Assembly (NCBI GenBank): GCA_014190675.1 | Contig: BJGT01000011.1 | Span: 1-53,327 of the forward strand | DNA length: 53,327 nucleotides | Origin: Comamonadaceae bacterium | GTDB lineage: Bacteria > Pseudomonadota > Gammaproteobacteria > Burkholderiales > Burkholderiaceae_C | Direction of reading: 5' to 3' | Shown here: positions 1-53,327 of the stretch, one piece after another | Layout: each line of letters starts with the position of its first letter | How positions within the stretch are numbered: the stretch's first letter is position 1 | Program-made: the position numbers and the translations under genes | Notes under the pieces: model-generated | What the model was told of the DNA's origin: nothing | Seen by the model: only the letters and a program-made list of their open reading frames with translations | The model's database searches: none

Positions 1-78
1 GCCGTCATAAACATCTAAAAATCTCATCTTCCGGTTCTCCTGCACGTAGCGGGCCCGGCTTATGGGGGCATATTGCAT
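1..78 (-). CDS. ISNCY-type transposase, 5' end only (cut by window edge)
   Basis: The minus strand opens with ATG at 78 behind a strong ribosome site (GGAGGAG, about 80-86) and encodes MQYAPISRARYVQENRKMRF and a few more residues to the window edge. This N-terminus resembles transposases of the ISNCY group, which begin with a short segment before a helix-turn-helix of the type that recognises IS ends. Only 26 residues are visible, so the family call rests on remembered similarity and the intactness of the element cannot be judged. The direct repeats immediately upstream (90-122) support an insertion-sequence end here. Confidence 0.5.
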   Translation of the reverse strand, partial: MQYAPISRARYVQENRKMRFLDVYDG

Positions 79-89
79 GGCTCCTCCAC

Positions 90-122
90 AAACCGGACAG
101 ATTACTTGCTAAAAACCGGACA
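90..122. repeat. Paired direct repeats at presumed IS end
   Basis: AAACCGGACA occurs at 90-99 and again at 113-122, so the copies start 23 bases apart, about two helical turns. They lie just upstream of the transposase start, where terminal transposase-binding sites are expected. Seen directly; the role is inferred. Confidence 0.55.
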
Positions 123-164
123 ACCTACTTACTCCCGACAAATCTTTACTTAAAAGTTGCCTCT

Positions 165-183
165 TGTATCGCTAGTTGATACA
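165..183. promoter_or_regulatory. Inverted repeat ahead of higBA (probable HigA operator)
   Basis: TGTATC (165-170) and GATACA (178-183) form a perfect 6-bp inverted repeat with a 7-base spacer, ending 8 bases before the higB start codon. HigA-type antitoxins bind such palindromes in their own promoter to repress the operon. The palindrome is seen; the binding is inferred. Confidence 0.5.
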
Positions 184-191
184 CTAAAAGA

Positions 192-470
192 GTGATCAAA
201 TCATTTCGCCATAAGGGGCTACAGGCGTTTTTTGAAAAAGGCAGCAAGGCGGGCATCCAACCCCACCACGCTGACAAGCTCAATCGCCAACTGGCAGCCT
301 TGAACCAAGCCGCAATGCCGGAGCAGATGGATATTCCTGGTTGGCGGCTTCACTCTTTATCCGGTGGTTTAAATGGTCACTGGTCAGTTTGGATCAACGG
401 CAACTGGCGGTTGACCTTTATGTTCGTTGGTCAAGATGCCGTGTTGGTTAACTACCAGGACTACCACTAG
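192..470 (+). CDS. higB: HigB-type toxin (RelE/ParE superfamily)
   Basis: A 92-residue protein of the size and layout of HigB/plasmid-maintenance killer toxins, which are ribosome-dependent mRNA interferases. The N-terminus (IKSFRHKGLQAFFE) and the C-terminal beta-sheet region (NGHWSVWINGNWRLTF ... VNYQDYH) match the family pattern. The start is GTG at 192. The antitoxin gene follows 15 bases downstream in the same direction, the toxin-first order typical of hig loci. A palindrome at 165-183 probably serves as operator. The neighbouring insertion sequence suggests the pair arrived in mobile DNA. No frame disruption is visible, so the pair should be functional. Confidence 0.85.
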   Translation: MIKSFRHKGLQAFFEKGSKAGIQPHHADKLNRQLAALNQAAMPEQMDIPGWRLHSLSGGLNGHWSVWINGNWRLTFMFVGQDAVLVNYQDYH

Positions 471-485
471 ATTATTTGAAAGTTG

Positions 486-797
486 ATGATGACTATGCAC
501 AACCCTACTCACCCTGGCCTGATCATTCGTGATGACGTTTTGCCTGAACTGCAACTGAGCGTGAACGAAGCAGCAGCGCAGTTGGGCGTGTCGCGCGTCA
601 CTCTTTCACGTGTGATCAATGGGCGCTCTGCCATTACGGCCGAGATGGCTCTGCGTGTGGGTAAGTGGGTTGGTAATGGCCCTGAGATTTGGCTGCGTAT
701 GCAGGGGCAATACGACCTCTTTCAGGCGAAGAAAAAGGGTGGTCTGAAGGTTAAGAAAGCGAAGCGGCCTACGGTTGTTTCTGCCACGCCCGCATGA
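486..797 (+). CDS. higA: HigA-type antitoxin, XRE helix-turn-helix
   Basis: A 103-residue antitoxin paired with HigB. It begins in the usual HigA way (HNPTHPGLIIRDDVLPEL) and carries an XRE-type helix-turn-helix at about residues 25-60 (VNEAAAQLGVSRVTLSRVIN). The family motif GPEIWLRMQGQYDL follows, and the C-terminal tail is basic (KKKGGLKVKKAKR). ATG at 486 is preferred, although an in-frame TTG at 483 and ATGs at 489 and 495 are possible. HigA neutralises HigB by direct contact and represses the operon through the upstream palindrome. Confidence 0.87.
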   Translation: MMTMHNPTHPGLIIRDDVLPELQLSVNEAAAQLGVSRVTLSRVINGRSAITAEMALRVGKWVGNGPEIWLRMQGQYDLFQAKKKGGLKVKKAKRPTVVSATPA

Positions 798-856
798 AGG
801 TTTGAAGGCTTAAAAATGCTGCACCCTCGGTGCTGTTTGGCAGACGGTGATGCCAG

Positions 857-1246
857 TCAACCCAGCGAGTTGTCGCCACTCATATACACAAACACCTCCT
901 CAAACAGCGCGCCGCGCAGCCTAAAAAAATTGCAGTTGTGCTTGACCAGTTTGTCGCCGCCATGGGTGATGTTCTCCACCCGGAACCGGCTGGCGATGCG
1001 GTTTGGCCACTGCACCACGTGGTCAAAGTCGCCATGCCAGACCTGCGCGTAGCGGGCGTTGAGCCGCTCAAACATGGCGCGGATCTCGGTGTCGCGGCCC
1101 TGGTACAGGGTGCTGTAGGTGGCAATGGTGAAGCGGGCATCGGGCGTGAAGCAGGCCAGGGTGGCGGCCAGGTCCATACGGTCCACCGCGGCAAAGTAGT
1201 GCTCGGCCAGTTGGCTCGGGCTCAAGTCGTCAGTGGCTGGTGTCAT
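857..1246 (-). CDS. NTF2/SnoaL-like small protein of the catabolic island
   Basis: A 129-residue protein with the layout of the NTF2/SnoaL fold: an N-terminal helix pair (LAEHYFAAVDRMDLAATLACF), then the characteristic TPDARFTIATYSTLYQGRD strand-loop, and a C-terminal curved sheet ending in FEEVFVYMSGDNSLG. Members act as cyclases, isomerases or dehydratases, or as the small subunit of ring-hydroxylating oxygenases, so the fold alone does not give a reaction. The ATG overlaps the stop of the dioxygenase gene by 4 bases, making it the last gene of the minus-strand operon. A second NTF2-like domain occurs in the same island, fused to a tautomerase (4529-5092). Confidence 0.7.
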   Translation of the reverse strand: MTPATDDLSPSQLAEHYFAAVDRMDLAATLACFTPDARFTIATYSTLYQGRDTEIRAMFERLNARYAQVWHGDFDHVVQWPNRIASRFRVENITHGGDKLVKHNCNFFRLRGALFEEVFVYMSGDNSLG

Positions 1247-2088
1247 GGTGTGCTGGGTGTGGCGGGTGTGCTGGGTGCAAAACCCGCATCCTGCAGCGCC
1301 CTAAAGGCGGCCAGGGCCTGCTGGTGCTGCAGCCGGTCGGCTGGTGACAGGGCTTGTTGCAGGCGATGCTCCGGCACGAAGTGGCCAAGGTCCTGACCCC
1401 GCACGCACAGCGCATGGGGCTGCACAGCAGCCGTTGGCCGCACATGGGCCGGGATGTAGCTGATGGCCAGCCCAATGCGGCGGTCGCCGGTGTCATTGGC
1501 GCCTGAGGCGTGCACCAGGTCGGTGTGGTGCAGCGACATCTCACCCGCGCGCAGTGGCATGGCGCAACCGGTCTCGGCATCAAAGCGCTCGCTGATGCCC
1601 TGTCCGCGCCGGATCATGTTCATCGGCTCGGGCTTGTCATCGTGCGCAATGCTGCCCCAGCGGTGGCTGCCGGGCAGGGCTCGCATGCAGCCAGCGGCCT
1701 CAGATGCGTCCGACAAGGCCACCCAGGCGGTCACGTGCAGGTGCGGCGCCAGGTAAAAGTAGGTGCTGTCCTGGTGCCAACGCACAAAGGCGGCACTGTT
1801 CGCCTCTTTCAGGAACAGGGTGCTGTGGTAGACCAGAATGTCCGGCCCAATCAGGTCCTCCACCGCGTCCAAGATGCGGGGGTGGTGTACCAAGCGGTCA
1901 GCCCAGTCAAACAGCAGGTAAGACTTGGACTTTTCGGGGAAGTCAATCGGCGCGCCCCGGGCCGCTTCCCAGGCCTCAAGCTCGGCCCGTGCGGCCTGCG
2001 CTTCGGCAGTGGACAGCACCGGCACCGGGCAAACAAAGCCGTCGCGCTCATAGGCCGCCACCTGCGCCGGGCTCAGGCATTGGCTCAT
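1243..2088 (-). CDS. Phytanoyl-CoA dioxygenase (PhyH) family Fe(II)/2-oxoglutarate oxygenase
   Basis: A 281-residue PhyH-family protein. The iron-binding HxD is visible in RWHQDSTYF (about residue 115), and the distal His/2-oxoglutarate Arg region is HHTDLVHASGANDTGDRR (about 195-210). The sequence GCMRALPGSHRWG between them is also typical of the family. Such enzymes hydroxylate an unactivated carbon using O2 and 2-oxoglutarate. ATG at 2088 is chosen because it gives the usual family length and overlaps the racemase-like gene by ATGA; the longer open frame upstream is a shadow of that gene. In this island it may hydroxylate a ring or side chain so that later enzymes can open it (inference). 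Confidence 0.85.
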   Translation of the reverse strand: MSQCLSPAQVAAYERDGFVCPVPVLSTAEAQAARAELEAWEAARGAPIDFPEKSKSYLLFDWADRLVHHPRILDAVEDLIGPDILVYHSTLFLKEANSAAFVRWHQDSTYFYLAPHLHVTAWVALSDASEAAGCMRALPGSHRWGSIAHDDKPEPMNMIRRGQGISERFDAETGCAMPLRAGEMSLHHTDLVHASGANDTGDRRIGLAISYIPAHVRPTAAVQPHALCVRGQDLGHFVPEHRLQQALSPADRLQHQQALAAFRALQDAGFAPSTPATPSTP

Positions 2089-2858
2089 GGTTTGCCGGCA
2101 ACCTGCTGTTGGGCGGCCGCCATCATGGCTTCGAGCATGTCCAGCCGTGGGTGCAAGGGTTTGGGGTAGGCCTGGCGGCTCTGGCGCAGGCCCAGGCCCA
2201 GCGCGGCTTCGGCCATCTTGTAGCTCAAGGGGCCGGGGTTGATGACCGGCACCGGCAAGCGCGCTTCCAGGTAGGCATGGGCCTGGTGCATGGTGGTGGA
2301 GCCCAGGATCAGCACCTCGGCGCCGTCGACCTCGATCGCCAGCCGGGCCGCTGCTTCGAGCAGTGGAAACACCGCGTCTTCCTTGCCCGACAGCAGGCCC
2401 TGGTTGTCGGGCGGCACCTCGATCGCTCGCACCGAGGCGCACTTGTGGTGCAGACCCAACTCATCCAGCGCCTTTTTGTACAGCGGCTTCCAGCGGCTGG
2501 CCATGGTCAGGATGGAAAACCGGTCGCCCAACATCAAAGCGGTCAGCATGGACACCTTGCCGGGGCCGAACACCGGGATATCCAACACGCTGCGCAAAGC
2601 CGCCACGCCCGAGTCGCTCATGGTGTCGATGCAAACCGCGGCGTAGCCCTCGTCCTGCGCGCGGCAACCGGCCTCGAAGATGGAGGCGTCGGCCAGCACA
2701 AAATCATGGTGGCTGGAGTAGTTGACTGGCCCGGCCTTGACGCAGCGGTAGTCAAACACCAGCCCGGGGCCGAACTGCAGGCCGGCCAGTTGCTGCTGGC
2801 GCAGCAGCAGGTTGTCGGCCGACATGGCGAAGGGGACGATGACCAGTATCTTTTTCAT
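2085..2858 (-). CDS. Asp/Glu/hydantoin racemase superfamily protein, second Cys replaced
   Basis: A 257-residue protein starting MKKILVIVPFAMS, with the two-domain layout of the Asp/Glu/hydantoin racemase family. The first catalytic cysteine is present (YAAVCIDTMSDSG, about residue 75). The second, expected in a LGC-type motif of the C-terminal domain, is Ser in ILGSTTMHQAH. Two-base racemases need both cysteines, so this enzyme may be a one-base isomerase, a hydrolase or a decarboxylase instead (inference). It overlaps the PhyH gene downstream and lies 46 bases after the isochorismatase-family gene. The context suggests action on a hydantoin-like or carbamoyl/amide intermediate. Confidence 0.8.
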   Translation of the reverse strand: MKKILVIVPFAMSADNLLLRQQQLAGLQFGPGLVFDYRCVKAGPVNYSSHHDFVLADASIFEAGCRAQDEGYAAVCIDTMSDSGVAALRSVLDIPVFGPGKVSMLTALMLGDRFSILTMASRWKPLYKKALDELGLHHKCASVRAIEVPPDNQGLLSGKEDAVFPLLEAAARLAIEVDGAEVLILGSTTMHQAHAYLEARLPVPVINPGPLSYKMAEAALGLGLRQSRQAYPKPLHPRLDMLEAMMAAAQQQVAGKP

Positions 2859-2904
2859 AGCAAACTATTCAATGGTGACGTGGCTTAGCAGCACTTTTCC
2901 TTGA

Positions 2905-3582
2905 TTACGCCACCGCAGACTGCAGCTCAGCCAGCGCCTCGTCGCAAGAACGCACCCGGCCAAACAGGCGCTGGAAGTTGCGCATGGTCACCTGGTGCAG
3001 GTCTTCGTGGGTGGTGCCGCAGGCGTCTTCCACCAGGGTCACGCCGTAGCCGCGGTCAGCGGCTTCGCGGGCGGTGGTTTCGACGCACATATTGGTCGAG
3101 ACCCCTGTCAGGTACAGCTGCTCGCAGCCCAGGGCGCGCAGCAGGCTGTCGATGTTGGTGGAGGCGAAGGCGCCGATGGTGGTCTTGCGCAGCACGTGTT
3201 CGCCGGGCAGGGGCTTGAGCTCGTCCAGGATCTCGTGCTCGCGGCTGCCTACAAAGTTGCGGAACTCGGTGAACAGGCGGCGCATGTGCAGCGGCGCATC
3301 CAGCGCGTCGGCATGGGCTGCGCCAATGGTCACGTGCAGCACCGGCCGGCCCAGCTGGCTAAAGTGCGTGCGCAGCCGCAGCGTGTTGGGCAGCACCTGC
3401 TGTTCGATGCGTGCAAAGCGGTAGTCGGCCACGCGGGAGCCCTCGGCCTGCAGCTTGCGCGCCAGCGCGCCCTGGCGAGAGCCGGTGGCGTACTGCATGT
3501 CGATCATCACCAGCGCCGCGCGCGACAGGTCGATGGGGCGCTCGGTCATGTAGGCGCGGATGTAGTCGGCAGGGGCATTCAT
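2905..3582 (-). CDS. Isochorismatase-family cysteine hydrolase
   Basis: A 225-residue protein of the isochorismatase/nicotinamidase/N-carbamoylsarcosine amidase superfamily. The catalytic triad is visible: Asp in ALVMIDMQYA (about residue 28), Lys in LRKTTIGAF (about 140) and the nucleophile Cys in TGVSTNMCVE (about 170). Such enzymes usually hydrolyse C-N bonds of amides or carbamoyl groups. ATG at 3582 gives the normal family start and overlaps the upstream deacetylase stop by 4 bases, so translation is probably coupled. It differs clearly from the second family member at 6964-7650, which suggests two separate amide-hydrolysis steps. Confidence 0.85.
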   Translation of the reverse strand: MNAPADYIRAYMTERPIDLSRAALVMIDMQYATGSRQGALARKLQAEGSRVADYRFARIEQQVLPNTLRLRTHFSQLGRPVLHVTIGAAHADALDAPLHMRRLFTEFRNFVGSREHEILDELKPLPGEHVLRKTTIGAFASTNIDSLLRALGCEQLYLTGVSTNMCVETTAREAADRGYGVTLVEDACGTTHEDLHQVTMRNFQRLFGRVRSCDEALAELQSAVA

Positions 3583-4508
3583 GACGGTTCTTTCTGGCCC
3601 GCCTGTGTGGCGGGCTGGGTTTGTTGGCGGTAGCTGGCAATGATCTCGGAGCCGGTGGCGCACCAGACGCCGCTGTGCGACAGCACATAGTCCAGCGCCC
3701 GTGCCAGGTACTCGATGCGGTGTGGCTGGCCCATGATGAAGGGGTGGACCGCGATGTTCATCACCTGGCCGCTCACGGCACCTTCGGCGTACAGGGTGTC
3801 GAACTCGTCGCAGATTTTCTGGGCAAAGGCGGCGCCCTCCTGGCCGCGCCGCCAGGCGATGCTGTCATTGATCTCCATGCTGTAGGGCAAAGAGTACAAC
3901 TCACCCTGTCGCACTTGGATAGGGGTGGGCTGGTCGTCGTGGTACAGGTCACACAGGTAGCCGATGCCGGCTTCGGCCACCAGGTCGGGGGTGTTCAGGG
4001 TGTTGGAGGCGGCCGGTGAAAACCAGCCCGGCAGGCCGCGCCCGGTGAACTGCCGGTGGATGTGCTGGCATTCGTCAATGGCGGCGCGTTCGTCGGCTTC
4101 GCTCAGGTTCCAGTGGTAACGCGTGTTGTACAGGCCGTGCGACATGAACTCCCAGCGGCGCTTGAGCATGGCCTCGGCAATCTCGGGGTACATCTGCAGC
4201 ACCGCCATCGACAGCGACACGGTGCAGGGCACCTGAAAGCGGTCAAACACCTCCATCAGCCGCCAAACGCCCACGCGGTTGCCGTAATCGCGCAGGCCGT
4301 AGCCCAGGATGTCGGGGTGCGGCAGCCGGGGCCAGGGGTCGCGTACACGGATGAGTTCGGGCAAAAACTCGTAGTGCTCGATGTTGGGCGCCACCCACAG
4401 CGCCACCCGGGCGCCGCCGGGCCAATGCAGCGGCGGCCGCTCGGGTGCGGCCGAGTAGGCGATGCGCTCAGGCACAAGCTGATTTGCAGGCATGATCGGT
4501 GTTTTCAT
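3579..4508 (-). CDS. PuuE/allantoinase-like polysaccharide deacetylase family, paralogue A
   Basis: A 309-residue NodB-fold protein of the PuuE (cofactor-free allantoinase) branch. It shows HWPGGARVALWVAPNIE near residue 30, the DYGNRVGVWR motif, FMSHGLYNTR with the conserved His, an SPAASNTLNTPDLV segment and VHPFIMGQPHRIE near the C-terminus. PuuE relatives open cyclic amides such as allantoin. Two paralogues (5103-6056 and 6053-6967) lie in the same island. The start is ATG at 4508, although ATG 4493 is possible. Its 5' end faces the plus-strand tautomerase gene with only 20 bases between, so any separate promoter must lie inside a neighbouring coding region. Confidence 0.85.
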   Translation of the reverse strand: MKTPIMPANQLVPERIAYSAAPERPPLHWPGGARVALWVAPNIEHYEFLPELIRVRDPWPRLPHPDILGYGLRDYGNRVGVWRLMEVFDRFQVPCTVSLSMAVLQMYPEIAEAMLKRRWEFMSHGLYNTRYHWNLSEADERAAIDECQHIHRQFTGRGLPGWFSPAASNTLNTPDLVAEAGIGYLCDLYHDDQPTPIQVRQGELYSLPYSMEINDSIAWRRGQEGAAFAQKICDEFDTLYAEGAVSGQVMNIAVHPFIMGQPHRIEYLARALDYVLSHSGVWCATGSEIIASYRQQTQPATQAGQKEPS

Positions 4509-4528
4509 ATCGACACGGGGAGACCGAC

Positions 4529-5092
4529 ATGCCAGTGATTGCCATTACCTTGTTGCCAGGCTATGGCGCCGAGACCGAGGCCCGGCTGGTGCAGCGGGTG
4601 GCGCTGGCCGCCCGCTCGGTGATTGCCGCGCCGGCCGCCGGCACCACCGTGATGGTGCACCACGCCAGCACCTATCAGCGCGATGGCCGGGTGGTCACCG
4701 CCGGTGGTGCCGCGCGACCAGTTGCCAGTGCGCTGGTGCGCCGGTTTTTGGACCACATGCAAGCGCGTGAGCTGACCCAGGCGCAGCAGTTTCTGGCACC
4801 AGAGTTTGTGATGCGTTTCCCGGGTGGCGCCACCTTGCACCGCCTCGAAGAACTGGTGCAGTGGGCAAAAACCCGCTACCAGCGGGTGGCCAAAGTGTTT
4901 GACCAGTTTGACGAGTGCTGGACCGACCAGGGCGCCGTGGTGTACTGCGCTGGCACGCTGGAAGGGATCTGGCCTGACGGCTCGGCCTTTGCGGGCGTTC
5001 GCTTCATTGACCGCTTTGTGCTGGTCGACGGGCTGATCCGCCAGCAGGACGTCTGGAACGACCTGGCCGAAGCCCGCCCCGCCGCCGCCTGA
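4529..5092 (+). CDS. Tautomerase-NTF2/SnoaL fusion protein, opposite strand to the island
   Basis: ATG at 4529 follows a good ribosome site (GGGGAG, 4517-4522) and is followed at once by Pro (MPVIAITLLPGYG). After Met removal this gives the N-terminal Pro used as catalytic base in 4-oxalocrotonate tautomerase-fold enzymes. Residues 1-63 form that domain, although no Arg equivalent to Arg11 of 4-OT is seen. Residues about 70-180 form an NTF2/SnoaL-like domain (ALVRRFLDHMQARELTQAQQ ... RFIDRFVLVDGLIRQQDVW). The fusion of a tautomerase with an SnoaL domain suggests two consecutive isomerisation or dehydration steps on an enol/keto intermediate (inference). It is the only plus-strand gene between 857 and 7650, tucked between two minus-strand genes with gaps of 20 and 10 bases. 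Confidence 0.75.
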   Translation: MPVIAITLLPGYGAETEARLVQRVALAARSVIAAPAAGTTVMVHHASTYQRDGRVVTAGGAARPVASALVRRFLDHMQARELTQAQQFLAPEFVMRFPGGATLHRLEELVQWAKTRYQRVAKVFDQFDECWTDQGAVVYCAGTLEGIWPDGSAFAGVRFIDRFVLVDGLIRQQDVWNDLAEARPAAA

Positions 5093-5102
5093 AGCGCTGG
5101 CC

Positions 5103-6056
5103 TCAGGCCTGGGCTGCGGTCCAGGCATCCAGAATCTCGCTGCCGGTGGCGGCCCACACACCACGGTGCGCCATGATGTGTTTGAGCGCCTGCTCTAGCG
5201 CGCCGATGCGGTAGGGCTGGCCGATCACCCAGGGGTGCAAAGAGATGGCCATTACCCGGCCACCCTGGGTGGCGGACTCGCGGTACAGCAGGTCAAACTG
5301 GTCGCACAACTGGTCACGGAAGTCATCCTCGGTGTGGTGGTTCTGCACCAGGATGGTGTGGTCGTCGATGTCGATCGGGTGCGGCATGGCGTGCAGGGTT
5401 TTGGCCGGCGTGTGCATGGGGTAGGGCATGTCGTCATTGACCCAATCGCACACATAGTCCAGCCCGGCCTCACCCAGCAGCGCCAGCGTGTTGGCCGATT
5501 CCGACTTGGCCGGTGACAGCCAGCCGCGCACCGGCTGTCCCGAGGCCTGGCGCAAAATGGCCAGGGTGCTGCTGATGAGCTGGGCTTCGTCGTCCGGCGC
5601 CAGCCCGGCGTGGTGCAGGTGGTCCATGTCCAGGCCGTTGGCGATCACCTCCCAGCCTTGCCCGGTGCAGGCCTCGAGCAGACTGGGGTAGCGCAGCGCC
5701 ACCGCTGCATTGACCGCCACCGAGGCCCGGATCTGGTGCTCGGCCAGCGCCTGCATGATGCGAAAAATACCCACCCGGTTGCCGTAGTCGCGCAGGGTGT
5801 AGTGGCGCAGGTCTGGGTAGGCCGTCATCATGGCGCCCGGTGGCTTGAAGGGCACGCCCTTCATATTCAGCGGAAACCACTCCAGCGCCGGCACCACCCA
5901 CAGCGCCACCCGGGCGCCGCCCGGCCACTGCACCGGTTTGCGCTTGGGCAACATGGACCAGTCGTAGTGACTGTGGTCCATGCCGTAGCGGCGCAGCGGG
6001 TACTCCAGGTGGGCATCGGGCAGGCCCGCCTTGACGGTCTCGGGGGCGGCGCTCAT
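5103..6056 (-). CDS. PuuE-like polysaccharide deacetylase family, paralogue B (altered active-site motif)
   Basis: A 317-residue paralogue of the two neighbouring PuuE-like proteins, sharing VQWPGGARVALWVVP, LRDYGNRVGIFRI, GWLSPAKSESANTLALL and LHPWVIGQPYRI. Where paralogues A and C have SHG in the FMSHG/FYSHG motif, this protein has IANGLDMDHLH, so the conserved His is Asn. This suggests a different substrate or a changed mechanism. The start at 6056 overlaps the stop of paralogue C by ATGA, so the two are almost certainly co-translated. It converges on the tautomerase fusion gene with a 10-base gap. Confidence 0.85.
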   Translation of the reverse strand: MSAAPETVKAGLPDAHLEYPLRRYGMDHSHYDWSMLPKRKPVQWPGGARVALWVVPALEWFPLNMKGVPFKPPGAMMTAYPDLRHYTLRDYGNRVGIFRIMQALAEHQIRASVAVNAAVALRYPSLLEACTGQGWEVIANGLDMDHLHHAGLAPDDEAQLISSTLAILRQASGQPVRGWLSPAKSESANTLALLGEAGLDYVCDWVNDDMPYPMHTPAKTLHAMPHPIDIDDHTILVQNHHTEDDFRDQLCDQFDLLYRESATQGGRVMAISLHPWVIGQPYRIGALEQALKHIMAHRGVWAATGSEILDAWTAAQA

Positions 6057-6967
6057 GGGCTGTCTCCTGCCGGCTGCGCGGCAGCAGCAAAGGCGTCGAA
6101 ATAATGGGTGTTGAAATGCTGGGCAATCTCGCGCCCGGTCGCCAGCCAGACCTTGTCGTGGCTGGTGATGTAGGACAGCGCCTCTTCAAAGGCCGCCATG
6201 CGGTAGGGCTGACCCACCAGGTAAGGGTGCAGGGGAATGCACATCACCGTGCCGGATTGCTCACCCTCTTCATACAGCCGGTCGAACTGGCGTTTGAGGA
6301 TGTCGGCATAGCGCCGCGGCTGCACCAGGTTGACGTTGTAGACGATGGTGTCGTTCATCTCCAGCGAATAGGGCACGCTGGTTAGCCGGCCCTGGCGCAC
6401 CTTGACCGGGCCTGGCTGGTCGTCATGGAACAGGTCGCACACATAGGTCAGGCCCATCTCGGCCACCAGGTCCAGCGTGCGCTCTGTGTAGGTCAGGGCT
6501 GGGGCCAGCCAGCCGTCCAGCTTTTGGCCGGTGTACTGGCGCACGGTGTCGATCGAGTCCTGGATCACGGCGCGTTCCTGCGCCTCGGTCATGCCCATCA
6601 GGTAGCGCGTGTTGTAAGTGCCGTGCGAGTAAAACTCCCAGCCCTTGTCGGCGCAGGCCTGGATCACCTCGGGGTGGTGCTGGCACATCGCCACATTGAG
6701 CGAGACGCTGCCGCGCATATTGCAGCGCTGCATGGCCTCTAACATGCGCCAGAAGCCGACCCGGTTGCCGTAGTCGCGGTACGAGTAGTTCAGCACATCG
6801 GGCGCCGGCCGGGCCCAGGCGGCACGCGCCGGGTTTTTGGGCGGGTTGAGTTCATAGAACTCGACATTGGGCGCCACCCAGAACGCCACCCGGGCGCCAC
6901 CCGGCCATTCGATGCGCGGGCGCTTGTTGTAGGGCAGGTAGTCGTAAAAGCCGGGGTCGCGCTTCAC
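6053..6967 (-). CDS. PuuE-like polysaccharide deacetylase family, paralogue C
   Basis: A 304-residue NodB-fold, PuuE-like protein. Visible motifs are EWPGGARVAFWVAPNVE, YRDYGNRVGFWRM, EFYSHGTYNTRY (conserved His present), GWLAPALTYTERTLDLV and LHPYLVGQPYRM. PuuE-type proteins open ring amides without a metal, while classical CE4 deacetylases need a TxDD motif that is not seen here. ATG at 6967 overlaps the stop of the upstream isochorismatase-family gene by 4 bases, and its own stop overlaps paralogue B in the same way. The start context resembles paralogue A more than B, so A and C may be the more recent duplicates (impression only). Confidence 0.85.
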   Translation of the reverse strand: MKRDPGFYDYLPYNKRPRIEWPGGARVAFWVAPNVEFYELNPPKNPARAAWARPAPDVLNYSYRDYGNRVGFWRMLEAMQRCNMRGSVSLNVAMCQHHPEVIQACADKGWEFYSHGTYNTRYLMGMTEAQERAVIQDSIDTVRQYTGQKLDGWLAPALTYTERTLDLVAEMGLTYVCDLFHDDQPGPVKVRQGRLTSVPYSLEMNDTIVYNVNLVQPRRYADILKRQFDRLYEEGEQSGTVMCIPLHPYLVGQPYRMAAFEEALSYITSHDKVWLATGREIAQHFNTHYFDAFAAAAQPAGDSP

Positions 6968-7650
6968 CGGCCAGCCCCTACCGCCGGGGCCACCTGCTGC
7001 AGTTGGGCCAGCGTGTCGTCGATAGACAGCACATCAGCGTATTTGACGACCATGTCGTACAGATTGGCAAAATGCGGACCTTCATGCTTGTCGGCCACGC
7101 ACTCCTCGGGCACGATGGTGCGGTAGCTGCGCGACAGGCTGTCAACCACGGTGGCCCGCACGCAACCCGAGGTGGAGCCGCCGGTCACCACAACGGTGTC
7201 GACCCCATGGAAGTTGAACACCGAGCCCAGGTTGGTCTCAAAAAAGGCCGAGGCCATGCGCTTGTTGATGACGATGTCGCGCTGGTGGTCGATCACCAGC
7301 CGGTCGTCAAACTCGGAGCGGCGGCTGCCGACCTTGATGTTCTGCAGCGAATCGGGCGTGTTGGTGCGGGTGCCCCAGACGCCACAGTCTTCGCCGGAGT
7401 CCATGTAGGCCACGTAGGTCCAGACTACCGGAAAGCCGCGGGCGCGAAACTCGGCCGCCAGCGTGTTCACATGCTCAAGCTGGCGGGGGTCGGTCTCGTA
7501 GGCGGTGGCGAACTCGCCGACGCAGGTGTAGGCTTTTTGCAGGTCGATGTTGATCAGCGCGGGCTTGCGGCCAAAGCCGAAGCGCTTGCGCGTGGGGTTG
7601 GCTTTGAACGCCTGGTAGAGCTGGCGGCTGGTCAGGTTGGATTGCTCCAT
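6964..7650 (-). CDS. Isochorismatase-family hydrolase, N-carbamoylsarcosine-amidase-like
   Basis: A 228-residue member of the isochorismatase superfamily and first gene of the minus-strand island. The triad is Asp in ALINIDLQKAY (about residue 35), Lys in IVINKRMASAFFET (about 130) and Cys in TGGSTSGCVRATVVDS (about 168). The GSTSGCVRAT form of the nucleophile motif is that of N-carbamoylsarcosine amidase-type enzymes, which release CO2 and NH3 from carbamoyl compounds. That would fit a step after ring opening by the deacetylase-family paralogues. A TTGACA-type promoter with repeated operator-like elements lies 80-140 bases upstream. Confidence 0.85.
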   Translation of the reverse strand: MEQSNLTSRQLYQAFKANPTRKRFGFGRKPALINIDLQKAYTCVGEFATAYETDPRQLEHVNTLAAEFRARGFPVVWTYVAYMDSGEDCGVWGTRTNTPDSLQNIKVGSRRSEFDDRLVIDHQRDIVINKRMASAFFETNLGSVFNFHGVDTVVVTGGSTSGCVRATVVDSLSRSYRTIVPEECVADKHEGPHFANLYDMVVKYADVLSIDDTLAQLQQVAPAVGAGR

Positions 7651-7731
7651 GGCCGGGTCTTTCTGAAGGGTTAAAGGCCGTCAGGGCCAGCAAGAGCCGG
7701 CCCGCTGGCCCAGAGCAAGAGGTGAAGAATG

Positions 7732-7760
7732 ATGATGCATCAGCCGTATTGTCCTGTCAA
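7732..7760 (-). promoter_or_regulatory. Sigma-70-type promoter for the catabolic island
   Basis: On the minus strand a perfect -35 box TTGACA (7755-7760) is followed, 17 bases on, by CATCAT (7732-7737, 4 of 6 matches to the -10 consensus). It points at the isochorismatase-family gene starting at 7650, leaving a leader of roughly 75 bases. Operator-like repeats overlap and precede the -35 box. Found by inspection only. Confidence 0.5.
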
Positions 7761-7789
7761 TAGAACAATATGGACTGAACAATATGGAC
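7747..7789. promoter_or_regulatory. Repeated operator-like elements at the island promoter
   Basis: GAACAATATGGAC occurs twice as a perfect 13-base direct repeat (7763-7775 and 7777-7789), spaced 14 bases start to start. A third, inverted partial copy, TATTGT (7747-7752), sits beside the -35 box; it is the reverse complement of the ACAATA core. This spacing and the overlap with the promoter suggest a binding site for a transcriptional regulator not encoded in the adjoining genes (inference). The rest of 7651-8004 holds no convincing gene. Confidence 0.5.
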
Positions 7790-8004
7790 AGGGTGGAATG
7801 TAGGCATCCGATACGGGGGCAGTTGGTTGGAACGCGAGCACTAAAAACCGTGCCGGCCTGACCACACACGCACAGTGGCGATGAAGGGCCAGCGTGATGG
7901 CAGAGGCGGTGGCTCTTAGGCACAGTGGTCAAATGATCAGGCTTGGACTATCGAGACCTGCTCGCCGGGCGCTTAAATAACAGCGTTGAAATCTGACTAA
8001 AAAA

Positions 8005-8463
8005 ATGAGCAACATCACTATTCGCCAGGCTATCTTTACAGACCTCGACAACATCGCAGAACTGTTTGACCAGCACCGCATGCTTCAAGGCAAGAACAGC
8101 GATGTTTTCGCTGCCCGTGCATTCCTGCGGGAAAGGTTTAACCATGGCGATTCCGTCGTCTTCATAGCCCAAAAAAATTCGGAGGCACTGGGATTTGCCC
8201 AGCTGTATCCAAGCTATTCGTCCACCTCGTTGGCCCGGGTTTTTATCCTGAACGACCTGTTCATTGCCGAGCCCGGTCGACGCCAAGGCATGGCGACCAA
8301 ACTGTTGGCTTCTCTGGAGGCCTACGCATGGGCACATGGCGCCGCTCGCCTCACACTGCATGTAGACAAAAGTAACCTGTCCGCCCAAGCCCTCTACAAA
8401 GACCGGCGCTGGAGCGAAGACCAGCAGTTTTTCATGTACCACCGATTTCCAGACGGCAACTGA
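8005..8463 (+). CDS. GNAT-family N-acetyltransferase
   Basis: A 152-residue GNAT protein. It opens with the usual IRQAIFTDLDNIAELFDQH segment, has the beta4 strand FILNDLFIAEPGRRQGMATK carrying the acetyl-CoA pyrophosphate-binding R/Q-x-x-G-x-A pattern, and ends with LHVDKSNLSAQALYKDRRW, the C-terminal N..A..LY signature. The substrate cannot be told from sequence. It stands alone on the plus strand behind the catabolic island, and the start codon ATG 8005 follows a short non-coding stretch with no obvious strong ribosome site. Confidence 0.85.
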   Translation: MSNITIRQAIFTDLDNIAELFDQHRMLQGKNSDVFAARAFLRERFNHGDSVVFIAQKNSEALGFAQLYPSYSSTSLARVFILNDLFIAEPGRRQGMATKLLASLEAYAWAHGAARLTLHVDKSNLSAQALYKDRRWSEDQQFFMYHRFPDGN

Positions 8464-8514
8464 GCTTGCTAGCCCTGGTTAATCAAGCCCCAGCCCAAGC
8501 CCACACCCTGATTC

Positions 8515-8841
8515 ATGGCACGCGGCAAGCATTACCATGTCTATGTGATTGAGTTGTCGCACGAGGTTTTGCGGCGGCCCCGCTTCATCAAGTCAAACCC
8601 TGGCTATGTGGCAGGCAAGCCCTGCGTGTATGTGGGGTTGACTGGCCTGGATCCCGACATTCGATTCGACAAGCACAAGGCGGGCATTCAGGCAAACAGC
8701 TATGTGCGGGACTACGGTTTACGACTCTTGCCCGCACTCTACGAACTCTACAACCCCATGCACTATGACGAAGCGCAACGCCTGGAGGTGGAGTTGGGAA
8801 TCGACCTGCGCGAAGGGGGCTTTGGGGTGTGGCAGGCCTGA
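8515..8841 (+). CDS. Small GIY-YIG-like protein
   Basis: A 108-residue protein beginning MARGKHYHVYVIEL. The pair of strands HVYVIEL and CVYVGLTG, followed by RFDKHKAG and later DEAQRLEVELG, follows the order of GIY-YIG nuclease motifs (two V-Y strands, Arg/His on the helix, a later Glu). The domain would span about residues 6-95 with no added binding domain. Proteins of this type are common next to mobile or accessory genes, but no function is established for this branch. The call as a nuclease-like fold is inferred from the motif order. Confidence 0.6.
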   Translation: MARGKHYHVYVIELSHEVLRRPRFIKSNPGYVAGKPCVYVGLTGLDPDIRFDKHKAGIQANSYVRDYGLRLLPALYELYNPMHYDEAQRLEVELGIDLREGGFGVWQA

Positions 8842-9071
8842 ACAGCGTTTCCCCGGGTTACCGGCTCACCCGAAGGCAGGTCAATGCTTGCGCTTGGGCC
8901 GTGTCGCCTAAGCCTCGCCGGTGCGGGGACGTTTGCTGCACGCCAGACCCCCAATGAACAATCTTGGATGGAGGCTCCATATGGCTCCTTGCCCCTATCG
9001 GGGCACGGCGTATCAAGAATAAACTGCTGGGCTTCGCCCGCCTGGGGCCTGTATGAACATTGGGTATCAAT

Positions 9072-9107
9072 TTGCAAAATGTCAGAAATAAATTTAAAAT
9101 TCTGACA
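9072..9107 (+). promoter_or_regulatory. abiE promoter with autoregulatory palindrome
   Basis: TTGCAA (9072-9077) and TAAAAT (9095-9100) are spaced 17 bases and form a good promoter. A perfect 8-bp inverted repeat, TGTCAGAA (9080-9087) and TTCTGACA (9100-9107), straddles the -10 box. AbiEi antitoxins are known to repress their operon by binding inverted repeats in the promoter. The distance to the antitoxin ATG at 9122 is 14 bases. The sites are seen; their use is inferred. Confidence 0.6.
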
Positions 9108-9121
9108 AATGGAGCCCGTGC

Positions 9122-9715
9122 ATGAGCAAACTTGTCCAATCCATCGTTGCTGCTGCGCAAGCCTTGCCTGAAGGCGGTCTGCTTTCGCCGAAGGAGTTCT
9201 TGCATCTGGCATCAAGAGCCGCAGTCGATCAGGCGCTGACACGTCTGACGCGTGAGGATAAGCTTTTGCGCGTAGGACGTGGCGTCTACGCCCTGCCGGT
9301 GCAGGGTCGGTTTGGGGCGCGTCCCCCGTCCACTCAAACTGTGGTGGAAGCGATTGAGGCGGCCAGTGGTGAGGTGGTGGTGCCCAGCGGCGCTGCTGAA
9401 GCGAATGCCTTAGGGTTGACGACGCAGGTACCGGTACGGGAGGTTTTTCTGACCTCGGGTCCTTCTCGCAAGTTGCGCCTGGGTCTTCAGGACATAGAGC
9501 TCAAACATGGCAGGCCTTGGCAGCTACTGATGGGCAAGCGTCCAGCGGGCATGGCCATTCGTGCGTTGGCTTGGTTGGGGGCAGAGCATGCTCCTTCGGC
9601 GCTCAAAATCCTGCATTCAAAGTTACCTACCGCCGAATGGGAAGCCATGCGCGCCGCTCGCGCTGCGATGCCAAGCTGGATGGCACGTGCCTTCAGTGAG
9701 GTGGTTTTTGTCTGA
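9122..9715 (+). CDS. abiEi: AbiEi-family type IV antitoxin/repressor (DUF6088-like)
   Basis: A 197-residue protein with an N-terminal winged helix-turn-helix (LLSPKEFLHLASRAAVDQAL ... LTREDKLLRVGRGVYALP, about 20-60), typical of the AbiEi/DUF6088 antitoxins, followed by a domain with VVPSGAAEANALGLTTQVPV. In type IV systems the antitoxin opposes the nucleotidyltransferase toxin without binding it and represses the operon through its winged helix domain. The toxin gene overlaps its 3' end. A perfect palindrome overlaps its promoter. Confidence 0.82.
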   Translation: MSKLVQSIVAAAQALPEGGLLSPKEFLHLASRAAVDQALTRLTREDKLLRVGRGVYALPVQGRFGARPPSTQTVVEAIEAASGEVVVPSGAAEANALGLTTQVPVREVFLTSGPSRKLRLGLQDIELKHGRPWQLLMGKRPAGMAIRALAWLGAEHAPSALKILHSKLPTAEWEAMRAARAAMPSWMARAFSEVVFV

Positions 9716-10751
9716 GTCGTGGTTCTCACTTAGCCGCGCAGATCAGGCCGAAGCACTTGAAGTGGCGGCAAGCCGGACTGGGCGGCCCGCCCATTTGCTG
9801 GAAAAAGATATCTGGGTCGTCTGGGCCTTGTCGGCCATCTACAGCTCAAGGCTGGCAGAAAAATTGACCTTTAAAGGCGGCACATCGCTCTCCAAGGTCT
9901 ACAAAATCATTGATCGGTTTTCTGAAGACATTGACCTGACTTACGACATCCGGGAGTTGGTGCCAGACCTGTTGCAAGGCGGCAATCCAATTCCTGTTTC
10001 GGCAAGTCAGGAAAAGAAAATCACAAGCGCGATTCGGACACGATTGCCGGAGTGGATCGCTCGCTCGATCAAGCCGGTTCTTGAAGACTCATTGATCAGC
10101 AGCAAGGCGCAAGCTGGTTTTCGAGTTGATGGCAAGGATCGCCAGAAGCTGATCATTGACTATCGTGCTGTGAAAACAGGCACTGGCTACGCTGCGACAT
10201 CGATACAACTGGAGTTCGGCGCCCGCGCCACGGGGGAGCCCAACAGCAGGCATACAGTTGATTGCGACATAGCCCCAGTCATCGAGGGCGTCGAATTCCC
10301 CGTTGCAACTCCCTTGGTTATGGCTGCCGAGCGCACGTTCTGGGAAAAGGCAACGGCCGCACACGTTTACTGTTTTCAGGGTCGCTTGCGCGGCGAACGA
10401 TATTCCCGCCATTGGTACGACTTGGCCGCTATGGCAAAAACCGGTCATTCAGCACAGGCCGCAGGTGATCACCATTTGGCCAGAGCGGTGGCCGAACAAA
10501 AGTCGGTCTTCTTTGCTGAAGAAGATGCAAATGGATTCAAGGTCGACTACCTTAAAGCCGTGACCTCTGGACTACAACTGGTGCCCGTAGGTGCAGCATT
10601 GGCTGCATTAGAGAGAGATTACAACGCCATGTCGGAGGACGGTTTACTGGCGCTTCATCAGCCATCGTTTGGTGAGATCATGGAAAAGTGCCGGGCCATA
10701 CAAGATGAAGTGAATCACAAAGCTCGGGAAGGGCAATGGAGTCGCAGTTAA
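9708..10751 (+). CDS. abiEii: AbiEii-type nucleotidyltransferase toxin
   Basis: A protein of about 347 residues with the nucleotidyltransferase motif KGGTSLSKVYKIIDRFSEDID (G-G-T-S-L-S-K ... S-E-D-I-D, about residues 55-75), preceded by LEKDIWVVWAL. This is the hallmark of AbiEii/AbiGii and MenT-like toxins, which modify tRNA by adding nucleotides. Later conserved residues include AAERTFWEKATAAH. The start is uncertain: TTG at 9708 behind GAGGTG overlaps the antitoxin by 8 bases, and GTG at 9696 is an alternative; ATGs far upstream lie inside the antitoxin gene in another frame. The pair forms an intact abortive-infection/toxin-antitoxin module. Confidence 0.85.
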   Translation: MSESWFSLSRADQAEALEVAASRTGRPAHLLEKDIWVVWALSAIYSSRLAEKLTFKGGTSLSKVYKIIDRFSEDIDLTYDIRELVPDLLQGGNPIPVSASQEKKITSAIRTRLPEWIARSIKPVLEDSLISSKAQAGFRVDGKDRQKLIIDYRAVKTGTGYAATSIQLEFGARATGEPNSRHTVDCDIAPVIEGVEFPVATPLVMAAERTFWEKATAAHVYCFQGRLRGERYSRHWYDLAAMAKTGHSAQAAGDHHLARAVAEQKSVFFAEEDANGFKVDYLKAVTSGLQLVPVGAALAALERDYNAMSEDGLLALHQPSFGEIMEKCRAIQDEVNHKAREGQWSRS

Positions 10752-10804
10752 AAACAGAAGTGATTCACGGATTTGAACCGCCGCCCGTAAATCGATGGAA
10801 TTGC

Positions 10805-11503
10805 TCACATTGAAATGGCAGTTCCCAGCAGAGTCAGTTGATGCGAATAGATGCCAAGGCTAGAAGTCCCCGATAAGGCATGCCGTGCCAGCGCTTGTGG
10901 TGCAAGAGCGGTATGGACCAGAGTCGCGAAGGCATCCTCATTGGCCCAGCCCTCGACGAGCAATACGATGGGGGGCACCAAGTTGGCAGCACCTCGAGCA
11001 CGCTGCTCGGCGTTGACATAACCACTCGCGGTGCGATCGGCTACCAACAAGCTGACTGAGCCAATTCCTGGGCTACTGGCCAGACCGGGCACGATGATTT
11101 TTTGGAAAGCTTCCAGGTGTGCGGCTGCCTGCGCTTCTTCAATGTCATAGCGCAGTGTCGCCATGAGACCTCCTTGCCCTATGCCCGATTCGGACGCTGT
11201 GCGCTTTACCAGCACTTGGCACAATGAGCGTGCAACATTGCGAAAGTGCTTGACCGTCGACAGTGTGCGCGGGCTTGGGCTGTCAAGCCGCGCCTTGTAG
11301 TCGGCGCCGCGAACAACCTCCGCTGATTGCGTCTCGTAGAGGTTGAAAAACTGCAGGTCGGCCGATCTTGCGATAAAGCGCCGTCCGCTGCAAAAGCCAG
11401 GGATAGAAACTCGCTCGGGCATGTGCTCCTCGCCGTGCCATGCATAGAACTCTGCCAGGCCCTCAGGCGCGATGTCATGCCAAATGGCAATTGCACCGCT
11501 CAT
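10805..11503 (-). CDS. Dimeric alpha/beta-barrel-like protein, function unknown
   Basis: A 232-residue protein I do not recognise at family level. Its N-terminal half (IAIWHDIAPEGLAEFYAWHG, then EEHMPERVSIPGFCSGRRF) has the W-H ... E-H-M-P-E-R pattern of EthD/ferredoxin-like dimeric alpha/beta-barrel proteins. The second half (MATLRYDIEEAQ ... LVEGWANEDA) looks like a second, more diverged repeat of the same fold. It is the last gene of the minus-strand operon and overlaps the DapA-like gene by 4 bases. A role in processing the imported compound is likely but unproven. Confidence 0.6.
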   Translation of the reverse strand: MSGAIAIWHDIAPEGLAEFYAWHGEEHMPERVSIPGFCSGRRFIARSADLQFFNLYETQSAEVVRGADYKARLDSPSPRTLSTVKHFRNVARSLCQVLVKRTASESGIGQGGLMATLRYDIEEAQAAAHLEAFQKIIVPGLASSPGIGSVSLLVADRTASGYVNAEQRARGAANLVPPIVLLVEGWANEDAFATLVHTALAPQALARHALSGTSSLGIYSHQLTLLGTAISM

Positions 11504-12423
11504 GCCAGGAGGCCCTGGGCATTCATCAGGTGCCGAATATGCGCTCGCTCGGCATCGTCAATGCCAAGCTGTGGCTCGCGCACAGCCGCGCACGCAATCA
11601 AGCCTTGCAAGCGTAGAACCTCCTTCATTCGTGGCCGAAAGTCTCGGATCGGCGAACGCCAGCAATAACGGGCTATCGGACCTAGCTTGCGCCATATTGC
11701 CTGAGCCTTGGCGATATCACCTCCTTGCACGCCTTCGTTCATTTCAACGAGTTCTCGCGTGAAGGTGCCGGCAAAGCCGATCAGCGCGCCGCTGCAGCCC
11801 ATCATCATGGCTTCGAATATGAAGGTATCGCTGCCGGTCAGGACCCCGATGCTGCGAGGAAGTGCCGCAGCAACTTCAATGGTCGACAGTGTTTGTGCCA
11901 CATCGAAGGAGGCCTCTTTGATAGCGATCACCTCGGGTATATCGGCCACCCGCCGCACGATGTCGGGCGAATAATCAGGCCCCCAACCTTTGGGGAACTG
12001 AAAGCAGATGATCGGCAAATGCGCGGCATCGGCAATAGCCTTGTGATAGCGATAAATCATCTCGCCGGGCACTGGCGCGCCCGAGAAGGTCGGGAAGGGT
12101 GGAAACACCGGAAAGCCTTCAACCCCCATCCGGGCAAAGCGCTCGGCCTTGGCTGCGGCGCTGCGCGTCGAGCCGGCAACAATACCCGAAAGAAAGGGTA
12201 CACGCCCCCTAATCACGCCAATGCAGGCGCGAATCACCTGGTCCTGCTCGTCTTCGCTCAGCGCAATCACCTCGGAGGCATCCATATTCATGGCGATACC
12301 TGCTGGATTCTGGTTTGCAAGCCAGTCCATGTAACGCTCAAGGCCGGCCCAATCGATTTCCCCATCGGCATGCATAGGTAAAAAAGGGGCGGCAATTACG
12401 CCATGGCAGGGTCTTTTGAGCAT
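11500..12423 (-). CDS. DapA/NAL-superfamily aldolase with altered active site
   Basis: A 307-residue TIM-barrel protein of the dihydrodipicolinate synthase/N-acetylneuraminate lyase superfamily. The Schiff-base Lys is in EVIAIKEASFD. The usual GTTGE motif reads NMDASE, and the catalytic Tyr of the YN(x)P segment is replaced in ICFQFPKGWG. It is therefore not a housekeeping DapA but a diverged lyase/aldolase acting on a 2-oxo acid-type substrate. ATG 12423 gives the family start (LKRPCHGVIAAPFLPMHADG) and lies 10 bases after the ATPase stop. The operon with an importer and IclR regulator points to catabolism. Confidence 0.83.
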   Translation of the reverse strand: MLKRPCHGVIAAPFLPMHADGEIDWAGLERYMDWLANQNPAGIAMNMDASEVIALSEDEQDQVIRACIGVIRGRVPFLSGIVAGSTRSAAAKAERFARMGVEGFPVFPPFPTFSGAPVPGEMIYRYHKAIADAAHLPIICFQFPKGWGPDYSPDIVRRVADIPEVIAIKEASFDVAQTLSTIEVAAALPRSIGVLTGSDTFIFEAMMMGCSGALIGFAGTFTRELVEMNEGVQGGDIAKAQAIWRKLGPIARYCWRSPIRDFRPRMKEVLRLQGLIACAAVREPQLGIDDAERAHIRHLMNAQGLLA

Positions 12424-12433
12424 CTGGCGGGCC

Positions 12434-13267
12434 TCAATATTGAATGACACCGTGGCGCATGAAGCACTCGGTGATCTCGTTGCAGTAATCCGTAAAACGC
12501 TGACTGCTGACCACTGCTTTGTGCCGCGGCCGGGGCAGATCGATCTCAATGATGCGTTCGATACGGCCCGGTCGTGGCGTCATGACAACCACCCGGTCAG
12601 CGAGTGCGACAGCCTCAGAGATGCCGTGCGTGATAAAAAACGTGGTCTGACCACGGTCGAGCCATAGTTTTTCAAGGTCGATTCTCATCTGTTCGCGCGT
12701 GAGGGCGTCGAGCGCGCCAAACGGCTCGTCCATCATCAAAAGCGGCGGCTCGTGGATCAGCGCCCGCACGATAGCTGCGCGCTGTCGCATGCCTCCTGAA
12801 AGCTCTCGTGGCATGCGATTTTCGAACCCGGCCAGACCAACCTTGGCGAGTAATGCTCGCGCCCGATCGCCGTAGGCAGCAGTATCCCCGCCGCGCAGGT
12901 CTATCTGAACCAGGACGTTGTCCAGCACATTGCGCCAGTCCAGCAAAACCGGGCTCTGGAACACAATGCCCAGATCGGTGTGTGGGCCGGCGATCAGCTT
13001 ACCGGCGATTTCGATCTTGCCCTCGCTCGGTCCCAGCAGCCCCGCGATGATCTTGAGCAGGGTGGACTTGCCACAGCCAGAGGGGCCGACGACGGCCACG
13101 AACTCGCCGGGCTTGACGCCGAGGTCGACGCGGGCGAGCGCCTGAGTCTGGATTTGCCCGCGCTGAAAAACCTTGCTGATGCCAGAGATCTCGACTGCAA
13201 CGCCTACTGCAAGGCGCTGCGCGGCCTGACCTGCCTCAGACGGTGAGGGGTGGTTCTGAGGCCCCAT
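12434..13267 (-). CDS. ABC importer ATP-binding protein (nitrate/sulfonate/taurine type)
   Basis: A 277-residue ATPase with Walker A GPSGCGKST, signature LSGGMRQRAAIVRAL, Walker B LLMMDEPFGALD and switch His in FFITHGISEA. The FGALDALTR form and the length place it in the SsuB/TauB/ThiZ branch. It powers the permease at 14300-15118, with the substrate-binding protein encoded between the two. About 20 extra N-terminal residues precede the conserved core, so a later start is possible. The substrate is unknown. Confidence 0.9.
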   Translation of the reverse strand: MGPQNHPSPSEAGQAAQRLAVGVAVEISGISKVFQRGQIQTQALARVDLGVKPGEFVAVVGPSGCGKSTLLKIIAGLLGPSEGKIEIAGKLIAGPHTDLGIVFQSPVLLDWRNVLDNVLVQIDLRGGDTAAYGDRARALLAKVGLAGFENRMPRELSGGMRQRAAIVRALIHEPPLLMMDEPFGALDALTREQMRIDLEKLWLDRGQTTFFITHGISEAVALADRVVVMTPRPGRIERIIEIDLPRPRHKAVVSSQRFTDYCNEITECFMRHGVIQY

Positions 13268-13277
13268 GTCGACTGAC

Positions 13278-14264
13278 CTATTTGGGTAGGAATTCGTTGG
13301 TATGAAACGCTGTCCAATTCAGACTGGTTTCAAGACCGCGGTATTTTTTAAGCAGATCTATGGTTTGTGTCCAATCCTTCTCGTGGCCCAGTCCGATCTG
13401 CCCCTTCACATTCGGCGAATCCATCAGGTCGAAATCAACCACCATCTGGTCCTTGGTTGATTGGCGGTTCAGGTCTGGTTTGACTTTCATCGCAACATCA
13501 ACCGCAGCGTCGGGATTCTTTTTGGCCTCTTCCCAAGCGCGCTTGGTCGCTCTGACGAAACGGCGCACAAGCTCTGGGTTGGTCTTGAGCGTATTGTTGC
13601 CGGTGAAAATCGCCATTCCCACGATATTGGCGCCGTGATCGGCGAACCGCAGCGCGTGGGGCTCAACGCCCCGATATTTAAGCAAGAAAAACTGGTCATC
13701 AGCCCCGCCGAGCAAGCCGTCCGCGCGTTTTTCAAGCACCGTAACCACCTTCGCTGCGGGATCGACCTGCACAAAATTCACCTTGCTGATATCGACCTTG
13801 TTGTGTGCCGCCAGGGCCTCGAGCAGACCACGAATGGGGTCGCCTGGCGACACGGCCAGCGTCTTTCCTTCGATATCCTTGGGCGTACGAATACCGGTGG
13901 AGGCAGCCGATACGACAGAAAAGCCGGTCGAACTCAAGATATTCATCACCGATTTGACCTCGCCGCCTTTGGAGATCAGGTTGATGATGCTGGAACTGTC
14001 CGCAAGGCCGAAGGTATCGGTGCCGGCACCGACAACCTGAACCGTATTGGCAGAGCCTCGGCCCTCATTAATGGTCAGGTTGATGCCTTCTTGTTTGTAA
14101 AAGCCTTTGTCCACACCAAAATAAAACGGCACATGTAGCCCACCGATGTACCAGTTAAGTCGCAATGAAACATTGTCCTGCGCTTGGGCCTGCGCGCCCC
14201 ATACGATCGGTAGGGTGATCGCAAGGCTAAAAATTGCTTTGCCAAGTTTGCGTCGCATAGTCAT
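13278..14264 (-). CDS. NMT1/THI5-like ABC substrate-binding protein
   Basis: A 328-residue periplasmic binding protein with a clear signal peptide (MTMRRKLGKAIFSLAITLPI ... AQAQAQD). The mature part starts LRLNWYIGGLHVPFYFGVDK, the pattern of NMT1/THI5-like proteins that bind pyrimidine precursors, sulfonates or aromatic acids. The family GFYKQEGINLTI and GTDTFGLADSSS segments are present. The ligand is not predictable, but this family often recognises small heterocycles, which is worth noting beside the island upstream. It is the second gene of the ATPase-SBP-permease block, all minus strand. Confidence 0.88.
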   Translation of the reverse strand: MTMRRKLGKAIFSLAITLPIVWGAQAQAQDNVSLRLNWYIGGLHVPFYFGVDKGFYKQEGINLTINEGRGSANTVQVVGAGTDTFGLADSSSIINLISKGGEVKSVMNILSSTGFSVVSAASTGIRTPKDIEGKTLAVSPGDPIRGLLEALAAHNKVDISKVNFVQVDPAAKVVTVLEKRADGLLGGADDQFFLLKYRGVEPHALRFADHGANIVGMAIFTGNNTLKTNPELVRRFVRATKRAWEEAKKNPDAAVDVAMKVKPDLNRQSTKDQMVVDFDLMDSPNVKGQIGLGHEKDWTQTIDLLKKYRGLETSLNWTAFHTNEFLPK

Positions 14265-14299
14265 GGTTCTATCCTTTTGTGTTGGTTAAAAAAAAGACC

Positions 14300-15118
14300 T
14301 TAGATGCCGGCTATTTCTGTAGGGCGCTGCGCCACATGCCAGGGAATGACAAGGCGCTCAATGAGCTCGACAGCATAGTAGATCGCAAGCCCGATCAGGC
14401 TTAGCAGAACAATGATGGCAAATACCATGGGCGTCTCAAGTTGCCCGTTGTACTGCTGCAGCAGGTAGCCTAGGCCGCGATCCGAAGCCACAAATTCAGC
14501 CACTACGGCTGCCGTGGCAGACAGTGCTGCGCCGATCTTCAGCCCGGTGAAGATCTCGGGCAATGCCTGAGGCAGGCGGATTTTGAAGAACATCCGAGTC
14601 GGGCTTGCGCCGGTCGATCGCGCGAAATCCATCACATCTGGGTCGACAGATTTAAAACCGGCAACGCTTGAGACCACAATCGGGAAAAAGCACAAGAGAA
14701 ATACGATCAGCAACTTGGGCAGCAGACCAAAGCCCAGCCAGATGATGAACAGTGGCGCAATCGCAATCTTCGGGATGATCTGCAGGAATACGATGACTGG
14801 ATAAATGGTGTTTTCAACGAACCGCGAATAGGCAATGGCCATCGCCAGCGGGATGCTGACTGCTACCGCCAACAGATAGCCGCCGATGATCTCGACGGTG
14901 GTAATCCAAGCGCTACTCATCACAGTACTTTGTCGCTTCAGAAATTCTGTCCAAATTTTGCTCGGAGGCGGCAGTAAATATTCTTTGATACCCAGCAGCT
15001 TGACCACGAATTCCCAAAGCAAGAAGAGCGTGACGAACACGATCACGGCGCCCAGCCACCGTCGGGCCGAGCCTTTGGCGCTGGCCAATGCCCCTTGCTC
15101 AGCCAGATCTCCGTTCAA
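14300..15118 (-). CDS. ABC importer permease (BPD family)
   Basis: A 272-residue inner-membrane permease with about six hydrophobic segments, the first near residues 20-45. It carries the ATPase-contact EAA-type loop ARSTGASPTRMFFKIRLPQA followed by PEIFTGLKIGAAL. This is the SsuC/TauC type. The start overlaps the stop of the cupin gene by ATGA, so regulator, cupin and importer appear to be one transcription unit. Substrate unknown. Confidence 0.9.
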   Translation of the reverse strand: MNGDLAEQGALASAKGSARRWLGAVIVFVTLFLLWEFVVKLLGIKEYLLPPPSKIWTEFLKRQSTVMSSAWITTVEIIGGYLLAVAVSIPLAMAIAYSRFVENTIYPVIVFLQIIPKIAIAPLFIIWLGFGLLPKLLIVFLLCFFPIVVSSVAGFKSVDPDVMDFARSTGASPTRMFFKIRLPQALPEIFTGLKIGAALSATAAVVAEFVASDRGLGYLLQQYNGQLETPMVFAIIVLLSLIGLAIYYAVELIERLVIPWHVAQRPTEIAGI

Positions 15119-15582
15119 GGTTGCACCGCCTCGTGCTCATGGCCGGCGTGATCCGTCACATCCAACGTGCTGAACTGCGCGGGCAAGTTGATTTCAATCA
15201 GTTCGAGGTCGTCCGATCGCGCGATCACGTTGTGGGGCACCCCTGCAGGCTGGGACAAGCACCCGCCTGCGCGCACGGTGACGATATCGGCAATGCCCTG
15301 GAAACTAAAGCTGATCGAACCCCTGAGTACGTAGACAAAATGCCCGGTCATGTCGTGCCAGTGCCAGCCTGTCTCTTGAGCAAAAGGCTTGAGGGCGCGG
15401 ATATGCTTGGCGCCGATGCGTCCGTTTGTTGCACTTTCGAGCCCCAGGTCGCGGTATTCGGCATCGGCGCGCGGCCCGTCTCTTGTGAAATCTGCCTCGC
15501 TAAATGGCAAAAACTTGAATTGAGAATGGGCGCTGGAGAGCTCCAGCGGCCCTTCATAGCGCGGGGGCGGGGCTTGGAGCAT
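15115..15582 (-). CDS. Cupin-domain protein
   Basis: A 155-residue protein with a single cupin fold. Motif 1 is seen in WHWHDMTGHFVYVLRGSISF (metal-binding His pair) and motif 2 in GGCLSQPAGVPHNVIARSDD with a third His. Such proteins are metal-dependent dioxygenases, isomerases or small-molecule sensors. Its start overlaps the end of the IclR gene by about 29 bases, so the two are probably co-transcribed. It may act on the imported compound. Confidence 0.8.
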   Translation of the reverse strand: MLQAPPPRYEGPLELSSAHSQFKFLPFSEADFTRDGPRADAEYRDLGLESATNGRIGAKHIRALKPFAQETGWHWHDMTGHFVYVLRGSISFSFQGIADIVTVRAGGCLSQPAGVPHNVIARSDDLELIEINLPAQFSTLDVTDHAGHEHEAVQP

Positions 15583-16444
15583 GGGCTTTTCCCGGTTGAG
15601 TCTGCACTGTGATGATCGGTGCTGCTGACCGCGTCGAGGTCATGCCGCGGTGATTGCGCAAGGGCCAGATGCCGCCCAGTTCGTCAGCAGCTTTGCTTAG
15701 GCGGGCGGCAAAAAAAGACCTGCGATCCTCGCCAAAACGTAGCAGCGGTCCGGCCAGGCTGAGCGTGCCAACGGTGACGCCCGCGCCCGAGCCGGGGGTA
15801 TCGGTCACCGCGACGGCGACCGCCGCAGTACCGGGTTCGCCTTCCTCAAGCGCCACCCCGAAACCAGCAATACGTGTGGCTTTTAACATCTGCTTGAATT
15901 GAGCCAGAGTGCTCGCAGCATTTGGCCCGAAGTGCGGTGGCGTGTGTAGTTCGGTGACCGCCACGATGCGAAACGCTTGCGCCTCGGGCAGCGTTGCAAG
16001 CCAAGCTTTACCCGTCGCAGTAGCGTGCAGCACAACATCGTGGCCGGTATCGTGGTCCAAGTTGGGGTCGTATCGCAGCCCCGAACGCGCGCCCTGCGCC
16101 TTCGCGACCCAGACCAGTCGCTCGCCTTCCACCACAGCCAAGCGCGCCAACTCGCCTGTCTCTTTAGCCAACTGATCTAGGATCGGCTGCGCAAGATCAT
16201 CCAGGCCAGTTCGCACGTAGTAGCGCAGTCCGAGCATGGTCAGCTTGAGAGTCAGGCCATATCGGCCGCTTTGACTGTGTTGCACCGCATAGCCAGATTC
16301 AATCAGCAAGGCAAGCAGCCTGTGCCCGATGCTCTTGGGCAGGGCAAGTTCTTCACAGAGCTCCGTGAGGCCAGCGCCATCAGGGTGTCCCGTCAGGTAC
16401 TCCAGGACAAGTAAAGCCCGCTTTAACCCCGATTGATTCATCAA
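15554..16444 (-). CDS. IclR-family transcriptional regulator
   Basis: A 296-residue regulator with an N-terminal winged helix-turn-helix (LKRALLVLEYLTGHPDGAGL ... LCEELALPKSIGHRLLALL) and a C-terminal ligand-binding GAF-like domain (LDDLAQPILDQLAKETGELA ... HATATGKAWLA ... GFGVALEEGEPG). IclR proteins bind catabolic intermediates and control adjacent operons. It heads the minus-strand set of cupin, importer and aldolase. The C-terminal tail after about residue 265 is not typical of the family. ATG 16444 or 16441 may start it. Confidence 0.88.
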   Translation of the reverse strand: MMNQSGLKRALLVLEYLTGHPDGAGLTELCEELALPKSIGHRLLALLIESGYAVQHSQSGRYGLTLKLTMLGLRYYVRTGLDDLAQPILDQLAKETGELARLAVVEGERLVWVAKAQGARSGLRYDPNLDHDTGHDVVLHATATGKAWLATLPEAQAFRIVAVTELHTPPHFGPNAASTLAQFKQMLKATRIAGFGVALEEGEPGTAAVAVAVTDTPGSGAGVTVGTLSLAGPLLRFGEDRRSFFAARLSKAADELGGIWPLRNHRGMTSTRSAAPIITVQTQPGKAHAPSPAPAL

Positions 16445-16502
16445 AACTTATTTATTAGTAGAACTCTGTTCGAATATTAACATTTTGGGACTTCATGTCA
16501 AC

Positions 16503-16541
16503 AAGGAGCCGACCTAAGGAGCCGGCCTAGGGAGCCCGAAG
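16503..16541. repeat. Three tandem 13-base repeats
   Basis: The units AAGGAGCCGACCT (16503-16515), AAGGAGCCGGCCT (16516-16528) and AGGGAGCCCGAAG (16529-16541) follow each other without spacer, the first two differing at one base. They lie upstream of the IclR gene and downstream of the copper operon. The remaining bases 16445-16711 show nothing else convincing. Confidence 0.45.
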
Positions 16542-16711
16542 TACGGTTAGCAACCCCACTCCCCTCTGTAAATCAGGATGTTCCGCACGGACTGATCGAG
16601 GGTTTTATCTCCGGCATTGGCAGGCCGGGGCATGCCTACTTACAAATCGCGGTTGATGGCCGCGGTCATCAGCCTACCGGTACAGCAAAGGCAGCCACCA
16701 TGACATGCATG

Positions 16712-17047
16712 CTACTTTGCCGGTTGCAAAACTGTCACGACAAATGCCCCTTCCAGTTTTTCGGCCACAAATTTGACTTTGTCGCCTGCTATTAATTTTT
16801 CAAATAACGCAGGATCTCGAATTTGAAAAACCATCGTCATTCCAGGCATGTCCAGATGTTTGATCTCGCCGTGTTTAATGGTGATCTTCTTATTTTCCCG
16901 ATCAACTTTTCTGATTTCGCCATCGGCCAGATGCTCGATCGAAAAACCAGGCACAGATGTCGGGGATTTTTCTTGCGCATGGCCGGTGACGGCCCATTGC
17001 GCTGAGACTGCCAACAACACCAAGAAAAAATGTTTAAAGAGCTTCAT
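16712..17047 (-). CDS. CusF-like periplasmic copper-binding protein
   Basis: A 111-residue secreted protein with a signal peptide (KLFKHFFLVLLAVSAQWAVTGHAQ) and a CusF-type OB-fold (GEIRKVDRENKKITIKHGEI, then HLDMPGMTMVFQI). The His and two Met ligands of CusF lie in the KHGEIKHLDMPGMTM region. CusF carries Cu(I)/Ag(I) in the periplasm. It is the last gene of the copper operon, 27 bases after the cupredoxin gene. Confidence 0.88.
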   Translation of the reverse strand: MKLFKHFFLVLLAVSAQWAVTGHAQEKSPTSVPGFSIEHLADGEIRKVDRENKKITIKHGEIKHLDMPGMTMVFQIRDPALFEKLIAGDKVKFVAEKLEGAFVVTVLQPAK

Positions 17048-17074
17048 AACATGTTCCTCAAATGATTTGAAAAA

Positions 17075-17590
17075 TTAATGCTTGTGGCTAGAGTCTTTGC
17101 TAGAGCTATCGCCCCCGGACTTGCCACCCACCATGACCACGCCTTTCATGCCCGCATCAAAGTGACCCAGCTGCAGGCAGGCAAAATTAACTTTGCCGGT
17201 TTTTGTAAATTGCCAGATGATCTCACCCGTCTTGCCGGGCTGCACCGTCACCTGGTTCTCATCGGCGTGCTCCATCTCGGGGTTCTTTTTCATCAATTCA
17301 TAGTGTTCCTTCAGTTCTTTTTCTGTACCCAGCACCATTTCGTGCTTCACCTTGCCAGAGTTTTTGATGACGAATTTAATGGTCTCGCCTGTCTTGACCA
17401 TGATGCTGTCCGGTTTGAAGCGCATGGTGTCGAGCATGTCCACACTGACGGTGCGCTTGGCATTGGCAGCCTTGCCCGGTTTGCCTATGGCCTCTGAGTC
17501 CGAGTGACTGCCCGCGTGATTGCCCGCTGCAAAAACGGATGATGCGAGCAGAGCGGCCGATGCGGCTGTCGTGATGAATTTGAATTTCAT
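17075..17590 (-). CDS. Cupredoxin-family periplasmic copper protein
   Basis: A 171-residue secreted protein with a signal peptide ending near FAAGNHAG. The cupredoxin fold is indicated by VSVDMLDTMRFKPDSI and a full set of type 1 copper ligands: His in GKVKHEMVL, then Cys, His and Met in FACLQLGHFDAGMKG. The N-terminal and C-terminal tails are rich in His/Ser (SHSDSEA, SSSKDSSHKH). It probably delivers or buffers copper for the multicopper oxidase encoded upstream. Confidence 0.85.
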   Translation of the reverse strand: MKFKFITTAASAALLASSVFAAGNHAGSHSDSEAIGKPGKAANAKRTVSVDMLDTMRFKPDSIMVKTGETIKFVIKNSGKVKHEMVLGTEKELKEHYELMKKNPEMEHADENQVTVQPGKTGEIIWQFTKTGKVNFACLQLGHFDAGMKGVVMVGGKSGGDSSSKDSSHKH

Positions 17591-17620
17591 GGAGTTTCCT
17601 TTGCTAGAGGTTAGCGGCGA

Positions 17621-19033
17621 TCAATGGCCGGAATGGCCGGAGGGTTTGCGTATTTGCACCTCTACATCGAGTTTGGGCGCGGTTGCAAGCGGCATTGACT
17701 GTCCGCTCTCGGCTTTGAAACGAGCAGGCTCAGGCATGGCACCTGTCCACTCGAAGGCCACACTGCCAGGTGGATGCTTGTACCAATCAGGGTTGTTGTA
17801 ATTGCCCGGTGGTTGGTCCTTGCGCACCTTCAGCACCGAGAACATGCCGCCCATCTCAACCCCGCCAAAGGGGCCTTGGCCAGTCATCATGGGCACCGTG
17901 TTGTCAGGCAGCGGCATCTCCATTTCTGCCATGTCGGCCATGCCGCGTTCTCCCATCACCATGTAGTCAGGTATGAGCTTGGTGATTTTTTTGACCACAT
18001 CGCGGTGGTCTACCCCAATCATGGTCGGCACATCATGGCCCATGGCGTTCATGGTGTGGTGGCTCTTGTGGCAATGAAATGCCCAATCGCCTTCTTCGTT
18101 GGCCACAAACTCGATTTGCCGCATTTGCCCGACTGCTATGTCGGTCGTGACTTCAGGCCAGCGCCCGCCTTCAGGGGTGGGGCCGCCATCGGTTCCAGTG
18201 ACCTCAAACTCATGCCCGTGCAAATGGATCGGGTGGTTGGTCATGGTGAGGTTGCCCACCCGAATGCGAACCTTGTCGTTCAAGCGCACATTCAAACTGT
18301 CAATGCCTGGAAAAATTCGACTGTTCCATGACCATAAATTGAAGTCCAACATGGTCATGATCTTGGGCGTGTAGCTGCCCGGGTCTATGTCGTAGGCGTT
18401 GAGCAAGAAGCAAAAATCACGCTGCACTTCGTCAATGAGCGGGTGTTTTTCTTTAGGGTGCGTCACCCAAAACCCCATCATGCCCATGGCCATTTGCGTC
18501 ATCTCGTCGGCATGCGGGTGGTACATGAAGGTGCCAGGGCGGCGCGCCACAAACTCATAAACAAATGTTTTGCCAGGATTGATGCCGGGCTGGTTGAGCC
18601 CCGTGACGCCATCCATGCCATTGGGCAAACGTTGGCCATGCCAATGCACACTGGTGTGCTCTGGCAGTTTATTGGTCACAAACACACGAACCCGATCGCC
18701 TTCAATGACTTCAATGGTGGGCCCCGGGCTCTGTCCGTTGTAGCCCCAGAGATGGGCTTTCATGCCGGGCGCCATTTCACGCACCACGGCTTCAGCCACC
18801 AAATGAAATTCTTTGACGCCTTCGTTCATGCGCCATGGCAGCGTCCAGCCATTCAGGGTTACCACAGGGTTGTAAGGGCGGCCAGTTTGAGGAAGCAGTG
18901 GCGGCATGGTGTCGGGCAGGTTCTGAAAAACCGGCTCGGGTAATGCGGCCATGGCAACACGGCTCACCGCGGCTGCGGCTATGGCTCCGCCGGCGATGCC
19001 TGCAGCCTTAAAAAATTGTCTTCTTAAATTCAT
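17621..19033 (-). CDS. Tat-exported multicopper oxidase (copper detoxification)
   Basis: A 470-residue multicopper oxidase. A twin-arginine signal (NLRRQFFKAAGIAGG) indicates folded export. All four copper-binding motifs are visible: SVHWHGQRLPNGMDG, TFMYHPHADEMTQM, HPIHLHGHEFEV and WAFHCHKSHHTMNAMG. The enzyme is expected to oxidise Cu(I) to Cu(II) in the periplasm using O2, as CueO/CopA do. Met-rich segments (MADMAEMEMPLPD, MTGQGPFGGVEMGGM) may bind extra copper. The gene sits between the TolC-like lipoprotein and the cupredoxin. Confidence 0.92.
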   Translation of the reverse strand: MNLRRQFFKAAGIAGGAIAAAAVSRVAMAALPEPVFQNLPDTMPPLLPQTGRPYNPVVTLNGWTLPWRMNEGVKEFHLVAEAVVREMAPGMKAHLWGYNGQSPGPTIEVIEGDRVRVFVTNKLPEHTSVHWHGQRLPNGMDGVTGLNQPGINPGKTFVYEFVARRPGTFMYHPHADEMTQMAMGMMGFWVTHPKEKHPLIDEVQRDFCFLLNAYDIDPGSYTPKIMTMLDFNLWSWNSRIFPGIDSLNVRLNDKVRIRVGNLTMTNHPIHLHGHEFEVTGTDGGPTPEGGRWPEVTTDIAVGQMRQIEFVANEEGDWAFHCHKSHHTMNAMGHDVPTMIGVDHRDVVKKITKLIPDYMVMGERGMADMAEMEMPLPDNTVPMMTGQGPFGGVEMGGMFSVLKVRKDQPPGNYNNPDWYKHPPGSVAFEWTGAMPEPARFKAESGQSMPLATAPKLDVEVQIRKPSGHSGH

Positions 19034-19105
19034 GATGAAACTTTCAATGATGGTGTGGGCATGTCGTCATGGGATGCGCGAGTTTGTGCTATCCATTGAA
19101 GGCGT

Positions 19106-20521
19106 TCAGTGCTTCGCATCGCCGCCTCCACTGGCTGCCATTGAGCCGATTTCGGTAGCGGTAGGCTTGCCCATGATCGAGGCTTGCAGCGCAGCATCAG
19201 CCAACCAAAACTGCTGTTGGGCGGCAATGGCTGCGCGCACCGTGTTGACCTGGTCCCGCGTATCTGCAAGCAACTCAAAGACGCCTATGAGCATGCCGTT
19301 GTAGCGCAGCAGGTTTTCTTCAGAGATGGTTTGACGAAGCGGAACCACCTCGTCCCTGTAGTGCCTAGACACATCGAACGCGGTTCGATAAGCAGAGTAG
19401 CTCTCGCGCAGATTGGAGCTGGCTGTTCGCAGGGTGTGCTCCAGCCGAAATCCTGCGGCCAAAGTTTGCGCATTGAAGCCATCGCGTTGGTTTGCACCCC
19501 AGTCAAAAATCGGCAGGCGCACAGAGACTTCGTACCCGCGCCGTGTTTTGGCGGTGCCTTCTGCATTGTCAAAAACCGAGTCAAGCCGAATACTGGACTC
19601 GATATCCGTCAAGCTACTTATCGCCTTCATGCCCTGGGCTTTCGCCTGGGCTTCAAACTCGGCTTGGGCCATGCGAATGTCCAGTCGCCCAGCTGTGGCC
19701 TGTTGGCTAACTTCGCTTGCCACACGTGGTGCTGCAGGCATGTCAGGCAAGCGGCCAGGCAGCACCAAAGCGTCTGCCTGTGTTTCAGACAACCCCAGCA
19801 AGCGAACCAACTCCTCGCGGGTGGCGGTGGCAGCGTGCTGTGCAGTGGCCCATTGGGTGGCAGCGTCTGCGTAAAAAGCCTGTTGACGCGCACGCTGCAA
19901 TTTGCTGAAGTTGCCTACCGCTTGCATCCGCCTAGCCAACTCACTGCTCGCCAGCGCTGCCTCATTGACTTGCGCTGCATAGGTCAGGCTTTGCTGCGCC
20001 GCCACAGCCTTCACCCAGGCCTGGCGCACCTGGGTGATTTGGTCAATCACTTGGGTCGTCAACCTCAGCTGCTGCTGGTGCATCAAGCTTTGCGCCACTT
20101 GGGTGCGTTGGGGTAGCGTCAGAAGGTCAAGCAAACCGAAGGACAGCAAGCGGCCTATTTCCAATTCATCAACCAACTGCGTCCGTTCTAGGGTCAGCAT
20201 GGGGTTGCTCATGCGCCCGGTTTGGGCGGCGCGTGAAGCGTCTGCCCAGCTTTGTGCAAGCATGGCTTGCAAGGCCGGACTGTTGAGCAATGCCAGGCGC
20301 ACAGCCTCGCCCTGCACCAGGGGTTTACTCAAAATGCCCTGCGCTAGCCGCGCCCGGTTGGCGCTTTGGTCGGGTGTTTGGGACAACATCAGCTGGCCCT
20401 GTGTGAAGTCCCCAGCCTGCTGGTTGGTGGTCGCCAGGGATTGCTCAAAATCGACGCTGGCGCAGCCCGCAACAGCCAGCAGGACGGCCATGGCGAGCAG
20501 CGTTTTTTTGCCCCGGCTCAT
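19106..20521 (-). CDS. TolC-family outer-membrane lipoprotein of the copper operon
   Basis: A 471-residue outer-membrane efflux-type protein. The start ATG 20521 is chosen because it begins a lipoprotein signal (KKTLLAMAVLLAVAGCASVD, lipobox AGC) and overlaps the preceding gene by ATGA; the longer frame upstream is not coding. The two TolC-like repeats of long helices are visible (RMSNPMLTLERTQ ... QVRQAWVKAVAAQ; AQAEFEAQAKAQGMKA ... LRESYSAYRTAFD). No CusA/CusB partner is in the window, so it either partners with a distant pump or acts differently. Confidence 0.85.
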   Translation of the reverse strand: MSRGKKTLLAMAVLLAVAGCASVDFEQSLATTNQQAGDFTQGQLMLSQTPDQSANRARLAQGILSKPLVQGEAVRLALLNSPALQAMLAQSWADASRAAQTGRMSNPMLTLERTQLVDELEIGRLLSFGLLDLLTLPQRTQVAQSLMHQQQLRLTTQVIDQITQVRQAWVKAVAAQQSLTYAAQVNEAALASSELARRMQAVGNFSKLQRARQQAFYADAATQWATAQHAATATREELVRLLGLSETQADALVLPGRLPDMPAAPRVASEVSQQATAGRLDIRMAQAEFEAQAKAQGMKAISSLTDIESSIRLDSVFDNAEGTAKTRRGYEVSVRLPIFDWGANQRDGFNAQTLAAGFRLEHTLRTASSNLRESYSAYRTAFDVSRHYRDEVVPLRQTISEENLLRYNGMLIGVFELLADTRDQVNTVRAAIAAQQQFWLADAALQASIMGKPTATEIGSMAASGGGDAKH

Positions 20522-20841
20522 GGTTTTACTCCAGGGCTTTTCGGTGTATCGGGCGTTGCGCCTGGCGCAGCGCTCGCCTCCTTGGCGTAGACCCGCCACC
20601 CGCCTATTTTTTCGACCAGCGCATTGCTCTCGCGCCAGGGCACCAGTGTTTGGTCGTTGAAGCCCTGGTAATCGCTCAAGACCGATTGGTAGTTCAGTCT
20701 TGGTGCTGCGCCACCGCTGTGGGTCTGGGCCTGTGTGGCCGAAACCGCCAGCAGCAGCGTGGCGCAGACCGCTGCGGGTCTTGCCCAAAGGCCATGGCAA
20801 GCCGGGCTCGGTGAATTCAATAGCGTCAATGGTGTCATCAA
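20518..20841 (-). CDS. Small secreted protein of the copper operon, function unknown
   Basis: A 107-residue protein with an N-terminal hydrophobic signal (about residues 20-40, ending TQAQTH) and a conserved-looking core (NYQSVLSDYQGFNDQ, then VPWRESNALVEKIGGWRVYA). I recall this type of protein only as a recurrent neighbour of copper operons in Burkholderiales; no function is known to me. It overlaps the TolC-like gene start by 4 bases, so translation is coupled. Confidence 0.65.
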   Translation of the reverse strand: MMTPLTLLNSPSPACHGLWARPAAVCATLLLAVSATQAQTHSGGAAPRLNYQSVLSDYQGFNDQTLVPWRESNALVEKIGGWRVYAKEASAAPGATPDTPKSPGVKP

Positions 20842-20945
20842 TTCCTCGCAACAAACAAGATACCGGGTAAAGCGCTTGCCAAGGGCAAGCCAGCATGGGT
20901 ATCAAAATGAAAAAGCCGGGCGCTGGACGCGCACACGGACGAGCT

Positions 20946-21341
20946 TCAGGCGAGGAAGGCTCTTGGGGGAGGGTCTAAACCCTCTGGGATATGGTTTGCG
21001 AAGCGGCTTTGCCCGTAAGGCAGTGGCTGTGCTTCTGGCGTTACAACAGGTGCTGTAAGGGGCAGGTTTGCCACCAGCGCAGCGGTGCAACAGGCGGCAC
21101 AGACCGCGCATTTGCCATGCTCTGCGGCAGCGCTGAGCGCGCTGTCTTGGTCATCAGGGGACGGGATTGCGTGGGCTGTGCCAGTCTCAGCTTGGTGGAC
21201 CTGCTGCTCGTGGTGGTGCTCGTGCTCGGGCTGTTGGGCTGTCAGTGGTGAGCCGCAAAACACCATGGCGGCCGCTGCGGCCCCCTGAAGCGGGAGCGCC
21301 AGCATCAGCAGAAAACAAATTAATAACTTGAGAGACTGCAT
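20946..21341 (-). CDS. His/Cys-rich secreted protein, CopL/DUF2946-like
   Basis: A 131-residue protein with a signal peptide (LKLLICFLLMLALPLQG) followed by a histidine cluster (EHEHHHEQQVHQ) and a cysteine cluster (CAVCAACC). The composition and position at the head of a copper operon resemble CopL-type proteins or DUF2946 members, thought to bind copper and affect expression of the downstream genes. ATG 21341 overlaps the last base of the dacB stop codon (TGATG). The assignment rests on composition, not on a solid family match. Confidence 0.6.
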   Translation of the reverse strand: MQSLKLLICFLLMLALPLQGAAAAAMVFCGSPLTAQQPEHEHHHEQQVHQAETGTAHAIPSPDDQDSALSAAAEHGKCAVCAACCTAALVANLPLTAPVVTPEAQPLPYGQSRFANHIPEGLDPPPRAFLA

Positions 21342-22927
21342 CACGGCGCAGACTTTAGCACAGGCTTTTTCTTGGCCCCGGCTGCTTGGGGTTTGGTCGC
21401 TGAGCGCGCCGGGTCTTTGCTGGCTTGGTCTTGCAGGGTCCATTGCTGCAGGGCTTCGAAGACTGGGCGCGCTGCCTCGGCCGCTGTGTGGTTGGCAATC
21501 GCCACCATCACATAGCGTCGCCCGCTGTCGGCGTGCACATAGCCAGCCAGGGCACTGACATCGCGCAGGCTGCCGGTTTTGAGGTGGGCGCTACCCACCA
21601 TGGCACGGCGGTTTTTGAGGGTTCCGTCGACGCCGCTCAAAGGCAGCGAGGCGACGAAATCTGGCATCAGCGGGGAGCCGTAAGCGGCTTGCAGCAGGCG
21701 CGCCAGTGCCTGGGCCGTGATGCGGCTGCGGCGCGACAGGCCCGAGCCGTTGTCCACCAGCGGCAAATCTTTGGCCTCAAAGCGCTCCAGCCACCAGCGG
21801 CGCAACACGGCTCGGGAGGCGTCTGCAGAGGCCCGGCCTACCGGTGTGGCGGACGTGGCGGAGGTGGCGTTGACGGCGTTACTTGGGGCGGCCAGGCTGA
21901 GCGTCAAAAACAGCTGTTGTGCCATCACGTTGTTGCTGTATTTGTTGATGTCGCGGATGATTTCGGCCAATGGTGCGGAGTTGAGCTCAAAACTAGGCTC
22001 CAGCGGCGACTCGCCAGCCACCGGGGACCCATTGACAGTGGTTGCTGGCACCCGGCCCTCACGCACCGCGCCAAGCAGGCGTCCACCCATCTCGCGCCAA
22101 AGGCCCTCGACCGCCCGCAGCGCAAAACTTTTCGGGTCGGCATAGGCGACAGACCATACTTTTTCTGCGCAATTACCGGGATAGGCTCCGGCAAAGCGGA
22201 TCTTTGCCGGGTCTGAAAAATCCGCTTTTAGGCTGGCCCGGTAGTCGCCACACTCACCGGCAATCAGTGGCACGCGCGACTGCATCTCAACCCCGGCCAG
22301 TGGCGGCTCAAATTGCACCAGCGCCGTGTTGCTGCTGCGCTCGGGCGTGAAAGTCATGCTGACAGATTTAAAGTTCAGCAGCAGCGCGTCGGCTGTGGCG
22401 TTGTAGGGGCGTAGCGGCTCACCATCGAAATTGGCGGGGTCAGTTTCGCCCACATCAAAGGCGCTGCGGTCGAGCACGATATCGCCGGCAATTTGGCGCA
22501 CGCCCAGGGCCTGTACCCGGCGCAGCAGCAGCCACAGCCGCTCGACCACCAGCTTGGGGTCGCCCAAGCCGCGCAAATAAAGGTTGCCATGCAGGGTGCC
22601 CTCGCGCACCGCACCGTCCAGATAAACCGGGGTGCGCCAGCTGTAGGCCGGCCCAAGCAGATCGAGCGCGGCAAAGGTGGTCACCAGTTTCATCACCGAA
22701 GCCGGGTTCATCGGCACATCGGCGCGGTGGCTGAGCCGGGGTGGCCGCCTTGGGTCGACATCAAGCACCAGCAGCGTCAGCGCATCGGCTGGCAGGTTGG
22801 CGCGTTGCAGGGCAGCCTCGACTGCCTGTGGCAGGCCTTGCGCGGCCGCCAGACGGCACAGAAATAGGCTCAGGCTCAGGGCCAGCAGCAGCCGAAAATG
22901 GCAATGAACAGCAGACATACGGCACAT
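21341..22927 (-). CDS. dacB: D-alanyl-D-alanine carboxypeptidase/endopeptidase (PBP4)
   Basis: A PBP4-type protein of about 528 residues with a signal peptide (HFRLLLALSLSLFLCRLAAA). The catalytic motifs are SVMK in PASVMKLVTT (about residue 80), SNN in KYSNNVMAQQLF and KTG in HLKTGSLRDVSALAGYV near residue 460. It cleaves the terminal D-Ala or cross-links of peptidoglycan in the periplasm. ATG 22927 is used; ATG 22918 is equally possible. The EamA gene diverges 24 bases away. Its stop overlaps the start of the copper-operon protein. Confidence 0.92.
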   Translation of the reverse strand: MCRMSAVHCHFRLLLALSLSLFLCRLAAAQGLPQAVEAALQRANLPADALTLLVLDVDPRRPPRLSHRADVPMNPASVMKLVTTFAALDLLGPAYSWRTPVYLDGAVREGTLHGNLYLRGLGDPKLVVERLWLLLRRVQALGVRQIAGDIVLDRSAFDVGETDPANFDGEPLRPYNATADALLLNFKSVSMTFTPERSSNTALVQFEPPLAGVEMQSRVPLIAGECGDYRASLKADFSDPAKIRFAGAYPGNCAEKVWSVAYADPKSFALRAVEGLWREMGGRLLGAVREGRVPATTVNGSPVAGESPLEPSFELNSAPLAEIIRDINKYSNNVMAQQLFLTLSLAAPSNAVNATSATSATPVGRASADASRAVLRRWWLERFEAKDLPLVDNGSGLSRRSRITAQALARLLQAAYGSPLMPDFVASLPLSGVDGTLKNRRAMVGSAHLKTGSLRDVSALAGYVHADSGRRYVMVAIANHTAAEAARPVFEALQQWTLQDQASKDPARSATKPQAAGAKKKPVLKSAP

Positions 22928-22951
22928 TATCCGGCCACCGATAATCCAGCC

Positions 22952-23968
22952 ATGTCGAATGCCGTCAGAGCGCCCGCAGCGCGTTTTTCGCCCAAAGCCT
23001 TGGGCCTTGCAGCGGCGGTCGTCACGGTCATCATCTGGACCTCTTTCATTGTGATCGCACGCGCCACCGGCGACCCAGCACGGGGCGGCGGCCTGTCGCC
23101 GTTAGATATCGCCATGGCTCGGGTGCTGGGTGCGAGCCTGCTGTTGCTACCTTGGGGCTGGTGGCTGGTACGCAAAGACCGGCGCGCAGGCTCGGGCCAG
23201 TCCTGCCTGTTTGGGCTCTCGCCACTGCCCTGGCGGATCACGGTCCGCATCGGAATGTTTGGCGGCTTTCTCTATGCCCTGGTGGTCTACAGCGGCTTTG
23301 TGTTCGCCCCGGCTGCGCACGCCAGCGTGCTCATGCCAGGCAGCATGCCGCTGTGGACCACACTGCTGGCGGCCTTGCTGCTCAAAGAGCGCATTCTGGC
23401 TGGGCGCGCGCTCGGTCTGGCGCTGATTTTGAGCGGTGGCCTGCTGGTTGGTGGTACAAGTCTGTTGCAAGCTTTTGACGGGGGCCAGGTCTGGCAGGGT
23501 GATCTGTTGTTCATGTCGGCTGCCCTGTGTTGGTCGACTTACAGCGTGTTGGCGCGCAAATATGCGCTAGACCCAGTGCGTGCCACTATCGCAGTTACTG
23601 CCTTTGCCTTCTTTTTTTATCTTCCGCTGTACAGCCTGTTGCTGCTGACAGACGTTTTGCCAAATAATCTTCTGAGCGTGCCAGTGCCCGAGTTTTTGTT
23701 TCATGCCCTGTTTCAGGGCTGGGGCTCAGTGGTGATCTCGGGCATCGGGTTCACCCGCATGATCCAGCACTACGGACCGGTGCGATCAACCATGATCACC
23801 GCCCTGGTGCCTGGCCTTTCGGCCTTGGCGGCGGTTCTTTGGCTGAGGGAGCCCTTGCACTGGAACCTGCTCGCCGGCCTGATGCTTGTCACGCTGGGCA
23901 TTGTGTTTGGTGTGCGCCAGAGCCAAGCGGAGCTGCCAAACCATGGCGCCAAGCCTGGCGATCTATGA
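22952..23968 (+). CDS. EamA/DMT-family metabolite transporter
   Basis: A 338-residue inner-membrane protein with about ten hydrophobic segments in two EamA repeats (LGLAAAVVTVIIWTSFIVIA at the start; GDLLFMSAALCWSTYSVLAR near the middle). DMT transporters export amino acids or other metabolites; the substrate is not predictable. The gene is divergent from dacB, and its stop overlaps the tsaB start (ATGA), suggesting co-transcription with tsaB-rimI-udg. Confidence 0.87.
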   Translation: MSNAVRAPAARFSPKALGLAAAVVTVIIWTSFIVIARATGDPARGGGLSPLDIAMARVLGASLLLLPWGWWLVRKDRRAGSGQSCLFGLSPLPWRITVRIGMFGGFLYALVVYSGFVFAPAAHASVLMPGSMPLWTTLLAALLLKERILAGRALGLALILSGGLLVGGTSLLQAFDGGQVWQGDLLFMSAALCWSTYSVLARKYALDPVRATIAVTAFAFFFYLPLYSLLLLTDVLPNNLLSVPVPEFLFHALFQGWGSVVISGIGFTRMIQHYGPVRSTMITALVPGLSALAAVLWLREPLHWNLLAGLMLVTLGIVFGVRQSQAELPNHGAKPGDL

Positions 23969-24675
23969 TGAATTTGCTGGCTTTTGACATCAGTACCGAG
24001 CGCCTGTCTGTTGCCGTGCAGGCGGCGGCGCAGCCGGCGACAGTTTGGCAGCACGAGGGAGCCGGTGGTGCTTTGAGCTCGGCCAGCCTGATTCCCTGCA
24101 TCGAGGCTCTGATGGCCCAGGCAGACTTGGATTTCGGGCAGCTTCAGGCGATTGTGTTCGGCCGTGGGCCGGGTTCATTCACCGGACTGCGCAGCGCCTG
24201 CGCAGTCGCCCAGGGCCTGGCCTGGGGTGCGGGCTTGCCGGTGTTGCCAGTCGACACCCTGCTGGCCGTGGCCGAGGATGCTCGCTTCCAGCAGGCTAGC
24301 GGTCCAATTGGCCAGGCGCCGGCCTGCCGGGTGTGGGCCCTGCTGGACGCACGCATGGACCAAATCTATGCCGGTTGCTACCAGTTCAGCCGGGGGCTGT
24401 GGCAAGCCCATGTAGCGCCTGCTCTGCTACGGCCTGAGCAGCTCAGCGCTGAGCCCGGCTGTCTGATGGCGGGCAATGTGTTTGCCGCCTACGGGCAGCG
24501 CCTGCCCGCCGGGCCCCGGCTGCTGGCCTGGCCCAGTGCGACAGCCCTGTTGCGGCTGGCGCCCGCCCTGCTTGCTGCTGGCGGCGCTCGCCCGGCAGAC
24601 CAGGCCCTGCCCAGCTATGTCCGCGACGATGTAGCCCAAACCATGCTGCAGCGCGCCGCGCGCAATTTGCGCTGA
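23965..24675 (+). CDS. tsaB: tRNA threonylcarbamoyladenosine biosynthesis protein TsaB
   Basis: A 236-residue protein with the TsaB/YeaZ ASKHA N-terminus (NLLAFDISTERLSVAVQ) and the motif FGRGPGSFTGLRSACAVAQG (about residues 65-85). TsaB works with TsaD and TsaE to make t6A37 in ANN-decoding tRNAs. ATG 23965 is chosen over the earlier in-frame codon because it gives the family start and overlaps the EamA stop. The rimI start overlaps its stop, as in many betaproteobacteria. Confidence 0.92.
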   Translation: MMNLLAFDISTERLSVAVQAAAQPATVWQHEGAGGALSSASLIPCIEALMAQADLDFGQLQAIVFGRGPGSFTGLRSACAVAQGLAWGAGLPVLPVDTLLAVAEDARFQQASGPIGQAPACRVWALLDARMDQIYAGCYQFSRGLWQAHVAPALLRPEQLSAEPGCLMAGNVFAAYGQRLPAGPRLLAWPSATALLRLAPALLAAGGARPADQALPSYVRDDVAQTMLQRAARNLR

Positions 24676-25142
24676 TGAGCGCCCAAGCGCAGCAGCTTGA
24701 GGTGCGGTTTGAGCGCCTTGGTCTGGCCGATCTTGATGATGTGATGCGCATCGAACGACTGTCTTATGGCCACCCCTGGTCACGCGGCGCTTTTGAGGAC
24801 AGCATTGCTGCCGGTTACCAAATGCAGCGCCTGCTGGCCGGCAACGCTTTGCTGGGTTATTTTGTCGCCATGCTGGGGGTAGACGAAGTGCATTTGCTCA
24901 ACATCACGGTGGCGCCCTCGCACCGCCAGCGTGGCTGGGCCAAGTTGATGCTCGAGGCGCTGGGCCTGTGGTCGCGGGGGCAGGGTGCGAAATCGCTCTT
25001 GCTCGAGGTTCGAGTGAGTAACAGCCGGGCTATTCTTGTCTATGAAGCCCACGGCTTTGCGCGCATCGGGCGGCGCAAGAGTTACTACGCGAGCGGGCAC
25101 GGCCAGCGCGAGGACGCCTGGGTCATGCGTCTGGCTCTGTAA
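24675..25142 (+). CDS. rimI: Ribosomal protein bS18-alanine N-acetyltransferase RimI
   Basis: A 155-residue GNAT protein. Typical RimI segments are VMRIERLSYGHPWSRGAFED at the N-terminus, LLNITVAPSHRQRGWAKLML with the acetyl-CoA-binding loop, and LLEVRVSNSRAILVYEAHGF near the C-terminus. It acetylates the N-terminal Ala of ribosomal protein S18. The start overlaps tsaB by one base. Confidence 0.92.
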   Translation: MSAQAQQLEVRFERLGLADLDDVMRIERLSYGHPWSRGAFEDSIAAGYQMQRLLAGNALLGYFVAMLGVDEVHLLNITVAPSHRQRGWAKLMLEALGLWSRGQGAKSLLLEVRVSNSRAILVYEAHGFARIGRRKSYYASGHGQREDAWVMRLAL

Positions 25143-25152
25143 GAATGCAGCC

Positions 25153-26034
25153 ATGAGCCTTGACCTGGATGAGCGACAGCGAGCCATGCTGCAAGAGATG
25201 GGTGTGCGTGTCTGGCAGCCCGCGCCGCGGCGCCCGGCTTTACCGGCTTTACCGGCTTTGGCGCCGCTTGCTGCGGCGAACGGGCGGGCGACGCCGCCTG
25301 GGCCGGTGTCAGCCGCGCTCAGGCCGCTGGCTGAGGCGGCTGTGCGCCAGCAGCCGCTCGCCGCCGGGTTGGCCAGCGCTGATGCCAGCGAGGCCCTGCT
25401 GGCTTCGGCCGATGGGCAGGACTGGCCGGCATTGGCCGAAGCTGTGTCGCGTTGCCAGTCTTGCGAGCTTTGCCGGGGGCGCCGCGCGCCGGTGTTTGCG
25501 CCGCCGCAGCCACCCCTGCCGGCCGACTGGCTGGTGCTGGGCGAACCCCCTGACGATGAGGAAGAGCGGGCGGGCGCCGCCTTTGCCGGGCCAACTGGCC
25601 AATTGCTTGGCAACATGCTGCGTGCCCTTGGCCTGAGCCGCCAGGCCGGGGCTGCGCAGACAGAGGCGCAGCGGGCCTACCTGACCAATGTCGTCAAATG
25701 CCGGCCGGCTGTGCTGCGCGTACCGCAGCCGCAAGAACTACGGGCTTGCCGGCCCTACTTGAGCCGTGAAATCGCACTGGTGCGGCCTAAGGTGATTCTG
25801 GCCATGGGCCGTTTTGCCGCGCAGTCGCTGCTGCAAGACAGTCTGCCAGAGGCGGCCGAGCTTCCCTTGGGCAAATTACGCGGACAGACCTACTATTACC
25901 TGGGTATTCCGGTGGTGGTGACCTACCACCCCGGCTCTCTGCTGCGCAGCCAGGCTGACAAGGCGCGGGCCTGGGCAGACCTGTGCCGAGCAGCAGCCTT
26001 GGTTCAGGCCGCTGCGGCAACTGCCGGGCCTTGA
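25153..26034 (+). CDS. Fe-S cluster uracil-DNA glycosylase (family 4-like)
   Basis: A 293-residue protein whose C-terminal ~200 residues are the type 4 uracil-DNA glycosylase domain. Motifs: cluster Cys in CQSCELCRGRR and later in VVKCRPAV and LRACRPYLS; active-site block LGEPPDDEEERAGAAFAGPT; C-terminal motif VTYHPGSLLR. The first ~90 residues are a low-complexity Ala/Pro/Leu extension common in Burkholderiales members. It removes uracil from DNA for base-excision repair. ATG 25153 lies 10 bases after rimI. Confidence 0.88.
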   Translation: MSLDLDERQRAMLQEMGVRVWQPAPRRPALPALPALAPLAAANGRATPPGPVSAALRPLAEAAVRQQPLAAGLASADASEALLASADGQDWPALAEAVSRCQSCELCRGRRAPVFAPPQPPLPADWLVLGEPPDDEEERAGAAFAGPTGQLLGNMLRALGLSRQAGAAQTEAQRAYLTNVVKCRPAVLRVPQPQELRACRPYLSREIALVRPKVILAMGRFAAQSLLQDSLPEAAELPLGKLRGQTYYYLGIPVVVTYHPGSLLRSQADKARAWADLCRAAALVQAAAATAGP

Positions 26035-26096
26035 TCGCTGGCCAAGGCGCGGGCCACTGAGCGGCGCGCGACCGGGCGGCTTCTTACAATTACCCT

Positions 26097-26936
26097 ATGA
26101 GCTTTCTTGACAGGCTGAGCGCAGCTGAGCGCAGCAACCAATCCATGTTGTGCGTGGGGCTGGACCCAGAGCCGGCCCGCTTCCCTGGCGCGCTGCGCGG
26201 CGATGCCAGCCGCATGTTTGATTTTTGCGCTGCCATTGTGGAGGCTACAGCCGATTTGGTGATCGCCTTCAAACCGCAGATTGCCTACTTTGCCGCGCAC
26301 CGCGCCGAGGATCAGTTGGAGCGGCTGATGGCCCATATGCGCCAGGTGGCGCCTGGGGTGCCGGTGATTCTGGACGCCAAGCGCGGCGATATTGGCAGCA
26401 CGGCGGCCCAGTACGCGGTGGAGGCCTTCGAGCGATATGGCGCTGATGCGGTCACCCTGTCACCTTTTATGGGCTTTGATTCGGTCGAGCCTTACCTTAA
26501 ATACCAGGGCAAGGGCGCGTTTTTGCTCTGCCGCACCTCCAACCCCGGTGGTGACGACCTGCAATCACAGCGCTTGTCCAGCGTGCCGGGCGAGCCGCTG
26601 CTGTATGAGCATGTTGCCCGTTTGGCGCAGGGCCCATGGAACCTGAACGGCCAGCTTGGCCTGGTGGTGGGTGCCACCTACCCGGCCGAGATTGAGCGGG
26701 TGCGCGCCATTGCGCCCACCCTGCCCCTGCTGATCCCCGGTGTTGGCGCCCAGGGCGGCGATGCCGCGGCCACGGTCAGGGCGGGCTGGCGCGGCAACGC
26801 ACAGGCCACGGTGGCGCCGATCATCGTGAACTCGTCGCGGGCTATTTTGTATGCATCCTCAGGCGCAGACTTTGCCCAAGCCGCCCGCCGCGAAGCCGCC
26901 AAAACCCGCGAGTTGCTGCAAGCCGCCAGGGCTTGA
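26097..26936 (+). CDS. pyrF: Orotidine 5'-phosphate decarboxylase (type 2)
   Basis: A 279-residue OMP decarboxylase of the longer, PyrF2 branch. The catalytic Asp-Lys-Asp tetrad region is [20 protein letters not shown] (about residue 90-105). Substrate-binding segments include [15 protein letters not shown] near the start and [13 protein letters not shown]. It makes UMP in the last step of pyrimidine synthesis. It stands alone on the plus strand, converging on uvrA with 9 bases between. Confidence 0.93.
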
Positions 26937-26945
26937 GGCCGGCGC

Positions 26946-29897
26946 CTAAGCCCGTGCTGCCGACAGCAGGCGCTTGAGGTAGCGCCCGGTGTGGCTGCTC
27001 GGGTTGTTGGCGATCTCCTCGGGGCTACCGGCACCCACCAGCGTGCCGCCGCCGGCGCCGCCCTCCGGGCCCATGTCGATCAGCCAGTCTGCGGTCTTGA
27101 TCACATCGAGGTTGTGCTCAATCACCACAATGGTGTTGCCAGCGTCGCGCAGCTGGTGCAGCACCCGCAGCAGCAGGGCGATGTCGGCAAAGTGCAGGCC
27201 GGTGGTGGGCTCGTCCAGGATGTAGAGCGTGCGTCCGGTGTCGCGCTTGCTCAGCTCCAGCGCCAGCTTGACCCGCTGCGCCTCGCCGCCCGACAGCGTG
27301 GTGGCCGCCTGCCCAAGGCGGATATAGCTTAGGCCCACGTCGAGCAGGGTGTGCAGCTTGCGCGCAATGTTGGGCACCGCCTTGAAGAACTCGGCCGCTG
27401 CCTCCACGGTCAGGTCCAGAATTTGTGCAATGGTCTTGCCTTTGTACTGGACTTCGAGCGTTTCCCGGTTGTAGCGCTGGCCGGCGCAGACATCGCAGGG
27501 CACATAGACATCGGGCAAAAAGTGCATCTCTACCTTGAGCATGCCATCACCCTGGCAGGCTTCGCAGCGGCCACCACCCGCCGCCGCACCAACATTGAAG
27601 CTGAAGCGGCCCGGGCCATAGCCGCGCTCGCGCGCCATCGGCACCTCGGCCATCAGCTCGCGGATTGGGGTGAACAGGCCGGTGTAGGTGGCCGGGTTGG
27701 AGCGCGGTGTGCGCCCGATTGGCGACTGGTCGACATTGATCACTTTGTCGAAATGCTCGATGCCCTCGATCGACTCGTGTGGCGCGGGCTCCTCGTGAGC
27801 GCGGTAAAGCTGGCGCGCCACGGCGGCATACAGCGTGTTGTTCACCAGAGTCGATTTGCCGGAGCCCGATACGCCGGTCACACAGGTGAACAGGCCCACC
27901 GGGATGTCGATGCTGACGCCACGCAGGTTGTTGCCGCTGGCACCGACGATGCGCAGGCACTGCGGCACGGCCTGGTCTTGCAGCCGGTGCCGCTTTTTGG
28001 GGATGGCAATGCTCAGCGTCTGCGCCAGGTAGCGCCCGGTCAGCGAAGCGGGGTTGGCACGCACATCTTCAAAGCTGCCCTGCGCCACCACCCGCCCGCC
28101 GTGCACGCCAGCGCCCGGCCCCATGTCGATCACATGGTCGGCGGCGCGCATCATGTCCTCGTCATGCTCCACCACCAGCACGCTGTTACCGATGTCGCGC
28201 AGGTGGTGCAGGGTGCTTATCAGGCGGTCGTTGTCGCGCTGGTGCAGCCCGATGCTGGGCTCGTCCAGCACATACATCACGCCTGTCAAGCCCGAGCCGA
28301 TTTGCGAGGCCAGCCGGATGCGCTGCGACTCGCCGCCACTCAGTGTTTCGGCGCTGCGGTCCAGGCTCAGGTAGTTCAGTCCAACGTCGTTCAAAAATTT
28401 CAGGCGCAGGCCGATTTCACGCACCACCTTGCCGGCAATCTCGCCTTTGGCACCTGACATGTGCAGCTGCTCAAAGTAGGCCTGGGCCTGGGCCAGCGTC
28501 ATATGGCTCACTTCAAAAATGGGCCGCGACTGCGCCCCCTCGCCAATCTTCACATGCCGCGCTTCTAGCCTCAGCCGGGAGCCCGCGCAGTCGGGGCAGG
28601 GCTGGGTGCTGCGCAGGCGGCCCAGGTCTTCGCGCACCACGGCTGAGTCGGTTTCGCGGTAGCGCCGCTGCATGTTGGGAATGATGCCCTCGAACGGGTG
28701 CTTCTTGCTGAGTTTCTTGCCTTGGCTTGCGCCAGAGTCGATCACGTAGCTGAACTTGATGTCTTCCTCGCCCGAGCCGTGCAGCACCGCCTGTTGCACC
28801 GGCGCCGGCAGGGATTCGAACGGGGCCTCGATGTCAAAGCGGTAATGCCGGGCCAGGCTTTCCAGCAGCGCAAAGTAATAGCCGTTGCGCCGGTCCCAGC
28901 CCTTGATGGCGCCGCTGGCCAGGCTCAGCGTGGGAAAGGCCACCACCCGCGCCGGGTCAAAAAACTCCTGCATGCCCAAACCATCACAGGCCGGGCAGGC
29001 GCCCTGCGGCGAGTTGAACGAAAACAAGCGTGGCTCCAGCTCGCCGATCGAGTAGCTGCACACCGGGCAGGAGAACTTGGCGTTGAACAGGTGCTCACTT
29101 GGGCCCTGAGCCCCGTCGTTGTTGGCTTGGGTGCGGTCGGTTTCGACAGCAATCGCGCGCCCGCCGCCAACTCGCAGCGCTGCTTCAAAACTCTCGGCCA
29201 GGCGTTGCTTCAGGTCGGGCCGCACCTTGATGCGGTCAATCACCACGTCCAGATCGTGTTTTTCGGTTTTCTTCAGCGCCGGCAGTTCGTCGAATTCAAA
29301 GGCCTGGCCGTTGACCCGAAAGCGCACATAGCCCTGCGCCTGCAGGCTGGCGATCAGGTCCTGGAACTCGCCTTTTTTCCCCCTAGCCAAGGGCGCCAGA
29401 ATCATCAGTCGCGTGTCTAGAGGCAGCGCCAGCACGGCGTCCACCATCTGGCTGACGGTTTGCGCTTGCAGCGGCAGCTGGTGCTCCGGGCAAAACGGGG
29501 TTCCGGCGCGGGCGTACAGCAGGCGCAGGTAATCGTGGATCTCGGTCACGGTGCCCACGGTGGAGCGCGGGTTGTGCGAAGTAGCTTTTTGCTCGATAGA
29601 GATCGCCGGGCTCAGGCCCTCGATCACATCGACGTCGGGCTTGTCCATCAGCTGCAAAAACTGCCGGGCATAGGTGGACAGGCTCTCCACATAGCGCCGC
29701 TGCCCTTCGGCGTACAAAGTGTCAAAGGCCAGGCTGGACTTGCCAGACCCGCTCAAGCCGGTGATCACCACCAGCTGGTTGCGGGGTATGTCGACGTCGA
29801 TGTTCTTGAGGTTGTGGGTTCGCGCACCGCGGATGCTGATCTGGCGGGCGTTCAGGGGCTGGGGCAGGCGGGGGGAATCGGGGTCAGGTACAGGCAT
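26946..29897 (-). CDS. uvrA: Excinuclease ABC subunit A
   Basis: A 983-residue UvrA: two ABC ATPase modules (Walker [15 protein letters not shown] and [14 protein letters not shown]; signatures [16 protein letters not shown] and [15 protein letters not shown]) and two zinc-binding elements ([14 protein letters not shown] ... [16 protein letters not shown] ... [10 protein letters not shown]). It recognises bulky lesions with UvrB in nucleotide-excision repair. The real start is ATG 29897 ([20 protein letters not shown]); the open frame extends far upstream without being coding. Length is slightly above the E. coli protein. Confidence 0.95.
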
Positions 29898-29946
29898 GGG
29901 TTTGGGTGGCGCGGGCAACCCTGCATCATAGGTGCTGGCTGCCCAA

Positions 29947-30852
29947 TCAAGCGTGGGTGACCCGACTAACCCCCAGCAACCAAGCTTGGAACAGCGCCAC
30001 CACGGCGCTGTGGGCTGCGTCTTGCACACCGCGCTCGCGCGGCTCCACAAACCAGTAGCCCTGCGGTCCGGTGAGTTCGTGCTCGTCGAGCCGGCGCAGG
30101 CGGTGTTCGTGCAGGTCGCGCTCCACCATCGGCGCGTCAACCACCGCCACGCCGGCGCCCGACACGGCGGCGTTGATTGCCTGGTCCATGGTGGAAAACG
30201 CGATGCCGGGGCGGGCGTCCACCTGGCGCAGTCCCTTGGAGGCCAGCCAGTTTTCCCAAACTGGCAAGCGCTTGGCGCCGGCCAGGATGTGCAGCAGTGT
30301 GACCTTGGCCAGGTTGGGGCTGCGGCCGTCTGACCACAATTCGGGGCTGGCCACCGCAATGTGCTGCTCCTGGCGCAACAGCCGGCAGTCGCAGGGGCTC
30401 CAGGGCTCTGCCAGATACATCACCAGACAGTCATATTGGCGGGCCTCGCGCAGACTCGCCACGGCGTTGGTGGTGATCGACAGGTCGATGTCGGGGTGGC
30501 GGCTGTGAAAGCCGCGCAGGCGTGGCGCCAGCCAACGCGAGGCAAAGGTTTCTGGCACATTGACTGAGATGCGCTGGCGCGCGCCCAGGTTCTGAATTTG
30601 CGTCACCGCATTGGTGAGGTTGCCAAAGGCCTGTTCGATGCTTTTGGCCAGCACACTGCCAGCCGGCGTCAGAATCAGGCCCTGTGGGTGGCGAATGAAG
30701 ACCGGCTTGCCAAGCCATTCTTCCAGCTGCTTGATTTGGCGGCTGATCGCGCCCTGCGTGACATGCAGCAAATCGCCAGCTTTGGTGAAGCTGGTGGTCC
30801 GAGCAGCCGCCTCGAAGGCGCGCAGTGCGTTGAGTGGTGGCAGAAGTTTCAC
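29947..30852 (-). CDS. LysR-family transcriptional regulator (GcvA-like)
   Basis: A 301-residue LysR regulator with the N-terminal helix-turn-helix ([20 protein letters not shown] ... [20 protein letters not shown]) and a two-lobe effector domain. The opening [14 protein letters not shown] and the [19 protein letters not shown] segment are typical of the GcvA/AmpR-like branch. No divergent target gene is obvious, since the neighbour at 30929 is an MFS transporter divergently placed 76 bases away, which may be its target (inference). Confidence 0.9.
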
Positions 30853-30928
30853 GGCGCTTGAATTCAGGTTTTAGCCCGGCGGGGTAGAGAGATGCGGATG
30901 GCCGACAATCTGCTGCTCAAAAAAGAAC

Positions 30929-32173
30929 ATGGCTGTGACCGGCGTGACCCCCCATTCTCCCGCAAGCGCTTACCGCATGACTGCGCTGGAGCGGCGTACC
31001 AGCCTGTCATTGGCCGCCATCTACGGCCTGCGCATGCTGGGTCTGTTTTTGGTGCTGCCGGTGTTTGCGCTGGAAGCTGCCAAGTACCCTGGCGGCGATG
31101 ACCCGGCCCTGGTGGGGCTGGCCATGGGCATTTATGGCTTCAGCCAAGGCCTGTTGCAAATCCCTTTTGGCATGGCTTCGGACCGACTGGGGCGCAAGCG
31201 GGTGATCGTGGCTGGGCTGATGCTGATGGCCGTGGGCAGCTTTGCTGCCGCCCTGGCCGACAGCCTGCTGGGGCTGACCATCGGGCGGGCCTTGCAAGGC
31301 GGGGGCGCGGTGTCGGCGGCGGTGTCTGCTTTGTTGGCCGACCAGACCCGTGACGAGGTCCGCACCAAGGCGCTGGCGCTGGTGGGGGGCAGCATTGCCC
31401 TGACCTTTGCTGTCTCGCTGATTCTTGGGCCGCTGCTTGCCGCCCGCTTTGGCCTGGCCGGGCTGTTTGGCCTGACTGGCTTGCTGGCATTGGCCGGTGC
31501 GGCGGTGGTGATCTGGCTGGTGCCGCCCGAGCCGCCGCTGAGCAGCTCGGCCCTGCTGCGGGGCAGCCTGGCCGAGGTGCTGCGCGACCCTGCCATGCTG
31601 CGTCTGGATGCGGGTGTGTTTGTGCTGTACGCGGTGCAAATTGCGATGTGGGTGGCAGTCCCGGCGCTGTTGGTGCAGTCCGGGCTTGGCACAGGGCAGC
31701 ATTGGTGGGTGTATCTGCCCGCTGTTTCGGGCTCTTTTTTGGTCATGGGCATAACCCTCTTTCCGCTCGAGCGCCGGGGTTATTTGCGCAGTGTTTTTTT
31801 GCTCTCTATTGGGCTCATGGCGCTGGTGCAACTGGGCTTTATGGCCGTGGCCAGCGCGCCGACACTGGGGGCTTTGGCGGCCTTGCTGCTGGCTTATTTC
31901 TGCGGCTTCAATGTGCTGGAGGCAGCTCAGCCCAGCTTGGCCACCCGGCTGGCGCCGGCACACGCCCGCGGCGCGGCCCTGGGCGTGTACAACACGCTGC
32001 AATCATTTGGATTTTTTGCCGGTGGCCTGGTGGGCGGCATCCTGGTGAAAACCACCGGCACCCAGGGACTTTTTGCGGTTTGTAGCCTGGCCAGTCTGTG
32101 CTGGCTGCTCATTGCCTGGCCAATGCGCGCCCCCCCATCCAGGGCTGCACAACAGGCCGCAAAGGCTGGATAA
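30929..32173 (+). CDS. MFS transporter (YajR-like)
   Basis: A 414-residue major-facilitator protein with about twelve hydrophobic segments. It has the motif A-type loop FGMASDRLGRKRVIVAGL between helices 2 and 3 (about residues 85-105), and the start of the core LAAIYGLRMLGLFLVLPVFA is typical of YajR-like drug/metabolite exporters. ATG 30929 gives a 16-residue leader; ATG 30977 would be the shorter form. Divergent from a LysR gene and 27 bases upstream of ssb. Confidence 0.87.
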   Translation: MAVTGVTPHSPASAYRMTALERRTSLSLAAIYGLRMLGLFLVLPVFALEAAKYPGGDDPALVGLAMGIYGFSQGLLQIPFGMASDRLGRKRVIVAGLMLMAVGSFAAALADSLLGLTIGRALQGGGAVSAAVSALLADQTRDEVRTKALALVGGSIALTFAVSLILGPLLAARFGLAGLFGLTGLLALAGAAVVIWLVPPEPPLSSSALLRGSLAEVLRDPAMLRLDAGVFVLYAVQIAMWVAVPALLVQSGLGTGQHWWVYLPAVSGSFLVMGITLFPLERRGYLRSVFLLSIGLMALVQLGFMAVASAPTLGALAALLLAYFCGFNVLEAAQPSLATRLAPAHARGAALGVYNTLQSFGFFAGGLVGGILVKTTGTQGLFAVCSLASLCWLLIAWPMRAPPSRAAQQAAKAG

Positions 32174-32200
32174 TCTTCGAAACTCTGGAGGAAAAAAACC

Positions 32201-32692
32201 ATGGCATCCGTCAACAAAGTCATTCTCGTGGGCAACTGTGGCCGAGACCCGGAAATTCGCTATCTGCCCTCTGGCCAGGCGGTGGCCAATGTCAGCGTTG
32301 CCACATCCACGCGGCGCAAAGATAAAAACTCCGGCGAGTCGATAGAGGACACCCAGTGGCACCGCGTGACCTTTTACGACCGTCTGGCCGAGATCGCCGG
32401 CGAGTATGTCAAAAAGGGGCAGCCGATCTACGTGGAGGGCCGCCTCAAATACGGCAAGTACACCGACCAGGCGGGTGTTGAGAAAAACACGGTGGACATC
32501 ATTGCCACCGAAATGCAATTGCTCGGTAAGCGCGAAGGCATGGGCGGCCCCGGTGGGGAAGAAGGTGGTGGCGGCGGCTACTCACGCCCGGCGCCAGCAT
32601 CCCGGCCGGCAGCGCCCGCTGCGCGCCCAGCGCCCGCGGCAGCCCCCTCCAAGACCGGCTTTGACGATATGGATGACGATATTCCGTTCTAG
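32201..32692 (+). CDS. ssb: Single-stranded DNA-binding protein
   Basis: A 163-residue SSB: OB-fold core from [20 protein letters not shown] to [16 protein letters not shown], a flexible Gly/Pro/Ala-rich linker and the acidic C-terminal tip DDMDDDIPF that binds partner proteins. A strong ribosome site (GGAGG) precedes ATG 32201. It lies directly downstream of the MFS gene, a common betaproteobacterial order. Confidence 0.95.
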
Positions 32693-32831
32693 GTCCGACC
32701 AGCGCCCTGAAAAAGCCCCGCCCCTACGAGTTCGGGGCACCATCCGGTACGCGCAGGTGAGTCGCGCAATATCCTTGGGCAAGTCACCGTCGCCGTGCCA
32801 CTCGCCGTCGTGCTGTATCGCGCGTGAAGCT

Positions 32832-33165
32832 TCATTGAACAGACAGCTGAACGTGCTTACCCGTGCGTAAAACCATGTCCACCAAGGAATCGACTGTGAA
32901 CTTTGGTGTTTTCTGATTGACAACATCGGACACCCGGGGACGCGTGATACCGAGAATCTCCGCAGCCTGTGCCTGCTTGAGGTTGTGCGCATTGATCCAG
33001 CTCACAATTTCAGTCATCAGGGTTTGTTTGAGCGCCCGCTTTTCATCAATGGCCTGATCAGCTTCAGCCAGCAGCCTCTTGGCCTCTTCAGGCGCAAATC
33101 CAAGATCCGCGAAGATATTGCCATCAGCAGGGGTTCGATGAGCAATGATTTTTTTTGGTGCTCAT
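32832..33165 (-). pseudogene. HigA2/XRE-type antitoxin, frameshifted at an A8 run
   Basis: The minus-strand ATG at 33165 starts M-S-T-K-K and then runs into a run of eight A (plus-strand T, 33149-33156), after which this frame ends within a few codons. The shifted frame reads KIIAHRTPADGNIFADLGFA, then a coil (PEEAKRLLAEADQAIDEKRA), then an XRE helix-turn-helix (KQAQAAEILGITRPRVSDVV) to the stop at 32832, exactly the layout of antitoxins paired with RelE/Gp49-like toxins. Removing one A restores the full frame. A short protein from ATG 33017 (61 residues, helix-turn-helix only) could still be made. Either a true mutation, transcriptional slippage or a sequence error. Confidence 0.7.
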
Positions 33166-33427
33166 TTTTTGTTCCTTGTCAGCATCATGTCTTTGTAACG
33201 TTGGGTAGACAAATCTTTGATGCGGGTCTCTTTGGTACCCGCACCCACATCATCAAAAGGCTTCCAGTCATCCGGATCGTCGCCGCGCTGCACTTTGCGA
33301 AGTTGATACCCAGCGGCCCGCCGCGCATCTTCAGGGAAAATTTCGTCATCGCGCATGTCTTTGAACGATTGACCTCACCCCAGAAAAACGTACGCCATTG
33401 CCGATAGTTCGAGTTCAGTTTTGGCAT
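33162..33427 (-). pseudogene. RelE/Gp49-like toxin remnant
   Basis: Frame fragments of a phage-Gp49/RelE-like toxin. One frame from ATG 33427 reads PKLNSNYRQWRTFFWGE; a second continues QSFKDMRDDEIFPEDARRAA and GYQLRKVQRGDDPDDWKPFD, DVGAGTKETRIKD and ends LSTQRYKDMMLTRNKK at 33162. In intact relatives a stretch of roughly 30-40 residues with a FRV(I/M)YVAKF core separates the last two parts; it is absent here. The gene therefore seems to carry a frameshift near 33375 and an internal deletion. Its stop overlaps the antitoxin ATG (ATGA), as in the intact operon. Confidence 0.55.
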
Positions 33428-33481
33428 AGAAGCGATTGGCGAGACGAAGCGGGCGCGTCAGGTCGTGTCCCACGACTGTGG

Positions 33482-34615
33482 TTAAGCCGTCAGGCCGTTG
33501 CTGCCGATCACCCCGCCCCCTAAGCACACCTCGCCGTCATACAGCACGGCCGACTGTCCGGGTGTCACAGCCCACTGGGGGGTGCTGAAATCCAGATCAA
33601 AGCTGCCAGGGGTGGGCGCCAGCAGGATGCAGGGCGCATCTGCCTGCCGGTAGCGGGTCTTGGCCGCCATGGGGCCTGCATCTGGCGCATGCCCGCTGAT
33701 CCAGCTGGCGTCTTGCGCCGTCAACTGGCTCGACTTCAGCCAGGGGTGCTCATGGCCCTGCACCACCCACAGGGTGTTGGCCCCCATGTCTTTGCGCGCC
33801 ACAAACCAGGGCGCGTGTTCGCCGCCACCGCGCTGGGCGCCTTTGGCTTTGAGCCCGCCGATGCCCAGGCCCTGGCGCTGACCCAGGGTGTAAAAGCTCA
33901 AGCCCACGTGCTGGCCAATGGTGCGACCGCGCTCGTCCTTGATGGCCCCGGGCTCTTTGGCGATGTAGCGGTTCAAAAACTCCCGAAACGGGCGCTCACC
34001 AATGAAGCAGATGCCGGTGGAGTCTTTTTTGCGGGCGTTGGGCAGCCCAATCTCGGCCGCCAGTCGCCGCACCTCGGTCTTGTGCAGTTCCCCAACCGGG
34101 AACAAGGTTTTGGCCAGCTGCGCCTGATTCAGCCGGTGCAGAAAATAGCTTTGGTCTTTGGCCGGGTCCAGTCCCTTGAGCAGTTCAAAGCGGGCGGTGG
34201 CGTCATTGTGGCGAACGCGGGCGTAATGGCCGGTGGCAATGTGGTCAGCCCCCAGGCGCAGCGCATGGTCAAGGAAAGACTTGAACTTGATCTCGGCATT
34301 GCACAAGATGTCGGGGTTGGGTGTGCGTCCGGCCTGGTATTCGCGCAGAAATTCGGCAAACACCCGGTCCTTGTACTCGGCGGCGAAGTTGACATGCTCA
34401 ATCTCGATGCCCAGCACATCAGCCACGGCTGCGGCGTCCACAAAGTCGATGTTGGAGGCGCAGTAGGCGCTGTCGTCATCGTCCTCCCAGTTCTTCATGA
34501 AGATGCCAAGCACCTCATGGCCCTGCTGCTTGAGCAGCCAGGCGGTGACCGCCGAGTCCACGCCGCCGCTCAGGCCCACCACGACCCGCCCGGTTGCAGG
34601 GGGCTTGCTGATCAT
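33482..34615 (-). CDS. mnmA: tRNA-specific 2-thiouridylase MnmA
   Basis: A 377-residue enzyme with the PP-loop [19 protein letters not shown] at the N-terminus, the catalytic Cys in [13 protein letters not shown] (about residue 105) and the second in [17 protein letters not shown] (about 205). It installs sulfur at C2 of wobble uridine in tRNA-Lys, -Glu and -Gln. ATG 34615 matches the family start. Usually adjacent to a Nudix gene in this family of bacteria; here a BLUF gene lies between them. Confidence 0.95.
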
Positions 34616-34653
34616 GTGTGCTTTTGCGTGGCGGCCAGGGAGCTCGCCGCTGC

Positions 34654-35130
34654 TCAGGCCGTACCGAGGTCGCTGAGCTGCCCCGCGTCGAGCTCCTGCA
34701 GCAATTGCTCCAGGGCCAGACGATGCCTCGTTTCGCTTGCGTTTTGTTTGGCGTCGAGCAGCACAGCGCGAATGTCGGCCGAGTCAACCAGCTCCATGTC
34801 CCAATCCGGGAACAGCCTCTCGCGTAACTCCTCAGAGGCGCTGATGGTCACCACGTTGCCGTGACGGGGGTCGGCGGCAATCAGTGCCATCAGCTGCGTC
34901 ACGTTGTCGCGCGGTCCTTCGAGCCATTGAAAAAAAATGCCGCTACCAAACACCAGCAGTCCGGTGATGCCCTGCTCCGGGTTGTTGCGCCTTGCGCTCT
35001 CGATGATGCGAGCCACCGCGGCATCATCTACCCCTGCTGCGACCCGGCTGCAGTAGACCAAGTTATAGAGCAGTCGGTAAGCATGGCTGGCGTCGCCTTC
35101 GTCGTTTAGCGCGTGGTGTGTGGCGTTCAT
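34654..35130 (-). CDS. Short BLUF-domain blue-light receptor
   Basis: A 158-residue protein consisting mainly of a BLUF domain at about residues 20-115. The FAD-contacting residues are visible: Tyr in [10 protein letters not shown], Asn in [14 protein letters not shown], Gln in GIFFQWLEG, and the Trp of LFPDWDM; the DPRHGNV segment is also conserved. BLUF domains bind FAD and signal blue light by changing a Tyr-Gln hydrogen bond. No output domain follows except an about 40-residue C-terminal helical tail ([20 protein letters not shown]), so it must act through a partner. Located between mnmA and the Nudix gene. ATG 35130 is chosen; a TTG at 35145 is possible. Confidence 0.9.
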
Positions 35131-35277
35131 GGTTGCTGTTCTCAAAGGAGTGCCGGGTTTTGACGTACTGCACCGCCCAGCTACATAAATTTTACGTGAG
35201 GCAAGCTGTGCTGCGGGTTTGAGAACACGCCCGACCCAGATTCCAGCTAAAGGTGAACGGCCCGGGACAGCCCAAGC

Positions 35278-35775
35278 TCATGCCGGACCCAGCGCGTGAA
35301 CCGAGCCATGGGTGTAGACCAGCTCCAGCGGGTAGCGCTGCCCAAGCAGGTAATCCTCCAGGCACTGCAGCAGCAGCGGGCTGCGGTGGCGAGCCTGGCT
35401 GTCACGCAATTCTTGCGGGCTCATCCAGAGGGTCCGCACGATGCCAGTGTCAAGCGTACGCCCTGGCTGGCACTCGCCGAGTTCGCCGCAAAAGGCAAAG
35501 CGCAGGTAGGTGATGTCGGCGACTGTTCCATCGGCAGCAGGCCTCTGAAAGCGCGACAGGTACAGGCCTAGCAGCGCGGTGGGTCGAAACAGGTGGGTGG
35601 TTTCTTCCAGGGTTTCCCGCACGCAGGCCTGGGCCGGAGACTCGCCGGGCTCAAGGTGACCAGCCGGGTTGTTGAGCCGCAGGCCCTCTGGCGTGTGCTC
35701 TTCAACCATTAAAAAACGCCCTTCGCGCTCGATAATGGCAGCTACGGTGACACTCGGTTTCCATGGCTTGATCAT
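35278..35775 (-). CDS. Nudix hydrolase (NudJ-like)
   Basis: A 165-residue Nudix protein with the box GHLEPGESPAQACVRETLEE, the full G-x5-E-x7-REUxEE pattern (about residues 39-58). N-terminal KPSVTVAAIIEREGRFLMVE and C-terminal TLWMSPQELRDSQARHRSPL match the NudJ branch, which is normally found next to mnmA. It hydrolyses a nucleoside diphosphate derivative, possibly HMP-PP in thiamine metabolism. ATG 35775. Confidence 0.88.
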   Translation of the reverse strand: MIKPWKPSVTVAAIIEREGRFLMVEEHTPEGLRLNNPAGHLEPGESPAQACVRETLEETTHLFRPTALLGLYLSRFQRPAADGTVADITYLRFAFCGELGECQPGRTLDTGIVRTLWMSPQELRDSQARHRSPLLLQCLEDYLLGQRYPLELVYTHGSVHALGPA

Positions 35776-35849
35776 GCAGAATTATCACCATGTAAACTGC
35801 TCGCCGCGCCAAAAACGCTTCGAATACAACCAAACCAAGGAGTCAGCTC

Positions 35850-36977
35850 ATGCTGATTGGCGTACCCACAGAAAGCACGACAGGCGAGACCCGTGTCGCT
35901 TTAAGCCCAGAGACAGCCAAGAAACTGCTGGCACTTGGGCACCGCATTCACCTGCAAGCTGGCGCTGGTGTGGCCGCCAGCGCCAGCGATGCGGCCTATG
36001 CCGCCCTTGGCGTGCAAATTACCGACGCCGCGGGTGCTTTTGGCTGCGACCTGGTTCTCAAGGTCAAAAGCCCAACTGGCGATGAGCTCGGCCTGATGAA
36101 GCCAGGTACGGGCTTGGTGGGCATGCTCAACCCTTTTGACAGCGCCGGCCTGCAGCAACTGGCAACCGCCGGCCTGACCAGTTTTGCCCTTGAAGCCGCG
36201 CCCCGCACTACCCGGGCACAAAGCATGGATGTGTTGTCCAGCCAAGCCAATATTGCCGGCTACAAGGCGGTGATCGTGGCGGCCGATAAATACCAGCGCT
36301 TTTTCCCGATGCTGATGACGGCGGCTGGCACGGTCAAGGCCGCGCGGGTGGTGATTTTGGGGGTGGGCGTGGCCGGCCTGCAGGCCATTGCGACTGCCAA
36401 ACGCTTAGGCGCCGTGATCGAGGCCTCCGATGTACGCCCCAGTGTGAAGGAGCAGGTCGAGTCCCTGGGCGGCAAGTTCATCGAGGTGTCCTATGACACG
36501 CCCGAAGAAAAAGAGGCTGCTGTGGGCGTGGGCGGTTATGCCCGGCCAATGCCGCAAAGCTGGCTGGACCGGCAGAAGGTCGAAGTCGCCAAACGGGTGG
36601 CGCAGGCCGACATCGTCATCAGCACGGCGCTGATTCCAGGTCGTCCGGCCCCGGTGCTGGTGACTGAGGACATGGTCAAGTCCATGAAGCCGGGTTCGGT
36701 CATCGTTGACCTGGCGGCCGGACGCGGACCGGGCGGCGGTGGCAACTGCCCGCTGACCGAGACCGACCGCACTGTGGTCAAGCACGGCGTGACGCTGGTG
36801 GGTGACACCAATCTGCCTGCGCTGGTGGCGGCTGACGCCTCGGCCCTGTATGCACGTAATGTGCTCGATTTCCTCAAGCTGGTGCTGGGCAAGGACGGCG
36901 GCCTGCAGGTCGACCTGACCGATGACATCGTGGCCGCCTGCCTGATGACCCAGGGCGGCGAGGTCAAGCGCAAATAA
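35850..36977 (+). CDS. pntAA: NAD(P) transhydrogenase subunit alpha, part 1 (NAD-binding)
   Basis: A 375-residue soluble PntA domain I. The start MLIGVPTESTTGETRVALSP, the RQD-loop region and the NAD fingerprint VVILGVGVAGLQAIATAKRL (about residue 170) are typical of the split form. It transfers hydride between NADH and NADP+ driven by the proton gradient, together with the membrane parts encoded just downstream. A clear AAGGAG ribosome site precedes the ATG. The operon order pntAA-pntAB-pntB is the Burkholderiales standard. Confidence 0.95.
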   Translation: MLIGVPTESTTGETRVALSPETAKKLLALGHRIHLQAGAGVAASASDAAYAALGVQITDAAGAFGCDLVLKVKSPTGDELGLMKPGTGLVGMLNPFDSAGLQQLATAGLTSFALEAAPRTTRAQSMDVLSSQANIAGYKAVIVAADKYQRFFPMLMTAAGTVKAARVVILGVGVAGLQAIATAKRLGAVIEASDVRPSVKEQVESLGGKFIEVSYDTPEEKEAAVGVGGYARPMPQSWLDRQKVEVAKRVAQADIVISTALIPGRPAPVLVTEDMVKSMKPGSVIVDLAAGRGPGGGGNCPLTETDRTVVKHGVTLVGDTNLPALVAADASALYARNVLDFLKLVLGKDGGLQVDLTDDIVAACLMTQGGEVKRK

Positions 36978-37001
36978 CACAGCTCAACAGGACTGCTCAC
37001 C

Positions 37002-37322
37002 ATGGATATCCTTTCTCCCACGATCACCAACCTGATCATCTTCGTGCTGGCCATTTATGTGGGCTACCACGTGGTCTGGACCGTGACGCCGGCGCTGCAC
37101 ACGCCGCTGATGGCGGTGACCAACGCGATCTCGGCCATCGTCATCGTCGGCGCCATGCTGGCGGCGGCACTCACGGAAACTCCGCTGGGCAAGGCCATGG
37201 GTGTGCTGGCGGTGGCGCTGGCGGCAGTCAACGTGTTCGGCGGCTTCATGGTGACCCGGCGCATGCTGGAGATGTTCAAGAAAAAAGAGCGGCCCGCTGC
37301 CGCCAAGGGAGACGCTAAATGA
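37002..37322 (+). CDS. pntAB: NAD(P) transhydrogenase subunit alpha, part 2 (membrane)
   Basis: A 106-residue membrane subunit with about four hydrophobic segments (TNLIIFVLAIYVGYHVVWTV; then PLMAVTNAISAIVIVGAMLA; GVLAVALAAVNVFGGFMVTR). It forms half of the proton channel with PntB. Overlaps pntB by ATGA and lies 24 bases after pntAA. Confidence 0.95.
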   Translation: MDILSPTITNLIIFVLAIYVGYHVVWTVTPALHTPLMAVTNAISAIVIVGAMLAAALTETPLGKAMGVLAVALAAVNVFGGFMVTRRMLEMFKKKERPAAAKGDAK

Positions 37323-38755
37323 GCATGAACCTCGTCACCCTGCTGTATTTGTTTGCCAGCGTCTGCTTTATTCAGGCGCTCAAGGGCCTGAGCCACCCCA
37401 CCACCTCGATCCGCGGCAACCTGTTTGGCATGGTCGGCATGGCGGTGGCGGTAGTCACGACCGCCGCGCTGATTGTCAAGATCGCCGGGCAGACGGGCCA
37501 GGGCGGTGCCCTGGGCATGGCCTGGGTGCTGGGGGCCTTGGTGATTGGCGGCGCTGCTGGCACCCTGATGGCGCAGCGAGTGGAGATGACCAAAATGCCC
37601 GAACTGGTGGCCTTCATGCACAGCATGATCGGCCTGGCGGCAGTATTCATTGCCGTGGCCGCTGTGACCGAGCCCTGGGCTTTTGGCATTGTGGCCAAGG
37701 GCACGCCCATTCCTGCCGGCAACCGGCTCGAGTTATTTTTGGGCGCGGCCATCGGCGCCATCACCTTCAGCGGCTCGGTCATCGCTTTCGGCAAGCTGTC
37801 GGGCAAGTACAAGTTTCGCCTGTTCCAGGGTGCGCCGGTGCAGTTTGCCGGGCAGCACAAGCTCAATCTGGTGCTGGGCCTGGCCATGCTGGGCCTGGGC
37901 TTGGTGTTCGCTGCCACCGAGAACTGGCCAGCTTTTCTGGCCATGCTGGCACTGGCCTTTGTGATGGGCGTGCTGATCATCATCCCGATCGGTGGCGCCG
38001 ACATGCCGGTGGTGGTGTCCATGCTCAACAGCTACTCGGGCTGGGCAGCGGCTGGCATCGGTTTCAGCCTGAACAACGCCATGCTGATCGTGGCCGGCTC
38101 CCTGGTGGGCAGCTCAGGCGCGATCCTCAGTTACATCATGTGCAAGGCCATGAACCGCTCCTTCTTTAATGTGATCCTGGGCGGCTTTGGTGGCGAGGCT
38201 GGAACGGCCGCCGCCGGGGCGGCGGTACAGCGCGCAGTCAAGAGCGGCAGCGCTGATGACGCCGCCTTTGTGCTCAGCAACGCCGAAACGGTGGTGATCG
38301 TGCCGGGCTATGGCCTGGCGGTAGCGCGGGCCCAGCATGCAGTCAAAGAGCTGGCGCTCAAGCTCACCGAAAAAGGCATCACCGTCAAATACGCTATTCA
38401 CCCAGTGGCTGGGCGTATGCCGGGCCACATGAACGTGTTGCTGGCCGAGGCCGAGGTGCCCTACGACCAGGTGTTCGAGATGGAAGACATCAACGGCGAG
38501 TTCGGTCAGGTGGATGTGGCCATTATTTTGGGTGCCAACGACGTGGTCAACCCCGCGGCCCACGTCAAGGGCAGCGCCATTTACGGCATGCCGATCCTGG
38601 AGGCCTACAAGGCCAAGACCGTGATTGTCAACAAGCGCTCGATGGCCGCCGGCTACGCTGGCCTGGACAACGAGCTGTTTTACATGGACAAGACCATGAT
38701 GGTGTTTGGTGACGCCAAGAAGGTGGTCGAAGACATGGGCAAGGCGGTCGAGTAA
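37319..38755 (+). CDS. pntB: NAD(P) transhydrogenase subunit beta
   Basis: A 478-residue protein: N-terminal membrane region with about nine helices and a C-terminal NADP(H)-binding domain with the fingerprint VIVPGYGLAVARAQHAVKEL (about residue 330) and later IILGANDVVNPAAH. Together with the alpha parts it makes NADPH from NADH. The gene ends at 38755 and is followed by mtnN-like at 38780. Confidence 0.95.
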   Translation: MSMNLVTLLYLFASVCFIQALKGLSHPTTSIRGNLFGMVGMAVAVVTTAALIVKIAGQTGQGGALGMAWVLGALVIGGAAGTLMAQRVEMTKMPELVAFMHSMIGLAAVFIAVAAVTEPWAFGIVAKGTPIPAGNRLELFLGAAIGAITFSGSVIAFGKLSGKYKFRLFQGAPVQFAGQHKLNLVLGLAMLGLGLVFAATENWPAFLAMLALAFVMGVLIIIPIGGADMPVVVSMLNSYSGWAAAGIGFSLNNAMLIVAGSLVGSSGAILSYIMCKAMNRSFFNVILGGFGGEAGTAAAGAAVQRAVKSGSADDAAFVLSNAETVVIVPGYGLAVARAQHAVKELALKLTEKGITVKYAIHPVAGRMPGHMNVLLAEAEVPYDQVFEMEDINGEFGQVDVAIILGANDVVNPAAHVKGSAIYGMPILEAYKAKTVIVNKRSMAAGYAGLDNELFYMDKTMMVFGDAKKVVEDMGKAVE

Positions 38756-38779
38756 GCGGTACCGGCGCCGGGTGAGCTT

Positions 38780-39541
38780 GTGGCGACGCTTGCCATCCTG
38801 AGTGCGCTGGCCGAGGAGCAGCAGGGCCTGTTGGCCTGCTTGTCGCAGCCGGTCTGTCTGCGCCGCGCCGGGCGCGAGGTCTGGCGCGGCCAGTGGCAGG
38901 GGCATGAGGTGCTGCTGGCCCTGTCGCGCATCGGCAAGGTGGCGGCCGCCACCACCGCCACCGCCCTGATCGAGGGCCTAGGCGCCAGCCGCGTGGTGTT
39001 TACTGGTGTGGCTGGCGGCATCGGCCCCGGTGTGCGGGTGGGCGACCTGGTGGTCGCGACCGACTTTGTGCAGCACGACCTGGACGCCTCGCCTTTGTTC
39101 CCGCGTTTTGAGATTCCGCTGTACGGGCGCAGCCGGCTGGCCTGCGACAGCGCCATGACTGCTCTGCTTTTGACAGCATCCGAATCTGCGGCAACCGGGC
39201 TGGCCGGCCAATTTGAACAAACAAGCGGGCCGGCGCGCCCAACCGTGCACGCGGGGCTGATCGCCAGTGGCGACCGCTTTGTTTCGGGCGCGGCCGAGTT
39301 GCACGGCCTGCAGCAGCGCTTGCTGGCTGGGGGCCATGTAGCACTGGCGGTGGAGATGGAAGGCGCGGCGGTGGCCCAGGTCTGCTTTGACTACGGCCTA
39401 CCCTTTGCGGCCGTGCGTACCATCTCGGACCGGGCCGACGATGCAGCCCATGTCGATTTCCCGCGCTTTGTCCGCGACGTGGCGAGTCCCTATGCCCAGG
39501 CCATCATGACTAACTTCCTGCGCTTGCTGCCAAGCCGGTAG
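38780..39541 (+). CDS. 5'-methylthioadenosine/S-adenosylhomocysteine nucleosidase
   Basis: A 253-residue nucleosidase-family protein with the family features LAILSALAEEQQGLLACL, FTGVAGGIGPGVRVGDLVVA, LAVEMEGAAVAQVCFDYGLP (ribose-binding E) and RTISDRADDAAH (catalytic Asp). It hydrolyses MTA/SAH, releasing adenine. GTG 38780 is preferred, with a GGTGAG ribosome site. It is longer than the common ~230-residue form, owing to an insert near residues 120-165. It may belong to the related futalosine/purine-nucleosidase group, so the symbol is left open. Confidence 0.85.
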   Translation: MATLAILSALAEEQQGLLACLSQPVCLRRAGREVWRGQWQGHEVLLALSRIGKVAAATTATALIEGLGASRVVFTGVAGGIGPGVRVGDLVVATDFVQHDLDASPLFPRFEIPLYGRSRLACDSAMTALLLTASESAATGLAGQFEQTSGPARPTVHAGLIASGDRFVSGAAELHGLQQRLLAGGHVALAVEMEGAAVAQVCFDYGLPFAAVRTISDRADDAAHVDFPRFVRDVASPYAQAIMTNFLRLLPSR

Positions 39542-39577
39542 CACAAGCCGCAGACGGCACTGAGCCGGGCCATTGGT

Positions 39578-40564
39578 TTATTTCAGCCAACCCCGCTTGC
39601 GGAAATACCACATGGGCACCAGTGCGCTTGCCACCATCAGCGCCAGCGCGTAGGGGTAGCCCAGCGCCCAGTCCAGCTCAGGCATGAACTTGAAGTTCAT
39701 GCCGTAAAGGCTGGCGATCAGCGTGGGCGGCAGCAGGGCGACGCTGGCGACCGAAAAAATCTTGATGATCTTGTTCTGGTTGATGTTGATGAAACCCACC
39801 GTGGCATCCATCAGGAAGTTGATTTTGTCGAACAGAAAGGCGGTGTGCGAGTCCAGCGAGTCGATGTCGCGCAGGATCAGCCGGGCCTCTTCGGTTTGCT
39901 CGGCGCTGAGCATTTTGCTGCGCATCATGAAGCTGACCGCGCGCCGGGTGTCCATCACATTGCGGCGGATTCGCCCATTCATGTCTTCGTGGCGGGCAAT
40001 CGCCCCCAGCACCTCGCCAGCCATGGCATCGGTCACATCCCCGGCCAGCACCTGGCTGCTGACTTTCTCCAGCTCGTCGTAAATGCCTTCGAGGGTATCG
40101 GCTGAGTACTCGGCATCAGCGTCAAGGAGTTTGAGTAGCACTTCCTTGGCGTCTTCAATCAGCCCGGGCGCACGCCGGGCACGCATGCGCAGCAGCCTAA
40201 ATACCGGCACGTCCTCGTCGTGGATCGAGAACAGCACGCCGCGGCTCTTGAGCTCGTCGTTCTCCAGGTTCAGGATAAAGGCCACCCGCACTGTGCGCGG
40301 CGCCTCATCATCGGCGATCAAAAAGTCGCTGCGAATGTGCAACTCGCCGTTGTCTTCTTTGTAAAAACGAGCCGACTCCTCGATGTCCTCGTCCATCGCG
40401 TCTTCCGGGATGGACAGTCCGTAATACTGCTTGACCCAGCGTTTTTCTTCCGGGGTGGGCGATTCGAGGTCAACCCAGATGGGCTGGAACTTGGAGAGCT
40501 CCTCCAGCGACTCGATCTCTTCTTGAAAAAGTCGGCCGTTGGCGAGCGAGAAAATATTGAGCAT
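39578..40564 (-). CDS. corA: CorA-family magnesium/cobalt transport protein
   Basis: A 328-residue protein with the long cytoplasmic N-terminal domain (MLNIFSLANGRLFQEEIESL), two C-terminal membrane helices and the signature YGMNFKFMPEL between them (GMN motif, about residue 285). CorA forms pentameric Mg2+ channels. Runs opposite to its neighbours mtnN-like and hpf. Confidence 0.93.
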   Translation of the reverse strand: MLNIFSLANGRLFQEEIESLEELSKFQPIWVDLESPTPEEKRWVKQYYGLSIPEDAMDEDIEESARFYKEDNGELHIRSDFLIADDEAPRTVRVAFILNLENDELKSRGVLFSIHDEDVPVFRLLRMRARRAPGLIEDAKEVLLKLLDADAEYSADTLEGIYDELEKVSSQVLAGDVTDAMAGEVLGAIARHEDMNGRIRRNVMDTRRAVSFMMRSKMLSAEQTEEARLILRDIDSLDSHTAFLFDKINFLMDATVGFININQNKIIKIFSVASVALLPPTLIASLYGMNFKFMPELDWALGYPYALALMVASALVPMWYFRKRGWLK

Positions 40565-40824
40565 GGCTCACTCCCTGTAATGGATGGCATCAGGCGGTTT
40601 TGGGGTGTTGGCTTTCAACCCCGATGCAATCAAGGGAGCCGAAAGCTAGCAACTCGGGTAGGTGTCCAAGGGGCGCTTTGCGGTCGTGAAGAAGCCAAGA
40701 TTATGGCACCGCTGGCTGTTGCCCTGGCGCAAAAAAATCGCCAGAAAACCATTGCTTTTATGTGCCGCCGGGCGCATAGTGAATTGCCATCTCGGTTTAA
40801 CCCTGTAACCAAAGGAGCCAATCC

Positions 40825-41154
40825 ATGAACTTGACGATCAGCGGTCATCACCTCGAGGTCACACCGGCCTTGCGCAGTTATGTCACGACCAAGCTGGATC
40901 GAATCATCCGCCACTTTGACCAGGTGGTTGATGTCAAAGTACTGTTAACGGTTGAGAATTTGAAAGAAAAGGAGCGAAGGCAGCGGGCTGAATGCAGCAT
41001 TCATGTCAAGGGCTCGGACATGTTTGCCGAGAGTTCCCACGAAGACCTGTATGCCGCAGTCGATGACCTGGTCGACAAACTTGACCGGCAAGTGGTGCGC
41101 CACAAAAGCCGGGTCAAAAACCATCACCACCAGGCGGCCAAGCGCCTGATGTAG
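40825..41154 (+). CDS. hpf: Ribosome hibernation-promoting factor (short HPF)
   Basis: A 109-residue protein starting [20 protein letters not shown], with [19 protein letters not shown] and [20 protein letters not shown]. These are the features of short HPF/YfiA proteins that bind the 30S decoding centre and dimerise ribosomes in stationary phase. Ribosome site AAGGAG. In many proteobacteria it follows rpoN; here corA precedes it and ptsN/hprK follow. Confidence 0.93.
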
Positions 41155-41229
41155 ACGACATTTGCCGTCTGTCCGGGCCCGGGCAGACGGGTTTGGGGGC
41201 TGGTGCTTGGGTGCATAATGCCGCTTCTC

Positions 41230-41697
41230 ATGAATCGCCTCGCCTCCATATTACCGGCCGCGCAAGTTTTGGTGCGTGTTGCTGCGACCAGCAAAAAGAG
41301 GGCTTTTGAGGAGGTTGGCCTGTTGTTTGAGGGCCTGTACGGCCTCAGCCGCGCCCTTGTTACCGACAGTCTTTTTTCCCGTGAACGCCTCGGCTCCACC
41401 GGCTTGGGTCATGGGGTGGCCATTCCACACGGGCGCATCAAGGGTCTCAAATTGCCCATGGCGGCGGTGTTTCAGTTGCTCGCGCCGATTGGCTTTGACG
41501 CGCCAGACGAAAAGCCGGTGAGCCTCTTGATTTTTCTTCTGGTGCCCGAGGCGGCGACCCAAAAGCACCTGGAAATCCTCTCGGAAATTGCAGAAATGCT
41601 CAGCGATGCAGAACTGCGCCAAAAACTCTTGGGCGAGGCAGAGGCCGGTGATGTGCATGCCTTGATCGCCAACTGGCGTTCGGCGCAGACCGCTTGA
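41230..41697 (+). CDS. ptsN: PTS IIA-like nitrogen-regulatory protein
   Basis: A 155-residue EIIA-Ntr protein. The phosphorylatable His is in [19 protein letters not shown] (about residue 68), and [20 protein letters not shown] is typical of the family. It takes part in the nitrogen-related phosphotransfer chain and potassium/phosphate regulation. ATG 41230 ([14 protein letters not shown]) matches Comamonadaceae proteins; ATG 41218 is an alternative. Confidence 0.9.
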
Positions 41698-41743
41698 GCC
41701 TGCGCCAAACCAAGGCCTGCCTCAGGGCTTGAGCAGACCCAGC

Positions 41744-42730
41744 ATGAAGCCCACGGTTGTCAGTGCTGATGTGTTGTTCGAAGAATTTCGCGGCCTCTTA
41801 AAATGGCAATGGGTGGCAGGCCTGGGCGCCTCAGAGCGCCGTTTTGACGAAGTTGCGGTACGCGCCGCCCGCTCCGGGGCCGATCTGGTGGGCTACCTCA
41901 ACTACATACATCCCTACCGCTTGCAGATTTTGGGTGAGCGAGAAATCGCCTACCTCATGAACGCCACGCCGCAGGATTGCGACCGGCGCATCGGCCGCAT
42001 CGTGACGCTCGAGCCGCCCATGCTGGTGCTTGCGGACGGCCAGGCAGCCCCGGATGCGCTGGTCTCGATGTGCGAACGCGCCCAAATCCCGATGTTTGCC
42101 ACCCCGAGCTCGTCGGCGTTTGTGATTGATGTGCTACGCGCCTACTTGTCCAAGCATTTTGCCGATCGCGCCTCCATGCACGGGGTCTTCATGGACATCC
42201 TGGGCATGGGCGTGTTGATTACTGGCGAGTCTGGCTTGGGCAAGAGCGAGTTGGGACTCGAGCTGATTTCTCGCGGCAACGGGCTGGTGGCCGATGATGC
42301 GGTTGACCTGTTTCGCATCAACCAAAACACCATTGAGGGCAGATGCCCGGAGCTCTTGACCAACTTGCTGGAGGTGCGCGGTATTGGCCTGCTCGACATC
42401 CGATGCATTTTTGGCGAAACCGCGGTACGCCGAAAAATGCGGCTCAAGCTGATTGTGCACCTGGTGCGTCGCGAAACTCTGGAGCGAGACTACGAACGCC
42501 TCCCCCACGAGCCACTGCTGCAGGATGTGCTCGGCGTGCCGGTTCGCAAGGTGGTGATCCAGGTGGTGGCAGGGCGTAATATCGCTGTGTTGGTAGAGGC
42601 GGCCGTTCGCAACACCATTTTGCAATTGCGCGGCATTGACACTTACCAAGAGTTTGTCGAGCGCCACCGAATTGAAATGAGCAGCGCCCAAAGCCAGCCG
42701 GACCAGCCACCCCCCGATCAGCCCGCCTGA
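41744..42730 (+). CDS. hprK: HPr kinase/phosphorylase
   Basis: A 328-residue HprK with the P-loop [18 protein letters not shown] (about residue 155-170) and the HprK signature [17 protein letters not shown]. It phosphorylates HPr on Ser46 and reverses the reaction. ATG 41744 ([16 protein letters not shown]) is the usual start; a TTG at 41729 is possible. Ends directly against fur (convergent, no gap). Confidence 0.93.
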
Positions 42731-43177
42731 TCAGCCCGCCTGGCGCAGTGCCTGTGGCCGGTTTGGGCAGGCCTGGCGCACGCAGTTGGCATACAGGCTC
42801 AGGGCATGGTCGGCGATGGCAAAGCCCTTGGCCTTGGCCACTTCATGTTGGCGGCTTTCGATGTCGGCATCGTAAAACTCTTCAACCCGTCCGCAATCCA
42901 GGCACACCAAGTGGTCATGGTGCTGGCCTTCGTTGAGTTCATAGACTGATTTTCCGCTCTCAAAATGGTTGCGGCTCAGGATGCCGGCCTGCTCAAACTG
43001 CGCCAGGACCCGATAAACCGTGGCCAGGCCGACGTCGGAGCGGTCTTGCAGCAGGACCCTGAACACGTCCTCTGCAGACATGTGGCGCTGCGCCCCAGTC
43101 TGGAAAACCTCCAGAATTTTCAGCCGCGGTAGCGTGGCCTTCAAACCGGTATTTTTGAGTTCGTCGCTATTGGTCAT
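42731..43177 (-). CDS. fur: Ferric uptake regulator
   Basis: A 148-residue Fur protein: winged helix (LKATLPRLKILEVFQTGAQR ... VFRVLLQDRSDVGLATVYRV), the metal-site segment GQHHDHLVCLDCGRVEEFYD and C-terminal CVRQACPNRP. It represses iron-uptake genes when bound to Fe2+. Divergent from bamE, separated by about 130 bases, in the conserved fur-bamE-dapB order. Confidence 0.95.
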   Translation of the reverse strand: MTNSDELKNTGLKATLPRLKILEVFQTGAQRHMSAEDVFRVLLQDRSDVGLATVYRVLAQFEQAGILSRNHFESGKSVYELNEGQHHDHLVCLDCGRVEEFYDADIESRQHEVAKAKGFAIADHALSLYANCVRQACPNRPQALRQAG

Positions 43178-43310
43178 GAAGGATTGTGGTCGGGCCCTTG
43201 AGAGGGTCAGGTGGCGGGCCGGGTAGCGGGTCTTCCGAGCGGTGCGTTTCGACTCTGCCGCTGCGGGTGCAAACAGTACAATGGTTCATCATATCGTCAA
43301 TGCTCTGCAC

Positions 43311-43841
43311 ATGCCTGATTCAACCCGCTGCCTCCGACAACTGTGCCTGCTTTTGCTTGGATACGCGCTGGTTGCCTGCAGCAGTCTGGATTCAGCCAGC
43401 AAAACTGTGGTGGGCGCAGTCTCTCCCTACAAAATAGACATCGTCCAGGGCAACTTTGTCTCTGCCGAGCAATTGGCCGCTGTCAAGCCAGGCATGAACC
43501 GGGCTCAGGTGCGCGACATTTTGGGCACGCCTTTGCTGGCCAGTGTTTTCCATGCTGACCGTTGGGACTATGTATTTACCTTCCGCCGCCAGGGGCAGGC
43601 GGCACAGTCGCGCACCTTGAGTGTTTTTTTCAAGGCTGAGGTGTTGGTGCGAATCGAGGCTGACCCCATGCCCACCGAGGCCGAGTTTGTGGCGACGTTG
43701 GACTCAGGGCGCCGGCTTGGCAAGGTGCCGGTGCTCGAGGCGCCGCCAGCCCAGCCAAGCGCGGCGGCCAAGCCACCCGAGGCCAAGGCCCAGGCGCCGC
43801 TGCCCAGCACCTACCCACGGCTAGAGCCAGCAGCCCCATGA
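43311..43841 (+). CDS. bamE: Outer-membrane assembly lipoprotein BamE
   Basis: A 176-residue lipoprotein with signal and lipobox ([20 protein letters not shown], lipobox VAC) and the BamE/SmpA core ([20 protein letters not shown], then [20 protein letters not shown] and [10 protein letters not shown]). The C-terminal Pro/Ala-rich tail is typical of Burkholderiales members. BamE is part of the BAM complex. ATG 43311 gives the best signal peptide; earlier in-frame starts exist. Confidence 0.9.
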
Positions 43842-44665
43842 GCGTCAGCCCGAGCCAAAATACAGCCCAGCGCATTGCCGTGGCCGGCGCCTCCGGGCGC
43901 ATGGGGCAGATGCTGATACAGGCCCTGCTGGCGGCACCAGATTGCCGGCTCAGTGGCGCGCTGGAGCAGGCGCAGAGCCCGGCCATAGGTCTAGATGCAA
44001 GCGCTTTCCTGGGGCAAGACAGCGGGGTTGCCATCACCGCTGACCTGCAGCTCGGTTTGGCCCAGGCTGAGGTTCTGATCGATTTCACCCGGCCAGAGGG
44101 CACGCTGGCCCATCTGCAGGTCTGCTGCGCCCTCGGTGTTGGCCTGGTGATTGGCACCACCGGCTTTAACGAGGCGCAGAAGGCCGCGATTGCAGACGCC
44201 GCGCGCCACATCCCCATCGTCATGGCGCCCAACATGAGTGTGGGCGTGAATGTCACGCTCAAGCTGCTCGAGACCGCCGCCCGCGCGCTCGCCACCGGCT
44301 ATGACATCGAAATCATCGAGGCCCACCACCGGCACAAGGTTGATGCGCCGTCCGGCACGGCCCTGAAAATGGGGGAGGTGATCGCCGCAGCGCTTGGCCG
44401 CGATCTCAAAGACTGCGCGGTTTACGACCGCCAAGGGCTCAGCGGCGAGCGCGAGCCCGCCTGCATTGGTTTCTCTTCCATCCGGGGTGGCGACATCGTG
44501 GGTGACCACACCGTGCTGTTCGCCGGCACCGGTGAGCGCATCGAGATCACGCACAGGTCCTCGAGCCGCAGCACCTATGCCCAGGGCAGCTTGCGCGCGG
44601 CGCGTTTTTTGCGGCAACACAGGGTCGGCCTGTTTGACATGGCTGACGTGCTGCAACTTCGATGA
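43838..44665 (+). CDS. dapB: 4-hydroxy-tetrahydrodipicolinate reductase
   Basis: A 275-residue DapB with the nucleotide-binding [20 protein letters not shown] and the substrate-binding [20 protein letters not shown]. It makes tetrahydrodipicolinate for lysine and cell-wall synthesis. The ATG overlaps the bamE stop, and its own stop overlaps the ExbB-like gene, giving a coupled string. Confidence 0.95.
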
Positions 44666-45315
44666 ATCTGCTGCAAATCTACGAGCAGGGGGATGTCCTG
44701 ATCAAGGGCGTGTCTGTGCTGCTGCTGCTGATGTCAGTCGCCTGCTGGGTGGTCATCGTCTGGAAGACCTGGTTCTTGTACCGCGTGAGCGCTGACATCG
44801 CTCGCAGCACGGCGGCTTTCTGGCAGTGCAACTCGGTGGCCAATGCTGCATTGGCCCTGCCCGGTTTTGATCGCGAAGGCCTGGTCTTGCCCCTGGTACA
44901 GGCTATCACCATCCAGGTCGGCAACACCCTGGGCGCGGCGGGCGACCGGTCTCAGCAGCTGACCCGCCTCTTGCGCGATGCGCTGCACGGGGTGCTGGCG
45001 CGGCTGCACTACGGGCAGGTGCTGCTCGCCACCGTCGGATCCACGGCGCCTTTTGTCGGCTTGCTTGGCACAGTGTGGGGCATTTACCGGGCCCTGATCG
45101 GGATTGCCGACGCCGGACAGGTCAGCATTGACAAAATCTCCGGCCCGGTGGGCGAAGCCCTGGTCATGACAGCTGCCGGTTTGGCTGTGGCGATTCCGGC
45201 GGTGTTGGCCTACAACGTCATGGGGCGCACGATTGCCAGGCTGGAGGCAGACCTCGAGGGCTTTGCCCGTGACCTGCGCGAATTGGCGGCCAGCCCTGGC
45301 TTTTGCATCGACTGA
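44662..45315 (+). CDS. MotA/TolQ/ExbB-family proton channel protein
   Basis: A 217-residue membrane protein with a helix at about residues 12-35 ([20 protein letters not shown]), and two further helices ([20 protein letters not shown] and [20 protein letters not shown]), the TolQ/ExbB pattern. With the ExbD-like protein it forms a proton-driven stator energising TonB/Tol or another envelope process. It lies between dapB and leuS as commonly found in this family. Confidence 0.9.
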
Positions 45316-45333
45316 GGGGCCAAGAGCAAGGCC

Positions 45334-45762
45334 ATGTCATTCGGACGTCTGGAGCGCTCCCAAGCTGCGCAGCCCATCAGCGAGATCAATGTCACGCCGT
45401 TGGTCGACGTGATGTTGGTGCTGCTGGTTATCTTCATCCTGACTGCGCCCCTGCTGGCGAGCTCCATCAAGCTTGACCTGCCCAAGAGCGCGGCCGCCCA
45501 GCCGGGCGAGGCGCCACGCGCCCTCACTCTGGTAGTCGACCGCACCGGGCAAATTTTTCTTGCTGACCAGCCGATCGCACCCGAGCAACTCGCACAGGCG
45601 TTGCGCCAAACAGCACAGGCCAAGCCAGACACCGAACTGCGCTTGCGGGCCGATGCACAAGTGCCCTATGGCCGCATTGTTGAGGTGATGGGCCTGGCCC
45701 ACCAAGCCGGCCTGAACCGGATCGGCTTTGTGACCGATCCCACGGCCCCGGTCAAACCCTAA
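45334..45762 (+). CDS. ExbD/TolR-family protein
   Basis: A 142-residue protein with a single N-terminal membrane helix (VDVMLVLLVIFILTAPLLAS), the proton-binding Asp in the ISEINVTPLVDVMLVLLV segment, and a periplasmic domain. Partner of the ExbB-like protein 18 bases upstream. Followed by leuS. Confidence 0.9.
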   Translation: MSFGRLERSQAAQPISEINVTPLVDVMLVLLVIFILTAPLLASSIKLDLPKSAAAQPGEAPRALTLVVDRTGQIFLADQPIAPEQLAQALRQTAQAKPDTELRLRADAQVPYGRIVEVMGLAHQAGLNRIGFVTDPTAPVKP

Positions 45763-45801
45763 AATCCCGGGCTGGCAGCCGCCCGGGCTGCACCTGATTG
45801 A

Positions 45802-48486
45802 ATGCCCATGGACGAAAAATACCAGCATATCGCCGTAGAGCAGGCGGCCCAGAGCCACTGGACTGCCTGCGATGCCTACCGTGTCAGCGAAGACCCGGCC
45901 AAGAAAAAGTTCTACGCCTGCTCCATGCTGCCCTACCCAAGTGGCAAGCTGCACATGGGCCATGTGCGCAACTACACCATCAACGACATGCTCACGCGCC
46001 ACCTGCGCATGAAGGGCTACAACGTGCTCATGCCCATGGGCTGGGACGCCTTTGGCCTGCCGGCCGAAAACGCCGCCCTGAAAAATCAGGTGCCGCCGGC
46101 CAAGTGGACCTACGACAACATCGCCTATATGAAGCAGCAGATGCAGGCCATGGGCCTGGCCATCGACTGGAGCCGCGAGCTCGCCACCTGTGACCCGAGC
46201 TACTACAAATGGAACCAGTGGCTGTTTTTGAAAATGCTGGACAAGGGCATTGCCTACCGCAAAACCCAGGTCGTTAACTGGGACCCGGTAGACCAAACTG
46301 TGCTGGCCAATGAGCAGGTGATTGACGGCAAGGGCTGGCGCACCGGCGCAGTGGTAGAAAAACGCGAAATTCCAGGCTACTACCTGAAGATCACGGCCTA
46401 TGCCGAAGAGCTGCTGGACCATGTGCAACACAAGCTGCCGGGCTGGCCCGAGCGTGTCAAGCTGATGCAGGAAAACTGGATTGGCAAGAGCGAAGGCCTG
46501 CGCTTTGCCTTCACGCACGACATCCGCGCTGCCGACGGTTCCCTGATCGGCGACGGCCGCATGCACGTGTTCACCACCCGGGCCGACACCATCATGGGCG
46601 TGACCTTTTGTGCGGTGGCCCCAGAACATCCCCTGGCCCAGCAGGCGGCACTCGGCAAGCCGGCGCTGGCGGCCTTTATCGAAGCCTGCCAACGCGGCGG
46701 CAGCACCGAGGCCGAGCTCGCCACCCAAGAGAAAAACGGCATGGACACCGGCCTGCTGGTGAAGCACCCGCTCAGCGGCGCGCCGCTGGCGGTATGGGTT
46801 GGCAACTATGTGCTGATGGGCTATGGTGATGGCGCCGTGATGGGTGTGCCAGCCCACGATGAGCGCGACTTTGCCTTTGCCCTGAAATACAACTTGCCCA
46901 TAGCGCCCGTGGTCGGCGTGGCCGGGCAGGTCTTTGACGCCAGCCGTTGGCAGGACTGGTATGGCGACAAGTCCGCCGGCCGGGCGATCAACTCGGGCAA
47001 ATTTGATGGCCTGGACTTCAAGTCCTGCGTGGACGCCGTGGCCCTTGACTTGGCTGCCTTGGGTCTGGGTCAGAAAAAAACCACCTGGCGCCTGCGCGAC
47101 TGGGGTGTGAGCCGGCAACGCTACTGGGGCACGCCCATTCCGATCATCCATTGCGCGGTGCACGGCGCGGTGCCGGTGCCCGAACAAGACCTGCCGGTGC
47201 TGCTGCCGCAGGATTGTGTGCCTGATGGCAGCGGCAACCCTTTGCACCAGCACGCGGGTTTCCATGCCGGTGTGGTCTGCCCGGTCTGCGGCAAGCCCGC
47301 GCGGCGCGAAACCGACACCATGGACACCTTTGTCGACAGCTCCTGGTACTTCATGCGCTACTGCGACCCCCAAAACGAGCAGGCCATGGTCGCCGGGGGC
47401 GCTGACTACTGGATGCCCATGGACCAGTACATCGGCGGCATCGAGCACGCCATCCTGCACCTGCTGTACGCGCGTTTCTGGACCAAGGTGATGCGCGACC
47501 TCGGCCTGGTCAAGGTGGACGAACCCTTCACCAAGCTGCTGACCCAGGGTATGGTGCTCAACCACATCTATTCACGCAAGGGCGACAAGGGCGGCGTAGA
47601 GTACTTCTGGCCTCACGAGGTGGAAGACCAGCACGACGACTCTGGCAAGGTGACGGGCGCCCGGCTCAAGGCAGCCAAGGGCGAATTGCCAGCAGGCACG
47701 CTGATCACCTATGAGGGGGTCGGCACCATGAGCAAGAGCAAGAACAACGGTGTGGACCCGCAGGACCTGATTGAAAAATACGGCGCCGACACCGCGCGCC
47801 TGTACACCATGTTCACCGCCCCACCCGAGGCCACGCTGGAGTGGAACGATGCAGCGGTGGAGGGCTCTTACCGTTTCTTGAAACGGGTCTGGAACTTTGG
47901 CAGCAAACTCGCAGCCCCGCATGCGGGTGGCTGGGCAGCAGCAGTGGCTGGGTCTAAAAACCTCAAAGGTCTGCAGTTTGGCAAAGAGGCGAAGGCGCTG
48001 AGACTCGATATTCATACCCTGCTCAAGCAGGTCGACTACGACTACCAGCGCATGCAGTACAACACCGTGGTGTCTGGCGCCATGAAGATGATCAATGCGC
48101 TGGATGACTTTAAGGCGGTGCAGACGCCCGGTGGCGCGATTGCACAAACCGAGGGCTTCGGCATCCTGCTGCGCTGCCTCTACCCAGCCACGCCGCACAT
48201 TACACACGCGCTGTGGCAGGGCCTGGGTTATGCCGCTGTGCTGGGCGATATTCTGGATGCCCCCTGGCCTGTGGTCGACCCTGACGCGCTGGCGCAGGAC
48301 GAAATCGAGCTCATGCTGCAAATCAACGGCAAGCTGCGCGGCGCCATCACGGTGCCGGCTGACGCATCGCGCGAGGCCATCGAGGGCTTGGCCGCTGGCA
48401 GCGAAGTTTTTCTTAAGCTCGGCGCCGGCGCTACGCCGAAAAAAATCATTGTCGTGCCGGGGCGACTGGTCAACCTGGTGATCTGA
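45802..48486 (+). CDS. leuS: Leucyl-tRNA synthetase
   Basis: An 894-residue class I synthetase. The HIGH-type motif is seen in [20 protein letters not shown] (about residue 45) and the KMSKS-type motif in [15 protein letters not shown] near residue 645. The CP1 editing domain lies between. It charges tRNA-Leu and edits misactivated norvaline/isoleucine. ATG 45802 gives the usual start [17 protein letters not shown]. Confidence 0.95.
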
Positions 48487-48497
48487 GCCTGACGTCT

Positions 48498-49010
48498 ATG
48501 CAACGCCGCGCGCTCCTTGCCCTCATACCGCCCACCGGCCTGGCTGTGGCGGGCTGTGGTTTCAAGCTGCGTGGCAGCCAAAACTATGGGTTTGAACGCA
48601 TCGCTGTCTTGCCCAACCCGGGCGGCCCCCTGGTTACTGAGCTGCGCCGGTCGTTGGCCACCGCCGTCACTGTGCTGCCTGCAGAGGCGCCCTTGAGCCA
48701 GGCTCAGGTGGTACTCGATTTGCTGCAAGAGCAGCGCGAAAAAATAGTGGTCGGCGTGAACGCATCAGGGCAGGTGCGAGAGTTTCAGCTGCGCCTGCGG
48801 GTGCGCTTCAAGCTGCGCACGCCGCAGGGCCAGGAGCTGATCGGGCCCAGCGATATTTCTCAGCAGCGTGACATCAGCTTCAATGAATCGGCGGTGCTGG
48901 CCAAGGAAGCCGAAGAGGGCCTGATGTACCGTGACATGCAGTCTGATATTGTTCAGCAACTGTTGCGCCGGCTGGCGGCATGGCAAGCCGTAGCGCCCCT
49001 GGCGAACTAG
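48498..49010 (+). CDS. lptE: LPS-assembly lipoprotein LptE
   Basis: A 170-residue lipoprotein with signal and lipobox (LALIPPTGLAVAGCGFKLRG, lipobox VAGC). The mature part (FERIAVLPNPGGPLVTELRR and LRVRFKLRTPQGQELIGPSD) fits LptE, which plugs and assists LptD in LPS insertion. Located between leuS and holA, its conserved place. Confidence 0.92.
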   Translation: MQRRALLALIPPTGLAVAGCGFKLRGSQNYGFERIAVLPNPGGPLVTELRRSLATAVTVLPAEAPLSQAQVVLDLLQEQREKIVVGVNASGQVREFQLRLRVRFKLRTPQGQELIGPSDISQQRDISFNESAVLAKEAEEGLMYRDMQSDIVQQLLRRLAAWQAVAPLAN

Positions 49011-49022
49011 CCCGGCCAGCGG

Positions 49023-49316
49023 TCAAACGCCCTCGATGATGCGGATCTCGCGTACCACCGCGTTGTCGCCCAGGGCCACCAGCGCCTCTTTGTAAGCCGG
49101 GCTGTCGTAGGCGGCTAGGGCTGCGGCCACGCTGTCAAACTCGATGAGCACGGTGCGCTGCTGCAGCCCGCTTTCTTTGACCGCCGCTGGCAGGCCGCGC
49201 GCTAAAAACTTGGCGCCGGCGGCACTCAGGGCCGGCCCGGCCAATTTGGCATAGGCGGCCAGCGCATCGGCGTCAGAGACAGAGCGGTAAACGCTGATCC
49301 AGTAGGCTTTGGACAT
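49023..49316 (-). CDS. DUF1330-family small protein
   Basis: A 97-residue ferredoxin-like alpha/beta protein (KAYWISVYRSVSDADALAAY, then GAKFLARGLPAAV, and VLIEFDSVAAALAAYDSPAY) matching DUF1330. Members are dimeric and of unknown function. The start is ATG 49316. It lies on the minus strand between lptE and holA, interrupting an otherwise plus-strand conserved order. Confidence 0.82.
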   Translation of the reverse strand: MSKAYWISVYRSVSDADALAAYAKLAGPALSAAGAKFLARGLPAAVKESGLQQRTVLIEFDSVAAALAAYDSPAYKEALVALGDNAVVREIRIIEGV

Positions 49317-49456
49317 GGCAGGGTTCCTTGGGTTGAAAAACTCGGTGAAGGCTGACCGCGCCAAGCTTGGGGCAGTGGCACCGCGATGGGAGTATCGGGC
49401 ATTTTCAAGCCCTCTGGCCCGCCCTTGGGGCGACACCCGAGCGCTAAACTCTGCCG

Positions 49457-50521
49457 ATGCAAGTCTCCGCCAGCCAGCTTGAAAACCACCTCAAACGCGG
49501 GCTCCAAAGCCTCTACACGGTGTATGGTGAGGAGCTCCTGTTGGTGCAAGAGGCCGGTGACAGCATCCGAGCAATGGCTCGCGCCCAGGGCTTTAGCGAG
49601 CGCTGCTCCTTCACCGTGGCGGGTGCCCGCTTTGACTGGGGCGAGGTGCTGGCTGCTGCCGGCAGCATGAGCCTGTTTGCCGATCGCCAGTTGCTCGAAC
49701 TGAGCATTCCCTCTGGCAAACCGGGCGTTGAGGGCAGTGCCATGCTCCAGCGTCTGGCCGACAGCGCAGCAGGCAATGACAGCACGCTGTGCCTGATCAC
49801 CCTGCCGCAGCTCGACAAATCCACCCGGGCCAGCGCCTGGTTCGCAGCGCTCGACCGCCAGGGCGTTACCGTAGCCGTGGGCGCAGTGGACCGGCAGGCC
49901 CTGCCGATGTGGATTGCGCAACGGCTCTCGGCCCAGGGCCAACGGGTGCGGGGCGGTCAAGAGGGCCAGCGCAGCTTGCAGTTTTTTGCCGACCGGGTCG
50001 AGGGCAATCTGCTGGCGGCACACCAGGAAATTCAAAAGCTCGCCCTGCTGCACCCGGTCGGGGAAATCAGCTTGCAGCAAATCGAGTCGGCGGTCTTGAA
50101 CGTGGCGCGCTATGACGTGTTCAAGCTGACCGAATCGGTGCTGGCTGGGCAGCCCTTGCGGGTGCAGCGCATGCTAGACGGCCTGCGGGCCGAGGGTGAG
50201 GCCGAGGTGCTGGTGCATTGGGCTCTGAGCGAAGACATCCGCGCCCTCAAGCGGGTCAAGGACGCCATCGCCCAGGGCCGACCGCTGCCGCTGGCGCTGC
50301 GTGAGCAGCGGGTCTGGGGGTTCAAAGAGCAGCTGTTCGAGCGGGTTGTGCCGCGCTTGAGCCAGGCCAAGCTGGCCGAACTGCTGCAGGCCGCCCACCG
50401 GGTCGATGGCATTGTGAAGGGCCTCAAACAGCCCGATTGGCCGCAAGACGGCTGGGGCGCGCTGCACCGGCTGGCGCAGATGCTCTGCGCCCTGTGCATG
50501 CCCGTGCCGGCTGGCGTTTAA
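49457..50521 (+). CDS. holA: DNA polymerase III subunit delta
   Basis: A 354-residue HolA (QVSASQLENHLKRGLQSLYT, then VYGEELLLVQEAGDSIRAMA). The N-terminal AAA+-like domain lacks the P-loop, as usual for delta. It opens the sliding clamp as part of the clamp loader. Ends 10 bases before the convergent amtB gene. Confidence 0.93.
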   Translation: MQVSASQLENHLKRGLQSLYTVYGEELLLVQEAGDSIRAMARAQGFSERCSFTVAGARFDWGEVLAAAGSMSLFADRQLLELSIPSGKPGVEGSAMLQRLADSAAGNDSTLCLITLPQLDKSTRASAWFAALDRQGVTVAVGAVDRQALPMWIAQRLSAQGQRVRGGQEGQRSLQFFADRVEGNLLAAHQEIQKLALLHPVGEISLQQIESAVLNVARYDVFKLTESVLAGQPLRVQRMLDGLRAEGEAEVLVHWALSEDIRALKRVKDAIAQGRPLPLALREQRVWGFKEQLFERVVPRLSQAKLAELLQAAHRVDGIVKGLKQPDWPQDGWGALHRLAQMLCALCMPVPAGV

Positions 50522-50531
50522 TAGCCCGGGT

Positions 50532-51734
50532 TTACCAGTTGGTCTCGCGCTCGGGTGAGGCCGTGATGTTGTGAATCGCCAGATCCGCGCCATCAAACTC
50601 TTCTTCGTGGCTCATGCGCAGTCCGACAGCCGCCTTGAGCACGCCATAGACGACAACCCCCCCGGCAAGGGCCCAGCCAACGCCCAGCGCCGTGCCTAAA
50701 AGCTGCGCCTCCAAGGAGACGCCGCCCAATCCCCCCAGTGCCTGGCTGCCAAAAATGCCGGCAGCCAAACCGCCCCAGGTGCCGCACAAACCATGCAGTG
50801 GCCAGACGCCCAGCACGTCGTCAATTCGCCATTTGTTTTGTGTCAGTGTGAACATGTACACAAAAATAGCGCCTGCGATAGCGCCAACCACCAATGCGCC
50901 AATCGGGTGCATCAAGTCCGATCCAGCGCACACCGCTACCAGCCCTGCCAGCGGACCGTTGTGCAAGAAGCCTGGGTCATTTTTACCTAGCACCAGCGCA
51001 GCCAGCGTACCGCCTGCCATGGCCATCAGCGAGTTCACTGCCACCAGTCCGGACATCTTGTCCAGGGTTTGGGCACTCATCACATTGAAGCCAAACCAGC
51101 CGACGGTCAATATCCAGGCACCGAGCGCCAAAAAGGGAATGCTCGACGGCGGATGCGCCGATACCGCGCCATCTTTACGGTAGCGGTTGCTGCGCGCGCC
51201 CAGCAGCACAACAGCGCCCAACGCAATCCAACCGCCCACGGCATGCACCACGACACTGCCTGCGAAGTCGTGAAACTCGGCCCCGGTGCGGGCTTTGATC
51301 CAGGCCTGCACGCCGAAATTCTGGTTCCAGGCAATGCCCTCAAAGACCGGGTACAACAGCCCAACAATCACCGCCGTGGCCACCAATTGGGGCCAGAACC
51401 TGGCACGCTCGGCAATGCCACCAGAAATGATCGCAGGAATCGCTGCAGCAAAGGTCAGTAAAAAGAAGAACTTGACCAGTTCGTAACCGTTTTTTGCGGC
51501 AAGCTGTTCGGCGCCCACAAAAAAGTGGCTGCCGTAGGCCACCGTGTAGCCGACCAAAAAATACACGACCGCCGACACAGAAAAGTCTGCCAGTATCTTG
51601 ACCAGTGCATTCACCTGGTTTTTCCGCCGTACCGTGCCCAACTCCAAGAATGCAAACCCTGCATGCATTGCAAGCACCATGACCGCGCCCAAGAGAATGA
51701 ACAATGCGTCTGTGCTTTGTTTTAGTGCTTCCAT
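50532..51734 (-). CDS. amtB: Ammonium transporter (Amt family)
   Basis: A 400-residue Amt protein with eleven expected membrane helices. Visible elements: GFAFLELGTVRRKN at the first helix, DFAGSVVVHAVGGW with the first pore His and GVWPLHGLCGTWGG with the second pore His. No N-terminal signal-like extension is seen. It conducts ammonium into the cell. A sigma-54-type promoter lies upstream (51805-51823). No glnK/PII gene is adjacent within the window, unlike the usual glnK-amtB pair. Confidence 0.93.
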   Translation of the reverse strand: MEALKQSTDALFILLGAVMVLAMHAGFAFLELGTVRRKNQVNALVKILADFSVSAVVYFLVGYTVAYGSHFFVGAEQLAAKNGYELVKFFFLLTFAAAIPAIISGGIAERARFWPQLVATAVIVGLLYPVFEGIAWNQNFGVQAWIKARTGAEFHDFAGSVVVHAVGGWIALGAVVLLGARSNRYRKDGAVSAHPPSSIPFLALGAWILTVGWFGFNVMSAQTLDKMSGLVAVNSLMAMAGGTLAALVLGKNDPGFLHNGPLAGLVAVCAGSDLMHPIGALVVGAIAGAIFVYMFTLTQNKWRIDDVLGVWPLHGLCGTWGGLAAGIFGSQALGGLGGVSLEAQLLGTALGVGWALAGGVVVYGVLKAAVGLRMSHEEEFDGADLAIHNITASPERETNW

Positions 51735-51804
51735 GCCAATACCCTCGTCAAAAATGCATTTTTTTGGTGCAAATGCTTGGTAAATAAAGCAAACGCACCC
51801 AATA

Positions 51805-51823
51805 AAAGCAATTTTTGCACCAA
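51805..51823 (-). promoter_or_regulatory. Sigma-54 (RpoN) promoter of amtB
   Basis: On the minus strand the sequence TTGGTGCAAAAATTGCTTT has GG and GC separated by exactly 10 bases, with TTGG and TTGC boxes of the -24/-12 type. Transcription would start near 51796, about 60 bases before the ATG. Half-sites resembling the NtrC box lie at 51816-51822 (TGCACCA, overlapping the -24 box) and 51765-51771 (TGGTGCA). Confidence 0.7.
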
Positions 51824-51861
51824 TATAAGTAACTGGACAGTGCCAAGTTCGCCAGCAACTC

Positions 51862-52689
51862 TCATGCTGTCATACGCTCGGTATCAGGGGGCGGGTCATG
51901 GCGGCGGTATTTGCGCATGATTTTCGCGAGGTCAGGCGCAAAAGCGGGAACCCAGAAAAATGCCGGCAGGGTTGAGCGCAGGGCGCTCGCCACGATCAGC
52001 TCGGAGGGTGGCATTGCCGGATTCATGGTGCGCAGCCAACTGCGAAAGCAGTGCCAAACCTGTGCCGTGTGATTGATGGAGAGGTGCTGCAACAGGCCCT
52101 GAGCGATGCATCCGAGCTGGACATAGACGTGTTAGGCGCGCAGCTTTCGTCGCACGGCTTGGCGATAGGTGTCTGAGGTTTTGTGCAGGTACTGCTCACC
52201 ACTGCCACGTCGCACTGGTTTCATGTCGGCCATCCAGAAATGATAGGCATACGCGCCGATGACATGGACGGCTTGGCGAAATCGCAGTGCGATCTTGAAC
52301 CGATAGCCGTAGAGCTCAAGCATTTGCAGTGCTTGGAGGGCCGTGTCTGTGGAGAGCAGAAATATGGTTCCACGAACCGGGCGGTGCACGATACAAAATC
52401 GCATGATGCACCCGACCGGTCGCCACATCAGGTCCAGTACGCGGTATCGCACCGTGACATCGCGCTCGCCGTAGACTGGACTGGGGGCGCAGATGAAGGC
52501 TGACTTGTCCTGGGCGAGATCTTTGAGGCGAACCTTTGTGCCGTACATTTTTGGTCGCCCCTTGCCGCGATGTGCCGGTTGGGGCACGGGCAGGTAGGCC
52601 ACGGCGTTGCTCTTGGCACGCGTGGCCGCGACGTCGACAACGGTCTGCGGCTGGCCAGGACTCTTTTTACCCCTTGAATCTTGGCTTCT
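51862..52689 (-). pseudogene. IS4/IS701-like transposase remnant
   Basis: One frame runs from a stop at 52690-52692 to the stop at 51862 and shows DDE-transposase features: GKGRPKMYGTKVRLKDL, the second catalytic Asp in FLLSTDTALQALQML, and the Y-x2-R region YGYRFKIALRFRQAV. In the Y-(2)-R-(3)-E motif of IS4-type enzymes the Glu is Ala here. An in-frame TAA at 52132-52134 sits in RRKLRA/HVYVQLG, where relatives have a Tyr. The N-terminal domain with the first Asp is missing. The remnant is therefore inactive. Confidence 0.75.
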
Positions 52690-52804
52690 TTACGTCTTTG
52701 GGGGGCTGGGCTTGGGGTTGTTGGGGAGGCCAGCATCTACGCCGAATTCACCGACAGCCCCCGGTTGGTTGGCGTCTGGCGATTGGGGGTACCCAAGGCA
52801 AAAC

Positions 52805-52828
52805 CGGGGAACAAATCGGGGAACAAAT
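52805..52828. repeat. Tandem 12-base repeat
   Basis: CGGGGAACAAAT occurs twice in perfect tandem (52805-52816 and 52817-52828). Such short repeats often sit near recombination or element ends; nothing else identifies the role. Confidence 0.5.
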
Positions 52829-52911
52829 ACTGTGTTTCTATTAACTAACGCTGCTTTAGCAGGGTTTCCGAGGCTTTATTGGGTTCCGATAATCGCACCA
52901 TTCGATAGTTT

Positions 52912-52947
52912 AAAGGCCTCCAAGTAGGGATACTTGTAGGCCTTTTT
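52912..52947 (+). terminator. Rho-independent terminator hairpin
   Basis: AAAGGCCTCCAAGTA (52912-52926) and TACTTGTAGGCCTTT (52931-52945) pair over 15 bases with a single mismatch and a GGGA loop, followed by further T residues to 52947. The A and T tracts at both ends allow termination in either direction. No gene clearly ends just before it on the plus strand. Confidence 0.65.
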
Positions 52948-53040
52948 CATCAGTAAATCAACGGGTTACAGTGTATCCCGCATCCGGGCGCAAACACTGT
53001 CCTTGACAAGCAAGATCACTCTCGGCGTCCTTGGCCGGCC

Positions 53041-53070
53041 TTGCCGATATCGAAAAGTTGATATCGGCAA
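53041..53070. repeat. Perfect 11-bp inverted repeat
   Basis: TTGCCGATATC (53041-53051) and GATATCGGCAA (53060-53070) form a perfect inverted repeat with the 8-base spacer GAAAAGTT; AAAGTT recurs just after the right arm. It could be an operator for a gene further right or a mobile-element end. Confidence 0.5.
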
Positions 53071-53313
53071 AAGTTACCCGTAGCCGGGAATTTAAGCCGT
53101 AAAAACAAACTGGCAGACGATCCACTTTTTGGCTCTGCGCCCAATCGGTATGTTGCGGTGGGCTGGCCCAATCTGCCAAAGTGCTTGCTTCTGGCAAACA
53201 GGATTATTTGCACTGGTAAGCCGAAAATTCGAAGCCATTCCATTGACTTTTTCAATTGGCACTCCATATCAGAGAGTGCTAACATTTAGCCTTAGACAAC
53301 TCGGAGTGCTGGT

Positions 53314-53327
53314 ATGACAACCCTTAT
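53314..53327 (+). CDS. Possible 5' end of a gene cut by window edge
   Basis: ATG at 53314 follows GGAG (53302-53305) at a normal distance and reads M-T-T-L before the window ends. Too short to identify; the ribosome site and position after the palindrome are the only support. Confidence 0.3.

What the first reader, a model, noticed from the sequence alone, without database searches (positions are those of the whole stretch)
857..7650. Catabolic island of unknown substrate with two amidases, three PuuE-like ring-openers, a dioxygenase, a racemase homologue and a tautomerase fusion
Eight minus-strand genes, most overlapping by ATGA, plus one plus-strand gene, encode enzyme families that together would hydroxylate, isomerise, open and strip carbamoyl/amide groups from a cyclic N-containing compound. 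I know no described pathway with this combination. Established: family activities. Inference: the ring-opening route and its substrate class.
Basis: partly seen in the sequence, partly recalled or inferred. Interest (0 to 1): 0.75.

Follow-up and report, generated by a model that had tools for sequence, protein, structure and literature searches.

The report
Split locus predicted to degrade cyclic imides
The nine genes are real and are one half of a conserved bacterial locus that probably opens a small nitrogen ring of the kind left over when heme and chlorophyll fall apart, and feeds the pieces into central metabolism; the enzymes are of known families, the route is a prediction.

Summary
The nine genes are at the stated coordinates. 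They are half of a larger locus. In Comamonadaceae relatives (same contig in 8 of 14 genomes tested, and in G469) such genes run on into a branched-chain-type ABC importer, a GntR regulator, a LeuCD/DmdAB/HacAB-type hydratase, a PrpB-like lyase, a TcuA-like flavoenzyme and an MmgE/PrpD protein. In the window's genome this second half lies on another contig, C52. A palindrome, TTGTYC-N8-GRACAA, occurs exactly twice in the 3.69 Mb genome: before the window operon (7749-7768) and between importer and PuuE4 on C52.

The core Isoch1-PuuE1-PuuE2 recurs in several phyla, in part beside hydratase and lyase. Best reading: a cyclic imide is opened (PuuE-like), the half-amide hydrolysed (Isoch1), the substituted maleate hydrated and cleaved. 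Glutaryl-CoA dehydrogenase adjoins the cluster in 6 of 80 loci, just beyond the edge of a seventh, and on a Burkholderia plasmid. This points to glutarate and so to hematinic acid, a heme/chlorophyll breakdown maleimide. Activities and substrate are inferred.

The 'racemase' lacks both catalytic cysteines.

The parts
6964..7650 (-). Isoch1: isochorismatase-fold amidase; predicted half-amide (maleamate-type) amidase
   Evidence: Pfam PF00857; best PDB matches 4l07/4l08 (114/110 bits), N-carbamoylsarcosine amidohydrolases 26st/1nba (109/102), 3ot4/3uao (89), next 58 bits; D, K and C motifs kept in the listed variants of 71 relatives
6053..6967 (-). PuuE1: PuuE-like (polysaccharide-deacetylase fold) cyclic amide/imide hydrolase, predicted ring opener
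   Evidence: TIGR03212 147.8 bits, below cut-off 424.6; PDB 1z7a, 3cl6; E36, H115, D182, D183, H247 invariant in the 15 rows of A6
5103..6056 (-). PuuE2: second PuuE-like protein, partner of PuuE1; conserved His replaced by Asn here
   Evidence: directly after PuuE1 in 77 of 80 loci
4529..5092 (+). TautNTF2: tautomerase-like N-terminus (MPV) fused to a SnoaL domain
   Evidence: relative at >=45% identity in 17 of 80 loci
3579..4508 (-). PuuE3: third PuuE-like hydrolase, 47% identical to PuuE1 in A1
   Evidence: relative at >=55% in 20 of 80 loci
2905..3582 (-). Isoch2: second isochorismatase-fold amidase, nearer to biuret hydrolase/RutB-type than to the group of Isoch1
   Evidence: 16 of 80 loci
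2085..2858 (-). Race: Asp/Glu/hydantoin-racemase fold, both catalytic Cys replaced (Thr79, Ser187); not expected to racemise; function unknown
   Evidence: 20 of 80 loci
1243..2088 (-). PhyH: Fe(II)/2-oxoglutarate-type dioxygenase homologue; optional (no match and no room for it between Race and NTF2 in G469, L018 and L028)
   Evidence: 13 of 80 loci
857..1246 (-). NTF2: SnoaL-like protein
   Evidence: 13 of 80 loci
7749..7768 (.). Palindromic site TTGTCCTGTCAATAGAACAA, about 100 bp upstream of the Isoch1 start; predicted operator of the GntR/UTRA regulator on C52
   Evidence: one of exactly two sites in the genome

Best explanation
The window genes are the upper half of a two-part locus for using a cyclic imide as carbon and nitrogen source; the lower half is on contig C52 of the same genome, and both halves appear to be controlled by one GntR/UTRA regulator. 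Proposed route: (1) a branched-chain-type ABC importer brings the substrate in; (2) PuuE1, with PuuE2, opens a maleimide ring to a half-amide; (3) Isoch1 removes ammonia to give a substituted cis-butenedioate; (4) the HacAB/LeuCD/DmdAB-type two-subunit hydratase adds water; (5) the PrpB-like lyase cleaves the 2-hydroxy acid into a 2-oxo acid and a carboxylic acid. Most likely substrate: hematinic acid, 3-(2-carboxyethyl)-4-methylmaleimide, from heme and chlorophyll breakdown, giving pyruvate + glutarate; glutarate then enters via CoA transfer and glutaryl-CoA dehydrogenase. PuuE3/PuuE4, Isoch2, PhyH, SDR, AtuA, the TcuA-like flavoenzyme and MmgE/PrpD would handle other imides or side-chain forms. 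Shown here: gene content, conservation, the shared palindrome, the lower half in the same genome, family membership, loss of racemase cysteines. Inferred: every enzymatic step, regulator-site pairing, substrate. My estimates: imide-to-diacid-to-lyase scheme 0.6; glutarate as product 0.5; hematinic acid itself 0.4.
For: Core: of the 80 best PuuE1 loci, 75 hold Isoch1 and 77 an adjacent PuuE2. Hydratase large subunit in 28, lyase in 27, both in 23, either in 32 of 80, upstream, downstream or on the opposite strand of the core. Second half in the own genome on C52; >=71% large-subunit relative in 12 of 14 Comamonadaceae genomes, 8 of these 12 on the contig of the upper half. Palindrome exactly twice in 3.69 Mb, reversed-pattern control 0; 18 of 22 extended loci with 26 exact sites, 0.2 expected; 3 of 58 other loci. 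Isoch1 nearest to 4l07/4l08, N-carbamoylsarcosine amidases and 3ot4/3uao (I recall 4l07/4l08 as Ami and 3uao as NicF, both maleamate amidases). Precedent: HxnM, assigned from deletion strains as a cyclic imide hydrolase of the PuuE/HpPgdA type, followed by amidase HxnN (PMC9304392, passages). Lyase keeps KRCGH; best PDB hits a carboxyvinyl-carboxyphosphonate phosphorylmutase-named entry (187 bits), methylisocitrate lyases (187-172), petal death protein (171), dimethylmalate lyase (157). Hydratase subunits pass TIGR02087 (LeuD/DmdB) and TIGR01343 (homoaconitate hydratase family) cut-offs. Glutaryl-CoA dehydrogenase beside the cluster in 6 of 80 loci, 0.34 expected, in Chitinasiproducens palmae as etfB-etfA-gcdH-caiB beyond the lyase and likewise on the Burkholderia plasmid; glutarate was written down as predicted product, before that identity was tested. 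Sphingomonas JE1 and Acidiphilium carry CaiB and an HMG-CoA-lyase-like gene beside Isoch1-PuuE1-PuuE2-LeuCD.
Against: No activity is known for any of these proteins. PuuE1 is nearer to allantoinase PuuE (1z7a/3cl6, 162/155 bits) than to HpPgdA (3qbu, 79 bits), the relative that PMC9304392 links to cyclic imidases. Neither hydratase nor lyase is found in 18 of the 42 loci of 18 kb or more; six of these 18 have them just beyond the fetched edge and a seventh, L043, on another contig, but eleven remain. L067, L068 and L071 (Bacteroidota) have no adjacent PuuE2 (the L067 contig ends there), and L067 no Isoch1. G018 (same genus) has a 99% PuuE1 and no hydratase match; eight same-genus genomes have the hydratase without a PuuE1 relative at >=78% (3 of 4 vs 8 of 96, Fisher p 0.004). 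The genome of L016, the nearest named relative of the window set, has no large-subunit match and that of L040 only a 34% one. GcdH adjoins in a minority; in three other carriers tested it is on a different contig, and the six loci include close relatives (two Ramlibacter, four Rhodospirillales-type), so they are not six independent events. In those genomes it is the only strong match, so it may serve lysine catabolism. L077/L080 have a glutamine-synthetase-like gene, L061 a nitrilase-like and an aldehyde dehydrogenase gene, L115 HyuAB beside the core: other substrates are likely there. Race, PhyH, TautNTF2, NTF2 and AtuA have no assigned step.
Confidence: 0.55

Rival explanations
1. Ureide/hydantoin route: PuuE-like enzymes open a hydantoin- or allantoin-like ring, isochorismatases strip the carbamoyl group, the racemase homologue epimerises the substrate.
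For: PuuE1 is nearest in sequence to allantoinase PuuE; Isoch1 is about as near to N-carbamoylsarcosine amidohydrolase as to 4l07 (109 vs 114 bits); Race fold is nearest to allantoin racemase.
Against: All four PuuE-like proteins miss the allantoinase cut-off (91-153 vs 424.6 bits); both racemase cysteines are replaced in the 29 rows at >=50% identity; hydratase, PrpB-like lyase and glutaryl-CoA dehydrogenase have no role in this route.
Confidence: 0.17
2. Other maleimides: the same chemistry serves dialkylmaleimides (methylethylmaleimide, methylvinylmaleimide, dimethylmaleimide) or citraconimide, giving pyruvate or 2-oxobutyrate plus a C2-C4 acid, not glutarate.
For: The lyase also matches 2,3-dimethylmalate lyase and the small subunit is of the LeuD/DmdB group; several PuuE/Isoch paralogues suggest more than one imide; gcdH was found in only 6 of 80 loci plus one just beyond its stretch.
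Against: gcdH beside the cluster in three arrangements; the lower-half families have members named for tricarboxylates (homoaconitate, methylisocitrate, tricarballylate, methylcitrate).
Confidence: 0.2
3. Glutarimide-type route: a six-membered imide is opened and deamidated straight to glutarate, much as HxnM/HxnN do for a hydroxyglutarimide; hydratase and lyase belong to a neighbouring pathway.
For: Precedent in Aspergillus; gcdH and CaiB adjoin in Ramlibacter, Chitinasiproducens and Burkholderia; the lower half occurs without the core in L131.
Against: Hydratase and lyase stand next to Isoch1-PuuE1-PuuE2 in several arrangements, and the shared palindrome ties the importer/PuuE4 junction on C52 to the window operon.
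Confidence: 0.07
4. Decaying or chance assembly: the window half is a remnant of an older locus without current function.
For: Locus split over two contigs; in G018 no PuuE3 or Isoch2 match was seen in the stretches read and Race is about 14 kb from TautNTF2; L016 has extra DNA between Isoch2 and Race.
Against: All nine window frames are open, active-site motifs of Isoch1, PuuE1, PuuE3, Isoch2 and PhyH are kept, and the operator-like site is present in both halves.
Confidence: 0.03

Closest known systems
HxnM-HxnN steps of Aspergillus nidulans nicotinate catabolism (PMC9304392, passages read) and the Pseudomonas putida imidase homologue cited there
   Same: PuuE/HpPgdA-type cyclic imide hydrolase followed by an amidase that releases the nitrogen
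   Different: Six-membered hydroxyglutarimide; the paper puts HxnM nearest HpPgdA whereas PuuE1 is nearest PuuE; no hydratase-lyase tail in the passages read
Maleamate amidases Ami (PDB 4l07/4l08) and NicF (3uao) of nicotine/nicotinate degradation (names recalled)
   Same: Isoch1 shares the isochorismatase fold, the D/K/C motifs and, with 4l07, the TSGCVRATVVD stretch
   Different: There (recalled) the maleate is unsubstituted, comes from a pyridine ring and goes to fumarate by a Cys-dependent isomerase; here a hydratase and lyase follow
Dimethylmaleate hydratase DmdAB and dimethylmalate lyase Dml of anaerobic nicotinate fermentation (recalled)
   Same: Two-subunit aconitase-type hydratase followed by an ICL/PEPM lyase acting on a substituted maleate/malate
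   Different: Different upstream chemistry; no imidase or amidase
Methylcitrate cycle (MmgE/PrpD-type dehydratase, PrpB lyase)
   Same: Lyase and MmgE/PrpD families
   Different: Lyase misses the PrpB equivalog cut-off (286.6 vs 354.4 bits)
Allantoin pathway (PuuE allantoinase, allantoin racemase)
   Same: Folds of PuuE1 and Race
   Different: Below the allantoinase cut-off; racemase cysteines lost

Membership tests
Allantoinase PuuE (TIGR03212) | Score at or above the equivalog cut-off 424.6 bits | tested here: not met
   PuuE3 152.6, PuuE1 147.8, PuuE2 126.0, PuuE4 91.0
PuuE-like cyclic amide/imide hydrolase superfamily | Fold and conserved acidic/His residues | tested here: met
   PuuE1 model matches 1z7a/3cl6/3s6o/3rxz/3qbu, E 3e-18 to 3e-14; E36, H115, D182, D183, H247 invariant in A6. 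PuuE2 of the window lacks the His
Cyclic imide hydrolase (imidase) | Hydrolysis of maleimide/succinimide-type rings | not testable with these tools
   No assay possible; inference from context
Maleamate/N-carbamoylsarcosine amidase group (isochorismatase superfamily) | Catalytic Asp-Lys-Cys and closest similarity to that group | tested here: met
   Asp, Lys and Cys of the three motifs kept in the listed variants of 71 relatives; 89-114 bits vs 58 for the next. Which residues are catalytic is recalled
Hydantoin/allantoin racemase | Two catalytic cysteines | tested here: not met
   First: Thr in 28 rows, Ser in 1 (L012); second: Ser in 29 of 29 rows at >=50% identity, of which one is the window gene itself and two are the same G018 gene; alignment to 3qvj
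LeuCD/DmdAB/HacAB hydratase (C52) | Subfamily cut-offs | tested here: met
   TIGR02087 146.8 vs 108.95; TIGR01343 412.1 vs 385.7; TIGR02086 just missed (407.4 vs 410.15); HacA_Meth and LEU2 equivalogs not reached
Methylisocitrate lyase PrpB (C52) | Equivalog cut-off 354.4 bits | tested here: not met
   286.6 bits
ICL/PEPM-superfamily C-C lyase (C52) | KRCGH motif with catalytic Cys (motif recalled) | tested here: met
   PKRCGH in the C52, L024 and L093 proteins
Tricarballylate dehydrogenase TcuA (C52) | Equivalog cut-off 369 bits | tested here: not met
   113 bits
Glutaryl-CoA dehydrogenase beside the cluster | Closest to GCDH, away from other acyl-CoA dehydrogenases; RSMMSVQSS and YEGTHD stretches | tested here: met
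   L113: 735 bits to Burkholderia GCDH, 584 to 4w9u (named only acyl-CoA dehydrogenase), 574 to 1sir/1siq (GCDH), 371-335 to further GCDH-named entries, then 237 and less for other acyl-CoA oxidases/dehydrogenases; six loci 64-84% identical with the stretches kept or nearly so, five other neighbouring acyl-CoA dehydrogenases 24-28%

The most novel reading that the evidence does not exclude
A dedicated bacterial pathway for hematinic acid and related maleimides, end products of heme and chlorophyll oxidation: imidase, half-amidase, methyl-homoaconitate-type hydratase and methyl-homoisocitrate-type lyase, giving ammonia, pyruvate and glutarate, with one GntR regulon and an ABC importer, found on chromosomes and plasmids of freshwater, soil and plant-associated bacteria.
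Probability: 0.4. Interest if true: 0.85.

Novelty: new variant of a known kind. Interest (0 to 1): 0.68.

Why it matters
Maleimides and hematinic acid have been reported from senescent leaves and lake sediments, and hematinic acid (but not maleimides) was detected in leaves in the study that says so (PMC7318184, passages). I found no description of genes for their bacterial use in ten searches of an open-access library. If the reading is right, it gives the last stage of tetrapyrrole breakdown a gene set, an importer and a regulator that can be tested with one growth and induction experiment. It would also re-annotate PuuE-like 'polysaccharide deacetylases', 'isochorismatases' and '3-isopropylmalate dehydratases' in many genomes.

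Tried and rejected
Racemase role for Race: rejected, both cysteines replaced; a structure model only returned the racemase fold. Search for a published description: none of ten full-text searches returned one; (at least four of six key family names) returned nothing and (strain JE1) nothing relevant in the ten of 25 papers listed. Allantoin or uric-acid locus: not supported by scores and gene content. Acyl-CoA dehydrogenases near L112, L080 (two), L077 and L076 as further gcdH: rejected, 24-28% identity. VOC-family tandem genes of L084/L093 as a clue to the upstream ring: only weak Glyoxalase matches, left. Phage origin: only 3 weak PuuE2 matches in phage records. Second look by VIA-align: library missing. 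First gene-caller counts (Isoch1 68, PuuE2 69 of 80) were replaced by tblastn counts because the simple gene caller missed genes and lumped PuuE4 with PuuE2.


Full report
Observation. The nine genes are at the stated coordinates with the stated families. Five of the seven minus-strand junctions overlap by four bases. Third-codon GC is 0.78-0.88 for the eight island genes scored, against 0.49-0.72 for the frames at 8005-21443 (PhyH was not selected there). So the island differs in composition from its right-hand surroundings. On the left lies a small pair that looks like HigBA (192-797; label recalled, not tested).

Conservation. By tblastn, 75 of these 80 hold an Isoch1 relative (>=45%) and 77 a PuuE2 relative (>=38%) directly after PuuE1. 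Of the five without Isoch1, four have PuuE1 at the contig edge; L067 does not. Of the three without adjacent PuuE2, L067 ends there, while L068 and L071 have 10 kb more. Further: Race 20, PuuE3 20, TautNTF2 17, Isoch2 16, PhyH 13, NTF2 13, hydratase large subunit 28, lyase 27, both of the last two 23, either 32, each of 80. Many loci are short fragments, so these are lower bounds. The record titles name Alpha-, Beta- and Gammaproteobacteria, Cytophagales, Spirosomataceae, Acidimicrobiales and Thermomicrobiales. In an even draw of 398 Pseudomonadota genomes, 11 have a match at E <= 1e-60, including the window's own and two of only 42-44% identity.

The missing half. In the rhizobial loci Isoch1-PuuE1-PuuE2 is followed by a two-subunit aconitase-family hydratase, a branched-chain-type ABC importer, a PEPM/ICL-family lyase and a FAD_binding_2 protein. 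Searching the window's own genome for the importer's binding protein, MmgE/PrpD and the lyase put the best match of each on one contig, C52. For the hydratase, queried with a rhizobial protein, the best match is on C21 (54%) and C52 gives a split 40-42% match; the C52 gene is 73% identical to that of L024, Chitinasiproducens. C52 carries, in order: lyase (1685-2635), TcuA-like flavoenzyme, small and large hydratase subunits, GntR/UTRA regulator, AtuA-like protein, SDR, ABC importer genes, PuuE4 (13829-14794) and MmgE/PrpD (14586-16145). Of the remaining two, L016's genome has no match and L040's only a 34% one. Not all 14 carry all nine window genes. G469, of the window's genus, has the whole locus on one contig except PhyH. 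PhyH is also absent between Race and NTF2 in L018 and L028.

Shared site. Reading the upstream regions showed a common palindrome. TTGTYC-N8-GRACAA occurs once in the 53 kb window and once in L110, the first 20 kb of C52. In the whole genome (3.69 Mb, 275 contigs) it occurs exactly twice, at G000:C11:7749-7768 and G000:C52:13797-13816; the control pattern read backwards gave none. Of 22 loci with any of Isoch2, TautNTF2, PhyH or NTF2 by the gene caller, 18 carry exact sites (26 sites in 323 kb; 0.2 expected from Markov shuffles; none in L021, L023, L029, L039). Of the other 58 loci, 3 carry one (L027, L032, L036); these are short Comamonadaceae-type fragments with 83-85% PuuE1. An exact or one-mismatch site lies upstream of Isoch1 in 20 of 79 usable stretches out of 89 examined (the 80 loci plus nine others, one of which, L126, repeats L031). 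The pattern was made from four sites seen in the window genome and G469, so those four are not independent support; the genome-wide count and the other loci are. That the GntR protein binds it is inference.

Chemistry. Isoch1 is nearest in the PDB to 4l07/4l08, N-carbamoylsarcosine amidohydrolases and 3ot4/3uao (89-114 bits; next 58). I recall 4l07/4l08 as maleamate amidase Ami and 3uao as NicF; the table itself names them only as isochorismatase-family proteins. The PuuE-like family includes HxnM, assigned from deletion strains and metabolites as a cyclic imide hydrolase, followed by amidase HxnN, and a P. putida cyclic imide hydrolase homologue (PMC9304392, passages read). PuuE's natural substrate is called a small cyclic imide in PMC3084791 (passages). 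PuuE1 itself is nearer PuuE (1z7a, 162 bits) than HpPgdA (79 bits), which weakens a direct transfer of the imidase label. The lyase keeps the KRCGH stretch and matches methylisocitrate lyases, petal death protein and dimethylmalate lyase. The hydratase passes the LeuD/DmdB and homoaconitate-hydratase-family cut-offs. With an imidase and half-amidase upstream and a hydratase and lyase downstream, a substituted maleimide is the simplest substrate class. A hydantoin route would leave the last two without a role.

Product and substrate. At I wrote that hematinic acid would give pyruvate and glutarate. At that time an unidentified acyl-CoA dehydrogenase had been seen in L093. The acyl-CoA dehydrogenase beside the cluster on the Burkholderia plantarii plasmid then proved to be glutaryl-CoA dehydrogenase (735 bits to Burkholderia GCDH, 584 to 4w9u, which is named only acyl-CoA dehydrogenase, 574 to GCDH 1sir, and 237 or less outside the GCDH-like group), with EtfA, EtfB and a CaiB protein. 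Relatives (64-85% by tblastn) lie beside the cluster in 6 of the 80 loci: L042 and L043 (gcdH-caiB upstream of Isoch1), L063 and L084 (divergent from the hydratase), L072 and L093 (divergent, with one gene between). One copy per 3.8 Mb would give 0.34 in the 1.27 Mb of these loci. In C. palmae the block etfB-etfA-gcdH-caiB follows the lyase just beyond the edge of L024, in the order seen on the Burkholderia plasmid. In three further carriers tested (genomes of L022, L026, L034) gcdH is on another contig and none of the other genes searched for adjoins it. In each of these ten genomes it is the only match at E <= 1e-90. The six loci are not independent, and a CaiB gene of this type was found in only two of them. 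The lower half consists of families with members named for tricarboxylate substrates (homoaconitate, methylisocitrate, tricarballylate, methylcitrate), as expected if the opened ring carries a propionate side chain; the C52 proteins miss the equivalog cut-offs of these. In Sphingomonas JE1 and Acidiphilium, CaiB and HMG-CoA-lyase-like genes accompany Isoch1-PuuE1-PuuE2-LeuCD; for Acidiphilium no PEPM lyase is annotated in the stretch. I read that as an alternative CoA-dependent cleavage of a substituted malate (inference).

Limits. Of 42 loci of 18 kb or more, 24 show hydratase or lyase and 18 neither. Six of the 18 have them just beyond the edge and L043 on another contig. Eleven remain, some with quite other neighbours, so the core alone probably serves other substrates. 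Within 100 relatives (60 of the window's genus, its own genome included, 40 of its order), 3 of 4 genomes with a >=78% PuuE1 have a >=68% hydratase, against 8 of 96 without (p 0.004). The lower half therefore occurs without the upper, and G018 has the upper without the lower. Race keeps the allantoin-racemase fold but has Thr/Ser for both cysteines and an invariant Cys76 three residues earlier; its role is open. PuuE2 may be a non-catalytic partner in the window lineage.

Noticed in passing
window 192-797: Small two-gene pair that looks like HigB/HigA toxin-antitoxin (label recalled) directly beside NTF2; window 151-806 is 98.9% identical to the start of the G018 contig that carries NTF2-PhyH-Race.
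   Followed up: partly
window 8005-10751: Open frames right of the island look like an acetyltransferase and an AbiE-type pair (labels from reading the translations, not tested).
   Followed up: no
L117 and L015 (G018:C31): In G018 the locus is rearranged: NTF2-PhyH-Race lies about 14 kb from TautNTF2-PuuE2-PuuE1-Isoch1, and no PuuE3 or Isoch2 match was seen in these stretches.
   Followed up: partly
L016, about 5700-9530: Extra DNA with a 513-aa minus-strand frame between Isoch2 and Race in the nearest named relative; the window lacks it.
   Followed up: no
L110 about 17106: A second match to PuuE4 (83%) near the right end of C52, apparently partial.
   Followed up: no
L129 (G000:C44) 4410: Another PuuE-like protein (46-47% to PuuE1) near an MmgE/PrpD relative on a third contig of the same genome.
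   Followed up: no
L115 (Salipiger abyssi plasmid) 8765-23557: Isoch-PuuE1-PuuE2 core beside two amidases, HyuA/HyuB-type hydantoinase genes, a sulfurtransferase and metC: probably another substrate.
   Followed up: no
L077 7745-9154 and L080 6649-8058: Glutamine-synthetase-like gene just upstream of the core in L077 and, with a lyase-type gene between, in L080.
   Followed up: no
L084 11954-16416 and L093 12683-16166: Tandem VOC/glyoxalase-like paralogues with a RidA-like gene downstream of PuuE2; could belong to an upstream ring-cleavage step.
   Followed up: partly
L009 6345-16427 and L010 10782-17806: Clusters with Race pairs, a PEPM-type lyase (annotated oxaloacetate decarboxylase in L009), tautomerase-type gene, flavoenzyme and MmgE/PrpD but no PuuE match; L009 has HyuA/HyuB and a cysteine hydrolase instead.
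   Followed up: partly
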